From positions 1 to 64,000 of the forward strand of contig CASICJ010000025.1 of the NCBI GenBank assembly GCA_949373085.1: a DNA stretch of 64,000 nucleotides. Direction: 5' to 3'. Positions 1 to 64,000 of the stretch are shown piece by piece. Within the stretch, counting starts at the first letter, position 1, and each line of letters opens with the position of its first letter. A program made the position numbers and the translations under genes. This DNA is from an uncultured Verrucomicrobiales bacterium. Its GTDB lineage: Bacteria > Verrucomicrobiota > Verrucomicrobiia > Verrucomicrobiales > Akkermansiaceae. The notes beneath the pieces are model-generated. The model did not search any database. It saw only the letters and a list, made by a program, of their open reading frames with translations, and was not told where the DNA came from.

Positions 1-2
1 AG

Positions 3-302
3 GGGGATGGTGACGAAGGGACCCGGCTTGGTATGGAAGCTCACGATGAGTTGAAAGCCCTCCTGAAAAATCCTACAATGAAACGACCACGTCCTTCTGA
101 AGTTCGGAAATCACTGGCCTATCTTTGTGGTGATCTCGGGCATGCTTCGGAACTTAGAAGCAAAAGAGATGAAGCGGTTGGTCACCTTCAAGAGTGTAAG
201 CGATTGTGGCAAGAATTGAAGCGTGATGAAGGCAATGAGCTAGAGATTAAAGAAGGCTATGAATGGGTTGTTAATCGACTCGCCGAGATGGGTGTGGAGT
301 AG
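3..302 (+). CDS. C-terminal fragment of a larger protein, possibly TPR-containing (5' truncated by window edge)
   Basis: The frame stays open upstream of ATG33 to the window edge (GDGDEGTRLGMEAHDELK...) and ends at TAG 302. Helical, charged C-terminus. Confidence 0.5.
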   Translation, partial: GDGDEGTRLGMEAHDELKALLKNPTMKRPRPSEVRKSLAYLCGDLGHASELRSKRDEAVGHLQECKRLWQELKRDEGNELEIKEGYEWVVNRLAEMGVE

Positions 303-603
303 TTTTTCGAAGTTCTTATGTTTTTTGATGATTGGAGATTTGGTCCCTTACCTCGGCCTCTGGGAGCCATATTACCAGCATAGGGTTTGGCTGATCACGG
401 GGAGCCGCTCGCAGCCGGGTATTCCGAAGGTTCTAGAGAGCCTGGGCGACGGAGGGACAACCAATCGTATGGGCCCTGAGGCGAGTTCAAAAACGATTCA
501 GAAGGTTCGAGGGTAAAACAATGGGTGAAGGATGCCGCTGAATCTTGAGGAGAGCGATCCGTCAAGGCGATAGCTGACTAGGGAAGTGAAGGTATGGTCC
601 CGC

Positions 604-2097
604 CTAAGCGAGGAGATCTTTGATGACGTGGCCATGAATGTCCGTGAGGCGGAAGTCCCGGCCCTGGTATCGATAGGTCAGTTTGCGGTGATCGATTCCG
701 AGTAAGTGGAGGATCGTGGCATTGAGGTCATGAATATGCACGCTGCCAGGAGTCCAGTGGTCCTTGGTTGGTTGTGGAAAGATCGGGTTTCCATCGGCAT
801 CTGCTATGTTGTAACCATAATCATCACTCCGTCCATATGTGATCCCCGGTTTCACTCCGCCTCCAGCCATCCAGGTGGTAAAGCAGCGCGGGTGGTGATC
901 CCTTCCATAATTTTTCTCGCTAAGTGACCCCTGACAGTAAGCAGTTCGTCCAAATTCTCCTCCCCAAACCACAAGAGTGTCTTCGAGCATCCCGCGCTCT
1001 TTGAGGTCAGTGATCAGTGCGGCGCAGGCTTGATCGATATCCTTACATTGTGATTCGTGTTCTTTGGGAAGATTTCCGTGTGCATCCCAACCTCGATGGA
1101 AAATTTGAATATTTCTAACACCACGCTCAGCGAGTCGCCTTGCATTGAGACAGCAAGCGGCAAAGCTTCCCGCCTGACGTGCTTCTTCTCCATAGAGCTT
1201 GAAGGTCGATTCCTTTTCGCTGGAAAGGTCCATCAGCTCTGGGACTGACGTCTGCATGCGATAGGCCATCTCATGTTGTTTGATGCGGGCTAGAACTTCG
1301 GGGTCTCCAAACCGATCGTGCTGAGACTCATTGAGCGCAGCGAGGGCGTTTAGCTGGGCTCTGCGATCACTTCGAGAAACCCCTTTGGGATTGTTGAGAT
1401 AAAGAACGGGATCCCCTTGGCTTCGAAGTAGGACACCCTGATGTTCTGATGGCAAAAAGCCTGGGCCCCAGAGACGATTGAAGAGGCTTTGCTCACCAAA
1501 ATTGGTCTTAGCATGCATCACCACATAGCCGGGGAGATCGTCGTTCATGCGGCCGAGTCCATAGCTTAGCCAAGAGCCGAAGCTGGGGCGCCCGGGGATT
1601 TGGCTGCCAGTTTGAATATAAGTGACCGCGGGATCATGATTGATCGCCTCGGTGAAGGTGCTGTTTATGACACAAAGCTCCTTGGCTACCTTAGCGGTGT
1701 GTGGAAGAAGTTCGCTCACCCAGACTCCTTGATCGTTATTGTCATGCTTTTTGAACTCGTACTTCGAGGGACAAACGGGGAGGCTTTTCTGTCGGGCGGT
1801 CATTCCCGTAATACGCTGACCATCTCGAATGTGCTCCGGTAGGTTCTTGCCAAACATTTCCTTCATCTTTGGCTTGTAATCCCACATGTCGTGCTGGCTA
1901 GGGCCACCACTCATGAAGAGGTAAATCACACGTTTTGCCTTAGCGGGATGGTGTAAGCCATTGGGGCTCTCAGGAGTTTGAGCTAGAAGGTCAGCCCCTA
2001 GTAATTGCGCCATAGTGGCCGTGCCCAATCCGAGGGCACTTCGTCCGAAGAGCTGACGGCGGGTCATGTTAAGATCGAATTCGCGAGCGGAGTTCAT
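604..2097 (-). CDS. DUF1501 domain-containing protein (sulfatase-like, Tat-type signal)
   Basis: N-terminal MTRRQLFGRSALGLG; YLFMSGGPSQHDMWDYKPK; VVWGGEFGRTAYCQG...[22 protein letters not shown]-terminal LTYRYQGRDFRLTDIHGHVIKDLLA. Confidence 0.92.
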   Translation of the reverse strand: MNSAREFDLNMTRRQLFGRSALGLGTATMAQLLGADLLAQTPESPNGLHHPAKAKRVIYLFMSGGPSQHDMWDYKPKMKEMFGKNLPEHIRDGQRITGMTARQKSLPVCPSKYEFKKHDNNDQGVWVSELLPHTAKVAKELCVINSTFTEAINHDPAVTYIQTGSQIPGRPSFGSWLSYGLGRMNDDLPGYVVMHAKTNFGEQSLFNRLWGPGFLPSEHQGVLLRSQGDPVLYLNNPKGVSRSDRRAQLNALAALNESQHDRFGDPEVLARIKQHEMAYRMQTSVPELMDLSSEKESTFKLYGEEARQAGSFAACCLNARRLAERGVRNIQIFHRGWDAHGNLPKEHESQCKDIDQACAALITDLKERGMLEDTLVVWGGEFGRTAYCQGSLSEKNYGRDHHPRCFTTWMAGGGVKPGITYGRSDDYGYNIADADGNPIFPQPTKDHWTPGSVHIHDLNATILHLLGIDHRKLTYRYQGRDFRLTDIHGHVIKDLLA

Positions 2098-2116
2098 GAG
2101 GTTGAAGGTGTCGTAA

Positions 2117-4372
2117 TTAAAAGAGGGAGAGGGCTACGTCGGTGGCAAGGACCGTCGTGGCGACTTGGGTCCAAGCGGCAAGTTCTGCAGGGTTTAGCTC
2201 GGAGTTTATTGGGGCTTCTCCGGTCGAAAGTAGAGCGTTAGCTTCCTCTGGGGATGATGCATATCGCTTCTTCATGGTGGCAAGAAGATCAAGGCAGGCT
2301 TTACTTTCTCGGGGTAGGGAAGGGCGGCAGGCAAGGATTTGATAGAGGTGATTAAGTCGTGATTTGTCATCCGGAGAGGATTTAATAAGCCTCTCAGCAA
2401 GCTTGCGGGCCATTTCGACCCGCTGGGTCTCATTGAGGAGCGCTAGCGACTGTAGTGCCGTGCTGCTACGAGAGCGCTTCACACAGCTGGATTCACGGTT
2501 AGGAGCATCAAAGAGAGTCATCATGGGATGCGGACTCGTGCGTTTCCAATAGACGTATAGGCTACGCCGATAGAGTTTCTCACCTTTATCTTGGACATAG
2601 TTTTTAGTGTTACTAGCAGGATGCATGAGAGCCTTCCAAAGTCCTGCTGGTTGATAGGGTTTCACACCTTCTCCGCCCATCGTCGGATCGAGAAGTCCGC
2701 TAGACCAAAGGCCGATGTCGCGAATCACTTCGGCATCAAGCCTGAAAGCTGGACCACGGGCAAGGAGACGGTTTTTGGGGTCATCAAGATCCGTTCGGAA
2801 TTGAGAGCTTTGTTTGAAGGCTTGGCTTGTCACTAAGAGTCGAAGGATGTGCTTTTGGTTCCACCCCTTTTCGCGGAATTCCACAGCCAGCCAGTCGAGT
2901 AATTCAGGGTGAGTTGCTTGCTCTCCTTGGAGTCCAAAATCTTCCGGCGTCCGAACCAAGCCATATCCAAATACCCTTTGCCATATTCGGTTTATGAGCA
3001 CCCTAGTAACAAGCGGCTGGGTATCTGCCGTGAGCCATTGAGCGAGACCCAGGCGATTGCGTGGAGCGTCTTTAGGGAAACTTCCCATGGCCGCCGGAAC
3101 GTCCGGCGTGAGCGCTTCGCCAATGGGGCTGTGGTATTCGCCCCGTTCTAGAATTTTGGTCACCCTTGGTTTTGGCAACTCTTGAGCGATCAAGGTGGTT
3201 GTCGAAAATGATTTGATGGTATCTTGATCTTTGCCGTCGGATGACGCTAATGCCTCCCACTCTTTTGGGTTGGCAGGGGCTTTCATGGCGGGGCCATGAT
3301 CGTATTTATTACCGTCAAGAGGGTTTTCTGCAGTGCTGTTGAAGAACGCCAGGAGGCTAAAGTATTCTTTATGAGTGACCGGATCGTATTTGTGGGTATG
3401 GCATCTTGCGCATGACATTGTCATACCCAGCATGACTGTCCCAAGTGTCTCGGTTCGATCAAAGTTGTTTTTTGCCTGAAACTCATCCGGGATCGCGCCT
3501 CCTTCTGAGGTGGTAGGGTTCATGCGAACGTAACCTGTCGCGATTTTCTGGGTGATTGTTGGATTTGGAAGAAGATCACCAGCGATTTGCCAAGTGATGA
3601 AATCGTTGATCGGAAGATTGTTATTAAAGGCGCGCACAACCCAATCTCGATAGGGGTAAATACCTCGTCTATTGTCGAGGTGTAGACCGTGAGTGTCACC
3701 GTAGCGAATGGCATCTAGCCAGTAGCGCGCTTGATGTTCACCGTATTTTGGGGAAGCGAGAAGCTTGTCGACGAATTTCTCGTATGAATCGGGAGATTTA
3801 TCGGCGAGAAAATTTTTGAGAAGGGAGGGTTGTGGAGGAAGTCCAGTCACGACCAATGCGGCACGACGAGCGAGAATTTCTTGTGAGGCCTCTTTTGCCA
3901 GCGAAATAGATGGCTTGGTGGTCGCTAATTTTCTCTCGATAAAGAAATCGATCACCTTCTCTCTAGGAGCACTCTTGCTTTTAGTCGGCGCAACAAAGGC
4001 CCAATGAGAGGCGTATTTTCCACCTTGCTTAACCCAGCTGGTAAGAATCTTCTTTTCTCCTGCCGTCAAAGGTTTGCCGTCGTCCTCAGGCGGCATGGGG
4101 TCATCTTCATCGTGAATTCGAAAAATTAGTTCACTGTTCTTAAGATCGTCTGGGTCAATGGAACGGATTCCCTTACGATCTTTTGTAGCCGCTTCGTAGC
4201 TATCGAGCCGAAGATCTTTTGCCTTCTTGGTGTCCGGCCCGTGGCAAGTGAAGCACTTATCTGAGAGGATGGGTAGGACTTCGCGGGCGAAATCAACTTT
4301 CTCTACACCGAGGAGAGCGTTGATGAGAAGGAAGCTGGTGAAAGCAATCGTTTGAGAGCATTTTAAAACCAT
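2117..4372 (-). CDS. Planctomycete cytochrome c (PSCyt1) / DUF1549 / DUF1553 protein
   Basis: Signal peptide; CFTCH and CARCH heme-type motifs; LVVTGLPPQP, YGEHQARYWLDAIRYGDTHG, NRIWQRVFGYGLVRTPEDFGLQGEQATHPELLDWLA. Confidence 0.93.
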   Translation of the reverse strand: MVLKCSQTIAFTSFLLINALLGVEKVDFAREVLPILSDKCFTCHGPDTKKAKDLRLDSYEAATKDRKGIRSIDPDDLKNSELIFRIHDEDDPMPPEDDGKPLTAGEKKILTSWVKQGGKYASHWAFVAPTKSKSAPREKVIDFFIERKLATTKPSISLAKEASQEILARRAALVVTGLPPQPSLLKNFLADKSPDSYEKFVDKLLASPKYGEHQARYWLDAIRYGDTHGLHLDNRRGIYPYRDWVVRAFNNNLPINDFITWQIAGDLLPNPTITQKIATGYVRMNPTTSEGGAIPDEFQAKNNFDRTETLGTVMLGMTMSCARCHTHKYDPVTHKEYFSLLAFFNSTAENPLDGNKYDHGPAMKAPANPKEWEALASSDGKDQDTIKSFSTTTLIAQELPKPRVTKILERGEYHSPIGEALTPDVPAAMGSFPKDAPRNRLGLAQWLTADTQPLVTRVLINRIWQRVFGYGLVRTPEDFGLQGEQATHPELLDWLAVEFREKGWNQKHILRLLVTSQAFKQSSQFRTDLDDPKNRLLARGPAFRLDAEVIRDIGLWSSGLLDPTMGGEGVKPYQPAGLWKALMHPASNTKNYVQDKGEKLYRRSLYVYWKRTSPHPMMTLFDAPNRESSCVKRSRSSTALQSLALLNETQRVEMARKLAERLIKSSPDDKSRLNHLYQILACRPSLPRESKACLDLLATMKKRYASSPEEANALLSTGEAPINSELNPAELAAWTQVATTVLATDVALSLF

Positions 4373-4673
4373 AGAAGAGATCTATAGTATAAGTCGACCA
4401 ATTCGTCGATCTATCAGATTGTCCGACATCCTAATTTGGACGACGTAATAGTCCAGCTGTGAAAACTCTGAACCCATAGCGAGCACCTTCGTAGCCAGTT
4501 GTGATTCCTGTGGGATAATTTACGGTGTTATTGAAACATCTTTTTTAACGCTGGCTATGGCAGTTCCTGATTTTAAGTTGAGGAAGGGAAAAGAGTGGGG
4601 TTATTCCAAATTCAAATAGGGTGTCTGAAGGCTTTCGCTTGCGGGCTGGTGAATCGGCTGTCAGTATTACGTT

Positions 4674-4919
4674 ATGATATTGAATATTCACCTGATCCGA
4701 TTTTGGATCCTGATGGCCGTCTTGGGGTCATTGGCGTCCGGGGCTGAAGACCCACCTCCTTTTTCCACAATTGAAGTTAGGGGTGCAGGCCCTAATTTTA
4801 AGATGATTGGGCTCTTGAACTTTTTTGACGTCAGTGAGGATGTGGAAAAAGAAATCCTTTTCAGGGTCAAAAGGAGAGAAGATTTTCGATCTCAAATGGA
4901 CAATCCTAGTAAATCTTGA
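4674..4919 (+). CDS. Small secreted hypothetical protein
   Basis: 81 aa with an N-terminal signal-like segment (FWILMAVLGSLASGAEDPP). Its stop codon overlaps the TTG start of recJ. Confidence 0.4.
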   Translation: MILNIHLIRFWILMAVLGSLASGAEDPPPFSTIEVRGAGPNFKMIGLLNFFDVSEDVEKEILFRVKRREDFRSQMDNPSKS

Positions 4920-6628
4920 GCCAGGAGGAAAAGCAGGTGCAGTGGGTCATCCGCGAAGCACCCGAGGGTTGGGAGGATCTGGTTCCGGAGGGAATGCCGG
5001 GCATTCTTGGTAGATTGCTTGCGCAAAGAGGGGTTCGCGATAACGAGGTTGAGCAATTTCTTCGACCACGTCTTGCCGAGTTGACCGATCCTTTCGAGAT
5101 TCCGGAGGTCGACCTTGCTGTCGAGCGCATCTTAAGTGCGGTTGATAAAGAAGAGCGCGTCTGCGTGTACGGCGATTACGATGTTGATGGAGTCAGTTCA
5201 ACTGCAGTGCTTTGCGAGACACTCGAAGCTTATGGATTAAAACCGGACGCGTTCATTCCCCGTCGGAGTAGCGAGGGGTATGGTCTGAGTGAGGGAGGGC
5301 TAGAGCGCTGCCTTAGCGAATGTGGCGAGCCTCGTCTCATGATTTCGGTCGATTGCGGGACCGTATCGAATGATGCAATTGCGATGCTTAAAAGCAAAGG
5401 AATTGACACCGTAGTGGTTGACCATCATGAGATTGGTCCTAATGGGCGGCCCGATTGTGTTGCCTTGGTTAATCCAAAAGCTTCGGGCCATTCCCTCGAG
5501 TATCTTTGCGCGGCGGGAGTCGTTTTCAAGCTGGCACATGCTTTACTGAAGCAAAGGCCGCTTGAGGGATTCGATCTTAAGTCGGTGCTGGATCTAGTGG
5601 CTATTGCAACGATTTCGGATATCGTCCCCTTGGTGGATGAGAATCGGCTCTTAGTCAGGCATGGGTTGCGCAAATTGGAGAATTCGGCCAGGCCAGGACT
5701 CCGAGCTCTCTTGAAAATCACTGGAACTGAGGGGAGGCTGAGCAGTGCCGATATTGGTTTCCGGATCGGACCTAGATTGAATGCAGCCGGACGTATGGAT
5801 CAACCGGAAAAAGCTTTCGCGATTCTGAGGGCAGATTGCTCAAATAAGGCTCTCGATTTGGCCGATGAATTAGAGGATTTCAATCGGAACCGTCAACAAT
5901 TGGAGCAAGCGATTTTTTCGGAGGCGATGGCTATGTTGAAGGATAGCTCCAATGACCCGGTAATCGTTGTTGGATCGCGATCGTGGCATGCGGGAGTTGT
6001 TGGGATTGTAGCCTCCCGTCTGATGCGGCTATATCACAAGCCTGCCTTCGTGATCTCGATCGATAAAAATGGAATTGGGAAAGGAAGCGGCCGAAGTATC
6101 GCCGGGATTTCATTGGTCGAGGCAATTGGATCGTGTCGGGATCATTTAATCGCCGGGGGTGGACATCATATGGCAGCCGGTTTGAGTATTCATGAGGATT
6201 TAATAGATATTTTCCGTGAAGGGTTCGTGAAATTTGTGAATGAAAATTGCGGTGAAAAAGATCTTGAAGCGAAGGTTCACGTTGATGCTGAAGTGAAGCT
6301 CGCGGAACTTTCTCTTGATTTTCTGGCGAGCTACGAACTCTTACAACCATTCGGTAGTTCAAATCCTCAGCCGGTTTTTATGGCTCGTGATATTTGGCTT
6401 ACCGAGCCGCCAAGGCGTTTAAAAAATAACCATCTTCGTCTGTTCCTGCGTCAAGGTTATGATGAGCGCGATGCCATTTTTTTCGGCGGAGGCGCCAACG
6501 AATTACCAGATCCTCCATGGGATATCGCATTTGTGGTTGATCGGAATGTTTTCCGTGGTCGGGTAAGCGTGCAGGTTAGTATTCAAAATGTCAGGGCTGC
6601 TGTCGGAAATGGGAATGAACGCGAATGA
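4916..6628 (+). CDS. recJ: Single-stranded-DNA-specific exonuclease RecJ
   Basis: DHH motifs: VYGDYDVDGVSSTAVL, VVVDHHEIG; later GGGHHMAAGLSI and RIGPRLNAAGRM. TTG start. Confidence 0.96.
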   Translation: MSQEEKQVQWVIREAPEGWEDLVPEGMPGILGRLLAQRGVRDNEVEQFLRPRLAELTDPFEIPEVDLAVERILSAVDKEERVCVYGDYDVDGVSSTAVLCETLEAYGLKPDAFIPRRSSEGYGLSEGGLERCLSECGEPRLMISVDCGTVSNDAIAMLKSKGIDTVVVDHHEIGPNGRPDCVALVNPKASGHSLEYLCAAGVVFKLAHALLKQRPLEGFDLKSVLDLVAIATISDIVPLVDENRLLVRHGLRKLENSARPGLRALLKITGTEGRLSSADIGFRIGPRLNAAGRMDQPEKAFAILRADCSNKALDLADELEDFNRNRQQLEQAIFSEAMAMLKDSSNDPVIVVGSRSWHAGVVGIVASRLMRLYHKPAFVISIDKNGIGKGSGRSIAGISLVEAIGSCRDHLIAGGGHHMAAGLSIHEDLIDIFREGFVKFVNENCGEKDLEAKVHVDAEVKLAELSLDFLASYELLQPFGSSNPQPVFMARDIWLTEPPRRLKNNHLRLFLRQGYDERDAIFFGGGANELPDPPWDIAFVVDRNVFRGRVSVQVSIQNVRAAVGNGNERE

Positions 6629-8621
6629 TTCACTTCAATCGCTACCGGGTGTTCGGGGTCAGGAAGTCGAAGCACTAAGAATTTCCGGAATTGTAAAGAT
6701 TGCGGATCTTATCGATTGGTTACCCAAACGATATGAGGACCGGCGTCGTTTCGACGCCTTTCCTGCTCAAGCAGGTGGTGGTTCGGTTTGTCTCAGGGGT
6801 CTGGTAATCGATACCCAGCGTAAAGGGTTTGGAGGCAAGGGTTTTTATGAGGCTGTTGTCGAGGATCACGCAGGCGGGGGTTTTTCTCAGATCACATGCC
6901 GTTGGTTTAAGATGCCTTTTCTCCATAAGATTATAGCGGTGGGGCACGAAGTCGTGCTTTATGGCAAGCCTAAGGAGAGCGGAGGAAAAATCCTGATTGA
7001 TCATCCGGAGTTTGAGGTCGTCTCGGAAGAAGGCCGGAGCATTCATCTCGAGCGTATTGTTCCAATCTACAAGAATGTAAGCGGTGTTACTCAGAGGAGA
7101 TTGCGGGAGGTTCTTTTTAAGGCACTCGAAGTGGTCGAGGGTGATTCCTTGATGTCGGTGTATGACATTGACTCATCCTACCCCAGAATTGAAGCCTTCC
7201 GTGAGGCTCATTTTCCAGGGGAATTAAAGGAAGCTGATGCGGCACGGCGCTATTTTGCAAAGGAAGAATTTTTTCTTCAGCAGTTGCGAGTCGTTTGGCA
7301 AAGGGCGCGTCATGCAGATTTGAGTGGGCGGATCCTTGGGAGGCGCACGGTACTTCTCACTGAGTTTTATAATTCGCTGCCCTTTGATTTGACTGATGCT
7401 CAAAAGAGAAGCGTTAAGGAGATTATTGGTGATATGCGGGTGCAACGGCCAATGAATCGATTACTACAAGGCGATGTTGGGAGTGGTAAAACTTTCGTGG
7501 CAATGTGCGCAATGCTGCTCGCTGTTGATTCTGGGTGTCAGGCCGTTTTGATGGCTCCGACCCAAATTTTAGCAGAGCAACACCACATTACTTTTTCGAA
7601 ATGGCTCTCGCCACTTGGTATTAGGGTGGGCTTAGCAACGGCTGATCGGAGAGAGGATGTGAACGCAGCTCCGATCATAGTGGGAACCCATGCACTGCTT
7701 TATGATAAAGTGGATTTTAATGATCTGGGTCTGATTGTGATCGATGAACAACATAAGTTCGGTGTAGCCCAGCGAGAGAAACTTATTCATAGGGGAGTGA
7801 TGCCCGATGTTTTGGTAATGACAGCAACGCCAATTCCAAGAACTTTGACCTTAACAATTTACGGTGATCTTGATGTCTCGATCTTAGATGAGTTGCCAGC
7901 TGGGAGGGGTAAGATTATCAGTGGAGTGCGCGTGAAACCGAAGATCACCGAAATGACCAATTTTCTCATTGATCAACTTGAAAAGGGTCGTCAGGCCTAT
8001 CTGGTTTATCCCCTTGTGGATGAAAGTAAAACGGTGAAGGCAGCATCGGCGGTTGAGGAGCATCCAAAGTGGCAGAAGCGATTTAAGCACTTCGAAGTCG
8101 AATTACTTCATGGTAAGATTCCGTCTGCGGAGAAGGAGTCGGTGATGACCCGCTTTCGTGACGGTAAAACGGAGGTGTTGGTCTCAACGACCGTGATAGA
8201 GGTCGGTGTCGATGTGCCTAATGCCAATGTCATGGTGATATTTAATGCCGAGCGTTTTGGTCTGGCCCAGCTTCATCAATTACGTGGTCGTATTGGACGG
8301 GGAGAGCACAAGAGCTATTGTATTCTCGTCACCGATGGAAAAAATCCGGAAGCAATTGAAAAACTGAATATTTTGGCTGGAACGGTTGATGGATTCAAGA
8401 TTGCGGAAGAAGATTTAAGATTGCGGGGGCCAGGCGAGGTTTTGGGAACCCGCCAAAGCGGGACGGGAGGTTTACGGTTTGTAGAGTTTTTGTCAGACAC
8501 ATCTATCATCCGGGAGGCGCGTGAAGTTGCTGAGAAATTGCTGAGCGAAGATCCGAGTCTTAAACAAAACGTTCATCTTAAAACGTGGCTTCTAGGGCAG
8601 ACTGAGGTCACAAACCAATAA
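6588..8621 (+). CDS. recG: ATP-dependent DNA helicase RecG
   Basis: LLQGDVGSGKTFVAMCAMLLAV, VIDEQHKFGVAQREKL, VMTATPIPRTLTLTIYGDLDVSILDELPAGR, LHQLRGRIGRGEHKSYCIL. Overlaps recJ by 41 nt as predicted; an internal ATG start is possible. Confidence 0.96.
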   Translation: MSGLLSEMGMNANDSLQSLPGVRGQEVEALRISGIVKIADLIDWLPKRYEDRRRFDAFPAQAGGGSVCLRGLVIDTQRKGFGGKGFYEAVVEDHAGGGFSQITCRWFKMPFLHKIIAVGHEVVLYGKPKESGGKILIDHPEFEVVSEEGRSIHLERIVPIYKNVSGVTQRRLREVLFKALEVVEGDSLMSVYDIDSSYPRIEAFREAHFPGELKEADAARRYFAKEEFFLQQLRVVWQRARHADLSGRILGRRTVLLTEFYNSLPFDLTDAQKRSVKEIIGDMRVQRPMNRLLQGDVGSGKTFVAMCAMLLAVDSGCQAVLMAPTQILAEQHHITFSKWLSPLGIRVGLATADRREDVNAAPIIVGTHALLYDKVDFNDLGLIVIDEQHKFGVAQREKLIHRGVMPDVLVMTATPIPRTLTLTIYGDLDVSILDELPAGRGKIISGVRVKPKITEMTNFLIDQLEKGRQAYLVYPLVDESKTVKAASAVEEHPKWQKRFKHFEVELLHGKIPSAEKESVMTRFRDGKTEVLVSTTVIEVGVDVPNANVMVIFNAERFGLAQLHQLRGRIGRGEHKSYCILVTDGKNPEAIEKLNILAGTVDGFKIAEEDLRLRGPGEVLGTRQSGTGGLRFVEFLSDTSIIREAREVAEKLLSEDPSLKQNVHLKTWLLGQTEVTNQ

Positions 8622-8631
8622 TCCCAAAAAA

Positions 8632-9123
8632 TCACTGATGTCTTCTGGCTCGGAGCGCGGTAATTCTCCATCTCTCTTTAAGTTCGAGGTCAAAGATAAG
8701 TTCCCATAACTCGCTTTTACTCTCGCGAAGGGGGGTTGTCATCGTGATTTCATCGATTCGAGTGAGCTGAGCTTTATTGCCCATGAGTTGAAGGTCTTCC
8801 TCGAGCTTTTTGAATCCTCGTGTAACTGTCATAGCGTGAAGGAGATCGATTTGCTTGCAAAAGCCCTCCAACGACATTTCTCTCGGTATTTCTATATTGA
8901 AAGGGAGCTCCGAGACTTTGAGTGTAATGGGCTCTGCGGTAGAATTTTCGACGGCTTCATGAACATCATCACGGCTTCGGAGGTTTGAGCTATTATATTC
9001 GATAGCATCGATGAATTGATCGACAGTCCTGTCGATTTTTTGTTTGGGTTGATTGTAGTGCCAGACAAATCCGCTAAGCAATGCGACTACAATGAGGGAG
9101 ATGATCGCAATACGGGTCTTCAT
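8632..9123 (-). CDS. Hypothetical membrane-anchored/secreted protein
   Basis: N-terminal hydrophobic segment MKTRIAIISLIVVALLSGFVWHY; 163 aa, convergent with recG. Confidence 0.6.
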   Translation of the reverse strand: MKTRIAIISLIVVALLSGFVWHYNQPKQKIDRTVDQFIDAIEYNSSNLRSRDDVHEAVENSTAEPITLKVSELPFNIEIPREMSLEGFCKQIDLLHAMTVTRGFKKLEEDLQLMGNKAQLTRIDEITMTTPLRESKSELWELIFDLELKERWRITALRARRHQ

Positions 9124-9129
9124 GTGATG

Positions 9130-10401
9130 CTATCGATTTGGTGCAAGTTGGAAGGTAAAACCTTTTAGATATTCTGTTTCCGGAAGGGTTGCTATAATGG
9201 GGTGATCGAGTCGTTGGGAATGGTTGTCAATCATCCGAAGAGTTCTCTTTCCATCAACAGCGGCACTTCTAACACTCTCAAGAAAAAGTTCGCGGGTCGC
9301 GTGATGGGAGCAACAGAAGGTCGACAGTATTCCACTTTGATTCAACATGCCAAGGGCTCTGAGGTGGATTTCTTTGTAACCGCGCATAGCGTCTTTGACG
9401 GTTTTTTTGTTTCGGGTGAACGATGGGGGATCAAGAATTATCAGATCGTAGGTTTCATCGTGTTTTCTGAGGAAATCGAAGGCATTAGCAGTGATCGTCT
9501 CAATTTTCACTCCGGTGAGTTCAGCATTTTTAGCTGCTGCCGTTGTGGCGTCTTCTGAGATATCAACTGCGCGGACCGATTGAGCTCCAGCGAGTGCGCA
9601 TGCTAGGCTAAATCCCCCTTGGTTGCAGAACAGATCAAGCACTTTCTTTCCGGGTGCCAAGCGGGCAACTTTTTGGTAATTGTCCATAATGTCGAGGTAG
9701 AGTCCGGTTTTTTGTCCATTTGCAGGATCGATTTCGAAGACTGAGTCTTGGTGTGAAACCGTAAAGGGTTCTGGCTGATCTCCATGAATCATGACAATTT
9801 CTTGCTCAAGACCCTCGGGTCGACGCATTGAGGAGTCGTTACGGAGAGTAATTGATTTGGGTGTGAGAAGTTCAACGAGGCAGCTAACAATGAGATCTTT
9901 GCGTTGATCCATGGCTAAAGTCGTTGTTTGTAAGACGAGGTGATCCCCATATTGATCGACGATTACGCCAGGAAGGCCGTCCGATTCACTCCAAATTATC
10001 CGTCGAAGGTCCTGCCCAATCTTAAGAGATTCCCTATAATTGATGGCCTGACCGAGTCGTCGTAGAAAAAACTCAGCATCAAGTTTTTGTTTTCTTCGGG
10101 AGATCCTACGTGCCACGATTTGCGACTGTGGATTATAGATCGCGACTCCTAGGGGACGATCCTTGAAATCCTTGAGCGTCACGACGTCACCAGGTTCGGG
10201 ATTTCCAAAAGTTTTTTGGATTTCCGAAGCGTAGACCCACTCGTGGCCGTGAAAAATGCGAGAGCGGGGTTTAATAATGAGGCCTGGCATGGGGAAAGAA
10301 AAGGGCAGAGGAGCGAGGAGTTCAAGACATGGCGTGCCTTTTCGCTTGAACATCTTGGCAATGGGGCCTAATTCCGGGGCGAACTTAATCCTATGGGTCA
10401 A
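9130..10401 (-). CDS. Class I SAM-dependent rRNA methyltransferase, RlmI-like (PUA + MTase)
   Basis: RIFHGHEWVYASEI (PUA), TGLYLDIMDNYQKVARLAPGKKVLDLFCNQGGFSLACALAGA, DLIILDPPSFTRNKK. The true start is probably internal (ATG at 10353 or 10290). Confidence 0.9.
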   Translation of the reverse strand: MTHRIKFAPELGPIAKMFKRKGTPCLELLAPLPFSFPMPGLIIKPRSRIFHGHEWVYASEIQKTFGNPEPGDVVTLKDFKDRPLGVAIYNPQSQIVARRISRRKQKLDAEFFLRRLGQAINYRESLKIGQDLRRIIWSESDGLPGVIVDQYGDHLVLQTTTLAMDQRKDLIVSCLVELLTPKSITLRNDSSMRRPEGLEQEIVMIHGDQPEPFTVSHQDSVFEIDPANGQKTGLYLDIMDNYQKVARLAPGKKVLDLFCNQGGFSLACALAGAQSVRAVDISEDATTAAAKNAELTGVKIETITANAFDFLRKHDETYDLIILDPPSFTRNKKTVKDAMRGYKEIHLRALGMLNQSGILSTFCCSHHATRELFLESVRSAAVDGKRTLRMIDNHSQRLDHPIIATLPETEYLKGFTFQLAPNR

Positions 10402-10737
10402 AATCTTAAAACTCGCCAGAAGCGCCGCCGCAGAAAACTTTATCTGAAGCGGAAAAACATACGTATTAAAGCTGGAGCCTCTTCAAAGGCAGCCAAAGCA
10501 GATAAGCCAGCCAAGAAGACCGTTAAGAAAGCAGCCAAGAAAGTTGCTAAGAAAGCAGCCAAGAAAGTTGCTAAGAAAGCAGCCAAGAAAGTTGCTAAGA
10601 AAGCAGCCAAGAAGGTCGCTAAGAAAGCTGCTAAGCCAAAAACAGAGTCCCCCAAGGCTACGGAATCGAAGGTTGGAGAAGCCAAGTCAGAGGCAAGTCC
10701 TTCTGAAAAGCCCAAGGATTCTGGCCCAGACGAATAG
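10393..10737 (+). CDS. Histone H1-like Lys/Ala-rich basic protein
   Basis: MGQNLKTRQKRRRRKLYLKRKN... followed by tandem KKAAKKVA repeats and an acidic/Ser-Pro tail. Confidence 0.75.
   Translation: MGQNLKTRQKRRRRKLYLKRKNIRIKAGASSKAAKADKPAKKTVKKAAKKVAKKAAKKVAKKAAKKVAKKAAKKVAKKAAKPKTESPKATESKVGEAKSEASPSEKPKDSGPDE
10525..10635 (+). repeat. Tandem 24-bp repeat (AAGAAAGCAGCCAAGAAAGTTGCT), 4 near-identical units plus partial
   Basis: Direct reading of units at 10525, 10549, 10573 and 10597, followed by a degenerate partial unit; encodes (KKAAKKVA)n. Confidence 0.92.
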
Positions 10738-10761
10738 GGTTTTCTCACTCAACCCAGTTTT

Positions 10762-10795
10762 AAAAACCTGCTTAGCCCCGGCTTGGCGGGTTTTT
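10762..10795 (+). terminator. Putative intrinsic terminator after the H1-like gene
   Basis: AAAAACCTGCT...GGCGGGTTTTT stem (with G.U pairs) followed by a T-rich run. Confidence 0.6.
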
Positions 10796-10808
10796 CTTTG
10801 GATATCCG

Positions 10809-11324
10809 GTGAAATTGAGTGTAACTGTGACCGTGGTTCAAATGTTTGTCGCCCTTCTTTTTTTGGCTTTCTTTTCTTTCGGCTGCAAAAACGACGGAAA
10901 TAATGCTGTTGGAGCGGCCCCATTTCCTGAAATCGAGGAGATCCAGCTTTTGGTGATTCATCACCGAAAGAATGGAGATCTGATTAGCTATCTCGCTCTT
11001 GAACATGTTCCCATCAATCTACGAGCTTTAGTTGAACCAGTAAATGATAGTCAGGAACTTTTTGTGACGGTTCTTGGAACGAAACGCCATAGCTTGTTGA
11101 AGCGAAGCTTCTCAATCTCTAGCCAAATTGGGGGGGACTCCAATGGAAAAGTTACCGTTATCGTCGAGAATGGTCTAGCGGTTAGCATTGACGGAAATGC
11201 ATTTCATAGCCCGGCTCTCGTTTCGATAGATTCGCTGGAAATGATCGAACAGGCTTTGGTCGAGGGAAATATGGCTTCAGAAGGGGCTTCCACGATTACG
11301 ATTTCAAATGAAGAGGTTGAGTAA
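10809..11324 (+). CDS. Putative lipoprotein, function unknown
   Basis: Hydrophobic N-terminus with lipobox-like LAFFSFGCKND; 171 aa. Confidence 0.65.
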   Translation: MKLSVTVTVVQMFVALLFLAFFSFGCKNDGNNAVGAAPFPEIEEIQLLVIHHRKNGDLISYLALEHVPINLRALVEPVNDSQELFVTVLGTKRHSLLKRSFSISSQIGGDSNGKVTVIVENGLAVSIDGNAFHSPALVSIDSLEMIEQALVEGNMASEGASTITISNEEVE

Positions 11325-11472
11325 TGCCAGACCAGAACCATGATTTTTAGGGGCAGACGAATTCGCACTTAGTCCTGTCTGCGTAAATCAGCAAAAAAAG
11401 GCGTTTTCATTCCATTTTCTTGCGTTAGCGTCCGGTGCCGGGATAGGAGCTTTGAGCCGCCGGTAGTTTATT

Positions 11473-13824
11473 ATGTCCGAGCAACAGCCACCAGAGATTC
11501 CGGGATCAAAAAAGCCAGCCCAGACCCCTTCCGATAAGGGCGTGAACTGGAAAGTGATTATTTTGTTCACCATCGCTTTAGCGATTATTTTCGTGGCACT
11601 TACTAAGGCCAGCGATAGTGACCGTGAGACCCTAAAGTTTACGGAGTTTCGCGAAGCACTGCTTGAGGGTCGAATTCTTCAAACAGCCTCGGAGGACTAC
11701 CCAGCTGGTAAGCTCGAGCTTGTAACTTTTACCGGTGAGGCTCGCGCCGAAATTACTGGGCGGTTTTCTAAGGATGAGCCCCTTGTGAAAAATTGGGATA
11801 ATGAGGTTAATATTAAATCTGTTGTCCAAGTCGATATTGACAGCATCAGTAACGATCTCGACGAAACATTTGGGGAAAAACTAAATTGGGTGGCTGTGGC
11901 GCCCAGTGAGGACGGATTAGCTAAGGAAGTTCCTTTTTCTCAGATTAAGACCCTTCTTTCGGAGAATAGACTAGTTCTCGGGAAAGATGTCGAATTTAAG
12001 ATTTTTCGCGAGTTGAACTCAAATGTTGCCACTCTTTACGCGATTATGGGGGATCCGATTGGATTTAGTTCTGAAGAGTTGAAAACAATGGCGTCTGATG
12101 GTAAGCTGAAGAGTTTCCAAGTCAAACTGAGTGCAAGCTCACGCGGAAAGTTGGAAGCCTTGATCGATTCGGGCATTTCCACGCGAAATCAGGATAACAC
12201 TTTTGGGAAAGTAATGATGAGCCTTCTTCCGGTGCTTCTCTTGATCGTCTTGATTTTCTTCCTTTTTAGACACCAGATGAAATCGGCAGGTCGTGGCGCG
12301 ATGAGTTTTGGAAAATCTAAGGCGAAGCTGCTGACAATGGATCAACAAAAGGTGACTTTTAAAGATGTTGCTGGGATCCAAGAGGCAAAAGAAGAGCTTT
12401 TCGAGATTGTCGATTTTCTTCGTGACCCTCAAAAGTTTCAGGCTCTTGGTGGAACGATTCCGAAGGGTGTTCTTATGGTTGGGCCTCCAGGAACCGGTAA
12501 GACCTTACTGGCACGAGCGATTGCGGGTGAAGCTGAGGTCCCGTTCTTCTCGATTAGTGGTTCTGATTTCGTGGAAATGTTTGTGGGGGTTGGGGCCAGT
12601 CGGGTTCGCGATATGTTTGAGCAAGGTAAGAAGAGTGCTCCGTGTCTTGTTTTTATCGATGAAATTGACGCTGTCGGCCGCCATCGTGGACATGGTATGG
12701 GAGGCGGTCACGATGAAAGGGAGCAAACTTTGAATGCGCTTCTCGTTGAAATGGATGGCTTTGATACTCAGGAAGGTGTCATCATTATTGCGGCTACAAA
12801 CCGTCCAGATGTATTGGATCCAGCCCTTCTCCGACCTGGTAGATTTGACCGTCAGGTAACAGTAGCTCTTCCTGATGTTAAAGGGCGGGAGCAGATTCTC
12901 GGGGTTCATACCAAAAAAATCAAACTAGCTGCCGGAACGGATCTTGGTCTTATCGCGCGAGGAACTCCTGGGTTTTCAGGAGCGGAATTGGCAAACCTTA
13001 TCAACGAGGCCGCTCTCCTCGCGGCTCGCAAGGGAATCAAAGCTGTGACTCTTGCGGAGATGGAAGAGGCCCGTGATAAGGTTCGCTGGGGGCGCGAACG
13101 GAGAAGCTTGGCCCTCTCAGATAAGGAAAAAAAGAATACGGCCTATCACGAGGCTGGGCATGCTATTTTAAATGAGATTATAGATCACACCGATCCACTT
13201 CATAAGGTCACGATCATCCCGCGGGGACCTTCGCTCGGATCGACCATGTTTCTGCCGGATGAAGATAAGTTTAACTACCGCAAGAACGAGCTTCTTTCGC
13301 AGCTCATTGTTCTTATGGGTGGACGTGTTGCAGAGGAGATTATCTTTGGCGATGTTACCAATGGTGCGATGGGAGATATTCGAATGGCGACGAGTCTAGC
13401 TCGAAAGATGGTATGTGAGTGGGGAATGAGTACCGACCTTGGGATGGTTGAGTATGGCGATGGAGGAAGTGGTGGTTTCCTCGCCCGCGATATGATGAGC
13501 CAGTCTAAAAATTACTCCGAAGATACGGCTCAAAAGATTGATAATGAGATCAAGGATTTGATCGATCATGCCTACAAAGAGGCCGAAAGGCTTCTCAACG
13601 AAAATCGGACCTTACTTGATAAGATTTCAGAGGCTCTTTTAGAGTTTGAGACATTAGATGCGCAGCATATTAAAGACCTTATCGAGCATGGCGAGATGAA
13701 GGATCCACCGAATCCCCCAGAGCCGCCGGAGATCCCCGATGATTTGCAAAAAGAGATCACTCCCGAGTCGACCGAGGACAAAAATCGGGGTGAAGATGGT
13801 TCGCTTATATCAGCCTTCAGTTAA
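11473..13824 (+). CDS. ftsH: ATP-dependent zinc metalloprotease FtsH
   Basis: Two TM segments; [37 protein letters not shown] region [27 protein letters not shown] zinc motif. Confidence 0.97.
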
Positions 13825-13869
13825 TTTTCCGGGAATCAAGTTTCTCGAACACACACTCAAAAAGTAATC

Positions 13870-14796
13870 ATGGAAAATGTTGTTATTATCGGAACCGGCT
13901 GTGCTGGTTGGACTGCTGCTATCTACACGGGTCGCGCTAATCTAGAGCCTCTTGTCCTTTCGGGAACGCAGGTTGGCGGCCAGTTGACAACAACGACTGA
14001 GGTTGAGAACTTTCCGGGTTTTCCTGACGGCGTCATGGGGCCAGAACTAATGAGTAGGATGCAACAGCAGGCCGAAAAGTTTGGGGCCAAGGTTGAATAC
14101 AAGAAGGTCAATGAAATTACTAGGAATGAGGACGGAACCTTCGGTCTTGAAACAGATCAGGAAACTGTCCAGTCGAAGACCGTAATCATAGCCACAGGAG
14201 CTGCTCCTCGCTACTTAGGCTTAGAGAACGAAATGAACTTGGTGGGCCATGGGGTGACATCGTGTGCAACTTGCGACGGAGCGTTTTATCGCGATGTTCC
14301 AGTCGCTGTGGTTGGTGGAGGAGACTCAGCTTGTGAGGAAGCCAATTTCCTGACTCGCTTCGCCTCGAAGGTTTATCTCATTCACCGTCGTGACGAACTC
14401 CGAGCTTCGAAAATTATGGCTGATCGTGTTCTAGCCAATGAAAAAGTTGAGCCGGTCTGGGATTCTGGAATCACCGAGTATCTCACAGATGAAGAGGGTG
14501 AGGTTCGTGCTGTCAATTTAGAGAACCTCAAGACGGGAGAAAAATCAGAACTGGAAGTTAAATGCGTCTTCGTAGCAATTGGTCATGTTCCAAACTCCCA
14601 GTTTGTTGGTGGGCTAGTTGATCTCGATGAGAATGGTTATGTTCTTCAGAATCCTCATAGCACGGGCACAAAGACCCCGGGTCTTTATGCTGCGGGTGAT
14701 GTTGCAGATCATATTTATCGCCAAGCAATTACTGCTTCTGGGCAAGGATGTGCTGCTGCGATTGAGGCAGAACGTTATCTTTCCGACGGTGATTAG
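13870..14796 (+). CDS. trxB: Thioredoxin-disulfide reductase
   Basis: GTGCAGWTAAIYTGRANLEPL, VTSCATCDGAFYRDVPVAVVGGGDSA, GLYAAGDVAD. Confidence 0.95.
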   Translation: MENVVIIGTGCAGWTAAIYTGRANLEPLVLSGTQVGGQLTTTTEVENFPGFPDGVMGPELMSRMQQQAEKFGAKVEYKKVNEITRNEDGTFGLETDQETVQSKTVIIATGAAPRYLGLENEMNLVGHGVTSCATCDGAFYRDVPVAVVGGGDSACEEANFLTRFASKVYLIHRRDELRASKIMADRVLANEKVEPVWDSGITEYLTDEEGEVRAVNLENLKTGEKSELEVKCVFVAIGHVPNSQFVGGLVDLDENGYVLQNPHSTGTKTPGLYAAGDVADHIYRQAITASGQGCAAAIEAERYLSDGD

Positions 14797-14818
14797 ACAA
14801 AGGTTATCGCGTTTCTTC

Positions 14819-14848
14819 AAAACTGGAAATTTTAGAATTCCGGTTTTT
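14819..14848 (+). terminator. Putative intrinsic terminator after trxB
   Basis: AAAACTGGAA - ATTTTAGAA - TTCCGGTTTTT stem-loop. Confidence 0.6.
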
Positions 14849-14949
14849 GGTATTTGCGTTTCACACGCCAAACAGAGAGGTGATCATAGACCTTGCCGTT
14901 AGTTTCGTTGGCAATCAGTAACTATCGGAAATCCTCCTATTGATTTTGA

Positions 14950-16068
14950 TTAGAATTCTAGACCTGCGATCATTTTGGTGAACCACGCGGCACCGTCTTT
15001 GAGATCGGAAATCTGGATGAATTCGTCGGCGGTGTGGGCTTGGTCGATTGATCCGGGTCCAAGGCAAATTGAGGGGATTCCGGCGGCCGATAAATGAGCG
15101 GCGTCAGAAAACCAAGGAGCCCCGACGAATTTGAGGTTTGAGTGAATTTCCTTAAGTTTTATAAGCCAGGGATGATTAGGTGGCATGGCCATGGGTGGCG
15201 ATTCAGCGCTGTGTATCAGCTCGACGTCAGTAAGATAGCGTTTTAGGATTTCACTTGCGGGTTCATCGTTCACCAAGGCGGGCACTGTTCTAATATCGAG
15301 GGTAGCGGTTGCCTGTGCTGGCACGATATTTGCGCGGTTCCCTCCCGAGATCATTCCGACATTCATGGTTGATTGATCCAAAACGGGATGATGAAAACTC
15401 GAAAGGCGTTTAAGAAACGGACCCTCGAGAGTCTGTATTTCGCTAATGAGTTTCAGAATAGCGTTTTCACCAAGATGGGGCTGGGAAGCGTGGGTGGCTT
15501 TCCCTGTTGCTTTTACTGTGGCCCAAAGGCATCCTTTAGTGCAGTAGACGGCTTCGAGAGAAGTCGGTTCGCCGGCGACTGCGAAATCGTATTGGTGCGC
15601 ATGATTTTTGGCGAAGTGGCGGGATCCTGGTTGCCTCGATTCCTCGCCCATGAAGCCAATAAAATCGACTGCTATAGGGAGTTTTTCCAAAAGGTGGGCA
15701 TTTTCGCGAAGCCCCCATAGCATTGCCGCCATGGGACCTTTGGTGTCGGAAGCCCCCCGTCCGTGAATTTTGCCGCCACTGATTGAGCCAGAAAAAGGAT
15801 CAATCGTCATTCCGGAAACCCCAACGGTGTCCAGATGAGGCCCAAGGAGAATTCGAGGGCGGCTTCTGGAGCCCGGAGCCCGAGCAATTAAATTCGGCCG
15901 TCCAGGTTCCACTTCTTCAAAGATAGTATCGAACCCATATGGTTGAAGGAACTCGGAAACTAGGCCGGCAACCTCCTTTTCTCCGCCCGGGGATACTCCT
16001 GGGTCTCCATCTGGGTTAACGGAGGGGATTTGGATGAGGTCTTGGAGAAGTTCGACTACGGATTGCAC
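14950..16068 (-). CDS. M20 family metallopeptidase (ArgE/DapE-like deacylase)
   Basis: LLGPHLDTVG, IHGRGASDTKGPMAAML, AVAGEPT; GTG start at 16068 chosen (VQSVVELLQDLIQIPSVNPDG). The longer ORF to 16269 would overlap the divergent ThuA gene. Confidence 0.85.
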   Translation of the reverse strand: MQSVVELLQDLIQIPSVNPDGDPGVSPGGEKEVAGLVSEFLQPYGFDTIFEEVEPGRPNLIARAPGSRSRPRILLGPHLDTVGVSGMTIDPFSGSISGGKIHGRGASDTKGPMAAMLWGLRENAHLLEKLPIAVDFIGFMGEESRQPGSRHFAKNHAHQYDFAVAGEPTSLEAVYCTKGCLWATVKATGKATHASQPHLGENAILKLISEIQTLEGPFLKRLSSFHHPVLDQSTMNVGMISGGNRANIVPAQATATLDIRTVPALVNDEPASEILKRYLTDVELIHSAESPPMAMPPNHPWLIKLKEIHSNLKFVGAPWFSDAAHLSAAGIPSICLGPGSIDQAHTADEFIQISDLKDGAAWFTKMIAGLEF

Positions 16069-16150
16069 ATACGAGATCCTAAGAAACCAAATGCCAATGT
16101 GGAAGTTTTTCGTCTTGGCAACAAGGGCCTGTATCGATGATAGTGGGCAA

Positions 16151-17050
16151 ATGAAGAATCGCTTAACACTTGGGATTTCGCTTATGCTTCTCGCCAGTTT
16201 TGTATTTGTGAGTCTTGCTGCCAAAAAAGATAACGAAAACGAATCAGGCGTCGTCAGGGTGTTGATCATCGATGGTCAAAATAATCATAACTGGAAAGAG
16301 ACTACTCCTGTGCTCAAGAAGATCTTTGGGAGTAATAAACGCTTTTCACGAGATGTAAGCACAAGTCCGGGAAACAAGGCTGCGAAGGAAGAGTGGGATA
16401 AGTGGCGTCCTCAGTTCCAAAAGTATGATGTCGTGGTGAGTAACTATAATGGTCAGATGTGGCCTGGGGAAGTGCGTGCTTCATTCGTTGATTTCGTGAA
16501 AAATGGTGGGGGTTTTGTTGTCGTGCACGCGGCAGATAACGCATTCTCAATGTGGCCTGAGTATAATGAAATGATCGGTCTTGGTGGTTGGGGCGGGCGC
16601 AACGAGAAGAGTGGTCCTTACGTTTATTACAAAGACGGCAAAGAGGTTGTAGACGAATCTAAGGGAAGGGGTGGAAATCATGGACCCCAGCATGAATTTG
16701 TGATCACAAATCGCGCCGATGATCACCCGATCACCAAAGGGATGCCTAAAGAGTGGTTACATGCCAAAGATGAGCTTTATGACATGCTACGGGGACCTGC
16801 CAAAAATATGGAAGTTCTTGCGACCGCTCCAAGTGAGAAGACGAATCGCGATGAGCCTATGCTCATGGCACTTAATTACGGGAAAGGCCGGGTTTTTCAC
16901 ACAACGCTGGGACATGCTAATTACTCAATGCAGTGCCGAGGATTTTACGACACTATTCTAAGAGGTGCTGAGTGGGTTGCCGGTAGAGAAGTTACGGTTG
17001 GTTGGTCCAAGGATTTTCCAACCAAAGAGAAGGTTACTCCAGTCAAGTGA
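16151..17050 (+). CDS. ThuA domain-containing secreted protein
   Basis: Signal peptide MKNRLTLGISLMLLASFVFVSLAA; VRVLIIDGQNNHNWKETTPVLKKIF; GGGFVVVHAADNAF; GKGRVFHTTLGH. Confidence 0.9.
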   Translation: MKNRLTLGISLMLLASFVFVSLAAKKDNENESGVVRVLIIDGQNNHNWKETTPVLKKIFGSNKRFSRDVSTSPGNKAAKEEWDKWRPQFQKYDVVVSNYNGQMWPGEVRASFVDFVKNGGGFVVVHAADNAFSMWPEYNEMIGLGGWGGRNEKSGPYVYYKDGKEVVDESKGRGGNHGPQHEFVITNRADDHPITKGMPKEWLHAKDELYDMLRGPAKNMEVLATAPSEKTNRDEPMLMALNYGKGRVFHTTLGHANYSMQCRGFYDTILRGAEWVAGREVTVGWSKDFPTKEKVTPVK

Positions 17051-17064
17051 ATTGACGTCTACTC

Positions 17065-17102
17065 TGCCCCAAGCGTGGCATTACCTTTCGACGTTTGGGG
17101 CA
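17065..17102 (+). terminator. Putative intrinsic terminator after thuA-like gene
   Basis: TGCCCCAAGCG...CGTTTGGGGCA stem, then TGAATTTTTTATT. Confidence 0.7.
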
Positions 17103-17124
17103 TGAATTTTTTATTCTCTAGTCA

Positions 17125-17997
17125 ATGACGGTTCCTGGCGGTGCCGTCTTTCTTCCTTTAGTTGGTGCGGTGCTGCACCCGCTTCTAGGGTGGTGTATAC
17201 AGAAGGGAACGGTTCATGGCGTCCGTCTATCTGTGATCGTTGCTATCGCGAATTTAGTCACGGCATTCATATTCCTCTTATATCTTCACCCAACTGGGGG
17301 GTGGGAGATTTCTGGGAGAGATTGGTGGGCGATCGGAAATGGTGTCTTCTTTTTTTTGGGACAATGGTTCTCTATCCAATCAGTGAAGACGGGGGATTTG
17401 GCGGTTCATTCTTCCGCTTTGGGAATGAAGGTAGTGATTGTGGGATTCTTTTCTATGTTGGTGGGGCTTGAACCGGGCTCATGGAGTTTGGTGTGTGGCG
17501 TTATTCTAGCAACGGTAGCGATCTTCCTTGTCTCAGGAGGAACCGCGGAAGGTTGGCGAACCCATCGCGTAACGGTAGGTCTGACTTTGGTAGCTTGCCT
17601 GTTTTTTGGAATTAATGATTTTTTAACCGGTTGGCAGAGTCGTGAAATCGGAGCAGCACGCTGGCTCATCCTTATGATGAGTACGAGCGGGATTATTTCA
17701 ATTGGCCTCTTATTTCGTCGCGGAGAGCAATTGGCGATGTTGGTTAGAAATCCCCGTATTACGACTTTTGTAGTTGGAGCCGGACTTTTGCTCGGACTGC
17801 AAGCTCTTGTCGTGAATTTGGCATTCAGCCGTTATGGTCAGCCAACTTTAAGTAATGTTGTCTTCAGTACCCGAGGATTGATGGCGGCTCTTTTCCTCTA
17901 TTTCATCGGGCGTAAGAGCGATCCACGTTTTGTGAGGAAACAGAGTGTAGGTGGGGTCCTGATGGTGATAGCTCTTGCGATCGTGCTGGGAGCGTAA
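17125..17997 (+). CDS. DMT/EamA-type membrane transporter
   Basis: About 10 hydrophobic segments over 290 aa with a two-half organisation (SALGMKVVIVGFFSMLVGLEPGSWSLVCGVILATVAIFLV). Confidence 0.7.
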   Translation: MTVPGGAVFLPLVGAVLHPLLGWCIQKGTVHGVRLSVIVAIANLVTAFIFLLYLHPTGGWEISGRDWWAIGNGVFFFLGQWFSIQSVKTGDLAVHSSALGMKVVIVGFFSMLVGLEPGSWSLVCGVILATVAIFLVSGGTAEGWRTHRVTVGLTLVACLFFGINDFLTGWQSREIGAARWLILMMSTSGIISIGLLFRRGEQLAMLVRNPRITTFVVGAGLLLGLQALVVNLAFSRYGQPTLSNVVFSTRGLMAALFLYFIGRKSDPRFVRKQSVGGVLMVIALAIVLGA

Positions 17998-18080
17998 AAA
18001 GCGTTGTATTTATAAGAGAAGATTTTTTTCTAAGAAAGGAAATAAGAGGTGACTACTTTTAGTCATAGGAGTCCACTCGG

Positions 18081-19772
18081 CTATTCTTCTTCGGTACCCC
18101 CAAGGGTGACATTGATCTTATACTTATTCTGGAGGTGGGAATGGGCTTTGCTGGCTTGGCCGGATTTTGGATAGCGTTTACAAGTAAGTTGAAACGTGCG
18201 AATCGCCTTTTCTTTATCCTTTGCTTCTTCGTAGGTGTAACCGATTTGTAAACTCGCCTCAGGTGCCGACTTCTCTAGAATCTTAATCTGATTATAGAGA
18301 GTAATGGCCTCTTGATGCTCCTCAATCTTTCGATGACAATTGGCCATCGCAAAGTAGTTCGCGGGAAATCGATCGATTTGACGATAGCAGGCGATCGCTT
18401 TTTTCCAGTCCGATTGTGTTTCGTAACATCCGGCAATGAACCAGAGGTATTCGCCCGAATTATCTCCGTCGATTTCGATGATTTCACGATAGCAAGCGAT
18501 CGCCTTTTCCCAGTTGGATTGGGTCTTATAACAGCCGGCTATCGTCAAAAGATATTTAACAGAACTATCTTTATCGATTTTGATGATTTCACGATAGCAA
18601 GCAATCGCTTTTTCCCAGTCAGGTTTACTCTCATAACAACTGGCAATATTCAGAAGATATTCGACAGAATTATTTCCGTCGATTTTTATGAGTTTCCGGT
18701 AAATTATGATAGCGGCAGCAATTTTTTTCTCCTCAAGTGACATCGCTGCAAGATTTTTGAGTCCTGCTAGCTGATCTTCAAATTCGCCATAGATTTTCCG
18801 AGCTTCGTTCCTTCGGTCTCGCGACTTGTACCATTGCGCCATCGTTTCACGAAGACTGTCATTCATACCGAAACGCTCTCCAATCTCGCGATAGATTTTC
18901 ATAGTTTCGCTATGACGGCCAAGAGTTGTATTCAAATCTGCTGCTTGATAGAAGAATTGTGATGCTAACTCAGTGCGGACGGTTGCCTCGTTTCTAAGTG
19001 TCATGATTAATTGATCTCCTAGCTTTAATGCTGCAATTCTTGTTTTTTGATCTCCAAGGAGATGCTTCATTGTTTTGACGGAGAGGCTGTAAACTTGTTC
19101 GAAAAGCTTGGTCCCGGAATAGGTGGTGGAGAGAGCTTTTTTACCTTGCTCGAGCTTTTGCGCAAAACAGTGTAATTCGGCGAGTTCGTGACATGCTTTC
19201 ACGCAATCGTCTCTCGAGTTTTCGGTTCGTTCTACACTGAAAGTGAGTTCATTTAGAAGAGTAAGGCGCTCCTCCATATCCTCATGAAGGCGCGCATAAT
19301 AGAGGAGGTCCTGCCGTGCTCGCATCGCAAGTTCATGCCCAGGATATTCCTTAATGAGAAAGCGGAAGGATTTTTGAGCGTCCTTGATTTCGCCCATCGT
19401 GCGATACGCATCACCCATGCAATAGGATGCGATCGTGGCTTCAAGAGATTCAGGCCAGTAGTCTATGACAGATTGAAAGCCCTCGCGTAAAGCGGTTTTG
19501 GGCTTTTTTAGTTTCATCATAGTATGACTCCACATGAGCTGTGCGTAGGGAGCCCCAGCGCTTTTTTCATAGAGGGTCAGAAATTTTTCATATTCGGCGA
19601 GGGCGATCTTGAAACTCCCTTTAAGAAAGTGCTTCTCGGCAATTTTGATTTGATAACGTTCGACCTCCCGCATTTTTTCGAAGGTTTTGACGTCAATTTG
19701 TTGGAGTGTTGAAAGAGCTGCCGTCGCGAATGAGCCGAGGGCAAGGACAAGGCTAAGGATAACGGTAGGCAT
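18081..19772 (-). CDS. Secreted TPR-repeat protein
   Basis: N-terminal signal (VILSLVLALGSFATAALS); repeated WEKAIACYREIIKID...YLLTIAGCYKTQSN units. Confidence 0.85.
   Translation of the reverse strand: MPTVILSLVLALGSFATAALSTLQQIDVKTFEKMREVERYQIKIAEKHFLKGSFKIALAEYEKFLTLYEKSAGAPYAQLMWSHTMMKLKKPKTALREGFQSVIDYWPESLEATIASYCMGDAYRTMGEIKDAQKSFRFLIKEYPGHELAMRARQDLLYYARLHEDMEERLTLLNELTFSVERTENSRDDCVKACHELAELHCFAQKLEQGKKALSTTYSGTKLFEQVYSLSVKTMKHLLGDQKTRIAALKLGDQLIMTLRNEATVRTELASQFFYQAADLNTTLGRHSETMKIYREIGERFGMNDSLRETMAQWYKSRDRRNEARKIYGEFEDQLAGLKNLAAMSLEEKKIAAAIIIYRKLIKIDGNNSVEYLLNIASCYESKPDWEKAIACYREIIKIDKDSSVKYLLTIAGCYKTQSNWEKAIACYREIIEIDGDNSGEYLWFIAGCYETQSDWKKAIACYRQIDRFPANYFAMANCHRKIEEHQEAITLYNQIKILEKSAPEASLQIGYTYEEAKDKEKAIRTFQLTCKRYPKSGQASKAHSHLQNKYKINVTLGGTEEE
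18360..18720 (-). repeat. 105-bp (35-aa) tandem TPR-encoding units
   Basis: GATTTCACGATAGCAAGC... recurs with 105-bp spacing (ATTTCACG at 18481 and 18586), with flanking diverged copies. Confidence 0.8.
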
Positions 19773-19774
19773 AA

Positions 19775-21202
19775 TTATTTTTTGGTTCGTTCAAGCCACT
19801 TGTTGTATTCTGTGTGCGCGTAATAGATAATATTAATCCCAAGTTGATAGGAGGACTCCCAGACTTCACGTTTGACTCCAGAATGACCGTCGGCCCAAGC
19901 ATCGCCAATATCTCCGGGGTGGTAATAAGCGACAAGTCGACCGTCGACAACCCAGCCGAGAGCGTTGGATCGTCCATGTGGAGCGACGATAGGGAGACGC
20001 GGAAGTTGATAAGGAATTTGATGGATCTGATGGTCGAGATAGACATCGATAGTTTCGACACGGGGAAGAACCTTTTTCATCATCGAAACAAATTGGCCTT
20101 CCCACCCAGAGCTTCCTCCGTTGTCACCAAAGAGCATGCCGTGGTGCTCGAGTAGATAGCGACGCATGGTTTTAATCTCCATGTCGCTGAGGCTGATTCC
20201 TTCCTGTCCGGTCATGTAAACGATAGGAGGACTCTTTCGTTTGGGAAAACTCTTGAGCCGACCGATTTCCATTGGTTCGGGGCGGTCGCTAACTGGGTGG
20301 CCGGTGCGGACTCCGTATTCGGTCAACAAATTAAGATCGGAACCACGATCCATATCTTGCTCCCAGTCGCCGCCATTATATTTGAGGCGAATAAAGCGGA
20401 CCTTTCCTCGAGCTGTGCCTGATGAAAATCCCGCGCTATCTCCTTTGCCTTGTCCGATTTGATAAAGGTGTTCCGTGACTTCGAGGACTTCAAGTTTGAC
20501 GTCATCAATCGGAGGAGGATTAAAAAGGACGCTGCTGTAGGGGTTGATGACAAATTTCTTGTTGATCACCTTCTGGATTTTGACGACTTGCTTAAGTTGA
20601 ATACTATCTCCACCTCCGAGGGGAGATTCGTAGACACTACAGCCTGATAGCCTGGTTAAAATGAAGGCTGCGATACTGAAGAGTATCGTGTAGCTCACGA
20701 GGGTAAGGAGAGATTGGCGGAGTTTGTGGTTCTTCTTCCCGAAGTACCAGGCCGAAAGTCTGCGAGGATCCCAGGGATGGCTGTAGTTGGAATTAGTGGA
20801 GACGCGTTTTGTTTCGTGATCGATTCCCCAAGCAGTCCATCCAAGTCCAAGAAAGAAGGCTCCGATTGTTCCAATTTGTGAAATGCTAATCGAGAGCGCG
20901 TAGGAAAAGTTAAGAAGGGGGAGTTGAACAGCGAGTTGCCAGACTGGAAGGTAGAAAGCACTTAGAACCCCGCGGCGAATGAGGAGGGAAGACTTGCGGT
21001 GTCGGCGGACCCAAAAAAAGAGGACTGGAATCACTGATATGAAGCCGATCGCTGAGAGCCAACGATTCAGCCAAAACCAAACATGCGCGTCGATCCAGAG
21101 AAGGCACCAGAATGCTGCGTAAATCCCTGTCAACGAGATTGGGCTGCGAAGGCGGCGGGGGAGCCGGCTGCAGAGATCTTTAATCTTTTGTTGAGGGAGC
21201 AT
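19775..21202 (-). CDS. Multi-TM protein with C-terminal DUF4159 domain
   Basis: Several N-terminal TM segments; IVYMTGQEGISLSDMEIKTMRRYLLEHHGMLFGDNGG...YQLPRLPIVAPHGRSNALGWVVDGRLVAYYHPGDIGDAWADGHSG. Confidence 0.82.
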   Translation of the reverse strand: MLPQQKIKDLCSRLPRRLRSPISLTGIYAAFWCLLWIDAHVWFWLNRWLSAIGFISVIPVLFFWVRRHRKSSLLIRRGVLSAFYLPVWQLAVQLPLLNFSYALSISISQIGTIGAFFLGLGWTAWGIDHETKRVSTNSNYSHPWDPRRLSAWYFGKKNHKLRQSLLTLVSYTILFSIAAFILTRLSGCSVYESPLGGGDSIQLKQVVKIQKVINKKFVINPYSSVLFNPPPIDDVKLEVLEVTEHLYQIGQGKGDSAGFSSGTARGKVRFIRLKYNGGDWEQDMDRGSDLNLLTEYGVRTGHPVSDRPEPMEIGRLKSFPKRKSPPIVYMTGQEGISLSDMEIKTMRRYLLEHHGMLFGDNGGSSGWEGQFVSMMKKVLPRVETIDVYLDHQIHQIPYQLPRLPIVAPHGRSNALGWVVDGRLVAYYHPGDIGDAWADGHSGVKREVWESSYQLGINIIYYAHTEYNKWLERTKK

Positions 21203-21242
21203 CGCGGTTGCGTCACAATGGAAATAGAGAAATTGAGTTATT

Positions 21243-21713
21243 TTACTCTAGGTCTTTGAGAAAACTTCCTCCGTCGTCTTCGAGTGGATTGACATTTGCT
21301 GGGGCGTTTTTCTTTTCATTAACCCCAAGTGGAGCGAGAGATTCGGCGGGCTTTATTTGGTTAGGGTTAGGGTTAGGGTTGGCTTGTTTGGGCTCGGCAG
21401 CGGGAGTTACTGGATTTGTAACGATCGGCTGCTCAGGGTTAGGACTCTCTTTATTTCCAAAAAAATAAGGAATGGCGGTTAGGGCAAAGATGGCAACGAT
21501 TACCAAAATAACTGAAAGAACGATGGCTCGGATAAGTTGGCTCGACGCGACGACTCCCAGCATCTCTGGTGGGCTCTTTCCCTTTAGTTCACGAAGAAAT
21601 AGCTGGAGCTCCTGAACGGTAGCGCTTGAGTTAGCCTTAAGTTCACGGAGGTCGGCCTTGGCGCTAGCCATAGAAGTGCGAGATTCACCAGAGTTTTTTG
21701 ATTTGCCTTTCAT
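21243..21713 (-). CDS. Single-TM protein with Pro/Asn-rich extracytoplasmic segment
   Basis: Charged N-terminus, one TM (AIVLSVILVIVAIFALTAIPYFFG), then NPEQPIVTNPVTPAAEPKQANPNPNPNQ; ATGA overlap with the upstream exbD. Confidence 0.75.
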   Translation of the reverse strand: MKGKSKNSGESRTSMASAKADLRELKANSSATVQELQLFLRELKGKSPPEMLGVVASSQLIRAIVLSVILVIVAIFALTAIPYFFGNKESPNPEQPIVTNPVTPAAEPKQANPNPNPNQIKPAESLAPLGVNEKKNAPANVNPLEDDGGSFLKDLE

Positions 21714-22126
21714 TGGGAAGATAGAGGTTGTTCGGGCTCAAGGATATGAACGAGATCGCCACCGGCTTCACTGATCGCAGCGATAATGGGTTCAAAGTGT
21801 ATTGCTTTAGCTTCCTTGTGAACTTTGAGAAAGACATAGCGTTTTCCCGATGGGGTATCACCGAGAATTTGCGAAAGGGCTGCAGGAAGCGCGTCGGTGG
21901 AAATCTCTTTGCCGTCTAGGTAGTTTTTGAACCCAGTATCGATTGTGACGCTCGCTAGTGGGGAGGCGACCATTTCAACTTCCTTGAGCTTGGCTGGTTG
22001 CCAGCGAACGTGACTGTCGTCCTGCGCTCGAGCGAGTATGACGAAGAAAATAAGCAATAAGAAGCCGATGTCTCCCATCGCGAAGGAAGGAACGGATGCT
22101 GTAAGTTTTTTTCGGGGAAGTTTCAT
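21710..22126 (-). CDS. ExbD/TolR-family biopolymer transport protein
   Basis: SFAMGDIGFLLLIFFVILARAQ (conserved Asp in TM), C-terminal ExbD periplasmic domain. Confidence 0.85.
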   Translation of the reverse strand: MKLPRKKLTASVPSFAMGDIGFLLLIFFVILARAQDDSHVRWQPAKLKEVEMVASPLASVTIDTGFKNYLDGKEISTDALPAALSQILGDTPSGKRYVFLKVHKEAKAIHFEPIIAAISEAGGDLVHILEPEQPLSSQ

Positions 22127-22545
22127 TCGACGTTAATGATCCGATCTGATTCGAGTTCTAGAGTGAGGATGCCGCCTGCTTGTTCGATGACTTGTGAAAT
22201 TTTAATCCAGAGCGGGTAAGGCGTATTGGGTGCGCTTTTAACGGTGACGATGCGGTCTTCATCTCTCGTCTTTTTAGACAAGGCTGCGTTAAGCTTGAGG
22301 GGAAACTCGTTGAGTTTTAGAGGGCTTCCGTTCAGGATGATGCTGTTTGGTGTAATTGAAACTTCGATATTTTTGCTTTGTTCCTGCTTCTCAGTTTTCT
22401 CCTCAGTCTTTGGAAGGATTTGTGCGATTCCGGTCTCTGGCTGCACTGCGGCGCAGACGAGAAAGAAGATAATAAGGATGAAGGCTATATCCGAACTGGC
22501 ACTGGCCGGTGGATCGACCAACAATTTACCGCGTTTCAGTTTCAT
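22123..22545 (-). CDS. ExbD/TolR-family biopolymer transport protein
   Basis: PASASSDIAFILIIFFLVCAAVQPETG; downstream NSIILNGSPLKLNEFPLKL. Confidence 0.87.
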   Translation of the reverse strand: MKLKRGKLLVDPPASASSDIAFILIIFFLVCAAVQPETGIAQILPKTEEKTEKQEQSKNIEVSITPNSIILNGSPLKLNEFPLKLNAALSKKTRDEDRIVTVKSAPNTPYPLWIKISQVIEQAGGILTLELESDRIINVE

Positions 22546-23249
22546 GAGTTTTCCTTGTCCAGAGTCAGTCGGAGAGAAACAACTTCAATGAGCTCAGCGG
22601 CAGATGATTCAACCTGAAGAACAAAGTCATTGATGAGTCCGGTGAAGTAGTTGAAAGCCATGTAAGCTGGAATACCTACGATCAATCCGAAGGCAGTGGT
22701 GAGAAGGGCAACTCGGATTCCCGATGCGGCAGCTTGCACGATGTTCTGTTGACCGATGTTCGCTTCAATATCACCGAATGCTACGATCATCCCTTGCACC
22801 GTCCCGAGAAAACCCAGCATGGGTGCAACGGAAGCGATAGTGGCGAGAATCGGAAGATGGCGCTCGAGGACTGCAACAATATTAACCCCGTAGTTTTCCA
22901 TGCTTTTCACGACCTGTTGTTCCATTTGAGCCTGATCGTAGTTTAGACGGCGAAGGACGAGGTATTTACGAAGACCATTTGAAAGAATTGCGGGAACGGG
23001 GCCACGTGCGGAGTCACAGAGTTTTAAGGATTCTTCAACTTTATCTTCGGATAAGAGTTCGATGACTTCTTCACGGAGAGTTCCTGCATCGGTTTCAAGG
23101 AGCTTGAGGCTACGATAGCGCTCAATGATGACTGCGATAGCCATTATCAGAAGAGCAAGTAACGGCCACATGAAGGGGCCGCCTTCAAGTAGGAATTTTA
23201 GAGCGCCGGATTCAAAAAAACCGGCATCAGCGAGGTGGACTGGGATCAT
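22542..23249 (-). CDS. MotA/TolQ/ExbB proton channel family protein
   Basis: FLLEGGPFMWPLLALLIMAIAVIIERYRSL; LPILATIASVAPMLGFLGTVQGMIVAFGDIE; AASGIRVALLTTAFGLIVGIPAYMAFNYF. Confidence 0.93.
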   Translation of the reverse strand: MIPVHLADAGFFESGALKFLLEGGPFMWPLLALLIMAIAVIIERYRSLKLLETDAGTLREEVIELLSEDKVEESLKLCDSARGPVPAILSNGLRKYLVLRRLNYDQAQMEQQVVKSMENYGVNIVAVLERHLPILATIASVAPMLGFLGTVQGMIVAFGDIEANIGQQNIVQAAASGIRVALLTTAFGLIVGIPAYMAFNYFTGLINDFVLQVESSAAELIEVVSLRLTLDKENS

Positions 23250-23251
23250 GT

Positions 23252-26200
23252 TTATTCGTTTAGATTGGCTTCTTTTTCAAATTGGGAGAGAAGTTCCGGG
23301 AGTGCGAGTCTTCCCCGGGAATACTTGGCCGCGTCGCTTTCAGGGAAGTCCCACCGGCAGCGGTTGTAACGTCGAAAAGCATTGGGGATATCTCGACCCA
23401 TTCGATAACTTTCACCGGCCCAAAAAAGTGCTTGAGCAGTAAGTTCTTGGTCAGGAAACCGTTTAGTAAAGGCGTCGAATGATTTGCCCCCTTTTAGAAA
23501 TTCTTCCTGCTTGTAATGGCATTGGCCAATGCGGAACGCCATCTTCGGAGTCCATTCATGGTTTGGGAATTTCTCCAGGAATTTTTCGCCAACCGAGGCT
23601 GCAACGGAATAGTCCTCTTGAGTGTAAAAGTGTTCGTTAATACGAAGCATGACATTTGCGATGAGAGGGCTCTTTGGATAGGTTCCAGCTAAGGTCACAT
23701 ATGCTTCAAGCGCTTCATCAAGTTCGCCGGCTTCTTCGTGACATTGACCAAGTTTATACTGTGAATCCGGGGCGAGATTGTGCTCGGGGTGATTTCTGAC
23801 GATGGATCCATATGCGGCGATAGCTTCGTTCCAGGCCTCCATTTCTTGAGCGAATTGACCGAGGAGGTAGGAGACACGTGGAGCGTATTTGGGATTTGGG
23901 TAATCGTCTTGAAGATCGCGGAGAACGCGTTGCCCTGAGGTCAGCGCTGCTTCAGCCTTGGCGTCTTGTTTGAGTTTGCGTTGGCTCTTGAAGAGCTCGA
24001 AGTAGCTCTCCGCGATATGGAATTGAGTTTGGATCGCTAAGTCTTCATCTTTGTAAATCTTACTAAAGGCAGCCATTATGCCATCAGTGCCAACGGCAAC
24101 CGGCAATATACGTTTAATGATGGGTTGTCCGTCGATAGTTTGAATGACGTTATCAAGATATCCCGCGGTGATTTGATCGCCGAAGAAGCATTCGATTTTT
24201 CCTTCGAAATTTCCGGGCACCGGTTTGGGATTTGCCTGGAGGGGGAATGAACCACTGAATACTCCGCTGTGTGTCAGAGTTTCCTCTAGTTCGACTGTTT
24301 CGTCCTCACCGCTTTCGGTTATGATTCGCACTATCGCCAAATCTCGCTTTTTCGAAATATCGAGATCTGGATCGGAAAGGCGAAGGAAGAGCTTCTTGCC
24401 GACGTATGCGATTTCGGCGGGTTCTAAATATTCTTGATTGGTAATTTCGAGGCTAGCAGCAGAGAAGAGCTTTGCGGCAGCATTCAGAGTGATTTTGGAG
24501 TCATCGGGCCGTGAGGTGTCCTGGTAGATGGCTGTAAATTGGTCCGTGCCAACAACGCTTAGAATCGCCAGTGCGGCTTTAGATTTATTTTCTCCATCAT
24601 CGAGTGGGGTTTCAGGGTCGGGATCGGTCGGAATAATGATTTTCCCGAGTCCGCCTTTTGGCAAAGTGCCGTCTTCGGGAAGCATCGTGATGCTTTGCGG
24701 CGAGCCTAAGAGGAGTGGGATTTGGCCAACGAAACGGCCTTCTAAAAGAGCTGGGTTCCGAGATTCTGAAAGGGCTTCGTTCGGAGTAGCGAAGGCTCGC
24801 GATAGGACACACTCGATTTGGGTCTTCACCCCTTGGGTAGTCATGACATCGACGATCACCGTGCTTCGGGAATCCTTGGCGCGGTCGGGATCAATAACTT
24901 CAATTGTAAGAGGAAGGCGATACTCCACCTTGCTGATGTGGTCTTGTAGACGAGGCTCTTCAACGGGGAGAAACCGCATGCCACCTTCAACTGAGGTTTC
25001 ACTATCGACAATCTGGATTTGAGCTTTCGTAGGCTCATTTAAAAGGACGACTGTTTCACGGTAAAAGGCATGGCCAGGGAAGATGTTCTGCACATCTTTA
25101 TAGCGAAGGTAAACCTTGTCTCCTTGTTTGACGGTGATCTTACCTTCGGTGGCTTCGGCGGCCGTGTCGATCTCAGCGAGGAAAACCCCAGTCGAGGCAC
25201 CGGTCTCGGTTGCGGTGTATTTGAAAGGGGGGGCTGAATTAACTTGAATCTCTACCTCGACTTCATCGCGATCAAGACCGACGTCTAGATCAAAGTCGAC
25301 AATCTCAGCAACGATTCGTTCGCCGGGTTCAATACGAAGAAGTTCTTTGCGGGTTCCTTTTATCGAGCCATTTCCGCTACGATTAAAGTCGTAACTGATA
25401 GGTGTGATTTGGCCGTTGTAGTAGGTTGCAGTGAGAGACTTTGTGAGAAGGCGATTTCGTTGCTCAGCTCCAGCAGTGAGTTCATCAAGATAGGAAACCG
25501 TAACTGTGTCTCCAGGTGCGAGCTCGAGGACATCATTACTTGCGAGTTCAAGGACGTCGGCTGTGGGTGGGATATGTTTGAGTTCACCACCTGAAATTTC
25601 TACGTTGTTAATAGCGATTGCCTCGCCGCGATACTCAAGGAACTCAAAATCAATGAACCTTAGCTCACGAGAGGGCATTGAAAGGTTCCAGCGGTTTTCT
25701 TCTTGAGTGATTTCAGGAGCAGGAACTGGTTCGAAATATGGAATGTCCGCAGCGGAATCCGGATCAAAATCAATAGCGGTGAAAGGTCGCATTTTGACGA
25801 TTGATGATTGGCGATTTTCACGAGCCAGTTTTGCTTCGACTGACTTTGCTTCAGGAGTGGCGATGGTGAGGATATTGAGTTTGTGGACCCCTCGGGGAAC
25901 AAAGAGATCTACACTTTGGGTTCCTTCGCGAATCGGCATCTCCAGCTTTCCGTTAAGCATGAGCGCGGTGTTTCGCCCGGACACCTCGATTCGTATCGCT
26001 CCTTGGCGCTCTTGGACAAGTGGGCCAGACCAAAGGAGGAAGTAGGCGTCCGTACTTTCCTTCGGGGATTGCCACGAGAGAGCTTCCACTTGATTAACCT
26101 CTGTTGGTTTAACTTTTTGGACGAGGTTGGAGATCTCCTCCCATGAGTAATTTTCTTTCAGGCTTTCGGCTGAAGTCTTGAAGACTCGAAGGAGCATGTC

Positions 26201-29200
26201 AGCTTCTGGGAAATTGAGTGGTTGAGCGGGCTTTAGTGGCGGGAATGAAGCGAGGTTGAACCAAAAGCGTCCGTCGTGACTCCCTCGAATTGTCATCCGG
26301 ACTGGGGCTTCTTCGTCTGATTGGGGAGAAGTGAGAGTGATCGAGTCAGTCTTGCGGAGCTCTTTCATGTCGATTGAAAGAGACTTCGGTGCGGCACCAT
26401 CAGGCTCGCTACGCCAGGTTGTTTCGAGCGAATGATCAATTGCTTTGAGTGGGCTATGATCAAGGGCGGAATCTGAGGCTTTTGCTCCTGCGGGAAGTTC
26501 TCCGGTGCGGGACATCCCAAGAAAAACGCCGCCGTGCCGGGTCTCTTCATCGATTTTGAGTTGAACTTCATCGCCACTTGAAGTGGAGAGTTTCACGCTG
26601 ACCTTATCGGGGGTGTCAGTCAGGTCGCGGTCCCCATCCTTAACCTGAAGATAGATTAGATTACCGGGTTTCACCTGATTTCTCGGGCGAGAAGCAGAGC
26701 GTGATTGCTCCTCTTTCTTTTCTGCGATTTCCTTTTTGAGGACGTCAGTAAAACTAGCGTCTTTTTCATTAATGATTTCGCTGCTGGCCACTTCGAGTGA
26801 TCCATCGGAAGCGATTCGAAGGCGCGTGTTGCTTAGAAATTCAAACTGGAATTGCTTTTTAAAATCCTCGGGGTAATCGACAGAGATAATGTCGCCTCCG
26901 GTGACCTGTAAGACTCCATCTCCAATATTTGCCTCGCCAAGGGTAGTTGGGAATTCAGTGAGAAAGATTCCTTTGCCTGCCCCTCCACTGCTTAGGAAAG
27001 ATTCCTCACGATCATTCCCGGGCTCGGTGCGGACGATGACGGGGATGCGCGTGTCTCCCCGGCTAATCCCCAAATCTGGGTCTTGCACGACGACTGAGAG
27101 AGCCTTGCCTGGGGCATGCCAGAGTTTTGATTCCTGTCCGAGGCGTCCCACAGTACGTAGCGTCTCTAGTTGAGTAAGGAATCGTTGTTCGATTCCATAA
27201 ACTTCGGCAAGGTTGTAGAGTGTTTTGTTGGCGAGTTCGGTATCCGGAGCTTGCTCTAGGACTGAGAGAAAAATCCGTCGCGCTCGTTCGTTGTCCTCCT
27301 GTCTGATAGCGAGGACTCCTCGAAGGAAATTCGCTCGTATCGATATGGAGGGGTTGGGGTTTTCTGAAAGTGTTGTAAATATTTCTTCAGCCTGATCGTA
27401 GACGCGCTGAGCCATGTAAGTCTCGCCAATTCCAAATTGTGCTTCAATCGCCTCTGGCTGTTCCTTATAGAGATTCAGAATTGTGGTGAATTCAGCACGG
27501 GCAATGTCATATTGTCTGCCTCGCTGATAGTTACGCGCTAGAAGAAGTTGAATTTGTGACTTGTCGCGTATATCGACTTTTTCAGACTCGCTAAACTTAA
27601 GCATCCATCCACGAAGGATATCCTCAGCTTGATCATGATCTTCTGGAGTTCCTTGCGCGATGTGAATTTCTGCACCAAATAGAAGAAGTTCTATCGGAAG
27701 CTCATGGCGGTGCTTGTTGAAAAGCTCCTGATTTTGGTAATAGCTCGCCTCTGCTCGCTCGTTATCACCAAGACGAAGGTGGAGGATGGTTTGTAGAAGC
27801 GGAGCGATCGGGCTGTCTGATGAAATATCGGCACTCAGGGTTCCCATTTCTCGATAAGTCTTACCGAGAAGTTTTCGAGCCTCCGTTATTTCGGAATCAC
27901 CTACTGAACGGATGGTGTTTAGGAGTCCATTTAGGATTGTGGTTCCAAGTGAGAAATCTTTGCGAGCGAGAGCAGCCTGGGCGTAGGGGTAGATTCGCCT
28001 CCATGATTCATAATGTTGGTCGGCCGTCTTGATGAGAGCTTGTGCGCTTAGAAGTCGATCGACGGATCTAGTTGAGGTGCTGAGGAGATCGAGTCCGGCT
28101 TCACTGCTCACCCGTCCAATGCGGAGATCTCTAATTATTTTGTAAACACCCTTTTTTTTGTCTTCAGGCCAATCTTTAGAGCTTTTGGCAGTTTCGAGCC
28201 AGGAGCGAGCAGGCCACTCACCCATACCCCAAGATCGAAAAGGCGTTTGATCTGCGCGATCACGGGCTTTTTTGAGAAGCGATTGCATTCCTTCGAGATC
28301 GTCAGCCTGAAAGAGAAGGTTCGCGAGTTCAGCAGCGTAGGCTCCGTGGTAAGCAGTGTCTGCTGCTGCCCGATTTTTAAGAAAGGCCTGCGCCAGGCCG
28401 GGTTTCATAGTCGACGCGACACGTAGGGTGCAATCAACATATTCGCGGTTACTCGGGTCAAGATCCATGAAGGATTTCCACCATTGGATGGCTTCGGTTT
28501 CCATCCCAAGCTCATTCATGATGTCGCCGATCCGGGTGCTGTGAGCGGATCTATTGTCACTCTGTTCCTTTGATTTTTTGATCCATGGGATGGCCTTTCG
28601 GATCAGGGGCTCATTTTTGACTTCGACGAGGCGATACCAGGTGTCGTAGTAGGCGGGGCCGGGAGGGATTGAGAGGAGGTGGTTGGCTGCTGCAAGTTTC
28701 ATGGCCACTCGATCTTTTTCTGGAGCGTAGGCTGCAGCTTCGAGCCATTGTTCCGAAGCCGCGAGGTCTTTTGGGAATTCTTGGCAGAGCTTTTGGTAAT
28801 ACTTTGCAGCACTTTCTTTTGATTTCCCTCCAAGGTGGTGGCGATACACATACGCGAGTCGTGAAAGAACAAGGCGACGTTGTGTTTTTGTGAGTTTTTG
28901 CTGGAGAAGCTGCTGACAAGATTTACCTGATTTCCCTCCCTTTTCTTGAATGCCGTTCCAAAGATTGGCCACCGGATCGTTTTGATGAGACTTTTTAGCT
29001 ATTTGCCAGCTACGATTTTGTTCTTTATCCTTTGGGGCATTTTTCCAGATTCGATCTTGGAACCCAGCAAGATGTGGAAATGATTTTGCGCTACTACTGA
29101 TGGCTGAGAGATCTTTACGGAAGGTCTCTGGTCCGGTGGCTGATGAATAAAGGAAAGCAATAATCTCCTCCGTCCATTTATCTTCGGTTGGAGATTTTGC

Positions 29201-30379
29201 GAGAAAGTCGTAGGCAACGCTTCGTGCCTTCGCGATATCTTTTAGGCCATCTCGATAAACACTTAGTGCAAGGACAGCGCGGAAGGTTCCTACTCCGTTA
29301 GGATTTTTTGCAATAAGTTTAAGGAGGCCCCGGGCGGCAAGGGAATGATTTTCGCCGCACCATTTTACATAAGACTGGAGGAGGTTTTGAGTTGTAACGT
29401 CGTGCAGCATGACGCTCTCAGCAATGGTTAAGGCTCGAGTTAAGTCCTTGGCTTCGGCGGCCGCATTCGCTGCCTTGACAAGCGGGGTGAATCGATCATC
29501 GCGCTTAGGAAAGGCCGCTAGATACTTTTTCGCTTCCGATTCAATTGCGGAAGGGGGTTTCTTTGCGCTGATCATGGCGTCGATCAGGCTGCTATGAACA
29601 TCAGCCCGCTTTGATTTAAGAGCCTGGCGATATGATTGAATTGCATTTTCAAATTGTCCTAATTTTGATTCAAATCGACCGGTGCGAAACCATAAATCTT
29701 GTTTTTTGAGTTCATTGATGGGGGCATTTCGGCGAATGAGAGTTTTTGCGATTTGAAGCCCTTCGGCCCATTGCTCTGCTCGCTCGGCGGCGTGCATCCC
29801 CTGAAAGCCAACTCCAGTGAGTAGCGAAGTGGCGGGGATCTTCACAACCATCGCAGCTGCTAGGCTGGAGGCCCGGTTGAATGAGGCGCCATCATTGACC
29901 TGATTGAAGAGACCGAGGGCTTTGATGCCCTGGCTAGTAGAGCCGTTATTTTCCCAAATAGTTTGATACTCAATTGCGGCAAGATTACCGCGGCCGGTGT
30001 TCTCATATGCAGTCGCAATGTATTCTCTTACTCTGTTAGTAAGAGTGTGCCCTGGGAAGATTTCCAAGAATTGGCGCCCGGTCATTATCACGTCGTCATG
30101 GCGAGCCGTTACGGTATACCCTTCAACGAGCTTAAGGGTCATCGCGGCGCGTTTGGGGTTCTCAGTCTGGGCGCGCGAAAACTTCGAAGTGGTGCGAATG
30201 ATCCCGAAGACCTTTTCGTCCTTCCAGTAGAGGTCCACTAGTTCCTCCATCAGTTTTCCCCCTGAGGAAGATGATTCTGTGGTTTCCTTAAGCTTTGCCT
30301 CAAGGTCGATAGCTTGGTCGGCATGCGCCGGCATGCTTAAGAAAAGAAGTAGAGCGAGTTGAGGGATAAGTGTTTTCAA
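23252..30379 (-). CDS. Giant (2375 aa) secreted TPR protein with central repeated beta-type modules
   Basis: Signal peptide (LIPQLALLLFLSMPAHADQ); TPR-like arrays at N- and C-termini; central recurring motifs HxGVF / GDxIxxxYxD. Confidence 0.88.
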   Translation of the reverse strand: MKTLIPQLALLLFLSMPAHADQAIDLEAKLKETTESSSSGGKLMEELVDLYWKDEKVFGIIRTTSKFSRAQTENPKRAAMTLKLVEGYTVTARHDDVIMTGRQFLEIFPGHTLTNRVREYIATAYENTGRGNLAAIEYQTIWENNGSTSQGIKALGLFNQVNDGASFNRASSLAAAMVVKIPATSLLTGVGFQGMHAAERAEQWAEGLQIAKTLIRRNAPINELKKQDLWFRTGRFESKLGQFENAIQSYRQALKSKRADVHSSLIDAMISAKKPPSAIESEAKKYLAAFPKRDDRFTPLVKAANAAAEAKDLTRALTIAESVMLHDVTTQNLLQSYVKWCGENHSLAARGLLKLIAKNPNGVGTFRAVLALSVYRDGLKDIAKARSVAYDFLAKSPTEDKWTEEIIAFLYSSATGPETFRKDLSAISSSAKSFPHLAGFQDRIWKNAPKDKEQNRSWQIAKKSHQNDPVANLWNGIQEKGGKSGKSCQQLLQQKLTKTQRRLVLSRLAYVYRHHLGGKSKESAAKYYQKLCQEFPKDLAASEQWLEAAAYAPEKDRVAMKLAAANHLLSIPPGPAYYDTWYRLVEVKNEPLIRKAIPWIKKSKEQSDNRSAHSTRIGDIMNELGMETEAIQWWKSFMDLDPSNREYVDCTLRVASTMKPGLAQAFLKNRAAADTAYHGAYAAELANLLFQADDLEGMQSLLKKARDRADQTPFRSWGMGEWPARSWLETAKSSKDWPEDKKKGVYKIIRDLRIGRVSSEAGLDLLSTSTRSVDRLLSAQALIKTADQHYESWRRIYPYAQAALARKDFSLGTTILNGLLNTIRSVGDSEITEARKLLGKTYREMGTLSADISSDSPIAPLLQTILHLRLGDNERAEASYYQNQELFNKHRHELPIELLLFGAEIHIAQGTPEDHDQAEDILRGWMLKFSESEKVDIRDKSQIQLLLARNYQRGRQYDIARAEFTTILNLYKEQPEAIEAQFGIGETYMAQRVYDQAEEIFTTLSENPNPSISIRANFLRGVLAIRQEDNERARRIFLSVLEQAPDTELANKTLYNLAEVYGIEQRFLTQLETLRTVGRLGQESKLWHAPGKALSVVVQDPDLGISRGDTRIPVIVRTEPGNDREESFLSSGGAGKGIFLTEFPTTLGEANIGDGVLQVTGGDIISVDYPEDFKKQFQFEFLSNTRLRIASDGSLEVASSEIINEKDASFTDVLKKEIAEKKEEQSRSASRPRNQVKPGNLIYLQVKDGDRDLTDTPDKVSVKLSTSSGDEVQLKIDEETRHGGVFLGMSRTGELPAGAKASDSALDHSPLKAIDHSLETTWRSEPDGAAPKSLSIDMKELRKTDSITLTSPQSDEEAPVRMTIRGSHDGRFWFNLASFPPLKPAQPLNFPEADMLLRVFKTSAESLKENYSWEEISNLVQKVKPTEVNQVEALSWQSPKESTDAYFLLWSGPLVQERQGAIRIEVSGRNTALMLNGKLEMPIREGTQSVDLFVPRGVHKLNILTIATPEAKSVEAKLARENRQSSIVKMRPFTAIDFDPDSAADIPYFEPVPAPEITQEENRWNLSMPSRELRFIDFEFLEYRGEAIAINNVEISGGELKHIPPTADVLELASNDVLELAPGDTVTVSYLDELTAGAEQRNRLLTKSLTATYYNGQITPISYDFNRSGNGSIKGTRKELLRIEPGERIVAEIVDFDLDVGLDRDEVEVEIQVNSAPPFKYTATETGASTGVFLAEIDTAAEATEGKITVKQGDKVYLRYKDVQNIFPGHAFYRETVVLLNEPTKAQIQIVDSETSVEGGMRFLPVEEPRLQDHISKVEYRLPLTIEVIDPDRAKDSRSTVIVDVMTTQGVKTQIECVLSRAFATPNEALSESRNPALLEGRFVGQIPLLLGSPQSITMLPEDGTLPKGGLGKIIIPTDPDPETPLDDGENKSKAALAILSVVGTDQFTAIYQDTSRPDDSKITLNAAAKLFSAASLEITNQEYLEPAEIAYVGKKLFLRLSDPDLDISKKRDLAIVRIITESGEDETVELEETLTHSGVFSGSFPLQANPKPVPGNFEGKIECFFGDQITAGYLDNVIQTIDGQPIIKRILPVAVGTDGIMAAFSKIYKDEDLAIQTQFHIAESYFELFKSQRKLKQDAKAEAALTSGQRVLRDLQDDYPNPKYAPRVSYLLGQFAQEMEAWNEAIAAYGSIVRNHPEHNLAPDSQYKLGQCHEEAGELDEALEAYVTLAGTYPKSPLIANVMLRINEHFYTQEDYSVAASVGEKFLEKFPNHEWTPKMAFRIGQCHYKQEEFLKGGKSFDAFTKRFPDQELTAQALFWAGESYRMGRDIPNAFRRYNRCRWDFPESDAAKYSRGRLALPELLSQFEKEANLNE

Positions 30380-32553
30380 AATCCTGCTTTTTTGAGGGCT
30401 TCCACGATTTTATTAGCTTCTGTGGCAATGTCACTTTCGGGATAGTCGCGGATGAGATGTTCGAATTTTTGGCGGGCTTCGGGCTTTTTCTTAAGCTTGT
30501 AGAGACAACGGCCATAATTGAAGAGGATGACATCTAAAAAATTGGCGTCGGGATAGTCAGAGAGAACATTTTCAAAGACGTCAACGGCGCGCGCGTAATC
30601 TTCTTTCTTATAATAGAAGGCAGCCATTTTTGCGACAGAATCCCCAACCCGGCCCGAATCAGGAAACTGCTCGTAGACTTTTTGGTAGGCTAGAAAAGCT
30701 TTCTCATAGAGACTGGCGGATTGTCCGGTGGTGGCTTTCAAGGCCATGGCTTCATAGCACTCACCGGTGAAGAATTGACCTTCACCTTTTAAAGGGCTTT
30801 CTGGGATTTTGGCGATACTTGCATAGAGGTTGATAGCGCGTGGGAAATTCTCGCGCTTTCGCTCAACATGGGCTTGTTGTAGCATCGCCTCGTCCACGAA
30901 TGAGCTGGATGGAAATTCATTCAGGAGACGTCGACTCATGCCAAGTGCGAGGTCTAGCTTATCCATAGCGAAGTAGATCCGCCAAAGTTGCACATAAGTT
31001 TGCTCGAGGAGGGTTCCTCCAACCTTTTTGGCTTGAACGAGGATTTCCTCACAGACATCAAGAGCTTCAGCATATTTATAATTGGCCTTTTCGTTGAGAC
31101 CAAATTCCTTGTAGTGATTGCCTACTTCGGTAAGTGCCGAGGCGGTTTGAAGTTTCGTTTTAAGTCGAAGTTCTTCGTCGGAAATTTCGGTCCGAGTGAC
31201 GCGTACTTCGCCGAGGTTTCCCTCAATGATTTTGGTTTCAGAGGTGAGAATCATGGTGCCTTCGCCGAGGTTCTGATCGTCTCGGTAAACGAGTCGGACG
31301 ATTTGGCCGGGTTCGCCGGTGAGAGTGTTGGCGGCGGTCGAAAGCCGGAGAGGGATTGCGAGACGGAAAGTTCCTCGTTGCTCTTGTTCACGTAAAGTTA
31401 CAGGAACGGCTCGGACCATGAGGAGGGGTTCAATCTGAGATTTCAAATCTTCCCCGTCAGGGCCCTCTTCAAGTTCTCCCCTTGCGACTCCTTTCGCGAG
31501 TTCCGCGTCAATTTCATCGGGCGTTTTACGCCGAAAAACTTGAACGGTGGCTTGGACCTGGTCGGCTCCGTTAGTGGTGTCGTGATCGGCGTCGGTGACC
31601 TGGAGGTGAAGTTGCTTTCCAAGAACTGCTGCAGGGAGATTATGGAGGTAAGACCCGTCCGTGATACGCGCTACTCCGTTGCCCACAACTATGACTTCCT
31701 TAAGGCGCTTTGCGTTGGTGTCTTTTTGAGCGGTTTGGGCATCGATATAAGTGACTGTGATCCGATCTCCGCCGCGAACTTCGAGGGTGCCATTATTGGG
31801 CGAAGCTTGATTGAGCTGGGTTGGGATTCGACCCATCACGATTCGAGCATTTCGACCAACAGGATCACAGACGACTGTTTCTTCATCGCCACCTGTGGTA
31901 AGGCAGCGAACTTTGATTTGAGAACCAGGTTCTAGAATAGCGAAATCCTGATCATCGATTTTCACATAGAATCGTTTCCCAGCTTCGACTTTTTCGATGA
32001 GTGAATCCTTGCTTGAAAGAGCGGTTCCTACTTTTTCTAGTGCTTCGATAGCGCGGCTGTAATGCCCAAGTTTGAAATGCCCAAGACCAATGTAGTAGTA
32101 AGCTTCATTGATCTCGGAGGAAGTTGGGAATTGCTCGATGACATCGCGCATGATGCCGAAGCACTTTCCGTAGTTACCCGCTTCGTAGAAGCAGGTTCCA
32201 ATATTTAGGAAAGCGTAGGCTCGCTTGGCATCATCCCCATTAGCCTCAATCGCAGCGGACTCGTAATGGATGCGTGCTCTGGCGAAGTCTTTGATTTCTA
32301 GGAGAAGATGGTCGGCAAGCCGGAGGTGGGCTTCGAAACGGATTTGGCTCCGTGGATAGCGCTCTACGACAGACTCCCAAATCTCGAGGGCCTTTTCGTT
32401 TTCACCAACTTCGAGTCGCGCATCACCGGCCTGCAAAAGCTTGCGGGCTGCGCGGTCCTCTATGATCGATCCACGTTCGACGACCTTTGGAGATTGAGCA
32501 AAGAGGGGAAGAGTGAGGAAAAAAGGGAGGAATCGTTTAATGAAGCTTCTCAC
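30376..32553 (-). CDS. Secreted TPR protein (725 aa) with the same central module type
   Basis: Signal peptide (FLPFFLTLPLFAQ); TPR units (NEKALEIWESVVERYPRSQIRFEAHLRLADHLL); GGDRITVTYIDAQ, GQIVRLVYRDDQN; ATGA overlap with the giant gene. Confidence 0.87.
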   Translation of the reverse strand: MRSFIKRFLPFFLTLPLFAQSPKVVERGSIIEDRAARKLLQAGDARLEVGENEKALEIWESVVERYPRSQIRFEAHLRLADHLLLEIKDFARARIHYESAAIEANGDDAKRAYAFLNIGTCFYEAGNYGKCFGIMRDVIEQFPTSSEINEAYYYIGLGHFKLGHYSRAIEALEKVGTALSSKDSLIEKVEAGKRFYVKIDDQDFAILEPGSQIKVRCLTTGGDEETVVCDPVGRNARIVMGRIPTQLNQASPNNGTLEVRGGDRITVTYIDAQTAQKDTNAKRLKEVIVVGNGVARITDGSYLHNLPAAVLGKQLHLQVTDADHDTTNGADQVQATVQVFRRKTPDEIDAELAKGVARGELEEGPDGEDLKSQIEPLLMVRAVPVTLREQEQRGTFRLAIPLRLSTAANTLTGEPGQIVRLVYRDDQNLGEGTMILTSETKIIEGNLGEVRVTRTEISDEELRLKTKLQTASALTEVGNHYKEFGLNEKANYKYAEALDVCEEILVQAKKVGGTLLEQTYVQLWRIYFAMDKLDLALGMSRRLLNEFPSSSFVDEAMLQQAHVERKRENFPRAINLYASIAKIPESPLKGEGQFFTGECYEAMALKATTGQSASLYEKAFLAYQKVYEQFPDSGRVGDSVAKMAAFYYKKEDYARAVDVFENVLSDYPDANFLDVILFNYGRCLYKLKKKPEARQKFEHLIRDYPESDIATEANKIVEALKKAGF

Positions 32554-32558
32554 GTTAA

Positions 32559-33812
32559 TTAAGCGAATAGTTCGTTGATCGGGTTTGCTTCCTTGCGGAC
32601 CAGTTGGATCGGGCGCCCTTGGGGAGTGGTGAGTTCCTTGTTTAGATCGATGCCAAGAGCATAACAGAGGGTGGCGTGAAGGTCCGCGACCTTGACTGGG
32701 CGTTCGGCGACTTCCATACCATCAGGATCTGATGCTCCAATGATGCTCCCTCCCTTGATTCCACCGCCAGCCATCATACAGCTAAAGACACGGGCCCAGT
32801 GATCGCGTCCGCCACCATCGTTGATGCGCGGAGTTCTTCCAAATTCACTAAGAACGACAATCAGGGTTTTCTCAAGTTTACCGTTTGCCTTGAGATCTGA
32901 AATGAGAGAGGCGATCGCCGGGTCCATATCAGCTCCGTGATTTCGCATTGCTTCAAAGATGTTTCCGTGGTTATCAAATCCGCCGCGATTGACTTGAACG
33001 AAGCGAACCCCTTGCTCTACAAGACGGCGTGCCAGAAGAGCTCCGCGTCCGAATTCGGTATCACCATACTTTTCGACAGTAGCCGAGTTTTCCTCTTTGA
33101 GGTCAAACGCCTTGAGAGATGGACTTTCCATAAGGGCTACGGCGTCCTTCAGTGCTGTTTGAGAAGCCTTTAATTCCTCCGCGCCATTCTGAGCCGAGGT
33201 ACGGTGATTCATCTTCTCTAAGATTTGAAGGCGTTGCATACCACGGGCGTGGCTGATCCCTTCAGGAAAGGTTAGGTAAGGATCTTTTTGTCCGGGCCGC
33301 CCAACAAAATAGGCTTCACATTGCTGTCCGAGATAGCCGGCGCGAGCGGCTTGTCCGCTAATGCTCACAAGGGCGGGGAGGTCGCCGAGTGGCTCTCGCT
33401 CATGTGCAACTAGCGAGCCAAGTCCTGGGTGCATGATATTGGGCGATTGATTGAAGCCGGTTTGAAGCTCGTATTGAGCTCGACCATGATCGCCGTTGGT
33501 TCCTGCAATGGAGCGAATGAGAGCTCCGTGGTGCATTTGTTTCGCAAGCTGGGGAAAGATTTCTGAAATCTCCATGCCGTCGACCGAAGTTTTGATAGGG
33601 TTAAATTCGCCCTGAACCTTGCGTCCGGGTTTTGGATCCCATGTATCGAGGTGACTCATGCCTCCGCTATTCCAAAAAAGGATGACGTGTTCAGCTTGTG
33701 CGTTTGAAGATGCGCCTTGAGCGAGAAGCTGGTTTACAGGCATTCCAAGGAGGCTTGCGCTGAAGGTCTTCAGCATGCGGCGTCGGGTGTATTGGTAGTC
33801 GGAACAAGACAT
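32559..33812 (-). CDS. DUF1501 domain-containing protein
   Basis: YTRRRMLKTFSASLLG; ILFWNSGGMSHLDTWDPKPGR; VVLSEFGRTPRINDGGGRDHWARVFSCMMAGGGIKGG. Confidence 0.93.
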   Translation of the reverse strand: MSCSDYQYTRRRMLKTFSASLLGMPVNQLLAQGASSNAQAEHVILFWNSGGMSHLDTWDPKPGRKVQGEFNPIKTSVDGMEISEIFPQLAKQMHHGALIRSIAGTNGDHGRAQYELQTGFNQSPNIMHPGLGSLVAHEREPLGDLPALVSISGQAARAGYLGQQCEAYFVGRPGQKDPYLTFPEGISHARGMQRLQILEKMNHRTSAQNGAEELKASQTALKDAVALMESPSLKAFDLKEENSATVEKYGDTEFGRGALLARRLVEQGVRFVQVNRGGFDNHGNIFEAMRNHGADMDPAIASLISDLKANGKLEKTLIVVLSEFGRTPRINDGGGRDHWARVFSCMMAGGGIKGGSIIGASDPDGMEVAERPVKVADLHATLCYALGIDLNKELTTPQGRPIQLVRKEANPINELFA

Positions 33813-33849
33813 GGTGAGTGAAGGGGCTCTGTGATGCGATTAAGGTTTT

Positions 33850-35877
33850 TTACGGGAGGAATCGGAATTCGTTACTGTTAAGGAGGGCCCAGCGTAGATC
33901 GGCCATTCCTTCTGCGCTATTGTTGACAATAATACGGGCATCGGATTTTTCGCTATCTGTGGGATAACGGGTTAGGATTTCCTGATAGGCCCAATCGATG
34001 GCGAGATCTGGGTCTTTTATAAGGAGGCGATGAATCGGCTCAAGTGTGCCGACGCGGGAAGCTTCATGGGTGATGCGACCGTTCAGCATGAGAAGCTGCT
34101 GGCGGAGTGAGGAGGCATTGTCGCGGAACTCGCCAAGGCCGGTTCGGGCAGGTTGACCGAAGACGCGAAGGAAGTGAGCTGGCGGAGCCGGAGTAGCCAT
34201 TCTCATTGCGCTATCGAAGCGCGGGTTGTCATCAAACGTTTCGGTGATTGTTTCGGTTTTGTATTTCATCACTCGACGTTCCTTGTCTTTTTGCATCATG
34301 GCGGCCATTTTGGCAGCCATTTCTTTGGCCTCGATTGCTTCATCAGACTCCATGCGCATATCAGCAATTTCAGCCTGCTCTTTGGAGTTGAGAACTGAGT
34401 CGAAATTTATTTTTAATGAAGACTCTAAATCGTAACCATCGTCGCGAATTACTTGTTTTTCGGCCATCATGACGGGCTGGCTTTCATCCGGTTTTAGGAT
34501 GGTGTATTCGCCGGTCGGAACGCGGATTTCACGGCTAACCTCCTTATTATTGGCTCCCTTTGGCCACTTAAAGTCTTTCAGGTGGCCGGCTACGACGATG
34601 CTGTCATAAAGAACCTCGCTAATCATTCTCCGATTGGGGGCCGCGGTGAAGTTTAATTCACTTTTTTCGCGAAGTTCGATGTCGATTTCCGCCGAGAGAG
34701 CAGAGCGACGATAAACATCTGACAGGGTTATGATGCGAACGAGACTTCGAAAGTCGTAACCACTAGCGATAAATTCTTGTGCCAAGAAATCAAGAGTGGA
34801 GGGGTGATGAAGCTCGTTGTAGTCAGAAAAATTGTCGAGAGGTTCGATGAACCCGTGGCCGATGAGTTCTGCCCATACTCGATTGACGAAGGCGCGGGCG
34901 AAGAAGTCATTTCTAGGGTCGGTGATAAGCTCGGCGAGTTGGGTTCGTAGCTCGCTTGATCGATAAATATCGCCATGAACTTTAAGGAGACGGCTCTCCC
35001 TTTTAGCTTCCTCTAAAACTGGGTCGCCGGGTTTCCCAACGTTTGGCTCGACTGAGTCAAGCAGGGCGTCCAAGGAAGCGGATTCGGCACCTCCGGCCTC
35101 TTTCTTTGCTCGTGCGAGATTGATCGCTTCGAAGCGCTTGATATGCTTGGGCGTAGCCCCGCCGTCGGCCATCTGAAAGGGAAACTTGGGCTTCACCGGT
35201 TTGCGCTTATCAGAGTCGGCCTGGTCCTCGGGAGGCCAAAGAACCATCATTTTATCTCCTTCGGTGGTGTAAACTCCTCCGCCTCCACGCCGGCTCTGCA
35301 CCTTTTTGGTTTTGCCAAAGAAGGCGGCAAGATCATAGAACTGTTTTTGTTCCCAGTCGTCGAATGGATGGTCGTGGCACATCGCGCAACCAATTCGAAC
35401 GCCTAGGAAAATTTGAGAAGTCGCTGCAGCAAGTTCCATCGGAGCGGCATCATCACCGAGGATGTAGCCGACGGCCGGATTTGAGTTCGCGCGCCCGGAA
35501 GCACTGATAAGTTCACGGACTAGTTGGTCGTAAGGTTTTCCCTGATTAAGTGATCCATGGATGTAAGCGAGTAGTTGATTTCCGCCAGTCACGTTGGAGC
35601 GGATTCGTAACATGTCGGCCATAAAAACGGTCCAGCGATCAGCAAAACGGGGATGAGAGGTGAGTTTCTCGATGAGCTTGGCGCGGCGTTTTGGCCCCCA
35701 TTTCTCGTATTCTCGGACCTCCTTCATGGTCGGAATACGGCCGATTAGGTCGATGGTAGTTCGTCGGAGGAAGGCAGCGTTACCGATGAGCTCTGTTGTA
35801 ATGACTCCGGTGCCGGCATTCTCGCGTCGCAAAAGATCGTCGAGCATGGTGGCAGCGTCGGCATTGCTCGAAGGGGG
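33850..35877 (-). CDS. DUF1549/DUF1553 portion of a Planctomycete-cytochrome protein (3' part of frameshifted gene)
   Basis: LIGNAAFLRRTTIDLIGRIPTMKEV; CAMCHDHPFDDWEQKQFYDLAAFFG; FVNRVWAELIGHGFIEPLDNFSDYNELHHPSTLDFLA. The ORF itself extends to 35985, but its N-terminus there looks out-of-frame. Confidence 0.85.
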   Translation of the reverse strand, partial: PPSSNADAATMLDDLLRRENAGTGVITTELIGNAAFLRRTTIDLIGRIPTMKEVREYEKWGPKRRAKLIEKLTSHPRFADRWTVFMADMLRIRSNVTGGNQLLAYIHGSLNQGKPYDQLVRELISASGRANSNPAVGYILGDDAAPMELAAATSQIFLGVRIGCAMCHDHPFDDWEQKQFYDLAAFFGKTKKVQSRRGGGGVYTTEGDKMMVLWPPEDQADSDKRKPVKPKFPFQMADGGATPKHIKRFEAINLARAKKEAGGAESASLDALLDSVEPNVGKPGDPVLEEAKRESRLLKVHGDIYRSSELRTQLAELITDPRNDFFARAFVNRVWAELIGHGFIEPLDNFSDYNELHHPSTLDFLAQEFIASGYDFRSLVRIITLSDVYRRSALSAEIDIELREKSELNFTAAPNRRMISEVLYDSIVVAGHLKDFKWPKGANNKEVSREIRVPTGEYTILKPDESQPVMMAEKQVIRDDGYDLESSLKINFDSVLNSKEQAEIADMRMESDEAIEAKEMAAKMAAMMQKDKERRVMKYKTETITETFDDNPRFDSAMRMATPAPPAHFLRVFGQPARTGLGEFRDNASSLRQQLLMLNGRITHEASRVGTLEPIHRLLIKDPDLAIDWAYQEILTRYPTDSEKSDARIIVNNSAEGMADLRWALLNSNEFRFLP

Positions 35878-36301
35878 TTCTTGTTGGCATGGCAACCCGT
35901 TTAGGCATCTCAGGTTTGCGCTCGGTAAGGGTGACGCCTTCCGGCCATTCTGCACCTGATTCGACCCAGGCATCAAGAATGGCAACTTCTTCAGGTTTCA
36001 GGCCCTTTCCTTCATCTGGCATAACACCCTCATCGATAGGGCGAAGATGGATTCGGAGTAAAAGTTCACTTTCATCGGGTTTGCCTGGGACGACGGCATC
36101 AGAAGTGTCACCGCCCTCCATTAGCTTTTCATAAGTGTCGATTCTCAATCCGCCCTTGGTCTTTGACTCGGTGTGGCAGCGAACACAATTTGTTTCAAGG
36201 ATAGGCTGGACCGCCGTCTTGAAGTTAGGGCCAGCTGCAAAGGACGGTAAGATAGCCGCGAAAGCGAATAAAGAACGGGTAATGAGTGGGTTATCGTTCA
36301 A
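35873..36301 (-). pseudogene. PSCyt1 heme domain, 5' part of the same gene, separated by an apparent +1 frameshift at a C5 run
   Basis: Signal peptide; FKTAVQPILETNCVRCHTESKTKGGLRIDTYEKLMEGGDTSDAVVPGKPDESELLLRIH. The frame turns into non-homologous QCRRCHHARRSFATRECRHRSH after VAMPTRTP. Confidence 0.65.
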
Positions 36302-36644
36302 TCGTCGAAATTTGATTTTGAGTAAGTTACGGAGTTGTTAGCTACTTCGCTATGAAAGAAAACCTTTCGCTTTAATTAACTAAGAGTTAGACCCTTTTGG
36401 GGGTGAATGCCAGATAAGTCTTCTTGGTCACTCAAGAATGGTTGGATTTCTGACGAATCATCTCTTAAGGGAGAGAAAACCAATGGTTTTCAGTATTTTC
36501 CATGGAAGCTCAGATCAGAGGTTCATGGTGGCCTTCATAATGAGAGCCCCAACATGGCAACGAGAGTCGTAGTCTGTGCAAGGTCGATGCACTAGGAGTT
36601 GCGATCGTTCCTAAAATGTGACTGCCAAGGGCAGGCGACGGGAG

Positions 36645-36721
36645 TGGTCGGGGCGACAGGATTCGAACCTGCGACCTCTTCACCCCCAGTGAAGCGCGCT
36701 ACCAAGCTGCGCTACGCCCCG
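36645..36721 (-). tRNA. tRNA-Pro (anticodon GGG), CCA encoded
   Basis: Reverse complement CGGGGCGTAGCGCAGCTTGGTAGCGCGCTTCACTGGGGGTGAAGAGGTCGCAGGTTCGAATCCTGTCGCCCCGACCA folds as a cloverleaf; anticodon loop CTGGGGG. Confidence 0.97.
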
Positions 36722-36922
36722 ACACATTGCCTTGCAGCGGGCGCGTTTTGCCAGAGATGAGGTTTTTGGCAAGAAGTTTTCGTGCCTCTCATTGAAAACC
36801 TCAAGAGCTTATTGTGGGGCTAGCAGAGCTTGATAAGGGTTAAAAACTGGCTAATTTTTATTAATTCCTGTAACTTTCGACCCCGCTGATGAATTTTTTT
36901 CCGATGGCTTACGTCCAAGCAG

Positions 36923-37552
36923 TTGATGGCGCCCGCTGGGACCTCTCCTGATGCTGGGGCTGGTGATGACGAGATTTCTGATCACCAGCTTATTGAGGCA
37001 TGTCAAAAGAGAGATGCTAAAGCTTTTGAAACCTTAGTGATACGCCATCGCGGAAGGGTTTATGCAATGGTTCAAAATATGATCAAAAATGAGGCCGATG
37101 CTTGGGATTTGTCCCAAGAGGTCTTTCTGAAGGTTTGGAAGGCTCTGCCCAAGTTTGAGGCTAGAGCTAAATTTTCGACGTGGCTCTACCGTATTACCCA
37201 TAACGTCGTTTACGATTGGCTGAGGAAGCGAAAAATTGAATCAGCTGGAGAGTTGGATGATGGGATTCTTAACGAGAGTGATATTGCGGCAGGTGCCCGA
37301 ACTACGCCCACAAAAATTGCGAGGCCTGACGATGCTCTTGCGAACTCAGAACTCGGAAGGAGGATCAATAGCGCCCTTGCAACCCTAAATACAGAGCATC
37401 GCGAGACAATCCTTTTGAGAGAAGTTCAGGGACTCGATTACAAGGAAATTGCTAAAGTGATGGGATGCTCTCTCGGAACCGTCATGAGTCGCCTATACTA
37501 CGCCCGTAAAAAACTCCAAACCCTACTCTGTGATGAAAAAGGAAAAGACTGA
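36923..37552 (+). CDS. ECF-type RNA polymerase sigma factor
   Basis: DAKAFETLVIRHRGRVYAMVQNMIKNEADAWDLSQEVFLKVWKALPKFEARAKFSTWLYRITHNVVYDWLRKRK; ETILLREVQGLDYKEIAKVMGCSLGTVMSRLYYARKKL. ATG at 36926 also possible. Confidence 0.95.
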   Translation: MMAPAGTSPDAGAGDDEISDHQLIEACQKRDAKAFETLVIRHRGRVYAMVQNMIKNEADAWDLSQEVFLKVWKALPKFEARAKFSTWLYRITHNVVYDWLRKRKIESAGELDDGILNESDIAAGARTTPTKIARPDDALANSELGRRINSALATLNTEHRETILLREVQGLDYKEIAKVMGCSLGTVMSRLYYARKKLQTLLCDEKGKD

Positions 37553-38129
37553 AGAACTTATCGTGAAATGGATCGATGGCCAGCTGACTTCTGAAGAAGA
37601 GGTTCAGCTAGCAGGCTTGTTTCAGGAGAATGAAAATCTTGAAGCAGAGCTTCAGGAAATGAAGTCTGTTTCGGAATCAGTCACTGAAAAAATTCCAGCA
37701 TCGGTTGATCCACCCTATTGTGATTTCTTCGGTAGTCAGCTGATGCGTAAAGTTGATCTTGAAATTCAGTCACGAACTCCCTCCAAAATAGGGGAGCGCT
37801 TGGTGAAATCGTTTCAATGGGCTTGGGCCCCGGTGGGTGCTCTTGCCTTGGTCCTTTCATTTTTTGCGGGCCACCGGATTTCCCGACCTGCTGAGGTGAC
37901 GGCAGCCCAAGAGCAAGAAGAAGGTCGCCTCATTCAATTTCTTCCAACGGTTTATTTCGCCGGAGAATCATTGGAGGCCGAAGTGATTTCTGACAGTGAT
38001 GGGGATGTCTCCGCTATTTTTGTCCATGGCCTCGCCGCTATTCGTGATGATATTGATTTTGCGACTATCACAACGGGCGCCGAGTTGCCAAAGAGCTACG
38101 CGAGGTCTGAAGCACGTCGTTTTGACTAA
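37530..38129 (+). CDS. Putative anti-sigma factor (single TM)
   Basis: Overlaps the sigma gene; IVKWIDGQLTSEEEVQLAGLFQENENLEAELQEM; TM APVGALALVLSFFAGH. Confidence 0.7.
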   Translation: MMKKEKTEELIVKWIDGQLTSEEEVQLAGLFQENENLEAELQEMKSVSESVTEKIPASVDPPYCDFFGSQLMRKVDLEIQSRTPSKIGERLVKSFQWAWAPVGALALVLSFFAGHRISRPAEVTAAQEQEEGRLIQFLPTVYFAGESLEAEVISDSDGDVSAIFVHGLAAIRDDIDFATITTGAELPKSYARSEARRFD

Positions 38130-38624
38130 ATGGTTATGAAGAGTTTTCTCCTTTATCTTGCTCTCTGTTTTCTTACGCCAACTTTGTGGGCCGATGACCC
38201 TGGGATGAAGTCGATTGGTGCGATGAACGTGCAACTTTTTTTTGCAACTAATGAAGATCCTGCTGTTGCCGGAGGAATCGCGAAAGGGGTGTCGGAAACT
38301 GAACTTAAGAAGCTTAAGGCGATCGAGGGTCTCGATTTTGAGCACTATCGATTGATGGGGTGTGACATGCCAGATATCCTGAAGGGATATGAGAACTGGG
38401 CGACACCTCTCCTTCCCTCAAAAGAAATCCTGGTAAGTTTCCAACCGATTCGTAAATCCGGTGATAAGAAGTTACAAATGGTTCTCGAATACTGGCAAAG
38501 TAAGCGAAAGGTTTTTAGCGTGAACCCCATTCTCACTATAGGCAAAAGTCTTTATCTTGTGGGTCCAGAGTGGCGTAAGGGTCGCTTGATTTTAGCAGTA
38601 AAAATTGAAAAGCTAAACGAGTGA
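38130..38624 (+). CDS. Secreted hypothetical protein
   Basis: Signal peptide MKSFLLYLALCFLTPTLWADDP; 164 aa; immediately follows the anti-sigma gene. Confidence 0.65.
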   Translation: MVMKSFLLYLALCFLTPTLWADDPGMKSIGAMNVQLFFATNEDPAVAGGIAKGVSETELKKLKAIEGLDFEHYRLMGCDMPDILKGYENWATPLLPSKEILVSFQPIRKSGDKKLQMVLEYWQSKRKVFSVNPILTIGKSLYLVGPEWRKGRLILAVKIEKLNE

Positions 38625-39328
38625 TGAAAGTTCTGATTCCGTTTATTGTAGTTCTAATCGGGGTGTGTGGGTCGCTTTCTGCTAAGATGGTTTTCGAGAG
38701 TAAGACGGTCAAAGTCGTCGTGGAACCCGGACAAAATTTGGCGATGGGGCTTTTCCCCTTTAAGATTGTTGGGGAGGACGAGAGAATCGTGAAGGCGGAT
38801 GCTTTTTGCACCTGTCTGACTCCACAAGTTCCACTTGGGTCTGATCGTGCGCCGAAGCTTAATTGGAAGGTCGGAGAGAAAGGAGTTATCAAAGGGCGGT
38901 TTGAGACAAAGCAGTTTTTGGGAACTGTTGAGAAGTCGATAAAGATCTTTCTCGCCAGTCGTGACGAACCGATGATTTTAAATTTTCAGGTGGTGATTCC
39001 GGAGTTGATTAAGCTCACTCCTTCTACCTTAAGGTGGAGTAAGGGAGGGGTGGCAGATGAACGGGTTGTGAGGATTACCATTAATCACGATAAGCCGATC
39101 AAAATTCTTTCTGACATGGGGAATAATGACAAAGTTTTTCCATACCAACTTAAGACGATTAAGGAAGGGTGGGAATATGAACTCCGGCTCAAACCAACGA
39201 GCACCCAAAAACCTGGAATAGGAATGATCAGCTTGCGAACTGATTCTCCATTCCCTCGCTTTAAGCGAAGGGTTCTTTACGCAGTGGTGCAGCCGAAGGT
39301 GTCTGGCAAACCTGCGACGATCAGGTGA
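38621..39328 (+). CDS. Secreted DUF1573-like protein
   Basis: Signal peptide; repeated Ig-like strands, DAFCTCLTPQVP...; IPELIKLTPSTLRWSKGGVADERVVRITINHDKPIKIL. Confidence 0.6.
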   Translation: MMKVLIPFIVVLIGVCGSLSAKMVFESKTVKVVVEPGQNLAMGLFPFKIVGEDERIVKADAFCTCLTPQVPLGSDRAPKLNWKVGEKGVIKGRFETKQFLGTVEKSIKIFLASRDEPMILNFQVVIPELIKLTPSTLRWSKGGVADERVVRITINHDKPIKILSDMGNNDKVFPYQLKTIKEGWEYELRLKPTSTQKPGIGMISLRTDSPFPRFKRRVLYAVVQPKVSGKPATIR

Positions 39329-39329
39329 G

Positions 39330-39782
39330 ATGAAACGTTTAGTCGAAACCATTATTTGTGTGAGTATTCTTAGCTCACTCGGGGCTTTTATTAGTTTCCA
39401 GATTGTTGGAGAGCCGGACCGGTCGGTCGCTTGCGAGCAGGATTCTCTGCCTGAATATTTCGTTTGCCTTTCAACCGTCAGGGAATTAAATCCGGGTCAG
39501 GTTTTATGGGTCGATGCCCGCCCTCGTAAGCAATGGGAAGAGAATGGGGTGGATGGATCGATCTTGGTGAACGATCAAGAAGATTGGATCGATCTTGAAT
39601 TTAATTTTATGGGGAAGATGAACGAAGACTTTAAGCCAATTGTGGTCGTTTACTGTAATCAGTCTGGCTGCGGATCTTCTAAATATGTTGCGCGGCAATT
39701 GCGAGAGAAGCATGCCGAGGCGCTAGGGTTTCAGGTCCTTGTTCTTGAGGGTGGAATCAACGCCCTTAAGTCAGAGAACTAG
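39330..39782 (+). CDS. Rhodanese-like domain protein, membrane-anchored
   Basis: N-terminal TM; VLWVDARPRKQWEENGVDGSILV, PIVVVYCNQSGCGSSKYVARQLRE, VLVLEGGINAL. Confidence 0.75.
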   Translation: MKRLVETIICVSILSSLGAFISFQIVGEPDRSVACEQDSLPEYFVCLSTVRELNPGQVLWVDARPRKQWEENGVDGSILVNDQEDWIDLEFNFMGKMNEDFKPIVVVYCNQSGCGSSKYVARQLREKHAEALGFQVLVLEGGINALKSEN

Positions 39783-39954
39783 TTGATTTTATGGAGTAGG
39801 CCTTTAGATGGACTTTTAGTAATGGTTTCTCTAAACCCATTTCTGATCCTGGTCGTCAGAGTTAAGTGGCAAGGAGGGTTTTCATTCTCACAGAAATAAG
39901 TTGGGAATCATTAGCTTCGTTTACAATTGATGATGACACGCTTAGGCTTGGATC

Positions 39955-41139
39955 GTGAAAAGGTTGTTTTGGTTTGTTCTTGATTCATTGGGGATTGGCG
40001 GGGCACCAGATGCTGAAGAGTATGGAGATTGTGGGAGTGATACCTTGGGGCATATCGCCGAGTGGTTTATAAAAAATGAAGGACGGTCCTTAGATCTTCC
40101 AAATTTAAAGGGTTTGGGGCTAGGTGCTGCTTACCAGCTGGTCCATCGCCAGCAACCAATGGGATGGTCCGAGGAATGTGTTACAGGAACATTTGCAGCG
40201 GCTAGCGAGATTTCTACGGGGAAAGATACTCCCAGCGGGCATTGGGAGATGGCTGGGGTCCCGGTTAATTGGGAGTGGGCATATTATCCGGACACCCAAG
40301 AGTGTTTTCCAAGATCCTTGTTGAGTGAGATATACTCACAGAGTGGATTGGAGGGTTCGCTCGCCAATCGTCATGCTTCGGGAACTGTCGTGATTGAGAA
40401 ATTTGGGAAGAAAAGTGTGCAGACTGGGATGCCCATCTTTTACACTTCGGCAGACTCAGTTTTTCAAATTGCTGCACACGAAGATCATTTTGGTTTGGAG
40501 AGGCTATATCAAATTTGCGAGTTGGTTCGCGATCTTACTCTGGAACCTTTGGTAGGACGTGTTATTGCTCGCCCGTTTGTCGGTGAGTCAGGAGCTTTTA
40601 GGCGGACGGAAAACCGTCGTGACTTTGCGGTCCGACCTCCCAAGCCAACCGTGTTAGAATTGATTAAAGATGGAGGACATGAGGTGACCGGACTGGGGAA
40701 GATTGGAGACATTTTTGCCCATGTTGGAATGACCAAAGAGGTGAAAGCCAATGGTCACAATCAGCTTTGGAGAAAGACGCGGGAAGCGGCTGCACAAGGT
40801 GGATTGATCATGACCAACTTTGTAGATTTTGATATGCTTTACGGTCACCGGAGAGATCCACGAGGCTATGGGCTAGCACTTGAGGAGTGGGATCGTGAGT
40901 TGGGGCGTTTTCTTGAGGAAATGTCATCGAATGATGTCATTGTGATCACAGCGGATCATGGAAATGATCCCACCTGGAGTGGGACTGACCATACGCGTGA
41001 ACGGGTTCCGGTCATAATGACTGGCGGGCAGTTTTCTTGCCTAGGTAATGCGGGCCTCCGTGATTCTTTTTCGGATATCGGGGCCACAATAGGGAACTTC
41101 TTCGGCGTCGAGATGGACGAAGGAACCGTAATTGAGTAG
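39955..41139 (+). CDS. deoB: Phosphopentomutase
   Basis: FWFVLDSLGIGGAPDAEEYGDCGSDTLGHIAE; STGKDTPSGHWEMAGVPV; ITADHGNDPTWSGTDHTRERVPV. Confidence 0.95.
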   Translation: MKRLFWFVLDSLGIGGAPDAEEYGDCGSDTLGHIAEWFIKNEGRSLDLPNLKGLGLGAAYQLVHRQQPMGWSEECVTGTFAAASEISTGKDTPSGHWEMAGVPVNWEWAYYPDTQECFPRSLLSEIYSQSGLEGSLANRHASGTVVIEKFGKKSVQTGMPIFYTSADSVFQIAAHEDHFGLERLYQICELVRDLTLEPLVGRVIARPFVGESGAFRRTENRRDFAVRPPKPTVLELIKDGGHEVTGLGKIGDIFAHVGMTKEVKANGHNQLWRKTREAAAQGGLIMTNFVDFDMLYGHRRDPRGYGLALEEWDRELGRFLEEMSSNDVIVITADHGNDPTWSGTDHTRERVPVIMTGGQFSCLGNAGLRDSFSDIGATIGNFFGVEMDEGTVIE

Positions 41140-41148
41140 TTCTTAGCT

Positions 41149-41865
41149 ATGGCAACTCCTCACCTTGAAGCAGATCCAGATGGATTCGCAGAAACCATTC
41201 TTCTCCCGGGCGATCCTTTACGTGCAAAATTCATCGCGGATCATTTTTTGAAAGACTGTCGAAAAATTAATTCAGTGCGTAATATGTTGGCTTACACCGG
41301 GTCCTATAAAGGGGTGCCGGTGTCAGTAATGGGGACTGGGATGGGGATCCCTTCTATTTCGATTTATGCCAAGGAGTTGATCACGGAATACGGTGTCAAA
41401 AACCTCATTCGAGTCGGGAGTTGTGGGGCCGTGTCCAAAGAGGTCCAGGTTCGTGATGTCTTAATCGGGATGGGGGCCTGCACGGATAGTGGGGTGAATC
41501 GGAGCCGATTTGGGGGGCATGATTTTTCCGCAATTGCTGATTACGATTTACTGTCAGCTCACGTCGTTGCGGCAGGTGAACTAGGGGTTCCAGTGAGAGT
41601 AGGGAATCTTTTTTCAGCAGATCTTTTTTACACTCCTGATGTAGGAATGTTCGATTTAATGGAAAGCATGGGTGTTTTAGCTGTTGAGATGGAGGCTGCA
41701 GGTCTTTTTGGCGTCTGTGCGGAATTTGGTGCGAGAGGCATGGCAATCTGTACCGTTAGCGACCACGTGCGAACCGGGGAAACTACTACGAGTGAAGAGC
41801 GAGAGGTTAGTTTTACTGCGATGATGGAAGTAGCTCTCGAAGCAACCGTAAAAATCGTATTATGA
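41149..41865 (+). CDS. deoD: Purine-nucleoside phosphorylase
   Basis: [25 protein letters not shown]-like [41 protein letters not shown]. Confidence 0.95.
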
Positions 41866-42248
41866 GTGATCAACTTCTTATTGAAGAGGCAATGGCAGCT
41901 AGATCTGCTTGTTATTGTCCATATTCTTCGTTCCCGGTAAGTGCTGCTCTGCTCGCTGACTCTGGGAAAGTTTACACGGGAGTTAATGTTGAAAATGCTT
42001 CCTACGGTCTCACGATTTGTGCGGAACGAGTTGCCGTCGGTTCTGCGATCGCTGCGGGAGAGCGAGCGTTTAAAAAACTAGTCGTCGTGGTTAGAGGAGG
42101 AGGAAGTCCATGTGGGGCCTGTCGCCAAGTGCTCAATGAATTTTCACCCGAGCTATCCATCATTATGGTTGACGAGCTTGGGAAGGTTCGCTCACACACG
42201 ACTTTGACCAAACTCCTTCCTCAGGCATTTGGTCCACAGTCTCTTTGA
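41862..42248 (+). CDS. cdd: Cytidine deaminase
   Basis: [41 protein letters not shown]...[20 protein letters not shown] overlap with deoD. Confidence 0.96.
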
Positions 42249-42261
42249 CCCTTAGCGAAGG

Positions 42262-42723
42262 CTAGTGTTTTAAAAGCCGGGATAAAAATTCCTCGGGCGA
42301 GACGTGACCGCTACCGTCCGTATCAAGGCGGCTCCAAACCGCCTCAAAAATAAAATCTGGAAGGTTCCTTACTCCGGGAATTGTCAGGTATTCCTCGCGT
42401 GATATTGAATCATCCTCGCCTGCGATGGATGAAAACTTTTGGAGCCTTCTTTGCTCCATCTGCTCCCTCAGAGCAGCGCGGGCCATGGCCACTTCGTTTT
42501 CAGAAATTTTTCCATCTTGGTCTAGATCTATGGAAGTTCGCTTTTTCTCACGTAATTTTGCGCGTAGATCCCGGATAGCCTGACGCTCTTCTTCGTCAAT
42601 AAGGTCATCCGAATTTGTATCAAAATGCTTCAAAAACGCCGGGAGAGATCCATTACCAAACACCTTCTCTTTCGCGAATGCAGCTGCAGCAATCGCTATG
42701 AACAGGAGGGTGAATATTCGCAT
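42262..42723 (-). CDS. Secreted EF-hand protein
   Basis: Signal peptide; DTNSDDLIDEEE, DLDQDGKISENE, DTDGSGHVSPEE calcium loops. Confidence 0.85.
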   Translation of the reverse strand: MRIFTLLFIAIAAAAFAKEKVFGNGSLPAFLKHFDTNSDDLIDEEERQAIRDLRAKLREKKRTSIDLDQDGKISENEVAMARAALREQMEQRRLQKFSSIAGEDDSISREEYLTIPGVRNLPDFIFEAVWSRLDTDGSGHVSPEEFLSRLLKH

Positions 42724-42793
42724 CGGATTTGGATTTAAAGAAACTTAAAATACCACTGGCCTAGCATCTTCTGGGAGTTCGTTTAACACAGTC

Positions 42794-45454
42794 TCATTCC
42801 AATAGGGAAATACTAATTCGGAAAAATTGACTATCTTTTTGTGGGAATGACAAGGTCATGTCTTTGCCAGTTCCGGTCAAGCCGGGCTCAGTAGTCCATT
42901 TTTGGAGGTCGATACTTGTTTCGACCTCATAAAAACGTTTAGGCAAAGAGGGGAAGGTCACGCGGACCATTTCCTGTTCGACATACAAGTCGGGTCGGAA
43001 AGTTGACGAACCCGAAAGTGGATTCGTTCCGGTAAGGAAGGTTTCAAAGTAGTCATCCTGGCCATCTTGGTCGCTGTCTGCGAGGGCAGGATTCGTTCCA
43101 TTTTCGATCTCCTCTTGATCTGGGATTTGATCCCCATCTTGGTCTTTGAGTGGTGTGATGATGAGGTTGTCGATGCCGATTCCTTGGGGTTCTAGGCTGG
43201 CTCCAAAACTCTGCCCAATATTGATTTCTCCGGGCGTGTGGTTGCCAGGCTGAATCGTCCATTCAAAATCTTCGGCGATCCTACCACTTCCAGTTCGGGA
43301 GATGCTCTGTTGGCCTGCAGGTGTGTTAGGGCCTTGCGCTACGCCGACCGAGCTAGAAGTCATCCCCGCAGCAATTCCATCAATAGCCGTGAAAGTTCCT
43401 TCGTAGCTAAGAAATTCACGAACCACGCCATCGATCTCAAGGACAATTCCATCTGGGCCACCGTTCTGAATTCCAGAAATTTCTTTAAAGTAAAGAGCCG
43501 GTAATCCTGGGATGTTTGATGGCCCTGGCGTGAATTCGTTTAACGAAATACTTGATCCATAACTTCGTCCATTGTTTCCGTTGTAGAGATGAACCGATGG
43601 TATTGCACCGACGAATGCTGGCCCGAAAACCACTTCAATGAACTCTCCGACGTCGCTTCCACTATTGTCGTAGTGAAATTCATTGATGAAAACATCAGAA
43701 CTAACCGAGCCATTCGGAGTTCCGGGTATGATTTTGATTTGTAATGTGAATTCATCGCCACTGGCCAAATGAAGGTTTCTAAAGTAAGCGGACTTCAATT
43801 GAGTGATCAGTGGGGAAAGTTGACCATTTTGACCTGTGGTAGATGGTCGGAATTCCAGATCTGGTATGGCAATCTGGTTGCCGTCTTTGATGAGTGACAT
43901 TTGAAGTCTGTCTTCTGAACCATTGGTGAAGCGTCTCCAGTGCTGTGCCTCAAATTCGATTTTTAGGGCCGGGATAGATTGTTCGGAATTATTGCGAAAG
44001 GTTGTTTGAAATACAGCCTCTGAAGGTGTTAGGATTCCCAAAGCGTTTTGGTAGGATCTTGCGCCGATAAGGCCGGAATTGCCATCATCAAAGCCAATCC
44101 AAGTTAGGCCTCCATCTGACCAAGCGGCAAGAGATTGGTTGCCTTCAAATCCCTCGAAATCTTCGATGATGGGGGTGGTTGGATCTGAAAAGGAATAGAA
44201 AGAAGGATCGGTGTTTCGAATTTTAACGGAGGCCACTCTCCCGACGAATCCGGCTGCTGAAGCTGTGATTTCGATGGTTTGATCGCCGTCGTTGATCTTA
44301 TCGTTTCTTGGCCGAAGGGTCGTGGTCGCTTGTGTGCTATTTACCGGTATTGTAAGGATCTTTTGTGTAATCGTGGCCTCCGAGGGGTCGTTCGATTCTA
44401 GGGAAACCTGAACAGTGCTTTTAGCTGGTTCAGCGAGGGTCACAGTTACCAAAGAAGCAGGTGAGCTTTCATCAAGAATCGACTGGGCTACGGTAAGATC
44501 GAGCTGGAGGCCTCCATCTAGTTCAAAGTCTCCGAATACCGGATAGTGATCCGAGGCTTTGTCGCTGGTTCCTCTGGGAAGGGGACTGCCTTCCTTAGGG
44601 AGGCCGGACTTGGAAGTGTCCAACGCGCTGTTATAGACTTCCGTATCGGGCGCGCGACGAGCAATCGAGTTAGATACGAGGATATAATCTAGGATGGTGT
44701 TCGACCCCCTATAAGTGTCAGTTGTGACTCCATCCTGTTGACGAAATCCTGGATTTACTAAGTCAAGGTTAGTGAAGTAATTCGTTGGATCAGCGAAGTA
44801 TTTGACATCATATTCCATATCGTTTCCAAGACGATAGCTTTGAGGAAGGCCGGAGGGTAAGCGGTCGAAAATGATGTCGTTTCCGAGAAGATTAAAATCG
44901 CCCAACACGAAGATATTATCGTCTTTGTCGAGCCCTTGCTCTTCGAGATATTTACGAATTCGTATCATCTCGACTGCTCGTCGAAATGGGTCATCTTGGT
45001 CGAAGCAACATTTCAGGTGGGCGGTTACGAGCGTGGGATCATTTTCGGTTCCTGGGACGTCAATAATGACGGCGGCTGCGGCTCGAGTCATATCATTGGC
45101 CCCAGGTGGAGAAATGATACTTTTACTCGAATTCCTACTGAACGGGAACTTGGATAAAATCACAACACGGCTGCCAGTATCAAGAGCTGTTACTGGAGCG
45201 AAAATAAATGGGTAACCCATGCTTTGCGCAAGTTCGTTTAGGGGGCCGTTGAAGTCATTGCCTGTCACCTCCTGGAGAGCTAAGACATCGGGGTTGATCC
45301 TCGCGATTACGGCCTCCAACTCGTTTCGCCCATTCGCGCCGGTATTACCGATCCCTCTGAGTATATTATAGGTGGCAATCCTTATCTCGACAGCGGAGAC
45401 CAAGGGGATACCTAGCCATAAGGTGAGGGAGATGAGGAGAAACCTAGAGAGCAT
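42794..45454 (-). CDS. Large secreted endonuclease/exonuclease/phosphatase-family protein with additional C-terminal modules
   Basis: RIATYNILRGIGNTGANGRNELEAVIARINPDVLALQEV; DNIFVLGDFNLLGND; SDHYPVFGDFEL; Calx-beta-like region; DQDGDQIPDQEEIENGTNPALADSDQDGQDD. Confidence 0.85.
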   Translation of the reverse strand: MLSRFLLISLTLWLGIPLVSAVEIRIATYNILRGIGNTGANGRNELEAVIARINPDVLALQEVTGNDFNGPLNELAQSMGYPFIFAPVTALDTGSRVVILSKFPFSRNSSKSIISPPGANDMTRAAAAVIIDVPGTENDPTLVTAHLKCCFDQDDPFRRAVEMIRIRKYLEEQGLDKDDNIFVLGDFNLLGNDIIFDRLPSGLPQSYRLGNDMEYDVKYFADPTNYFTNLDLVNPGFRQQDGVTTDTYRGSNTILDYILVSNSIARRAPDTEVYNSALDTSKSGLPKEGSPLPRGTSDKASDHYPVFGDFELDGGLQLDLTVAQSILDESSPASLVTVTLAEPAKSTVQVSLESNDPSEATITQKILTIPVNSTQATTTLRPRNDKINDGDQTIEITASAAGFVGRVASVKIRNTDPSFYSFSDPTTPIIEDFEGFEGNQSLAAWSDGGLTWIGFDDGNSGLIGARSYQNALGILTPSEAVFQTTFRNNSEQSIPALKIEFEAQHWRRFTNGSEDRLQMSLIKDGNQIAIPDLEFRPSTTGQNGQLSPLITQLKSAYFRNLHLASGDEFTLQIKIIPGTPNGSVSSDVFINEFHYDNSGSDVGEFIEVVFGPAFVGAIPSVHLYNGNNGRSYGSSISLNEFTPGPSNIPGLPALYFKEISGIQNGGPDGIVLEIDGVVREFLSYEGTFTAIDGIAAGMTSSSVGVAQGPNTPAGQQSISRTGSGRIAEDFEWTIQPGNHTPGEINIGQSFGASLEPQGIGIDNLIITPLKDQDGDQIPDQEEIENGTNPALADSDQDGQDDYFETFLTGTNPLSGSSTFRPDLYVEQEMVRVTFPSLPKRFYEVETSIDLQKWTTEPGLTGTGKDMTLSFPQKDSQFFRISISLLE

Positions 45455-45551
45455 TATTGAGAAAGATTGGAATTCAAAGGACTACGCTGGGCTCTAATAG
45501 GGAGAGGTTTCTATTCGAGGAAAAGGCACAGGGTATTCGTTTTTGGCTCGT

Positions 45552-46367
45552 TTAGTTTGGATCTGGCGGGAAACGGAAAAAATTGTTGACGACCTCTTCG
45601 GTCATCTTTGCCAGCTCATTAATTGAGAGGTTGCGTTCACGCGCGATGGCTTCTGCTGTGAAACGAGTAAAGCTTGGCTCACATCGCTTTCCGCGATGAG
45701 GTGTTGGAGATAAATAAGGCGAATCGGTCTCCACCATAAAAGATCTGTCAGGAACTGCCTGAACTGCCTCGACGACATTGTGGGCATTCTTAAAGGTGGC
45801 GATTCCTGTGAATGAAATAAGACCGCCCAACTCAAAGACTCGTTCCGCTAGTTCAGGTGGTCCCGGGAAACAGTGGAAGACGGCGCGGACGTGGTCGGAG
45901 TAGTCGGCGTAGATTTTGAGGGAATCGTCGAAGCTGGCGCTGCCTGATTTATCGCGAGTGTGGATGACGATGTTGAGACCGGCAGTCTTTGCGATCTCGA
46001 AATGACGGCGGAGGAAGTCGCGTTGGCGGGCGTGGTAGTCTTCGTTGGTCCAGCCGTCTGGAGCGGGATGGAAGTAGTCGAGACCGGCCTCGCCAATCGC
46101 GGCGACTTTTGGATTAGCGAGGTGGGGGGCGAGAAAGGATTCGAATTCGTCGCGTGTTTCGTGGACATCGCAAGGGTGGATGCCAATGCAGGCGGAGACA
46201 CCGGGGTGGTCGTGCGCGATCTGAAGATTGATGGCGAGATCGGACTCGTTCGTGGCGAGCGTGATCATGCGGTGAACGCCATTCTCCGTGGCGCGCGAGA
46301 TGATGTCGGGAATTTCTTCGGGTGAGAATCTCTGAGAGCCGAGGTGGCAATGCGAGTCGGTGATCAT
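45552..46367 (-). CDS. tatD: TatD family hydrolase
   Basis: ITDSHCHLGSQRF; GIHPCDVHETRDEF; AIGEAGLDYF; FHCFPGPPELAERVFELGGLISFTGIATFKNA; MVETDSPYLSPTPHRGKRCEPS. Confidence 0.94.
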   Translation of the reverse strand: MITDSHCHLGSQRFSPEEIPDIISRATENGVHRMITLATNESDLAINLQIAHDHPGVSACIGIHPCDVHETRDEFESFLAPHLANPKVAAIGEAGLDYFHPAPDGWTNEDYHARQRDFLRRHFEIAKTAGLNIVIHTRDKSGSASFDDSLKIYADYSDHVRAVFHCFPGPPELAERVFELGGLISFTGIATFKNAHNVVEAVQAVPDRSFMVETDSPYLSPTPHRGKRCEPSFTRFTAEAIARERNLSINELAKMTEEVVNNFFRFPPDPN

Positions 46368-48206
46368 TTAAGACTGAAGGTGGGACTTCTCTTTACTGAA
46401 GATGGCATAAGGAACAAAGAGGATGGCAGCTCCAAGCATCAGGCTGGTGAAGAACCAATAGTAGGCCGGACCTTCGAGCTTTGGTTGACCACCAGTGTAG
46501 GCAGTTTTGGTAATCGGAGAGTCGGATTCCTCAGTCTCTTCTGCGACCCCGAGGAATTCCCTTCGTTTTTCGAGCCAGGTTTTTTTGGTCGATTTTTCTC
46601 CGGCGGGAAGGGCTTTGTCGGGAGCCTCCATGATGAAGCCGATATCCCATTTGGTGCCGAACTCTTTATCAGGTCCGTTACTGGCGAGACGAGCGGTGCG
46701 AGAAGCAAGTCTCGTGTAAGTGATCTCAGATCCCCACCTATCGGTAAGGCCAGAGAGAAGCGGCTTGGCTTCTTCGGTGGTAGGAAGGGTGAGGTCGTTT
46801 TCTTCTGCCCAGACGGTGATCAAACTTGCGGCATGGTCTATTTTTTCCTGGTCAGGGAGTTGGCGTTTGGAGGTTTTTCCCTCTTTGCGGGTGATGATGA
46901 TATCGTCCTCGTTGCCGACTGTTCCATCAAATCCAGGATGGGAGTGCTTGCCGTCTTTGAGTTCTTCCGCAAATGCGATCACGGGGTCATCGACCTGAAT
47001 GACGGAATTAACAAATTCGGTGATTTGGTTGCCAAATGAGACCGAGAGAAGGAAGATGGCCATGATGAGAGACTTCATATTTCGTGGAGCCTGAATATAG
47101 GAATACTCCAGGCAAACGATTGAGACCATGACTTCGGCTGCGGTTAGAAAGAGATAGGCAAGGAATTGCCAACCGATATTTGGAGTGTTGCCTTCTGAGA
47201 TTGAAACTTGGATGAGAGCAATAATGGAGAAGGCGAAGACGGTGATGAAGAGGCCCACACCGATTTTTCGGAGGGGGGTGAGTTTAATGAACTTCTCGAG
47301 AGTGGGGTAGACGAAAAAAGTAAAGAGGGGAACAAGAGTGAGAATCAGAACGGAGTTGATCGATTGAATTTGAGAGGGAAGCCAATCAATCACAAAATGC
47401 CGATCCATATCCTGAGATTGGAAGATCCATGAGGATCCGGTTTGGTCGAAGAGAGCCCAGAAAAAGGCGACAAAGAAATAGAGAGGAAGGAGGCGAAGGA
47501 TGACTCCGAGACCTTCCTTCGAGCAGAGTTCTCGTTTGAATTTTTTGGAATCCGGTTGGATGTGGATGAATTTTTTTCGGCCAAGCCAGAAAAAGAGGGT
47601 GGCGATGGCCATGAGGACACCGGGGATTCCAAACGCGAGATGAGGGCCGTGCCACTCAAGAATCCATGGGGTGGCGAGCATGGAGAGGAAAGCCCCAAGA
47701 TTGATGGAGAAGTAGAACCAATTGAAGACCTTGGTGAGAAGGTGTTGGTTTGATTTGCCGAATTGATCACCGACGTGGGCTGAGACGCAGGGCTTGATCC
47801 CACCTGATCCGACGCAGATGAGGGCAAGTCCCGCGAAAAGCCACCAGCCAGCGGAGCCTGATACTCCCATCAAGGCGAGGCAGGCATGTCCGACGCAATA
47901 GACGATACTGAGCCAAATGATGACGCGGTATTTACCAAAAAAGAAATCGGCCAAAAGAGCACCGAAGAATGGCGTGGCGTAGACCCACTTGTTGAATTTG
48001 TGGTAATTCTCACTTGCAAGCACCTCCGACATTTGTTCGGTCGGGGCGTCTCCCATGAGCCAAAGGTATTGCACCATGAAGATGGAGAGGATCGCCTTCA
48101 TTCCATAGAAGGAGAAGCGTTCAGCAGCCTCGTTTGCGATGATGTAGGGAATTCCGCCGGGCATGCCGGTGGTTTCAGTGGGAGTGGTCCGGTAGTCTTG
48201 GCTCAA
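46368..48206 (-). CDS. POT family oligopeptide (MFS) transporter with long hydrophilic insertion
   Basis: IPYIIANEAAERFSFYGMKAILSIFMVQYL; GALLADFFFGKYRVIIWLSIVYCVGHA; GSGGIKPCVSAHVGDQF; WQFLAYLFLTAAEVMVSIVCLEYSYIQAPRNMKSLIMA. Confidence 0.9.
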   Translation of the reverse strand: MSQDYRTTPTETTGMPGGIPYIIANEAAERFSFYGMKAILSIFMVQYLWLMGDAPTEQMSEVLASENYHKFNKWVYATPFFGALLADFFFGKYRVIIWLSIVYCVGHACLALMGVSGSAGWWLFAGLALICVGSGGIKPCVSAHVGDQFGKSNQHLLTKVFNWFYFSINLGAFLSMLATPWILEWHGPHLAFGIPGVLMAIATLFFWLGRKKFIHIQPDSKKFKRELCSKEGLGVILRLLPLYFFVAFFWALFDQTGSSWIFQSQDMDRHFVIDWLPSQIQSINSVLILTLVPLFTFFVYPTLEKFIKLTPLRKIGVGLFITVFAFSIIALIQVSISEGNTPNIGWQFLAYLFLTAAEVMVSIVCLEYSYIQAPRNMKSLIMAIFLLSVSFGNQITEFVNSVIQVDDPVIAFAEELKDGKHSHPGFDGTVGNEDDIIITRKEGKTSKRQLPDQEKIDHAASLITVWAEENDLTLPTTEEAKPLLSGLTDRWGSEITYTRLASRTARLASNGPDKEFGTKWDIGFIMEAPDKALPAGEKSTKKTWLEKRREFLGVAEETEESDSPITKTAYTGGQPKLEGPAYYWFFTSLMLGAAILFVPYAIFSKEKSHLQS

Positions 48207-48407
48207 AGTGATGAAGTTCGGTTGCGAAGCATTTCATGCTATCAGTCGGCGGGGTCAACTACTGAATTGAAATGGCGTGGCAATTTTCAGACTAGGCGGA
48301 TGAATCAGGCTCAATTATCCTTGAAACGAGTATCTGAAATCAGGGTTGAATTGCCGGTGCGTCTTTTGGAGTAACCATCGCTGGGATAAGTCGTGAAAAA
48401 GAAATTC

Positions 48408-49406
48408 CTACCACTCGATAGCGGCGGCCGCCCAGGTCAATCCGGCTCCGAACGCTACCATGACTATTTTGTCTCCGCGCTTCATTTTTCCTTCGCGGTT
48501 AGCTTCGTCCAGAGCAATCGCGATCGCGGCAGCCGAGGTGTTACCGTATTTATGAAGATTGACGAAGACTCGATCGTTAGGAACAGCAAGACGAGAGGCG
48601 ATGGCGTCAATGATTCTTAAGTTAGCTTGGTGGGGGATGACGACAGCGATGTCGTCGGGTTGTAATCCGGCTCTCTCGATGACAAGGTTTGCGGAGTTTT
48701 TCATGCGGGTAACGGCATGTTTGAAAACTTCTTTCCCGAGCATGGCAAGAGTTGCGAGCCCCTCTCCGGCATTGTCCATAGTAATCGGGCAGGCGGAGCC
48801 GCCGCCCGGGATATTGAGGAGATGGGTTTGTTTTCCATCTGTTCCGATGTCGGTAGCCAGAATACGGCCTTCGCCCTGTTCGGAGGCCCGTAAGACGGCT
48901 GCGCCTGCCCCATCGCCAAAGAGAATACAAGTCGTGCGATCCTCCCAATTCACGAAGGCTGAGAGTTTTTCCGCGCCTATGATGAGCGCATTCTTAAAAG
49001 CATCCGACTCGATCATTCGTTTTGCGATTTTCATCGCGTAAAGGAAGCCGGAGCAAGCTGCCGAAATGTCGAAGGCAACGGCCTTGGTGGCTCCCAGTTG
49101 TTGTTGGACGTAGCAGGCGGTCGCGGGCGTGAGGGTGTCCGGAGTGATCGTGGCGACAATAATAAGATCGAGGTCTTCCGCTGCCATGCCAGCTTGTTGA
49201 AGGGCTTTTTGGGCAGCCTTTGATCCGAGGTGGGAGGTTGATTCTTCCTCGTCTGCGATTCGACGCTCTTTGATTCCGGTTCGGGATACAATCCACTCAT
49301 CTGAGGTTTCAACGAATTTGGAGAGGTCATCGTTGGTCAGGATCTTCTCAGGGAGGTAGCTTCCTGTGCCTGCGATAGTGACGCCTTGTGCCATGGTCCG
49401 AGTCAA
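48408..49406 (-). CDS. fabH: 3-oxoacyl-[acyl-carrier-protein] synthase III
   Basis: GTGSYLPEKILTNDDLSKFVETSDEWIVSRTGIKERR; FDISAACSGFLYAM; VIPHQANLRIIDAIASRL; NTSAAAIAIALDEA. Confidence 0.96.
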   Translation of the reverse strand: MTRTMAQGVTIAGTGSYLPEKILTNDDLSKFVETSDEWIVSRTGIKERRIADEEESTSHLGSKAAQKALQQAGMAAEDLDLIIVATITPDTLTPATACYVQQQLGATKAVAFDISAACSGFLYAMKIAKRMIESDAFKNALIIGAEKLSAFVNWEDRTTCILFGDGAGAAVLRASEQGEGRILATDIGTDGKQTHLLNIPGGGSACPITMDNAGEGLATLAMLGKEVFKHAVTRMKNSANLVIERAGLQPDDIAVVIPHQANLRIIDAIASRLAVPNDRVFVNLHKYGNTSAAAIAIALDEANREGKMKRGDKIVMVAFGAGLTWAAAAIEW

Positions 49407-49499
49407 GGCGAGGAATGCTCGCGCCGCAAGCCTTGAAAAAGAGGTATTTTAGATTTCTTAAGTCTCTTGCGGACTTCGGAAAGCAGACTATGATAAAAG

Positions 49500-50444
49500 A
49501 TGACAGTGGAATGCACGGCGCAAAGTTGCAAAGCTCCAGACTGGATGGGCGCATCCCTGAAGTTTGCCGGCATTTACAACCTACTTTTCGGCATCTGGGT
49601 GATTGGCTGGCCGAGCGCGTGGTTTGAAATCTCGGGGATGGAGGTTCCTCGCTATCCCTTCCTTTGGCAATGCGTTGGAATGATTGTTGGGGTTTACGGT
49701 TTGGGTTATTTAGTGGCAGCTGCAGCACCCCTTAGGCACTGGCCTATCGTCTTGGTAGGCTTCCTTGGAAAAGTGTTTGGACCAATAGGTTTCGTCTGGG
49801 CCGCCTCGCAGGGCGAGTTGCCCTGGCAAGCGGGTTGGATGATCGTATTTAATGATCTAGTTTGGCTAGTGCCCTTTGCTATGATTTTGTGGGCTGCCGC
49901 TTGTTTAATGGTGGGCCGTCCAGCCGTTGGCGCACCGATGTGCCTGGAGCAAGCTGCGAAGTCTTTCAAACTTACCTCTGGCGAAACTTTATTGGAAGCT
50001 TCGCAAAACGATCAGCTTGCGATCGTTTTTTTGAGGCACTTCGGCTGCACCTTCACAAGGCAGCTCCTCAGAAATCTTCGTGAGATGCATGAGCGCGCAG
50101 AAGAGGAGGGATCGCGACTGATCCTTGTTCACATGCTACAAGAGGGGGAGGAAAAAGAGTTTGTCGACACCGATGGAGTAGCGAGGATCGCTGATCCTCG
50201 TTGTGATCTTTATCGGGCCTTCGGGCTCGGGAAGGGGGGATTCTTGGAACTTTTCGGTCCTAAGGTTTGGTATCGGGGAGCGATGGCCTTCTTCCGAGGG
50301 TGTGGAGTTGGAATGTTGAAGGGAGACGGTCTGCAAATGCCGGGTGCTTTCCTCTTTAAAAATGGTGAAATCTTTGAAGAACAAAAGGCCCAATCTGCAG
50401 CTGATCTTCCAAGCGTCGAAGCCCTTTTCGGGGCCCGTAGTTAG
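49500..50444 (+). CDS. Four-TM N-terminal domain fused to a peroxiredoxin-like (AhpC/TSA, SelL-like) domain
   Basis: TM segments in residues ~20-150; thioredoxin-fold part AIVFLRHFGCTFTRQLLRNLREM...DPRCDLYRAFGLGKG...GDGLQMPGAFLFKNGEI. Start may be ATG 49545. Confidence 0.7.
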   Translation: MTVECTAQSCKAPDWMGASLKFAGIYNLLFGIWVIGWPSAWFEISGMEVPRYPFLWQCVGMIVGVYGLGYLVAAAAPLRHWPIVLVGFLGKVFGPIGFVWAASQGELPWQAGWMIVFNDLVWLVPFAMILWAAACLMVGRPAVGAPMCLEQAAKSFKLTSGETLLEASQNDQLAIVFLRHFGCTFTRQLLRNLREMHERAEEEGSRLILVHMLQEGEEKEFVDTDGVARIADPRCDLYRAFGLGKGGFLELFGPKVWYRGAMAFFRGCGVGMLKGDGLQMPGAFLFKNGEIFEEQKAQSAADLPSVEALFGARS

Positions 50445-50617
50445 GAGTCTCAATCAACGAGATTACCGAGAATTTCAAGGACTGACCCTTCACCTCTTCC
50501 AAGGAATAAAAGGTTGAGAGGGGCCGGAATGGGGGGTAGTTAGGTCCCAAAATTATTCAATTTAAAGCGTTGGAGAACTGGACTTGTAGGTGAAGCCAGT
50601 GTCCGTATTATTTAGGG

Positions 50618-52024
50618 GTGCTCACCATGAGAAAAACGCGGATTATTTGCACGCTCGGGCCCGCGACCGAGTCTTCCGAAAAGCTGTGTCAGATGATTGC
50701 TGCGGGAGCGGATGTCTTTCGCTTGAATATGAGTCATGCACAGCATGCTTGGTGTCGTGAGGTTGTGCCTAGAATCAGAGAAGCTTCTGACGAAATGGGT
50801 CGACCGGTAGGAATTCTTTTTGATCTGCAAGGACCGTCAATTCGGACTGGTGACGTCGAAGAGAAAATCGAATTAAATAAGGGAGATCTCGTTGAGTTTC
50901 GAAACCAAGGGGTCGAAGCCAATCTCGAAAAATCAACGACCGTGAACTACCCCGGATTAATGTCGGATGTTGGAGAGGGGGATGATCTTACGGTTGATAA
51001 CGGAGAGCTTTTGATGAAAGTTGAACGGATCGAGGAAGATCGACTGGTCTGCAGCGTCGTCACTTCTGGACTCATGGGTTCACGCCGCCACATCAACTTA
51101 CCTGGTGTGCGCCTGAATCTTCCGGCTCTCACCGAGAAAGATATGGCTGACATCAGGGTGGCGGCGGAATGTGGGGCTGATTTTGTGGCGGGCTCTTTCG
51201 TGCGTGATGCTGGACATGTTCGTAAACTTCGAGCTGCTCTTCAGGCTGAAGGAAGCGAGGCTGAAATTGTTTCAAAGTTAGAAGATCAGGAGGCGATTCG
51301 TCATCTAGACGATATCATTCAGGAATCTGATATCATAATGGTCGCTCGAGGTGACTTGGGAATCGAGGTTCACGTTGAGGAGCTTCCTATTATCCAGCGA
51401 CGGATCGTGAAGCGCTGTCATCAACTTGGTCGCCGGGTGATCGTCGCTACTCACATGTTGGAATCAATGACGGAGAACCCGACGCCAACCCGTGCTGAGG
51501 TAACTGATGTCTCGAATGCCGTTTATGAGGAAGCTGATGCCATTATGCTCTCTGGAGAGACCACGGTGGGGAAACATCCGATCCGCTGCGTCCAGCTTAT
51601 GGATCGAGTTGCGAGGCGAATCGAGCGCTCGGGCGGATTGGGTTACGGAAAGGAAGCGACACTTAGAACCGAAAAGCAAAAAGTGATTCAAGCTGCATGT
51701 GGCTTAGCAGATTCCATCCCGCATGCTCTTCTCGCAGTTTTCACGCGATCTGGACTCACCGCGCACCAAACGGCGCTGCTGCGGCCCAGAAGCCCAATTT
51801 TCGCCTTCACTCCGCAGTCTTCACTTCGCTCTAAGTTTACTCTTTCGCGGGGAGTAAGATCGTTCAAAGTGAAATTTGATGAGCAGCCGCGCAAGACGAT
51901 TGCTAATGCCATCCACTTTTTACAGCAGGAAAGGAAGCTTGAAGAGGGCACTCCGATTATTGTGGTTTCGGAGATCCATCGTGAGGGAGCAGCTGTTGAT
52001 GCCATCCTTGTTGAGCACTCGTGA
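50618..52024 (+). CDS. pyk: Pyruvate kinase
   Basis: TRIICTLGPATESSEKLCQMIAAGADVFRLNMSHA; DIIMVARGDLGIEVHVEELP; EVTDVSNAVYEEADAIMLSGETTVGKHP. Confidence 0.96.
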   Translation: MLTMRKTRIICTLGPATESSEKLCQMIAAGADVFRLNMSHAQHAWCREVVPRIREASDEMGRPVGILFDLQGPSIRTGDVEEKIELNKGDLVEFRNQGVEANLEKSTTVNYPGLMSDVGEGDDLTVDNGELLMKVERIEEDRLVCSVVTSGLMGSRRHINLPGVRLNLPALTEKDMADIRVAAECGADFVAGSFVRDAGHVRKLRAALQAEGSEAEIVSKLEDQEAIRHLDDIIQESDIIMVARGDLGIEVHVEELPIIQRRIVKRCHQLGRRVIVATHMLESMTENPTPTRAEVTDVSNAVYEEADAIMLSGETTVGKHPIRCVQLMDRVARRIERSGGLGYGKEATLRTEKQKVIQAACGLADSIPHALLAVFTRSGLTAHQTALLRPRSPIFAFTPQSSLRSKFTLSRGVRSFKVKFDEQPRKTIANAIHFLQQERKLEEGTPIIVVSEIHREGAAVDAILVEHS

Positions 52025-52055
52025 GGGTAGCGGGATTTTGGTTAATTTCACGACT

Positions 52056-52073
52056 TTGTGAAAAAAATCACAA
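52056..52073. promoter_or_regulatory. Rex-like operator palindrome TTGTGAAAAAAATCACAA
   Basis: TTGTGA-N6-TCACAA, extended to CTTTGTGA...TCACAAAG (8-bp perfect arms, 52054-52075), upstream of nuoB. Confidence 0.6.
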
Positions 52074-52118
52074 AGTGGTTGAGGCTTGCGCCTTCAAGGC
52101 TATCCTCATCGCAAAGCA

Positions 52119-52649
52119 ATGACGGAAGAAAATCTTACGGTCTCTCAAGCCGCCTACGATTCCAAGATCGAAGGGAATATCATTTTCACGCGAGTTGATG
52201 CCGCTATCAACTGGATGCGGAAAAACTCACTGTGGCCCATGCCAATGGGGCTCGCTTGCTGCGCGATTGAGCTCATGGCGACTGCGTCCTCTCGGTTCGA
52301 CATCTCTCGCTTTGGAGCTGAGGTGATGAGATTTTCGCCTCGGCAAGCCGATGTTATGATCGTCGCAGGGACGGTCACTTACAAAATGGCTCTTGCGGTG
52401 AAGAGGGTATGGGATCAAATGCCTGAACCTAAGTGGTGCATTGCGATGGGGGCTTGTGCTTCTTCCGGGGGAATGTATCGCAGCTACGCGGTTCTTCAGG
52501 GAATTGATCGTCTCATTCCAGTTGATGTTTATATTTCTGGCTGCCCGCCGCGTCCCGAGGCTCTAATTGAAGGGTTGATGAAGCTTCAGCGCAAGATCGA
52601 GGGTGAGGAGTCTCTCAAGAATCAAAAGCAGGAGCCAGCTAGCGCTTAA
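52119..52649 (+). CDS. nuoB: NADH-quinone oxidoreductase subunit B
   Basis: [88 protein letters not shown] 52119 preferred over ORF start 52086. Confidence 0.95.
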
Positions 52650-52660
52650 TTTATAAACCC

Positions 52661-53206
52661 ATGAGTATCGAAACTGACCTCCAAGCTCTCGGGCAAACAA
52701 AGTATAGTCAATTTCGCGGCGAGACTACGATCAATGTTGGTCTGTCTACTCTCTACCCAATCCTCGAGCGCTGCAAGGAACTCGGGTATGAGATGCTGCT
52801 CGATATTTCTAGCCTCGATCATCTGGGTGAAGAACCTCGATTTGAGATGGTTTACGAATTAGCAACGCTCGATGATTCAAAACACTTGCGTGTGAAGACG
52901 AAGTTGGCTGAAGGCGTCGATGTACCCTCTGCGGTTCCGCTTTGGAAAACCGCAAATTGGCACGAGCGGGAAGTCTACGACATGATGGGGATTAAATTTT
53001 CGAATCACCCCAATATGGAAAGGATCTTGATGTGGGAAGGATTCCCGTATTTCCCGCTCCGAAAAGATTTTCCCCTTGCTGGCAAAGAAAGTGAGATGCC
53101 CGACGTTGCTTTTAGCGGCATTGCTCCGCTTGAGGGTGGGCCTTTTGTGACGAGCCCTGGGTCTACTCGCGAGTCAGGCGAACCGCGTGCAAAGGGCGAA
53201 AGCTAG
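52661..53206 (+). CDS. nuoC: NADH-quinone oxidoreductase subunit C
   Basis: WKTANWHEREVYDMMGIKFSNHPNMERILMWEGFPYFPLRKDFPLAG. Confidence 0.94.
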   Translation: MSIETDLQALGQTKYSQFRGETTINVGLSTLYPILERCKELGYEMLLDISSLDHLGEEPRFEMVYELATLDDSKHLRVKTKLAEGVDVPSAVPLWKTANWHEREVYDMMGIKFSNHPNMERILMWEGFPYFPLRKDFPLAGKESEMPDVAFSGIAPLEGGPFVTSPGSTRESGEPRAKGES

Positions 53207-53227
53207 GGGCTATTGTTCTTATTTCCG

Positions 53228-53259
53228 AAAGTCGTTCCAAGTTTCGGAACGACTTTTTT
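53228..53259 (+). terminator. Strong intrinsic terminator after nuoC
   Basis: AAAGTCGTTCC-AAGTTTC-GGAACGACTTTTTT perfect 11-bp stem plus U tract. Confidence 0.88.
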
Positions 53260-53340
53260 GTGTCGAGATACACATTGCGGGCATTGACACGGTGAGTCTG
53301 AGAGCTATTTTCCCGCTCCTGTTAATTTCAACCAAAAATT

Positions 53341-55176
53341 ATGAGCGAACCTCAAACACAATCGTTTCAAGCCGAAGTCCGTCAGCTCCTTGATATCGTT
53401 ATCCACTCTCTTTACACTGATAAGGAGATTTTCGTCCGTGAGCTCATTTCAAACGCTTCCGATTCTCTCGAGAAGCTCCGCCTCAAGGAATTGACTGAGA
53501 AGGGGATCTATCAAGGGGATCTGCCGCTTGAAATCAAGATCGCTACCGATGAGGAAGCCGGAACTATTACCATCACTGATTATGGGATTGGAATGACGAG
53601 CGATGAGTTGACGGATAACCTCGGAACGATTGCTCGTTCTGGTTCCAAGGAGTTTTTGGAAGCTCTTAAAGAAAAGGGCGATGCTAATGCTTCGGTCATC
53701 GGGCAATTTGGGGTCGGGTTTTATTCTGCCTTCATGGCGGCCGAAAAGGTAGAGGTCTACACTCACTCTTGGGATGAGTCTGCCGAAAGTCTCAAGTGGG
53801 AAAGTGATGGTCAAAGTGGTTATACGATCTCTGAAGCTCCGGATGAGAAACGTGGGGCCCGTATCGTGATTTACTTGAAAGAAGACGAGAAAGACTTCGC
53901 GAAAGGGGATATTTTAAAAGGGATTATCGACAAACATTCCCGTTTTGTGTCCTTCCCGCTGAGTTTGAACGGAGAACGTGTGAATACAGTCGAGGCGATT
54001 TGGCTGAAGTCGAAAAACAACATCAAAGAGGAGGATTACAAGGAGTTCTACCAATACTGCGCGCATGCGGTTGATGAGCCTCGCCACACTCTGCATTTTA
54101 GTGCTGATGCTCCGATTAATATTAACGCTCTTCTTTTCACACCTGACGAAAACCACGAGCGCCTTGGTTTCGGTCAAATGAAGGCTGGGGTTTCTCTTTA
54201 TTGTCGTAAGGTTTTGATCGATGCAGAGCCACAAGGGCTTCTTCCCGAGTGGATGCGCTTTGTAAAAGGGGTTGTCGATTCTGAGGACCTCCCTCTCAAT
54301 ATTTCACGGGAGTCGATGCAGGACAGTGCTCTCGTAAAGAAGCTCAACACTCTTCTTACAAAACGCTTCATCAAGCATATCGCTAAAGATGCAAAGGCAA
54401 GCCCTGAAAAACACGAAGAGTTTTATGAGCGCTTCAGCCGTTTCCTCAAAGAGGGTATCGCGACCGGTTTTGAACACCATGAAGCACTCGCAGAGTTACT
54501 TCGCTTCGAGTCGAGTATGACTGATGAGGGTAAGAGAACTTCTTTCGATGACTACCTCACTCGTGCGAAGGAAGATCAAGACTCTATTTACTATTTGGTT
54601 GGAATTGATCGTAAGTCGATGGAGGCGGGACCCTATCTTGAGGCTTTTCAAAAACGTGGAATCGAGGTCATTTTCCTCACTGATAATATCGACGATTACA
54701 TCATGGAGACACTCCGTGAGTTCAAGGGGAAGAAGCTGGTCAGTGCCGACCGCGCTGAGATTGATCTCGATGAATTGCCTGATGAGGAGGCCAAGCTGAG
54801 CGAGGAGGAAAGCAAAGAGCTTGTTGAGTGGCTTAGTAAAACCCTTGGTGATAAGGTTGAAAGTGTTGATATGGGAAAACGCCTCGTTTCACATCCCGTG
54901 GTGGCTCTCACTCCCCAAGATGCCCCAAGTGGGCAGATGCGTGCTATGATGGAAGCGATGGGGCAGGGTGCACCAGAGCCCAAGGCCCGACTCGAGTTCA
55001 ATCCCAATCATGATCTGGTGGCCAAGCTCAATTCACTTCGGAAGGAGGACTCAGAGGTCGCCTCCCAGGTTGCTGGGCAGTTGGCCGATAACGCTCTGAT
55101 GGCAGCTGGAATGGTTAAAGATCCCTCTTCCATAATTGCTGGAATGAATTCATTGCTCGGTTCCCTGATGAAATAA
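53341..55176 (+). CDS. htpG: Molecular chaperone HtpG (Hsp90)
   Basis: FQAEVRQLLDIVIHSLYTDKEIFVRELISNASDSLEKLR; TDYGIGMTSDELTDNLGTIARSGSKEFLEAL; IGQFGVGFYSAFMAAEKVEV. Confidence 0.97.
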   Translation: MSEPQTQSFQAEVRQLLDIVIHSLYTDKEIFVRELISNASDSLEKLRLKELTEKGIYQGDLPLEIKIATDEEAGTITITDYGIGMTSDELTDNLGTIARSGSKEFLEALKEKGDANASVIGQFGVGFYSAFMAAEKVEVYTHSWDESAESLKWESDGQSGYTISEAPDEKRGARIVIYLKEDEKDFAKGDILKGIIDKHSRFVSFPLSLNGERVNTVEAIWLKSKNNIKEEDYKEFYQYCAHAVDEPRHTLHFSADAPININALLFTPDENHERLGFGQMKAGVSLYCRKVLIDAEPQGLLPEWMRFVKGVVDSEDLPLNISRESMQDSALVKKLNTLLTKRFIKHIAKDAKASPEKHEEFYERFSRFLKEGIATGFEHHEALAELLRFESSMTDEGKRTSFDDYLTRAKEDQDSIYYLVGIDRKSMEAGPYLEAFQKRGIEVIFLTDNIDDYIMETLREFKGKKLVSADRAEIDLDELPDEEAKLSEEESKELVEWLSKTLGDKVESVDMGKRLVSHPVVALTPQDAPSGQMRAMMEAMGQGAPEPKARLEFNPNHDLVAKLNSLRKEDSEVASQVAGQLADNALMAAGMVKDPSSIIAGMNSLLGSLMK

Positions 55177-55191
55177 AATGGTGCGACATCC

Positions 55192-57612
55192 CTAGCGGGA
55201 TCCGGGTTTCTGTAGTTCATTGAGCATTCGCTCCAATCGCGTCTCGGCGTCGCCTGCCGGAAGGAAGGCGCTTAAACGATCGGCCCAAAGTGGGAATGCC
55301 ATTGGAGTGAGTCGGCGTGTTTCGATGAGGCGGAAGGGTCGTTCTTGAATTGAAGAAAGAGTCGTTTGTAATCGCCCTAGCTCGAGTTGGTGTTCCAGGA
55401 TTTCGCGGCGGGATTGCTCAAGAAGTAAGTTGTCTGGGTCGTAGCGTGTGAAAACTTCAAAGAGGAGATTTGCTGAGACTTGAAGGTCACGAGTTGGTTT
55501 TCTTTTTCCGGGCATATCGGGAATAAGGAGACCGGCAACTCTGGCGACATAACGAAACTGTCGTCGGGCCATCTCAGCTGTATTCATGCACTCTAATAGA
55601 TCCTCAAGAAGGTTTTCAGTCGTTAGTGCCTTCCTGAGGGTAGCTTCCTCAAGCGGGAGCCCTTTTAAGGCTCCGAGGCAAAATCCGTAATCGTTTTGAG
55701 TCACGTTAATCGATTCGCCGGAAGCTCTTGAGAGTCGAAAAGCAATCAAGGCACCCAATCCTTCGTTCACCAAACGACCTGCAAAAGCATAAATAAACAG
55801 GTGTTCACCCTCTCTGGTTCGGGTGAATTCGATGAGAAGCTCTCTGTCCGAAGGTAGTGCTGACCATGATTTCTGAATCTTAAGAATAGGCGCGACAGCT
55901 TTAAGTTCGGGGCTTTCAGGCGAACTGTGGAGGCTTCTCGCGACGGCGTGTGAAAGTTCGGACGAGAGCGGCATTTTACTGCCGCCCCAAATGGCGACCT
56001 CTCCCTTAGTTTTTTTAGTGGCTGCTCTCACAGTAGCGGTGAGCTTATGGAAGCGGATAAGCTCGAGGCGACGACCCGCGAAGATAAATTGTTTTCCAGC
56101 CTTTAGCTTGGAAGCGAAACCTTCCTCAACACTCCCGAGACTTCGTCCACCTGCAAACTTAATTAGAACGGAAGTGTCGGAAGTGATGGTCCCGATATTC
56201 ATTCGGTGGAGTTGGGCCGTCCTTCTATTGGTGATGGTTAGAAGCCCATCAATAATTTCGGCCTTCTGGTATTGTGGATAAGCCGAGAGGGGCCCCCCAT
56301 TAGTGAGAAACATGATCGACCAGTTCCATTCGGCTTCGGTGAGGTCGGCATAACTGAAAGCAGAAAAAATTTCTTGTTTTAGTTTCTCGGGTGAATTTGG
56401 TTCACCAAGTACGATTGTTGTTAGATGTTGGGTGAGGACATCGAGTGGTTTTCTAAGTAAGGTCCGTGATTCAATCTCTTTATTGTGCCAAGCATCGCGA
56501 GCAGCGGAGAACTCGATGAGCTCAAGGGCATTCGTTGGGACGCAAATAATTTTAGAAACCTGTCCGGGTGAGTGGCCGGAGCGGCCAGCTCGTTGGGTGA
56601 GTCGGCCGATACCTTTAGGTGATCCAATCTGGATCACCTGATCTACTGGTGAAAAATCGACCCCAAGATCGAGGGAAGATGTGCAAATGACACACCGAAG
56701 AGAACCATCTTTGAGGCCAAGTTCGACAAGTCCTCGCTCATCACGGCTCAATGAACCATGGTGGATTGCAATGTCCTCTGCCCAGTCAGGTTTTGCCTCT
56801 CGGATTTCCTGATACCAGATCTCGGCTTGAGACCGGGTGTTCGTAAAGACAAGAGTTGTCTGAGCTTTCTCCAGTTGTTTCGCGACTCTTTTGACCGATT
56901 TTTTTCCCAAATGACCTGACCATGGAAATGATTCAATCTCATCTGGAATGAGGGTCGTAATGTCGATCTTTTTGTCTTGGTTCGCTGCAATTAATTTAGG
57001 TGGGCGGTGATTGATGAGCGGCTTGGCTGCTTCCTCTAGGTTTCCCAGTGTAGCAGAGAGTCCCCAAATCCTCAACTTAGGCAACCAGGTTCGAAGTCGC
57101 GTGACGCAAAGTTCGGTTTGGATCCCGCGCTTGGTTCCGAGGAGTTCATGCCACTCATCAATAATGATACACTTTAGATGAGAAAGTTTCTTTCTGGTAT
57201 CAGCATAAGTGAGGAGGAGCGAAAGTGACTCTGGCGTCGTGACGAGACAGTAGGGGAATCTCTCTCGTAATTTAGATTTTCGATACGATGAGGTATCCCC
57301 GGTTCTCGCTTCGATAGACCAATCTAGTCCCATTCCCTCGATCGGTTCCCTCAAGGATTGGAGGGTGTCATTCGCAAGAGCTCGTAGAGGAGTGATCCAG
57401 AGGACCTCGCAATGTTGGGGAGTTTTTCCTTTTTCTAAAACTTCAGAAATCGGACCTAACCAAACAGAAAGTGTCTTACCGAATCCAGTGGGGGCGTGAA
57501 GTAAACCCGACTCGCCATCCAGATAGTGTTGCCATGTCTCAGTCTGAAAAGAGAAAGGCTTCCAGCTTTTGGTTTTGAACCACTCAGAAATTTTGGGGTG
57601 CAGTTCTTTCAA
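55192..57612 (-). CDS. Ligase-associated-type DExH box helicase (Lhr-like)
   Basis: GLLHAPTGFGKTLSVWLGP; IIIDEWHELLGTKRGIQTEL; WGLSATLGNLEEA; CTSSLDLGVDFSPVDQVIQIGSPKGIGRLTQRAGRSGHSPG. Confidence 0.9.
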   Translation of the reverse strand: MKELHPKISEWFKTKSWKPFSFQTETWQHYLDGESGLLHAPTGFGKTLSVWLGPISEVLEKGKTPQHCEVLWITPLRALANDTLQSLREPIEGMGLDWSIEARTGDTSSYRKSKLRERFPYCLVTTPESLSLLLTYADTRKKLSHLKCIIIDEWHELLGTKRGIQTELCVTRLRTWLPKLRIWGLSATLGNLEEAAKPLINHRPPKLIAANQDKKIDITTLIPDEIESFPWSGHLGKKSVKRVAKQLEKAQTTLVFTNTRSQAEIWYQEIREAKPDWAEDIAIHHGSLSRDERGLVELGLKDGSLRCVICTSSLDLGVDFSPVDQVIQIGSPKGIGRLTQRAGRSGHSPGQVSKIICVPTNALELIEFSAARDAWHNKEIESRTLLRKPLDVLTQHLTTIVLGEPNSPEKLKQEIFSAFSYADLTEAEWNWSIMFLTNGGPLSAYPQYQKAEIIDGLLTITNRRTAQLHRMNIGTITSDTSVLIKFAGGRSLGSVEEGFASKLKAGKQFIFAGRRLELIRFHKLTATVRAATKKTKGEVAIWGGSKMPLSSELSHAVARSLHSSPESPELKAVAPILKIQKSWSALPSDRELLIEFTRTREGEHLFIYAFAGRLVNEGLGALIAFRLSRASGESINVTQNDYGFCLGALKGLPLEEATLRKALTTENLLEDLLECMNTAEMARRQFRYVARVAGLLIPDMPGKRKPTRDLQVSANLLFEVFTRYDPDNLLLEQSRREILEHQLELGRLQTTLSSIQERPFRLIETRRLTPMAFPLWADRLSAFLPAGDAETRLERMLNELQKPGSR

Positions 57613-57716
57613 TTTGTCTCAGGTTTTGATCAAAGTATCCCGGATTTCAAGAAGAGCCAGTGAGCACTTGACCGGAGGTCTTTCTTTGTTAGTTTCCGCC
57701 CGCCGGAGCAGATTAA

Positions 57717-57808
57717 GGAGGGTTGGCTGAGCTCGGTTTAAGGCGCTCGATTCGAAATCGAGTGATGCAGTGATGTATCCGTGGGTTCGAATCCCACACC
57801 CTCCGCCA
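57717..57808 (+). tRNA. tRNA-Ser (anticodon CGA), CCA encoded
   Basis: GGAGGGT...ACCCTCCGCCA acceptor, anticodon stem-loop CTCGATTCGAAATCGAG, long variable arm, GTGGGTTCGAATCCCAC T-arm. Confidence 0.96.
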
Positions 57809-57913
57809 TTTCATTGGCTTTCGGCGTTCGTCGTGATGTGATTTTCGTCGCTTAAAGGTTTATTAGAATCCTTTAAAGGTCGTATTCATTAAGTTAGCCT
57901 TCTTCTGATTAAC

Positions 57914-60880
57914 ATGACGGATTTGCCTTATCACCGCGACGGGGAGCTGGTTCCCTTCGGGCAACTAGTCTCGCGGATCTCCGGTCGTCTCGATACTGGC
58001 GAAACGCTGCGTCGGCTCTACGCCACCGATGCCTCGGAATATCAGGAACTACCCGCCGGTGTGGTGTTCCCGGAGAGCGATGAGGATCTTCGGGAAGTGA
58101 TCCGCTTTGCCCGCCGCAATCGGCTTGGCCTGATTCCTCGTGCTGCCGGTACCTCTCTTGCTGGTCAATGTGTTGGCGACGGGTTGGTGGTCGATATCTC
58201 GAAGCACTTGACCCGTATCCTCTCGGTGGATGAGAAGACCCGCCGCGTTTGTGTCCAACCGGGCGTGGTTCGCGATGAATTGAACCGGTTCCTCGCGCCC
58301 CGCGAAATGCTCTTTGGCCCGGAAACCTCCACCGCTAATCGCGCCATGATGGGCGGGATGGTGGGCAATAATTCGTGCGGCTCAAATTCGATTGTCTATG
58401 GCAGCACTCGCGATCACCTTGTTTCTCTCAGGGGCTTCCTGAGTGATGGAAGCGAGGTCACGATTGAGGCACTCAGCAACCAGGAATTCTTGGCAAAATG
58501 TGATGGCCCCGAAAGTCTGGAAACGCAGATTTACCAGGGAGTAAGAGCGATGCTAAGTGATCCGGATAACCGGGTCGCAATTACTGAAAATTTTCCCCTC
58601 GCCTCTATTCCGCGTCGCAACACTGGTTATGCCCTTGACCTTTTGATGGATGCCGAAGTTTTTGATCCGGCATCCGAGAAACCGTTCAATCTTTGCAAGC
58701 TCATTGCCGGTTCGGAAGGAACCCTGTTTTTTGCGACCGAGATTGAACTCGCGTGTTCACCTCTCCCTCCACCACATGCCGCCCTCGTTTGTGGTCATTT
58801 TGAAAGTGTCAACGAATCGCTGCAGGCCAACCTGCTCGCCCTGCCTCACACGCCAAGTGCTTGTGAGCTCATTGACCGACACATACTCGATTGCACCAAG
58901 TCGAACCTTTCTCAGCAAAGGAACCGGGATTTTGTGGTGGGTGATCCTGGCGCGATCCTTGTCGTTGAGATTCGCCGGGACAGCCGGGAAGAAACCGAGG
59001 CCGCAGTGCGGGAACTCGTCGCTAGTTGGCAGGACGCCGGGCAGGGATACTCCTATCCCGTGCTCTGGGGTGAAGAGGGTCATAAAGTCTGGGAACTTCG
59101 TAAGGCGGGCCAGGGGTTGATGAGCAATGTTGTTGGCGACACGAAGCCTCGCGAGAATGTTGAGGATACGGCGGTCGATGTGAAAGATCTACCCAACTAC
59201 ATTGCCGAATTTGATGAGTTGCTCTCGACTAAATACAGCATTGATTGTGTCTACTATGCTCATGCGGGCTCAGGTGAACTTCACACCCGACCACTCTTTA
59301 ATCTCAAGACGCCGGAGGGACAAAAAATGTTTCGTGATGTCGCTACCGACATCGCACATCTCGTGAAAAAATACCGAGGGTCCCTGAGCGGAGAACATGG
59401 TGACGGACGGCTACGCGGCGAGTTTATCCCACTGATGGTCGGTGACCATTGTTACCAGCTGATGCGCGAGGTGAAGGCGGTATTCGATCCCGAAAATATC
59501 TTTAATCCGGGAAAGATCGTGGACACCCCGCCGATGGATACCTCACTGCGCCACAGCGCGGGGCAGGGGACGCCGGATTACGAAACGGTCTTTGATTTTA
59601 GCGACACCATGGGTGTGCTACGCGCTTCCGAGAAATGCAACGGATCGGGCGACTGCCGCAAAGGGCCACAGGCAGGCGGCACGATGTGCCCGAGCTACAT
59701 GGCAACTCGTGAGGAAAAGCACACCACCCGTGCCCGCGCAAATATCCTGCGCCAAATTCTCACTGAGCCGGCTGATGCCGAGCGCCCCTTCAATAGCGAG
59801 GAGATTAAAGAGGTCATGGATCTCTGCATATCCTGTAAAGCGTGCAAATCCGAGTGCCCATCCAGCGTGGACATGACCAAGCTCAAGGCCGAGTTCCAGC
59901 AGCATTATCACGATGCGAATGGCGTTCCGCTGCGCTCACGGATGGTTGCGCATTTTGCCGACAGTGCGCGCCTCGCCTCGTTTGCACCTCGGCTCTACAA
60001 TGCATTTTTTCAGACTCCGATTCTGCGCCGTATCGCCAACCTACTTATCGGCTTTCACTCTGAGCGCAGCATTCCGAGACTCAACCGCATCACGCTGCGT
60101 CGCTGGTTTTCTGGCCGCACTCCACTTGTCCCCACGCGTGGTAAGCGTCTCGGGAAAGTACACATCTTCTGCGATGAGTTCACCAATTACAATGACCTGG
60201 ATGCCGGCATCGCAACTGTCGAGTTGCTGGAGCTTTTGGGCTACGAGGTCAACTTGCCCGATCACGTCGAAAGCGGACGGGCTTCGCTTTCCAAGGGTCT
60301 TGTCCGGCGAGCCCAGGGCTTCGCCAATGAGAACGTCCGTCGGCTGTCCTCGATTGTTTCAGGGGAAGAACCGCTCCTGGGTATCGAACCGTCCGCGCTC
60401 CTCAGTTTCCGCGATGAATACCCTGCGCTGGTCGATCCCGCGCTGCGCGAAACTTCCCGAGAGCTCGCATCCCATTGTCTGCTACTCGACGAGTTTATTG
60501 TCCGCGAGGCCGATGCGGGCCGAATCGATAGTGCGTGTTTTACCGATGAGGTCCGCACCATTCATGTTCATGGCCACTGCCACCAGAAGGCCCTCGCTTC
60601 AACCGATCCCACCTTGCAAATGCTTTCATTACCCGGGAATTATTCGGTGAGCGAAATCCCTTCAGGGTGTTGTGGTATGGCTGGGTCTTTCGGATACGAG
60701 AAAGAGCATTATGAAGTGTCAATGCAGGTGGGCTCGTTGGTTCTTTTTCCTCATCTGAAGAAACTCGATCAATCGATTCTTATCGCTGCCGCTGGAACCA
60801 GTTGCCGCCACCAGATTACCGATGGTGTTGATCGAACCGCTTTGCATCCAGCCAAGATCCTACGTGATGCGTTCGCCTGA
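57914..60880 (+). CDS. FAD-linked oxidase / Fe-S (GlcD-GlcF-like, D-lactate/2-hydroxyacid dehydrogenase family) fusion
   Basis: PRAAGTSLAGQCVGDGLVVDISKHL; GPETSTANRAMMGGMVGNNSCGSNSIVYGSTRDHL; CISCKACKSECPSSVDM; IPSGCCGMAGSFGYEKEHYEVSMQVG. Confidence 0.93.
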   Translation: MTDLPYHRDGELVPFGQLVSRISGRLDTGETLRRLYATDASEYQELPAGVVFPESDEDLREVIRFARRNRLGLIPRAAGTSLAGQCVGDGLVVDISKHLTRILSVDEKTRRVCVQPGVVRDELNRFLAPREMLFGPETSTANRAMMGGMVGNNSCGSNSIVYGSTRDHLVSLRGFLSDGSEVTIEALSNQEFLAKCDGPESLETQIYQGVRAMLSDPDNRVAITENFPLASIPRRNTGYALDLLMDAEVFDPASEKPFNLCKLIAGSEGTLFFATEIELACSPLPPPHAALVCGHFESVNESLQANLLALPHTPSACELIDRHILDCTKSNLSQQRNRDFVVGDPGAILVVEIRRDSREETEAAVRELVASWQDAGQGYSYPVLWGEEGHKVWELRKAGQGLMSNVVGDTKPRENVEDTAVDVKDLPNYIAEFDELLSTKYSIDCVYYAHAGSGELHTRPLFNLKTPEGQKMFRDVATDIAHLVKKYRGSLSGEHGDGRLRGEFIPLMVGDHCYQLMREVKAVFDPENIFNPGKIVDTPPMDTSLRHSAGQGTPDYETVFDFSDTMGVLRASEKCNGSGDCRKGPQAGGTMCPSYMATREEKHTTRARANILRQILTEPADAERPFNSEEIKEVMDLCISCKACKSECPSSVDMTKLKAEFQQHYHDANGVPLRSRMVAHFADSARLASFAPRLYNAFFQTPILRRIANLLIGFHSERSIPRLNRITLRRWFSGRTPLVPTRGKRLGKVHIFCDEFTNYNDLDAGIATVELLELLGYEVNLPDHVESGRASLSKGLVRRAQGFANENVRRLSSIVSGEEPLLGIEPSALLSFRDEYPALVDPALRETSRELASHCLLLDEFIVREADAGRIDSACFTDEVRTIHVHGHCHQKALASTDPTLQMLSLPGNYSVSEIPSGCCGMAGSFGYEKEHYEVSMQVGSLVLFPHLKKLDQSILIAAAGTSCRHQITDGVDRTALHPAKILRDAFA

Positions 60881-61031
60881 GCTTATCAGCTACTGAATTC
60901 TCCTAGAATTCCCTCTGCAAATCTTCGGTAATAGAGTCGCTTGGAACCTCCCCGCAGAAGATTGAGGAAGAATTGTCCGAAACGGGCAGTAGTTATCAAG
61001 TGGAGAAAACCCAACCAAGTGAGTAAGAATT

Positions 61032-62276
61032 ATGAATAAGGAGGAACAAGATCATGAGCAGCTTGGTTTATCCCGACGGGGATTCCTGCATGGAATGGGT
61101 GGCGCCGGAGCCCTTTTGGGAATGACCGGGATGGCTGCGGCCGATGACACTCCGAAGGATGCCGACGGAAAAGTGATTCCGGGATTTGAGAAACACAAGA
61201 ATGACCCGGATGCCGCGAAAGGCTGGCAGCCGGTTTCGGATCGCAAGGTCCGTGTCGGCATTGCAGGATATGGGCTCTGCAAATTTGGGGCGGCATTCTT
61301 TTATCAAAACCATCCCAATGTCGAAGTGGTGGCCGCGACCGATCTCGACCCTGGTCGCTGTGCCGCTTTGGCCAGAGCGGTCGGTGCGAAGAAGATCTAT
61401 CCGTCCTGCGAAGAGATGATTAAGGACAAGAGTATTGAAGCGGTTTATATCGCGACCGATGCGCCGAGTCATGCGCGTCTTGCTATCATGGCTTTGGAGC
61501 ATGGTAAACACGCCTGTTCCGCGGTTCCTGCTGTTTTTGGGTTTGAGGCAGAAGACGAGGCGGAGAAATTATTCAATGCCGTCAAGAAGAGCGGCATGAA
61601 GTATATGCTTAATGAGACTTCGACTTTCCATGCGGCGCTTTATGAAAAACGGATGCAGTATCAGGCCGGAGCGCTCGGAAAAATCCTCTATTCAGAAGGA
61701 GAGTATTATCACGATGGCGTCGGCGTGCTCGGAAGTTATAATCCGAAGAATGGCAAGATCGATAAGTATGGTTGGCGCCGTTCCGTTCCGCCGATGTGGT
61801 ATCCCACGCATGCGACGGCCTATTATATTTCGGTGACGGGCGGGCGGCTGACCGAGGTGTCCGGCTTGGGAACGAACAGTCTTTATCCGGTCTACAAGGA
61901 TGGCGATAACCAGCACAAGAATCCGTTTGGTTCCGAGGTTGCCATGTTCAAAACCAGCGAAGGGGGGATGTCCAGAATGGCGGTGAGTTGGGATATGAAA
62001 AACGCCCACGGAGAGCAAGGTCGGGTCTACGGACAAAAGCCTCATGATAAGAAGATCAAGGGGAGCCGTCCGCCTTTGCCGCCTGGCGTGAGTGGAGGCG
62101 GTCATGGCGGTTCGCACGGACAATTGACGAACAACTTTATCGAGTCGATTCTGCTTGATCAGAAGCCCATCGTCGATGTTGGCGACGCCTTGAACATGAC
62201 CTTGGCCGGCGTCATTGCCCATCAGTCGGCTCTCAAAGTTGGCGAGTGGATGAAGATTCCGCAGTATGCTTTGTGA
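61032..62276 (+). CDS. Gfo/Idh/MocA family oxidoreductase with Tat-like signal
   Basis: LSRRGFLHGMGGAGALLG; VRVGIAGYGLCKFGAAFFYQNHPNVEVVAATDLDPGRCAALARAVG; EAVYIATDAPSHARLAIMALEHGKHACSAVPA. Confidence 0.92.
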   Translation: MNKEEQDHEQLGLSRRGFLHGMGGAGALLGMTGMAAADDTPKDADGKVIPGFEKHKNDPDAAKGWQPVSDRKVRVGIAGYGLCKFGAAFFYQNHPNVEVVAATDLDPGRCAALARAVGAKKIYPSCEEMIKDKSIEAVYIATDAPSHARLAIMALEHGKHACSAVPAVFGFEAEDEAEKLFNAVKKSGMKYMLNETSTFHAALYEKRMQYQAGALGKILYSEGEYYHDGVGVLGSYNPKNGKIDKYGWRRSVPPMWYPTHATAYYISVTGGRLTEVSGLGTNSLYPVYKDGDNQHKNPFGSEVAMFKTSEGGMSRMAVSWDMKNAHGEQGRVYGQKPHDKKIKGSRPPLPPGVSGGGHGGSHGQLTNNFIESILLDQKPIVDVGDALNMTLAGVIAHQSALKVGEWMKIPQYAL

Positions 62277-62524
62277 GAGACGGAGATAAATTCTACCTGA
62301 TTCTTGTTGGCGTGATTTCCACGCCAGATTCCTCCGCTTGCTCGGTATCAATCAAAAGAATTGAGGCCCCTGTTTCAAGGCCTTGATTAGGACGATTCTG
62401 CTCTGTTCCACTTGTCAAAATACCATCGTAATTCTGCCCTCTAAGTTACGCGTTAGCGACCTTGATTTGTGGCTAATTAAGATGCCCGCTCGAGCACGAG
62501 GTGTGAACATCAATCGATGGGGAT

Positions 62525-63916
62525 CTAATGAAGGATGCTTGTCATCACGTTTCCATGTACGTCGGTCAGTCGCATGTCGCGCCCGCCGTAACGGTAGGTC
62601 AGCTTTTCATGATCCATGCCAAGTTGGTGCAACACCGTGGCCCAAAGGTCATATGCCGTAGTTTTGTCTTCAGTCGCATGGTAGCCTAGATCATCGGTGG
62701 CTCCGTGCACGCTACCCCCCTTGACTCCACCTCCGGCCATCCATAGGCTGAAACCATAAGGATTGTGATCGCGGCCATTGTTGCCCTGTGAAAAGGGTGT
62801 GCGACCAAACTCGCCGGTAAAGATAATCAAGGTGCTCTCCAGTAGGCCACGCTGTTTGAGATCGTTGATGAGAGCCGCAATGGGCTGGTCGACCTGTCGG
62901 GCCATTTCCTGATGACCATGGGGTAGGTTGCCATGCTGATCCCAGGGGTTGGGCCGTTGCCCGTCTCCTTTGAAGTTGGAGCAAGACAACTCGACAAAGC
63001 GCACCCCCTTTTCCACCAAGCGACGGGCCACCATGCACTGCTGCCCATAACCAGCGACTAGCGGATCTTTGTGCTCGAAGCCATATGCCCGCTTGAGATA
63101 GGCCGGCTCTTTGTCGAGGTCCATCAATTCAGGGACCGCCGATTGCATGCGGAAGGCGGTTTCATAATTTTTAATTGCCGACTTCACATCCCCTTCGGCG
63201 GCCGAGCGTTTGGCAAAGGCTCCATCTAGCTGCTCTAAAAACTCCAGGCTGGCCCGCTGCTCTTTCAAAGGTCGGCTAGGCTTCACACGACTTACCACTT
63301 CATCTTGATCCAGATTAAAAAACGAGGCCCCTGTGGTGGCAGGCAAAAAACCACTGCCAAAAATCGATTTACCCCCATGAGGAATACCGGTTTTGTTATT
63401 CAGCACCACATAACCGGGGAGATTCTGATTCACACTGCCTAGACCGTAATTCACCCAAGCCCCCGCAGACGGCGAGCCAAGGAAGGGGAAGCCTGTATGC
63501 ATGTAAAAGTTCCCCTGGGCATGTTCCGAAAACTTTGCCGTCATGCCGCGCACCAGAGCAATATCGTCGGCGCAACCTGCAATATGTGGGAAGAGGTTGG
63601 TCATCTCCAAACCCGACTGGCCATATTTTTTTGATTCCCATGGCGACTGCATGATCTTGCCGTTGTTATCAAACTGGGTGCGTAGGATCTCCCCGGGCAT
63701 ATTTTTGCCATGCAGCTTTTTCAGCAGGGGCTTGGGGTCAAAACTGTCCACGTGGCTTACCCCCCCAGACATATAACACAAAATCACCGAGCGTGCCTTC
63801 GCTTGATGATGTCTGGGCTTGCCCTCCGCCGCATTTAAATGGTTCAGGGCCAGCCCTCCGAGGCTGCCAAAGCCTAGCTGCATGAATCGTCGACGGTAAT
63901 AAGTATCAGTAAACAT
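62525..63916 (-). CDS. DUF1501 domain-containing protein
   Basis: [90 protein letters not shown]. Confidence 0.94.
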
Positions 63917-64000
63917 AGATAAGTTCCTTTGAATTAAACAAGCTGGTAATCAATCGACGCCAGTCTTCGGTATCGGGGTTGTCACCTAAAAACTTCCCGC
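63906..64000 (-). CDS. C-terminal end of a Planctomycete-cytochrome DUF1549/DUF1553 protein (truncated by window edge)
   Basis: Reverse-strand frame reads [30 protein letters not shown], typical of DUF1553 C-termini; overlaps the start of the DUF1501 gene by 11 nt. Confidence 0.75.

What the first reader, a model, noticed from the sequence alone, without database searches (positions are those of the whole stretch)
18081..32553. Candidate ExbB/ExbD-powered secreted TPR machine
Eight consecutive minus-strand genes: secreted 725-aa TPR protein, 2375-aa secreted TPR/beta giant, ExbB/TolQ, ExbD, ExbD, single-TM Pro/Asn-rich protein, multi-TM DUF4159 protein, secreted 563-aa TPR protein. Four junctions are 4-bp ATGA overlaps (30376-30379, 22542-22545, 22123-22126, 21710-21713), so co-expression is likely. 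ExbB/ExbD families are established proton-driven motors that act on periplasmic partners. No TonB, TolA, TolB, Pal or TonB-dependent receptor is encoded here. Inference: a dedicated motor coupled to a very large periplasmic TPR scaffold, perhaps for envelope assembly, polymer transport or surface adhesion/motility.
Basis: partly seen in the sequence, partly recalled or inferred. Interest (0 to 1): 0.85.

Follow-up and report, generated by a model that had tools for sequence, protein, structure and literature searches.

The report
PVC envelope motor with giant TPR protein
A group of water, sediment and gut bacteria (the PVC superphylum) carries an unnamed, conserved gene cluster that pairs a proton-driven inner-membrane motor with a 2,300-2,900-residue secreted scaffold bearing sugar-binding-type folds, probably a machine that pulls or moves long sugar polymers in the cell envelope.

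Summary
In detail: eight tightly packed minus-strand genes at 18081-32553 encode TPR, giant TPR/beta, ExbB, two ExbD, single-TM, five-TM DUF4159 and TPR proteins. The cluster is real and ancient. A scan of 84,980 species' genomes found 54 further loci, all in PVC lineages apart from one doubtfully labelled MAG. Of the 30 loci with enough flanking sequence, 28 carry ExbB, two ExbD and the 725-aa-type TPR protein, and 27 carry DUF4159. The single-TM protein belongs to a family with a TonB/TolA-like helix; 28 of 30 relatives keep a helix His, but the window's own lineage has Val. The two ExbDs are two old paralogue lines. The same genome has separate TonB and TonB-dependent receptor genes, so this is not the TonB system. 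The giant's model contains F5/8C (CBM32)-like, PA14-like and S-layer Ig-like folds. The operon probably also starts with PSD1 and DUF1501 genes. Best reading: a dedicated proton-driven envelope machine, analogous to AglRQS-Glt/Nfs, that engages glycan polymers. Motor and cluster are well supported; the polymer role is inference. Related PVC loci with a vWA transducer were published in 2025; this giant + short-transducer + DUF4159 version was not found described in the library searched.

The parts
30376..32553 (-). TPR725: secreted 725-aa protein, TPR - beta domain - TPR; starts GTG 5 bp after DUF1501
   Evidence: (25-32% identity to relatives, 55 invariant columns)
23252..30379 (-). GIANT: secreted 2375-aa protein, TPR (about 1-1070), beta/CBM-like region (about 1075-2095), TPR (about 2100-2375); TTG start
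   Evidence: domain limits approximate
26246..26482 (-). F5/8 type C (CBM32-like) domain of GIANT, aa 1300-1378
   Evidence: Pfam E 1.8e-5, just under cut-off; Foldseek CBM32; profile vs PDB CBM32 E 0.024
25808..26197 (-). PA14-like beta domain of GIANT, about aa 1395-1524 (limits inferred from the model's strands)
   Evidence: Foldseek: PA14 sugar-binding domain of MpAFP, TMt 0.53, E 2e-5
22542..23249 (-). ExbB/TolQ-type motor subunit, 235 aa
   Evidence: Pfam MotA_ExbB 96.7 bits; tree
22123..22545 (-). ExbD1 (first lineage), 140 aa, membrane Asp kept (SDIAFILIIFF)
21710..22126 (-). ExbD2 (second lineage), 138 aa, membrane Asp kept (GDIGFLLLIFF)
21243..21713 (-). TM156: TonB/TolA-like transducer candidate; cytoplasmic N-terminus, one TM helix (aa 63-81, SVILV in place of SxxxH), Pro/Asn-rich linker, acidic C-terminal tail
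19775..21202 (-). DUF4159 protein, 475 aa: four to five TM helices, then DUF4159 domain (aa 269-462) predicted periplasmic
   Evidence: (FHA N-terminus in two relatives)
18081..19772 (-). TPR563: secreted 563-aa TPR protein, last gene
32559..33812 (-). DUF1501 protein, probable operon member in the window's lineage
   Evidence: 358.8 bits; adjacency kept in G415, G395, G259
33850..36301 (-). PSD1-type gene with N-terminal cytochrome-c-like CxxCH part, probable first operon gene; reading frame interrupted in this assembly near 35.9 kb

Best explanation
The cluster encodes a dedicated trans-envelope machine driven by the proton gradient. ExbB with one ExbD1 and one ExbD2 forms a rotary-type motor in the inner membrane. 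TM156 (and possibly DUF4159) carries the motor's motion into the periplasm. There it acts on a scaffold of the 2375-aa GIANT and two smaller TPR proteins. GIANT carries lectin/CBM-type and Ig-like beta modules between two TPR blocks, so the machine most likely holds and pulls or moves a glycan polymer across or along the outer envelope, in the manner of the Myxococcus AglRQS-Glt/Nfs machines. Shown: genes, their conservation as a unit, intact ExbD proton-site residues, two ExbD lineages, domain folds (predicted). Inferred: complex formation, 1:1 ExbD pairing, force transfer, glycan as the load, direction of transport.
For: Conserved unit: 54 loci in PVC genomes, 28/30 with full motor when flanks suffice. 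Two ExbD paralogue lines, each tied to its gene position (3 label changes against 25 in shuffles), as in the one-TolQ/two-TolR make-up of AglRQS (PMC3169522). Membrane Asp present in both window ExbDs. Conserved single-TM family with His in 28 of 30 relatives at the place where E. coli TonB (SVCIH) and TolA (SAVLH) have SxxxH. F5/8C, PA14 and S-layer-Ig folds in GIANT. FHA + TM helices + DUF4159 in two relatives fixes the topology and recalls GltG's FHA. Separate TonB system in the genome. Several loci per genome in some lineages, e.g. two complete clusters in one finished chromosome, which suits cargo-specific copies rather than housekeeping. DUF1501/PSD1 co-operon in the window's lineage; PSCyt/PSD genes were linked to carbohydrate use by context (PMC5615132).
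Against: No outer-membrane barrel or pore is among the conserved genes, so the path across the outer membrane is unknown. The window's TM156 has Val instead of His, as have its two nearest relatives, which weakens motor coupling through it here. Fold matches do not show sugar binding; the F5/8C Pfam match is in 1 of 13 members and below cut-off, and whole-model TM-scores are low because the query is multi-domain. No CAZyme or sulfatase is a constant neighbour. No expression, interaction or phenotype data exist.
Confidence: 0.5

Rival explanations
1. Envelope-integrity machine: a Tol-Pal-like system in which the motor and the TPR/GIANT scaffold (CpoB/BamD-like TPRs) tether or constrict outer membrane and wall; the beta modules bind peptidoglycan or O-antigen rather than nutrients.
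For: ExbB scores best against TolQ (108.7 bits) and ExbD1 against TolR (30.4 bits), TPRs against YbgF/CpoB and BamD, with TolQ and TolR scores below the cut-offs; TM helix resembles TolA.
Against: No TolB or Pal in the cluster; patchy (6 of 286 genomes of the class, 25 of 146 of another) and multi-copy, unlike a housekeeping system.
Confidence: 0.17
2. Gliding or adhesion machine: the motor moves GIANT along the envelope and surface-exposed beta modules grip the substrate.
For: Same parts list as AglRQS-Glt: one TolQ, two TolR, giant TPR protein, TPR partners (PMC3169522).
Against: No Glt outer-membrane proteins among the conserved genes; GltE/GltJ models far below cut-off; no motility data for any carrier.
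Confidence: 0.15
3. Assembly or export of an S-layer or proteinaceous cell coat: GIANT is itself a coat or coat-assembly scaffold.
For: Beta modules match the anammox S-layer model (E 7.6e-10) and the Nitrosopumilus S-layer (E 5.8e-4).
Against: TPR blocks at both ends and a dedicated motor are unusual for a coat protein; no S-layer gene is a constant neighbour.
Confidence: 0.12
4. The eight genes are only neighbours and the motor serves the ordinary TonB receptors.
For: ExbB/ExbD are promiscuous families; TonB and receptors exist in the genome.
Against: Same eight-part cluster across PVC phyla; cluster ExbBs group apart from the genome's other ExbBs, with moderate support; own TonB locus has its own ExbB and ExbD.
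Confidence: 0.04

Closest known systems
PVC TPR-TolQ-TolR-TolR-vWA loci (Tichowtungia type), PMC12204202
   Same: TPR gene, one TolQ, two unlike TolRs, TonB/TolA-like single-TM transducer with the His-containing helix, PVC group, function unknown
   Different: Here the transducer ends in a short tail and no vWA domain was found in the representatives scanned; adds a 2,300-2,900-aa GIANT and a five-TM DUF4159 protein. Whether some loci are the same could not be checked
Myxococcus AglRQS with Glt or Nfs complexes (PMC3169522, PMC3858216)
   Same: One TolQ plus two TolRs, giant TPR protein (GltI 4132 aa), smaller secreted TPR proteins, transducer, FHA domain (on DUF4159 in two relatives; on GltG there)
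   Different: No Glt barrels, no TonB_C domain; homology of GIANT to GltI not tested; DUF4159 and beta/CBM-like modules are extra
Tol-Pal system
   Same: TolQ/TolR-type motor, TolA-like helix, CpoB-like TPRs
   Different: No TolB, Pal or TolA domain III in the cluster
TonB-ExbB-ExbD system
   Same: ExbB and ExbD families, TonB-like topology of TM156
   Different: No TonB_C, no receptor; two unlike ExbDs; a separate TonB system exists in the genome
Hoch_4089 (PDB 4i66), Haliangium ochraceum
   Same: Fold of the DUF4159 domain (TMt 0.81, E 8.7e-11)
   Different: No function named in the entry title; solved chain is a 200-residue domain without the TM part

Membership tests
TonB-ExbB-ExbD system | ExbB and ExbD present with proton-binding Asp | tested here: met
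TonB-ExbB-ExbD system | TonB C-terminal domain in the transducer | tested here: not met
   no TonB_C match in TM156 or relatives; genome's TonB_C proteins lie on contigs 3 and 47
TonB-ExbB-ExbD system | linked TonB-dependent receptor | tested here: not met
   none among the cluster proteins; receptors on other contigs
Tol-Pal | TolQ and TolR equivalogs | tested here: not met
   108.7 bits vs cut-off 221 and 30.4 vs 127.3: related, not equivalog
Tol-Pal | TolA, TolB and Pal in the cluster | tested here: not met
   absent from the eight genes; rest of the genome not searched
AglRQS-Glt/Nfs | one TolQ with two distinct TolRs | tested here: met
AglRQS-Glt/Nfs | giant TPR protein and secreted TPR partners | tested here: met
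   architecture only; sequence homology to GltI not tested
AglRQS-Glt/Nfs | Glt family proteins by model | tested here: not met
   GltE 25.4 bits vs 225, GltJ 14.7 vs 450
vWA transducer loci (PMC12204202) | TonB/TolA-like TM helix with conserved His | tested here: inconclusive
   His in 28 of 30 relatives, Val in the window and its two nearest relatives
vWA transducer loci (PMC12204202) | vWA C-terminal domain | tested here: not met
   no vWA match in transducers or accessory proteins scanned
DUF4159 (PF13709) | model match over cut-off | tested here: met
   103.9 bits vs 25.9
Carbohydrate-binding modules (CBM32/PA14) | fold | tested here: met
   Foldseek on a pLDDT 83 model
Carbohydrate-binding modules (CBM32/PA14) | sugar binding | not testable with these tools
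   needs binding assays

The most novel reading that the evidence does not exclude
A previously unnamed class of proton-driven polymer-handling machine, spread over the PVC superphylum, in which a rotary 5:2-type motor with a mixed ExbD pair drives a giant lectin-like TPR scaffold through a minimal transducer; it could be the engine for high-molecular-weight polymer uptake in these bacteria.
Probability: 0.3. Interest if true: 0.9.

Novelty: new variant of a known kind. Interest (0 to 1): 0.72.

Why it matters
Mot/Tol/Exb motors power few known outputs. A motor fixed to a giant TPR scaffold with sugar-binding-type folds, kept over several PVC phyla and duplicated in some genomes, would be a new output. 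It would also give a concrete genetic target for how PVC bacteria, many of them polysaccharide degraders, move large polymers through their envelope. One finished chromosome carries two complete copies, so knock-outs are conceivable.

Tried and rejected
Standard TonB system: rejected. Chance neighbours: rejected. Orthologues in most genomes of the window's own family: none found in the g2 genomes searched, so the cluster is patchy there. The giant's many weak hits to 770-1,100-aa proteins are generic TPR matches and were set aside. A fixed vWA partner was looked for and not found in representatives. A link to the Akkermansia mucin-uptake loci was a lead from memory; no open paper with those genes was held, so it is not used. 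Papers naming DUF4159: none in the library. Promoter and terminator scans were at or below the shuffled level and uninformative.
Full report
OBSERVATION. The eight genes exist as described. Pfam and NCBIfam place them as TPR, DUF4159, no family, ExbD, ExbD, MotA_ExbB, TPR giant and TPR. Gaps between genes are -4, 2, -4, -4, -4, 40 and 2 bp; the first overlap is TTGA rather than ATGA. A same-genus genome (G415) has the same eight genes in the same order; dN/dS was 0.015-0.054 for the six cluster genes where it could be computed. The dS estimate failed for the 156- and 563-aa genes, and dS is near saturation elsewhere, so the ratios are rough.

CONSERVATION. A search of 241 genomes of the phylum found 2,500-2,800-aa homologues of the giant (1,547 aa in one) in genomes of other classes. 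Twelve loci around them hold the same partners. A profile scan of genome contigs returned 54 loci from Lentisphaerota, Kiritimatiellota, Verrucomicrobiota and Planctomycetota MAGs; one is labelled Candidatus Nealsonbacteria, probably mislabelled. Same-strand partners over all 54, many of them on cut contigs, are ExbB 44, ExbD 42, TPR725 36, TPR563 30, DUF4159 30. Restricted to the 30 loci with room, ExbB, two ExbD and TPR725 are each in 28 and DUF4159 in 27. The exceptions include two loci of one Planctomycetota genome without a motor nearby (L052, L099). The scan used two peptide patterns, so it is not exhaustive. In the window's class 6 of 286 genomes had full-length TPR725 matches; in another class of the phylum 25 of 146 genomes matched. 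The finished chromosome of a same-family genome (G395, 5.68 Mb) carries two complete clusters, one window-type and one of the commoner type.

ANATOMY. Two orders dominate: TPR563-TPR725-GIANT-ExbB-ExbD-ExbD-TM-DUF4159, or GIANT first. The window order puts TPR563 last. Many relatives have two further genes absent from the window: one of about 130-240 aa between GIANT and ExbB, and one usually of about 330-460 aa after DUF4159; Pfam gives no family over cut-off in those scanned. In the window's lineage DUF1501 and PSD1 lie directly upstream of TPR725, with gaps of 5 and 37 bp, and the adjacency is kept in G415, G395 and G259. PSCyt/PSD genes have been linked to carbohydrate use by context only (PMC5615132).

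MOTOR. Both window ExbDs keep the membrane Asp. In a tree of 37 pairs the first and second ExbDs separate with 3 label changes against 25 in shuffles; L061 has the order swapped. The tree rests on few columns and the window rows are long branches. Cluster ExbBs group apart from the genome's other ExbBs, with moderate support (88/66).

TRANSDUCER. Between ExbD2 and DUF4159 lies a single-TM protein, about 140-200 aa, in the 30 loci read. Its helix has a His in 28 of 30, usually preceded four residues earlier by Ser or Ala, where E. coli TonB has SVCIH and TolA SAVLH. Many end in a conserved tail such as IPxxPxDLGISIEDTN. The helix His is described as essential to motor contact in TolA and TonB (PMC12204202). 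The window, G415 and window-type G395 proteins have Val there, so in this branch coupling may be by another contact; G395's second cluster keeps His. No statistical test of homology to TonB/TolA was made: one helix is too short, so this is a resemblance.

GIANT. AlphaFold2 on a 43-row alignment of aa 1075-1625 gave pLDDT 83. Foldseek returned Nitrosopumilus S-layer, CBM32, GH31 xylosidase and PA14 sugar-binding domains; profile against PDB sequences gave the same S-layer protein (5.8e-4) and weak CBM32 (0.024). Query TM-scores are low since single domains match a multi-domain model. Pfam sees F5/8C in the window member only, at 25.3 of 28.2 bits. So the folds are lectin/CBM-like; sugar binding is unproven.

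DUF4159. Five predicted TM helices in most relatives (four found in the window protein at the threshold used). Two relatives have an N-terminal FHA domain, a cytoplasmic module, which puts the DUF4159 domain in the periplasm if the helix number is odd. The domain model (pLDDT 82) matches Hoch_4089 (PDB 4i66) at TMt 0.81, with amidotransferase-type enzymes far behind.

NOT TONB. The genome has two TonB_C proteins and six TonB-dependent receptor matches over cut-off elsewhere; one TonB lies beside its own ExbB and ExbD on contig 3.

MECHANISM AND RIVALS. From established knowledge of Mot/Tol/Exb motors, ExbB with an ExbD pair converts proton flow to motion. One TolQ plus two TolRs, a giant TPR protein and smaller secreted TPR proteins is also the make-up of Myxococcus AglRQS-Glt, and the Agl-Nfs machine moves glycan strands over the spore surface (PMC3858216). 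With lectin-type folds in GIANT, a glycan-moving or -pulling machine is the most likely reading (0.5). Envelope integrity, gliding/adhesion and S-layer assembly remain open. The missing piece is any conserved outer-membrane pore.

NOVELTY. The 2025 survey reports PVC loci with TPR, tolQ, two tolR and a vWA transducer, function unknown (PMC12204202). The present clusters share the motor and TPR theme but have a tail-only transducer, GIANT and DUF4159. No paper in the library names DUF4159. Only open-licence papers were searched, so novelty is provisional. Filed as a new variant of the known Mot/Tol/Exb-driven envelope systems.

Noticed in passing
window 33850-36301 (-): The PSD1-type gene is split into two frames here but is one open frame in the same-genus genome G415; a frameshift near 35.9 kb, assembly error or real not distinguishable.
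   Followed up: partly
L134:3557-7136 (own genome contig 22): A second ExbB-ExbD pair followed by a 792-aa secreted protein, perhaps another small motor cluster.
   Followed up: no
L118 and L136 (G395 contig 1, about 0.29-0.32 Mb): Second complete cluster in a finished chromosome with two giants in tandem and a His-bearing transducer, beside a window-type cluster at 4.2 Mb.
   Followed up: partly
L067:20305-22371, L096:17743-20067: DUF4159 proteins with an added N-terminal FHA domain, hinting at phospho-control of the machine.
   Followed up: partly
L052 and L099: Giants in one Planctomycetota MAG without a nearby motor; they may share a motor encoded elsewhere.
   Followed up: no
L121:1210-14815: Divergent cluster with a single ExbD, DUF4159 moved upstream and a transducer with SAFLH; possible intermediate form.
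   Followed up: no
L057 and L073: Lentisphaeria clusters whose transducer helix lacks the His, an apparently independent loss from the window's lineage.
   Followed up: no
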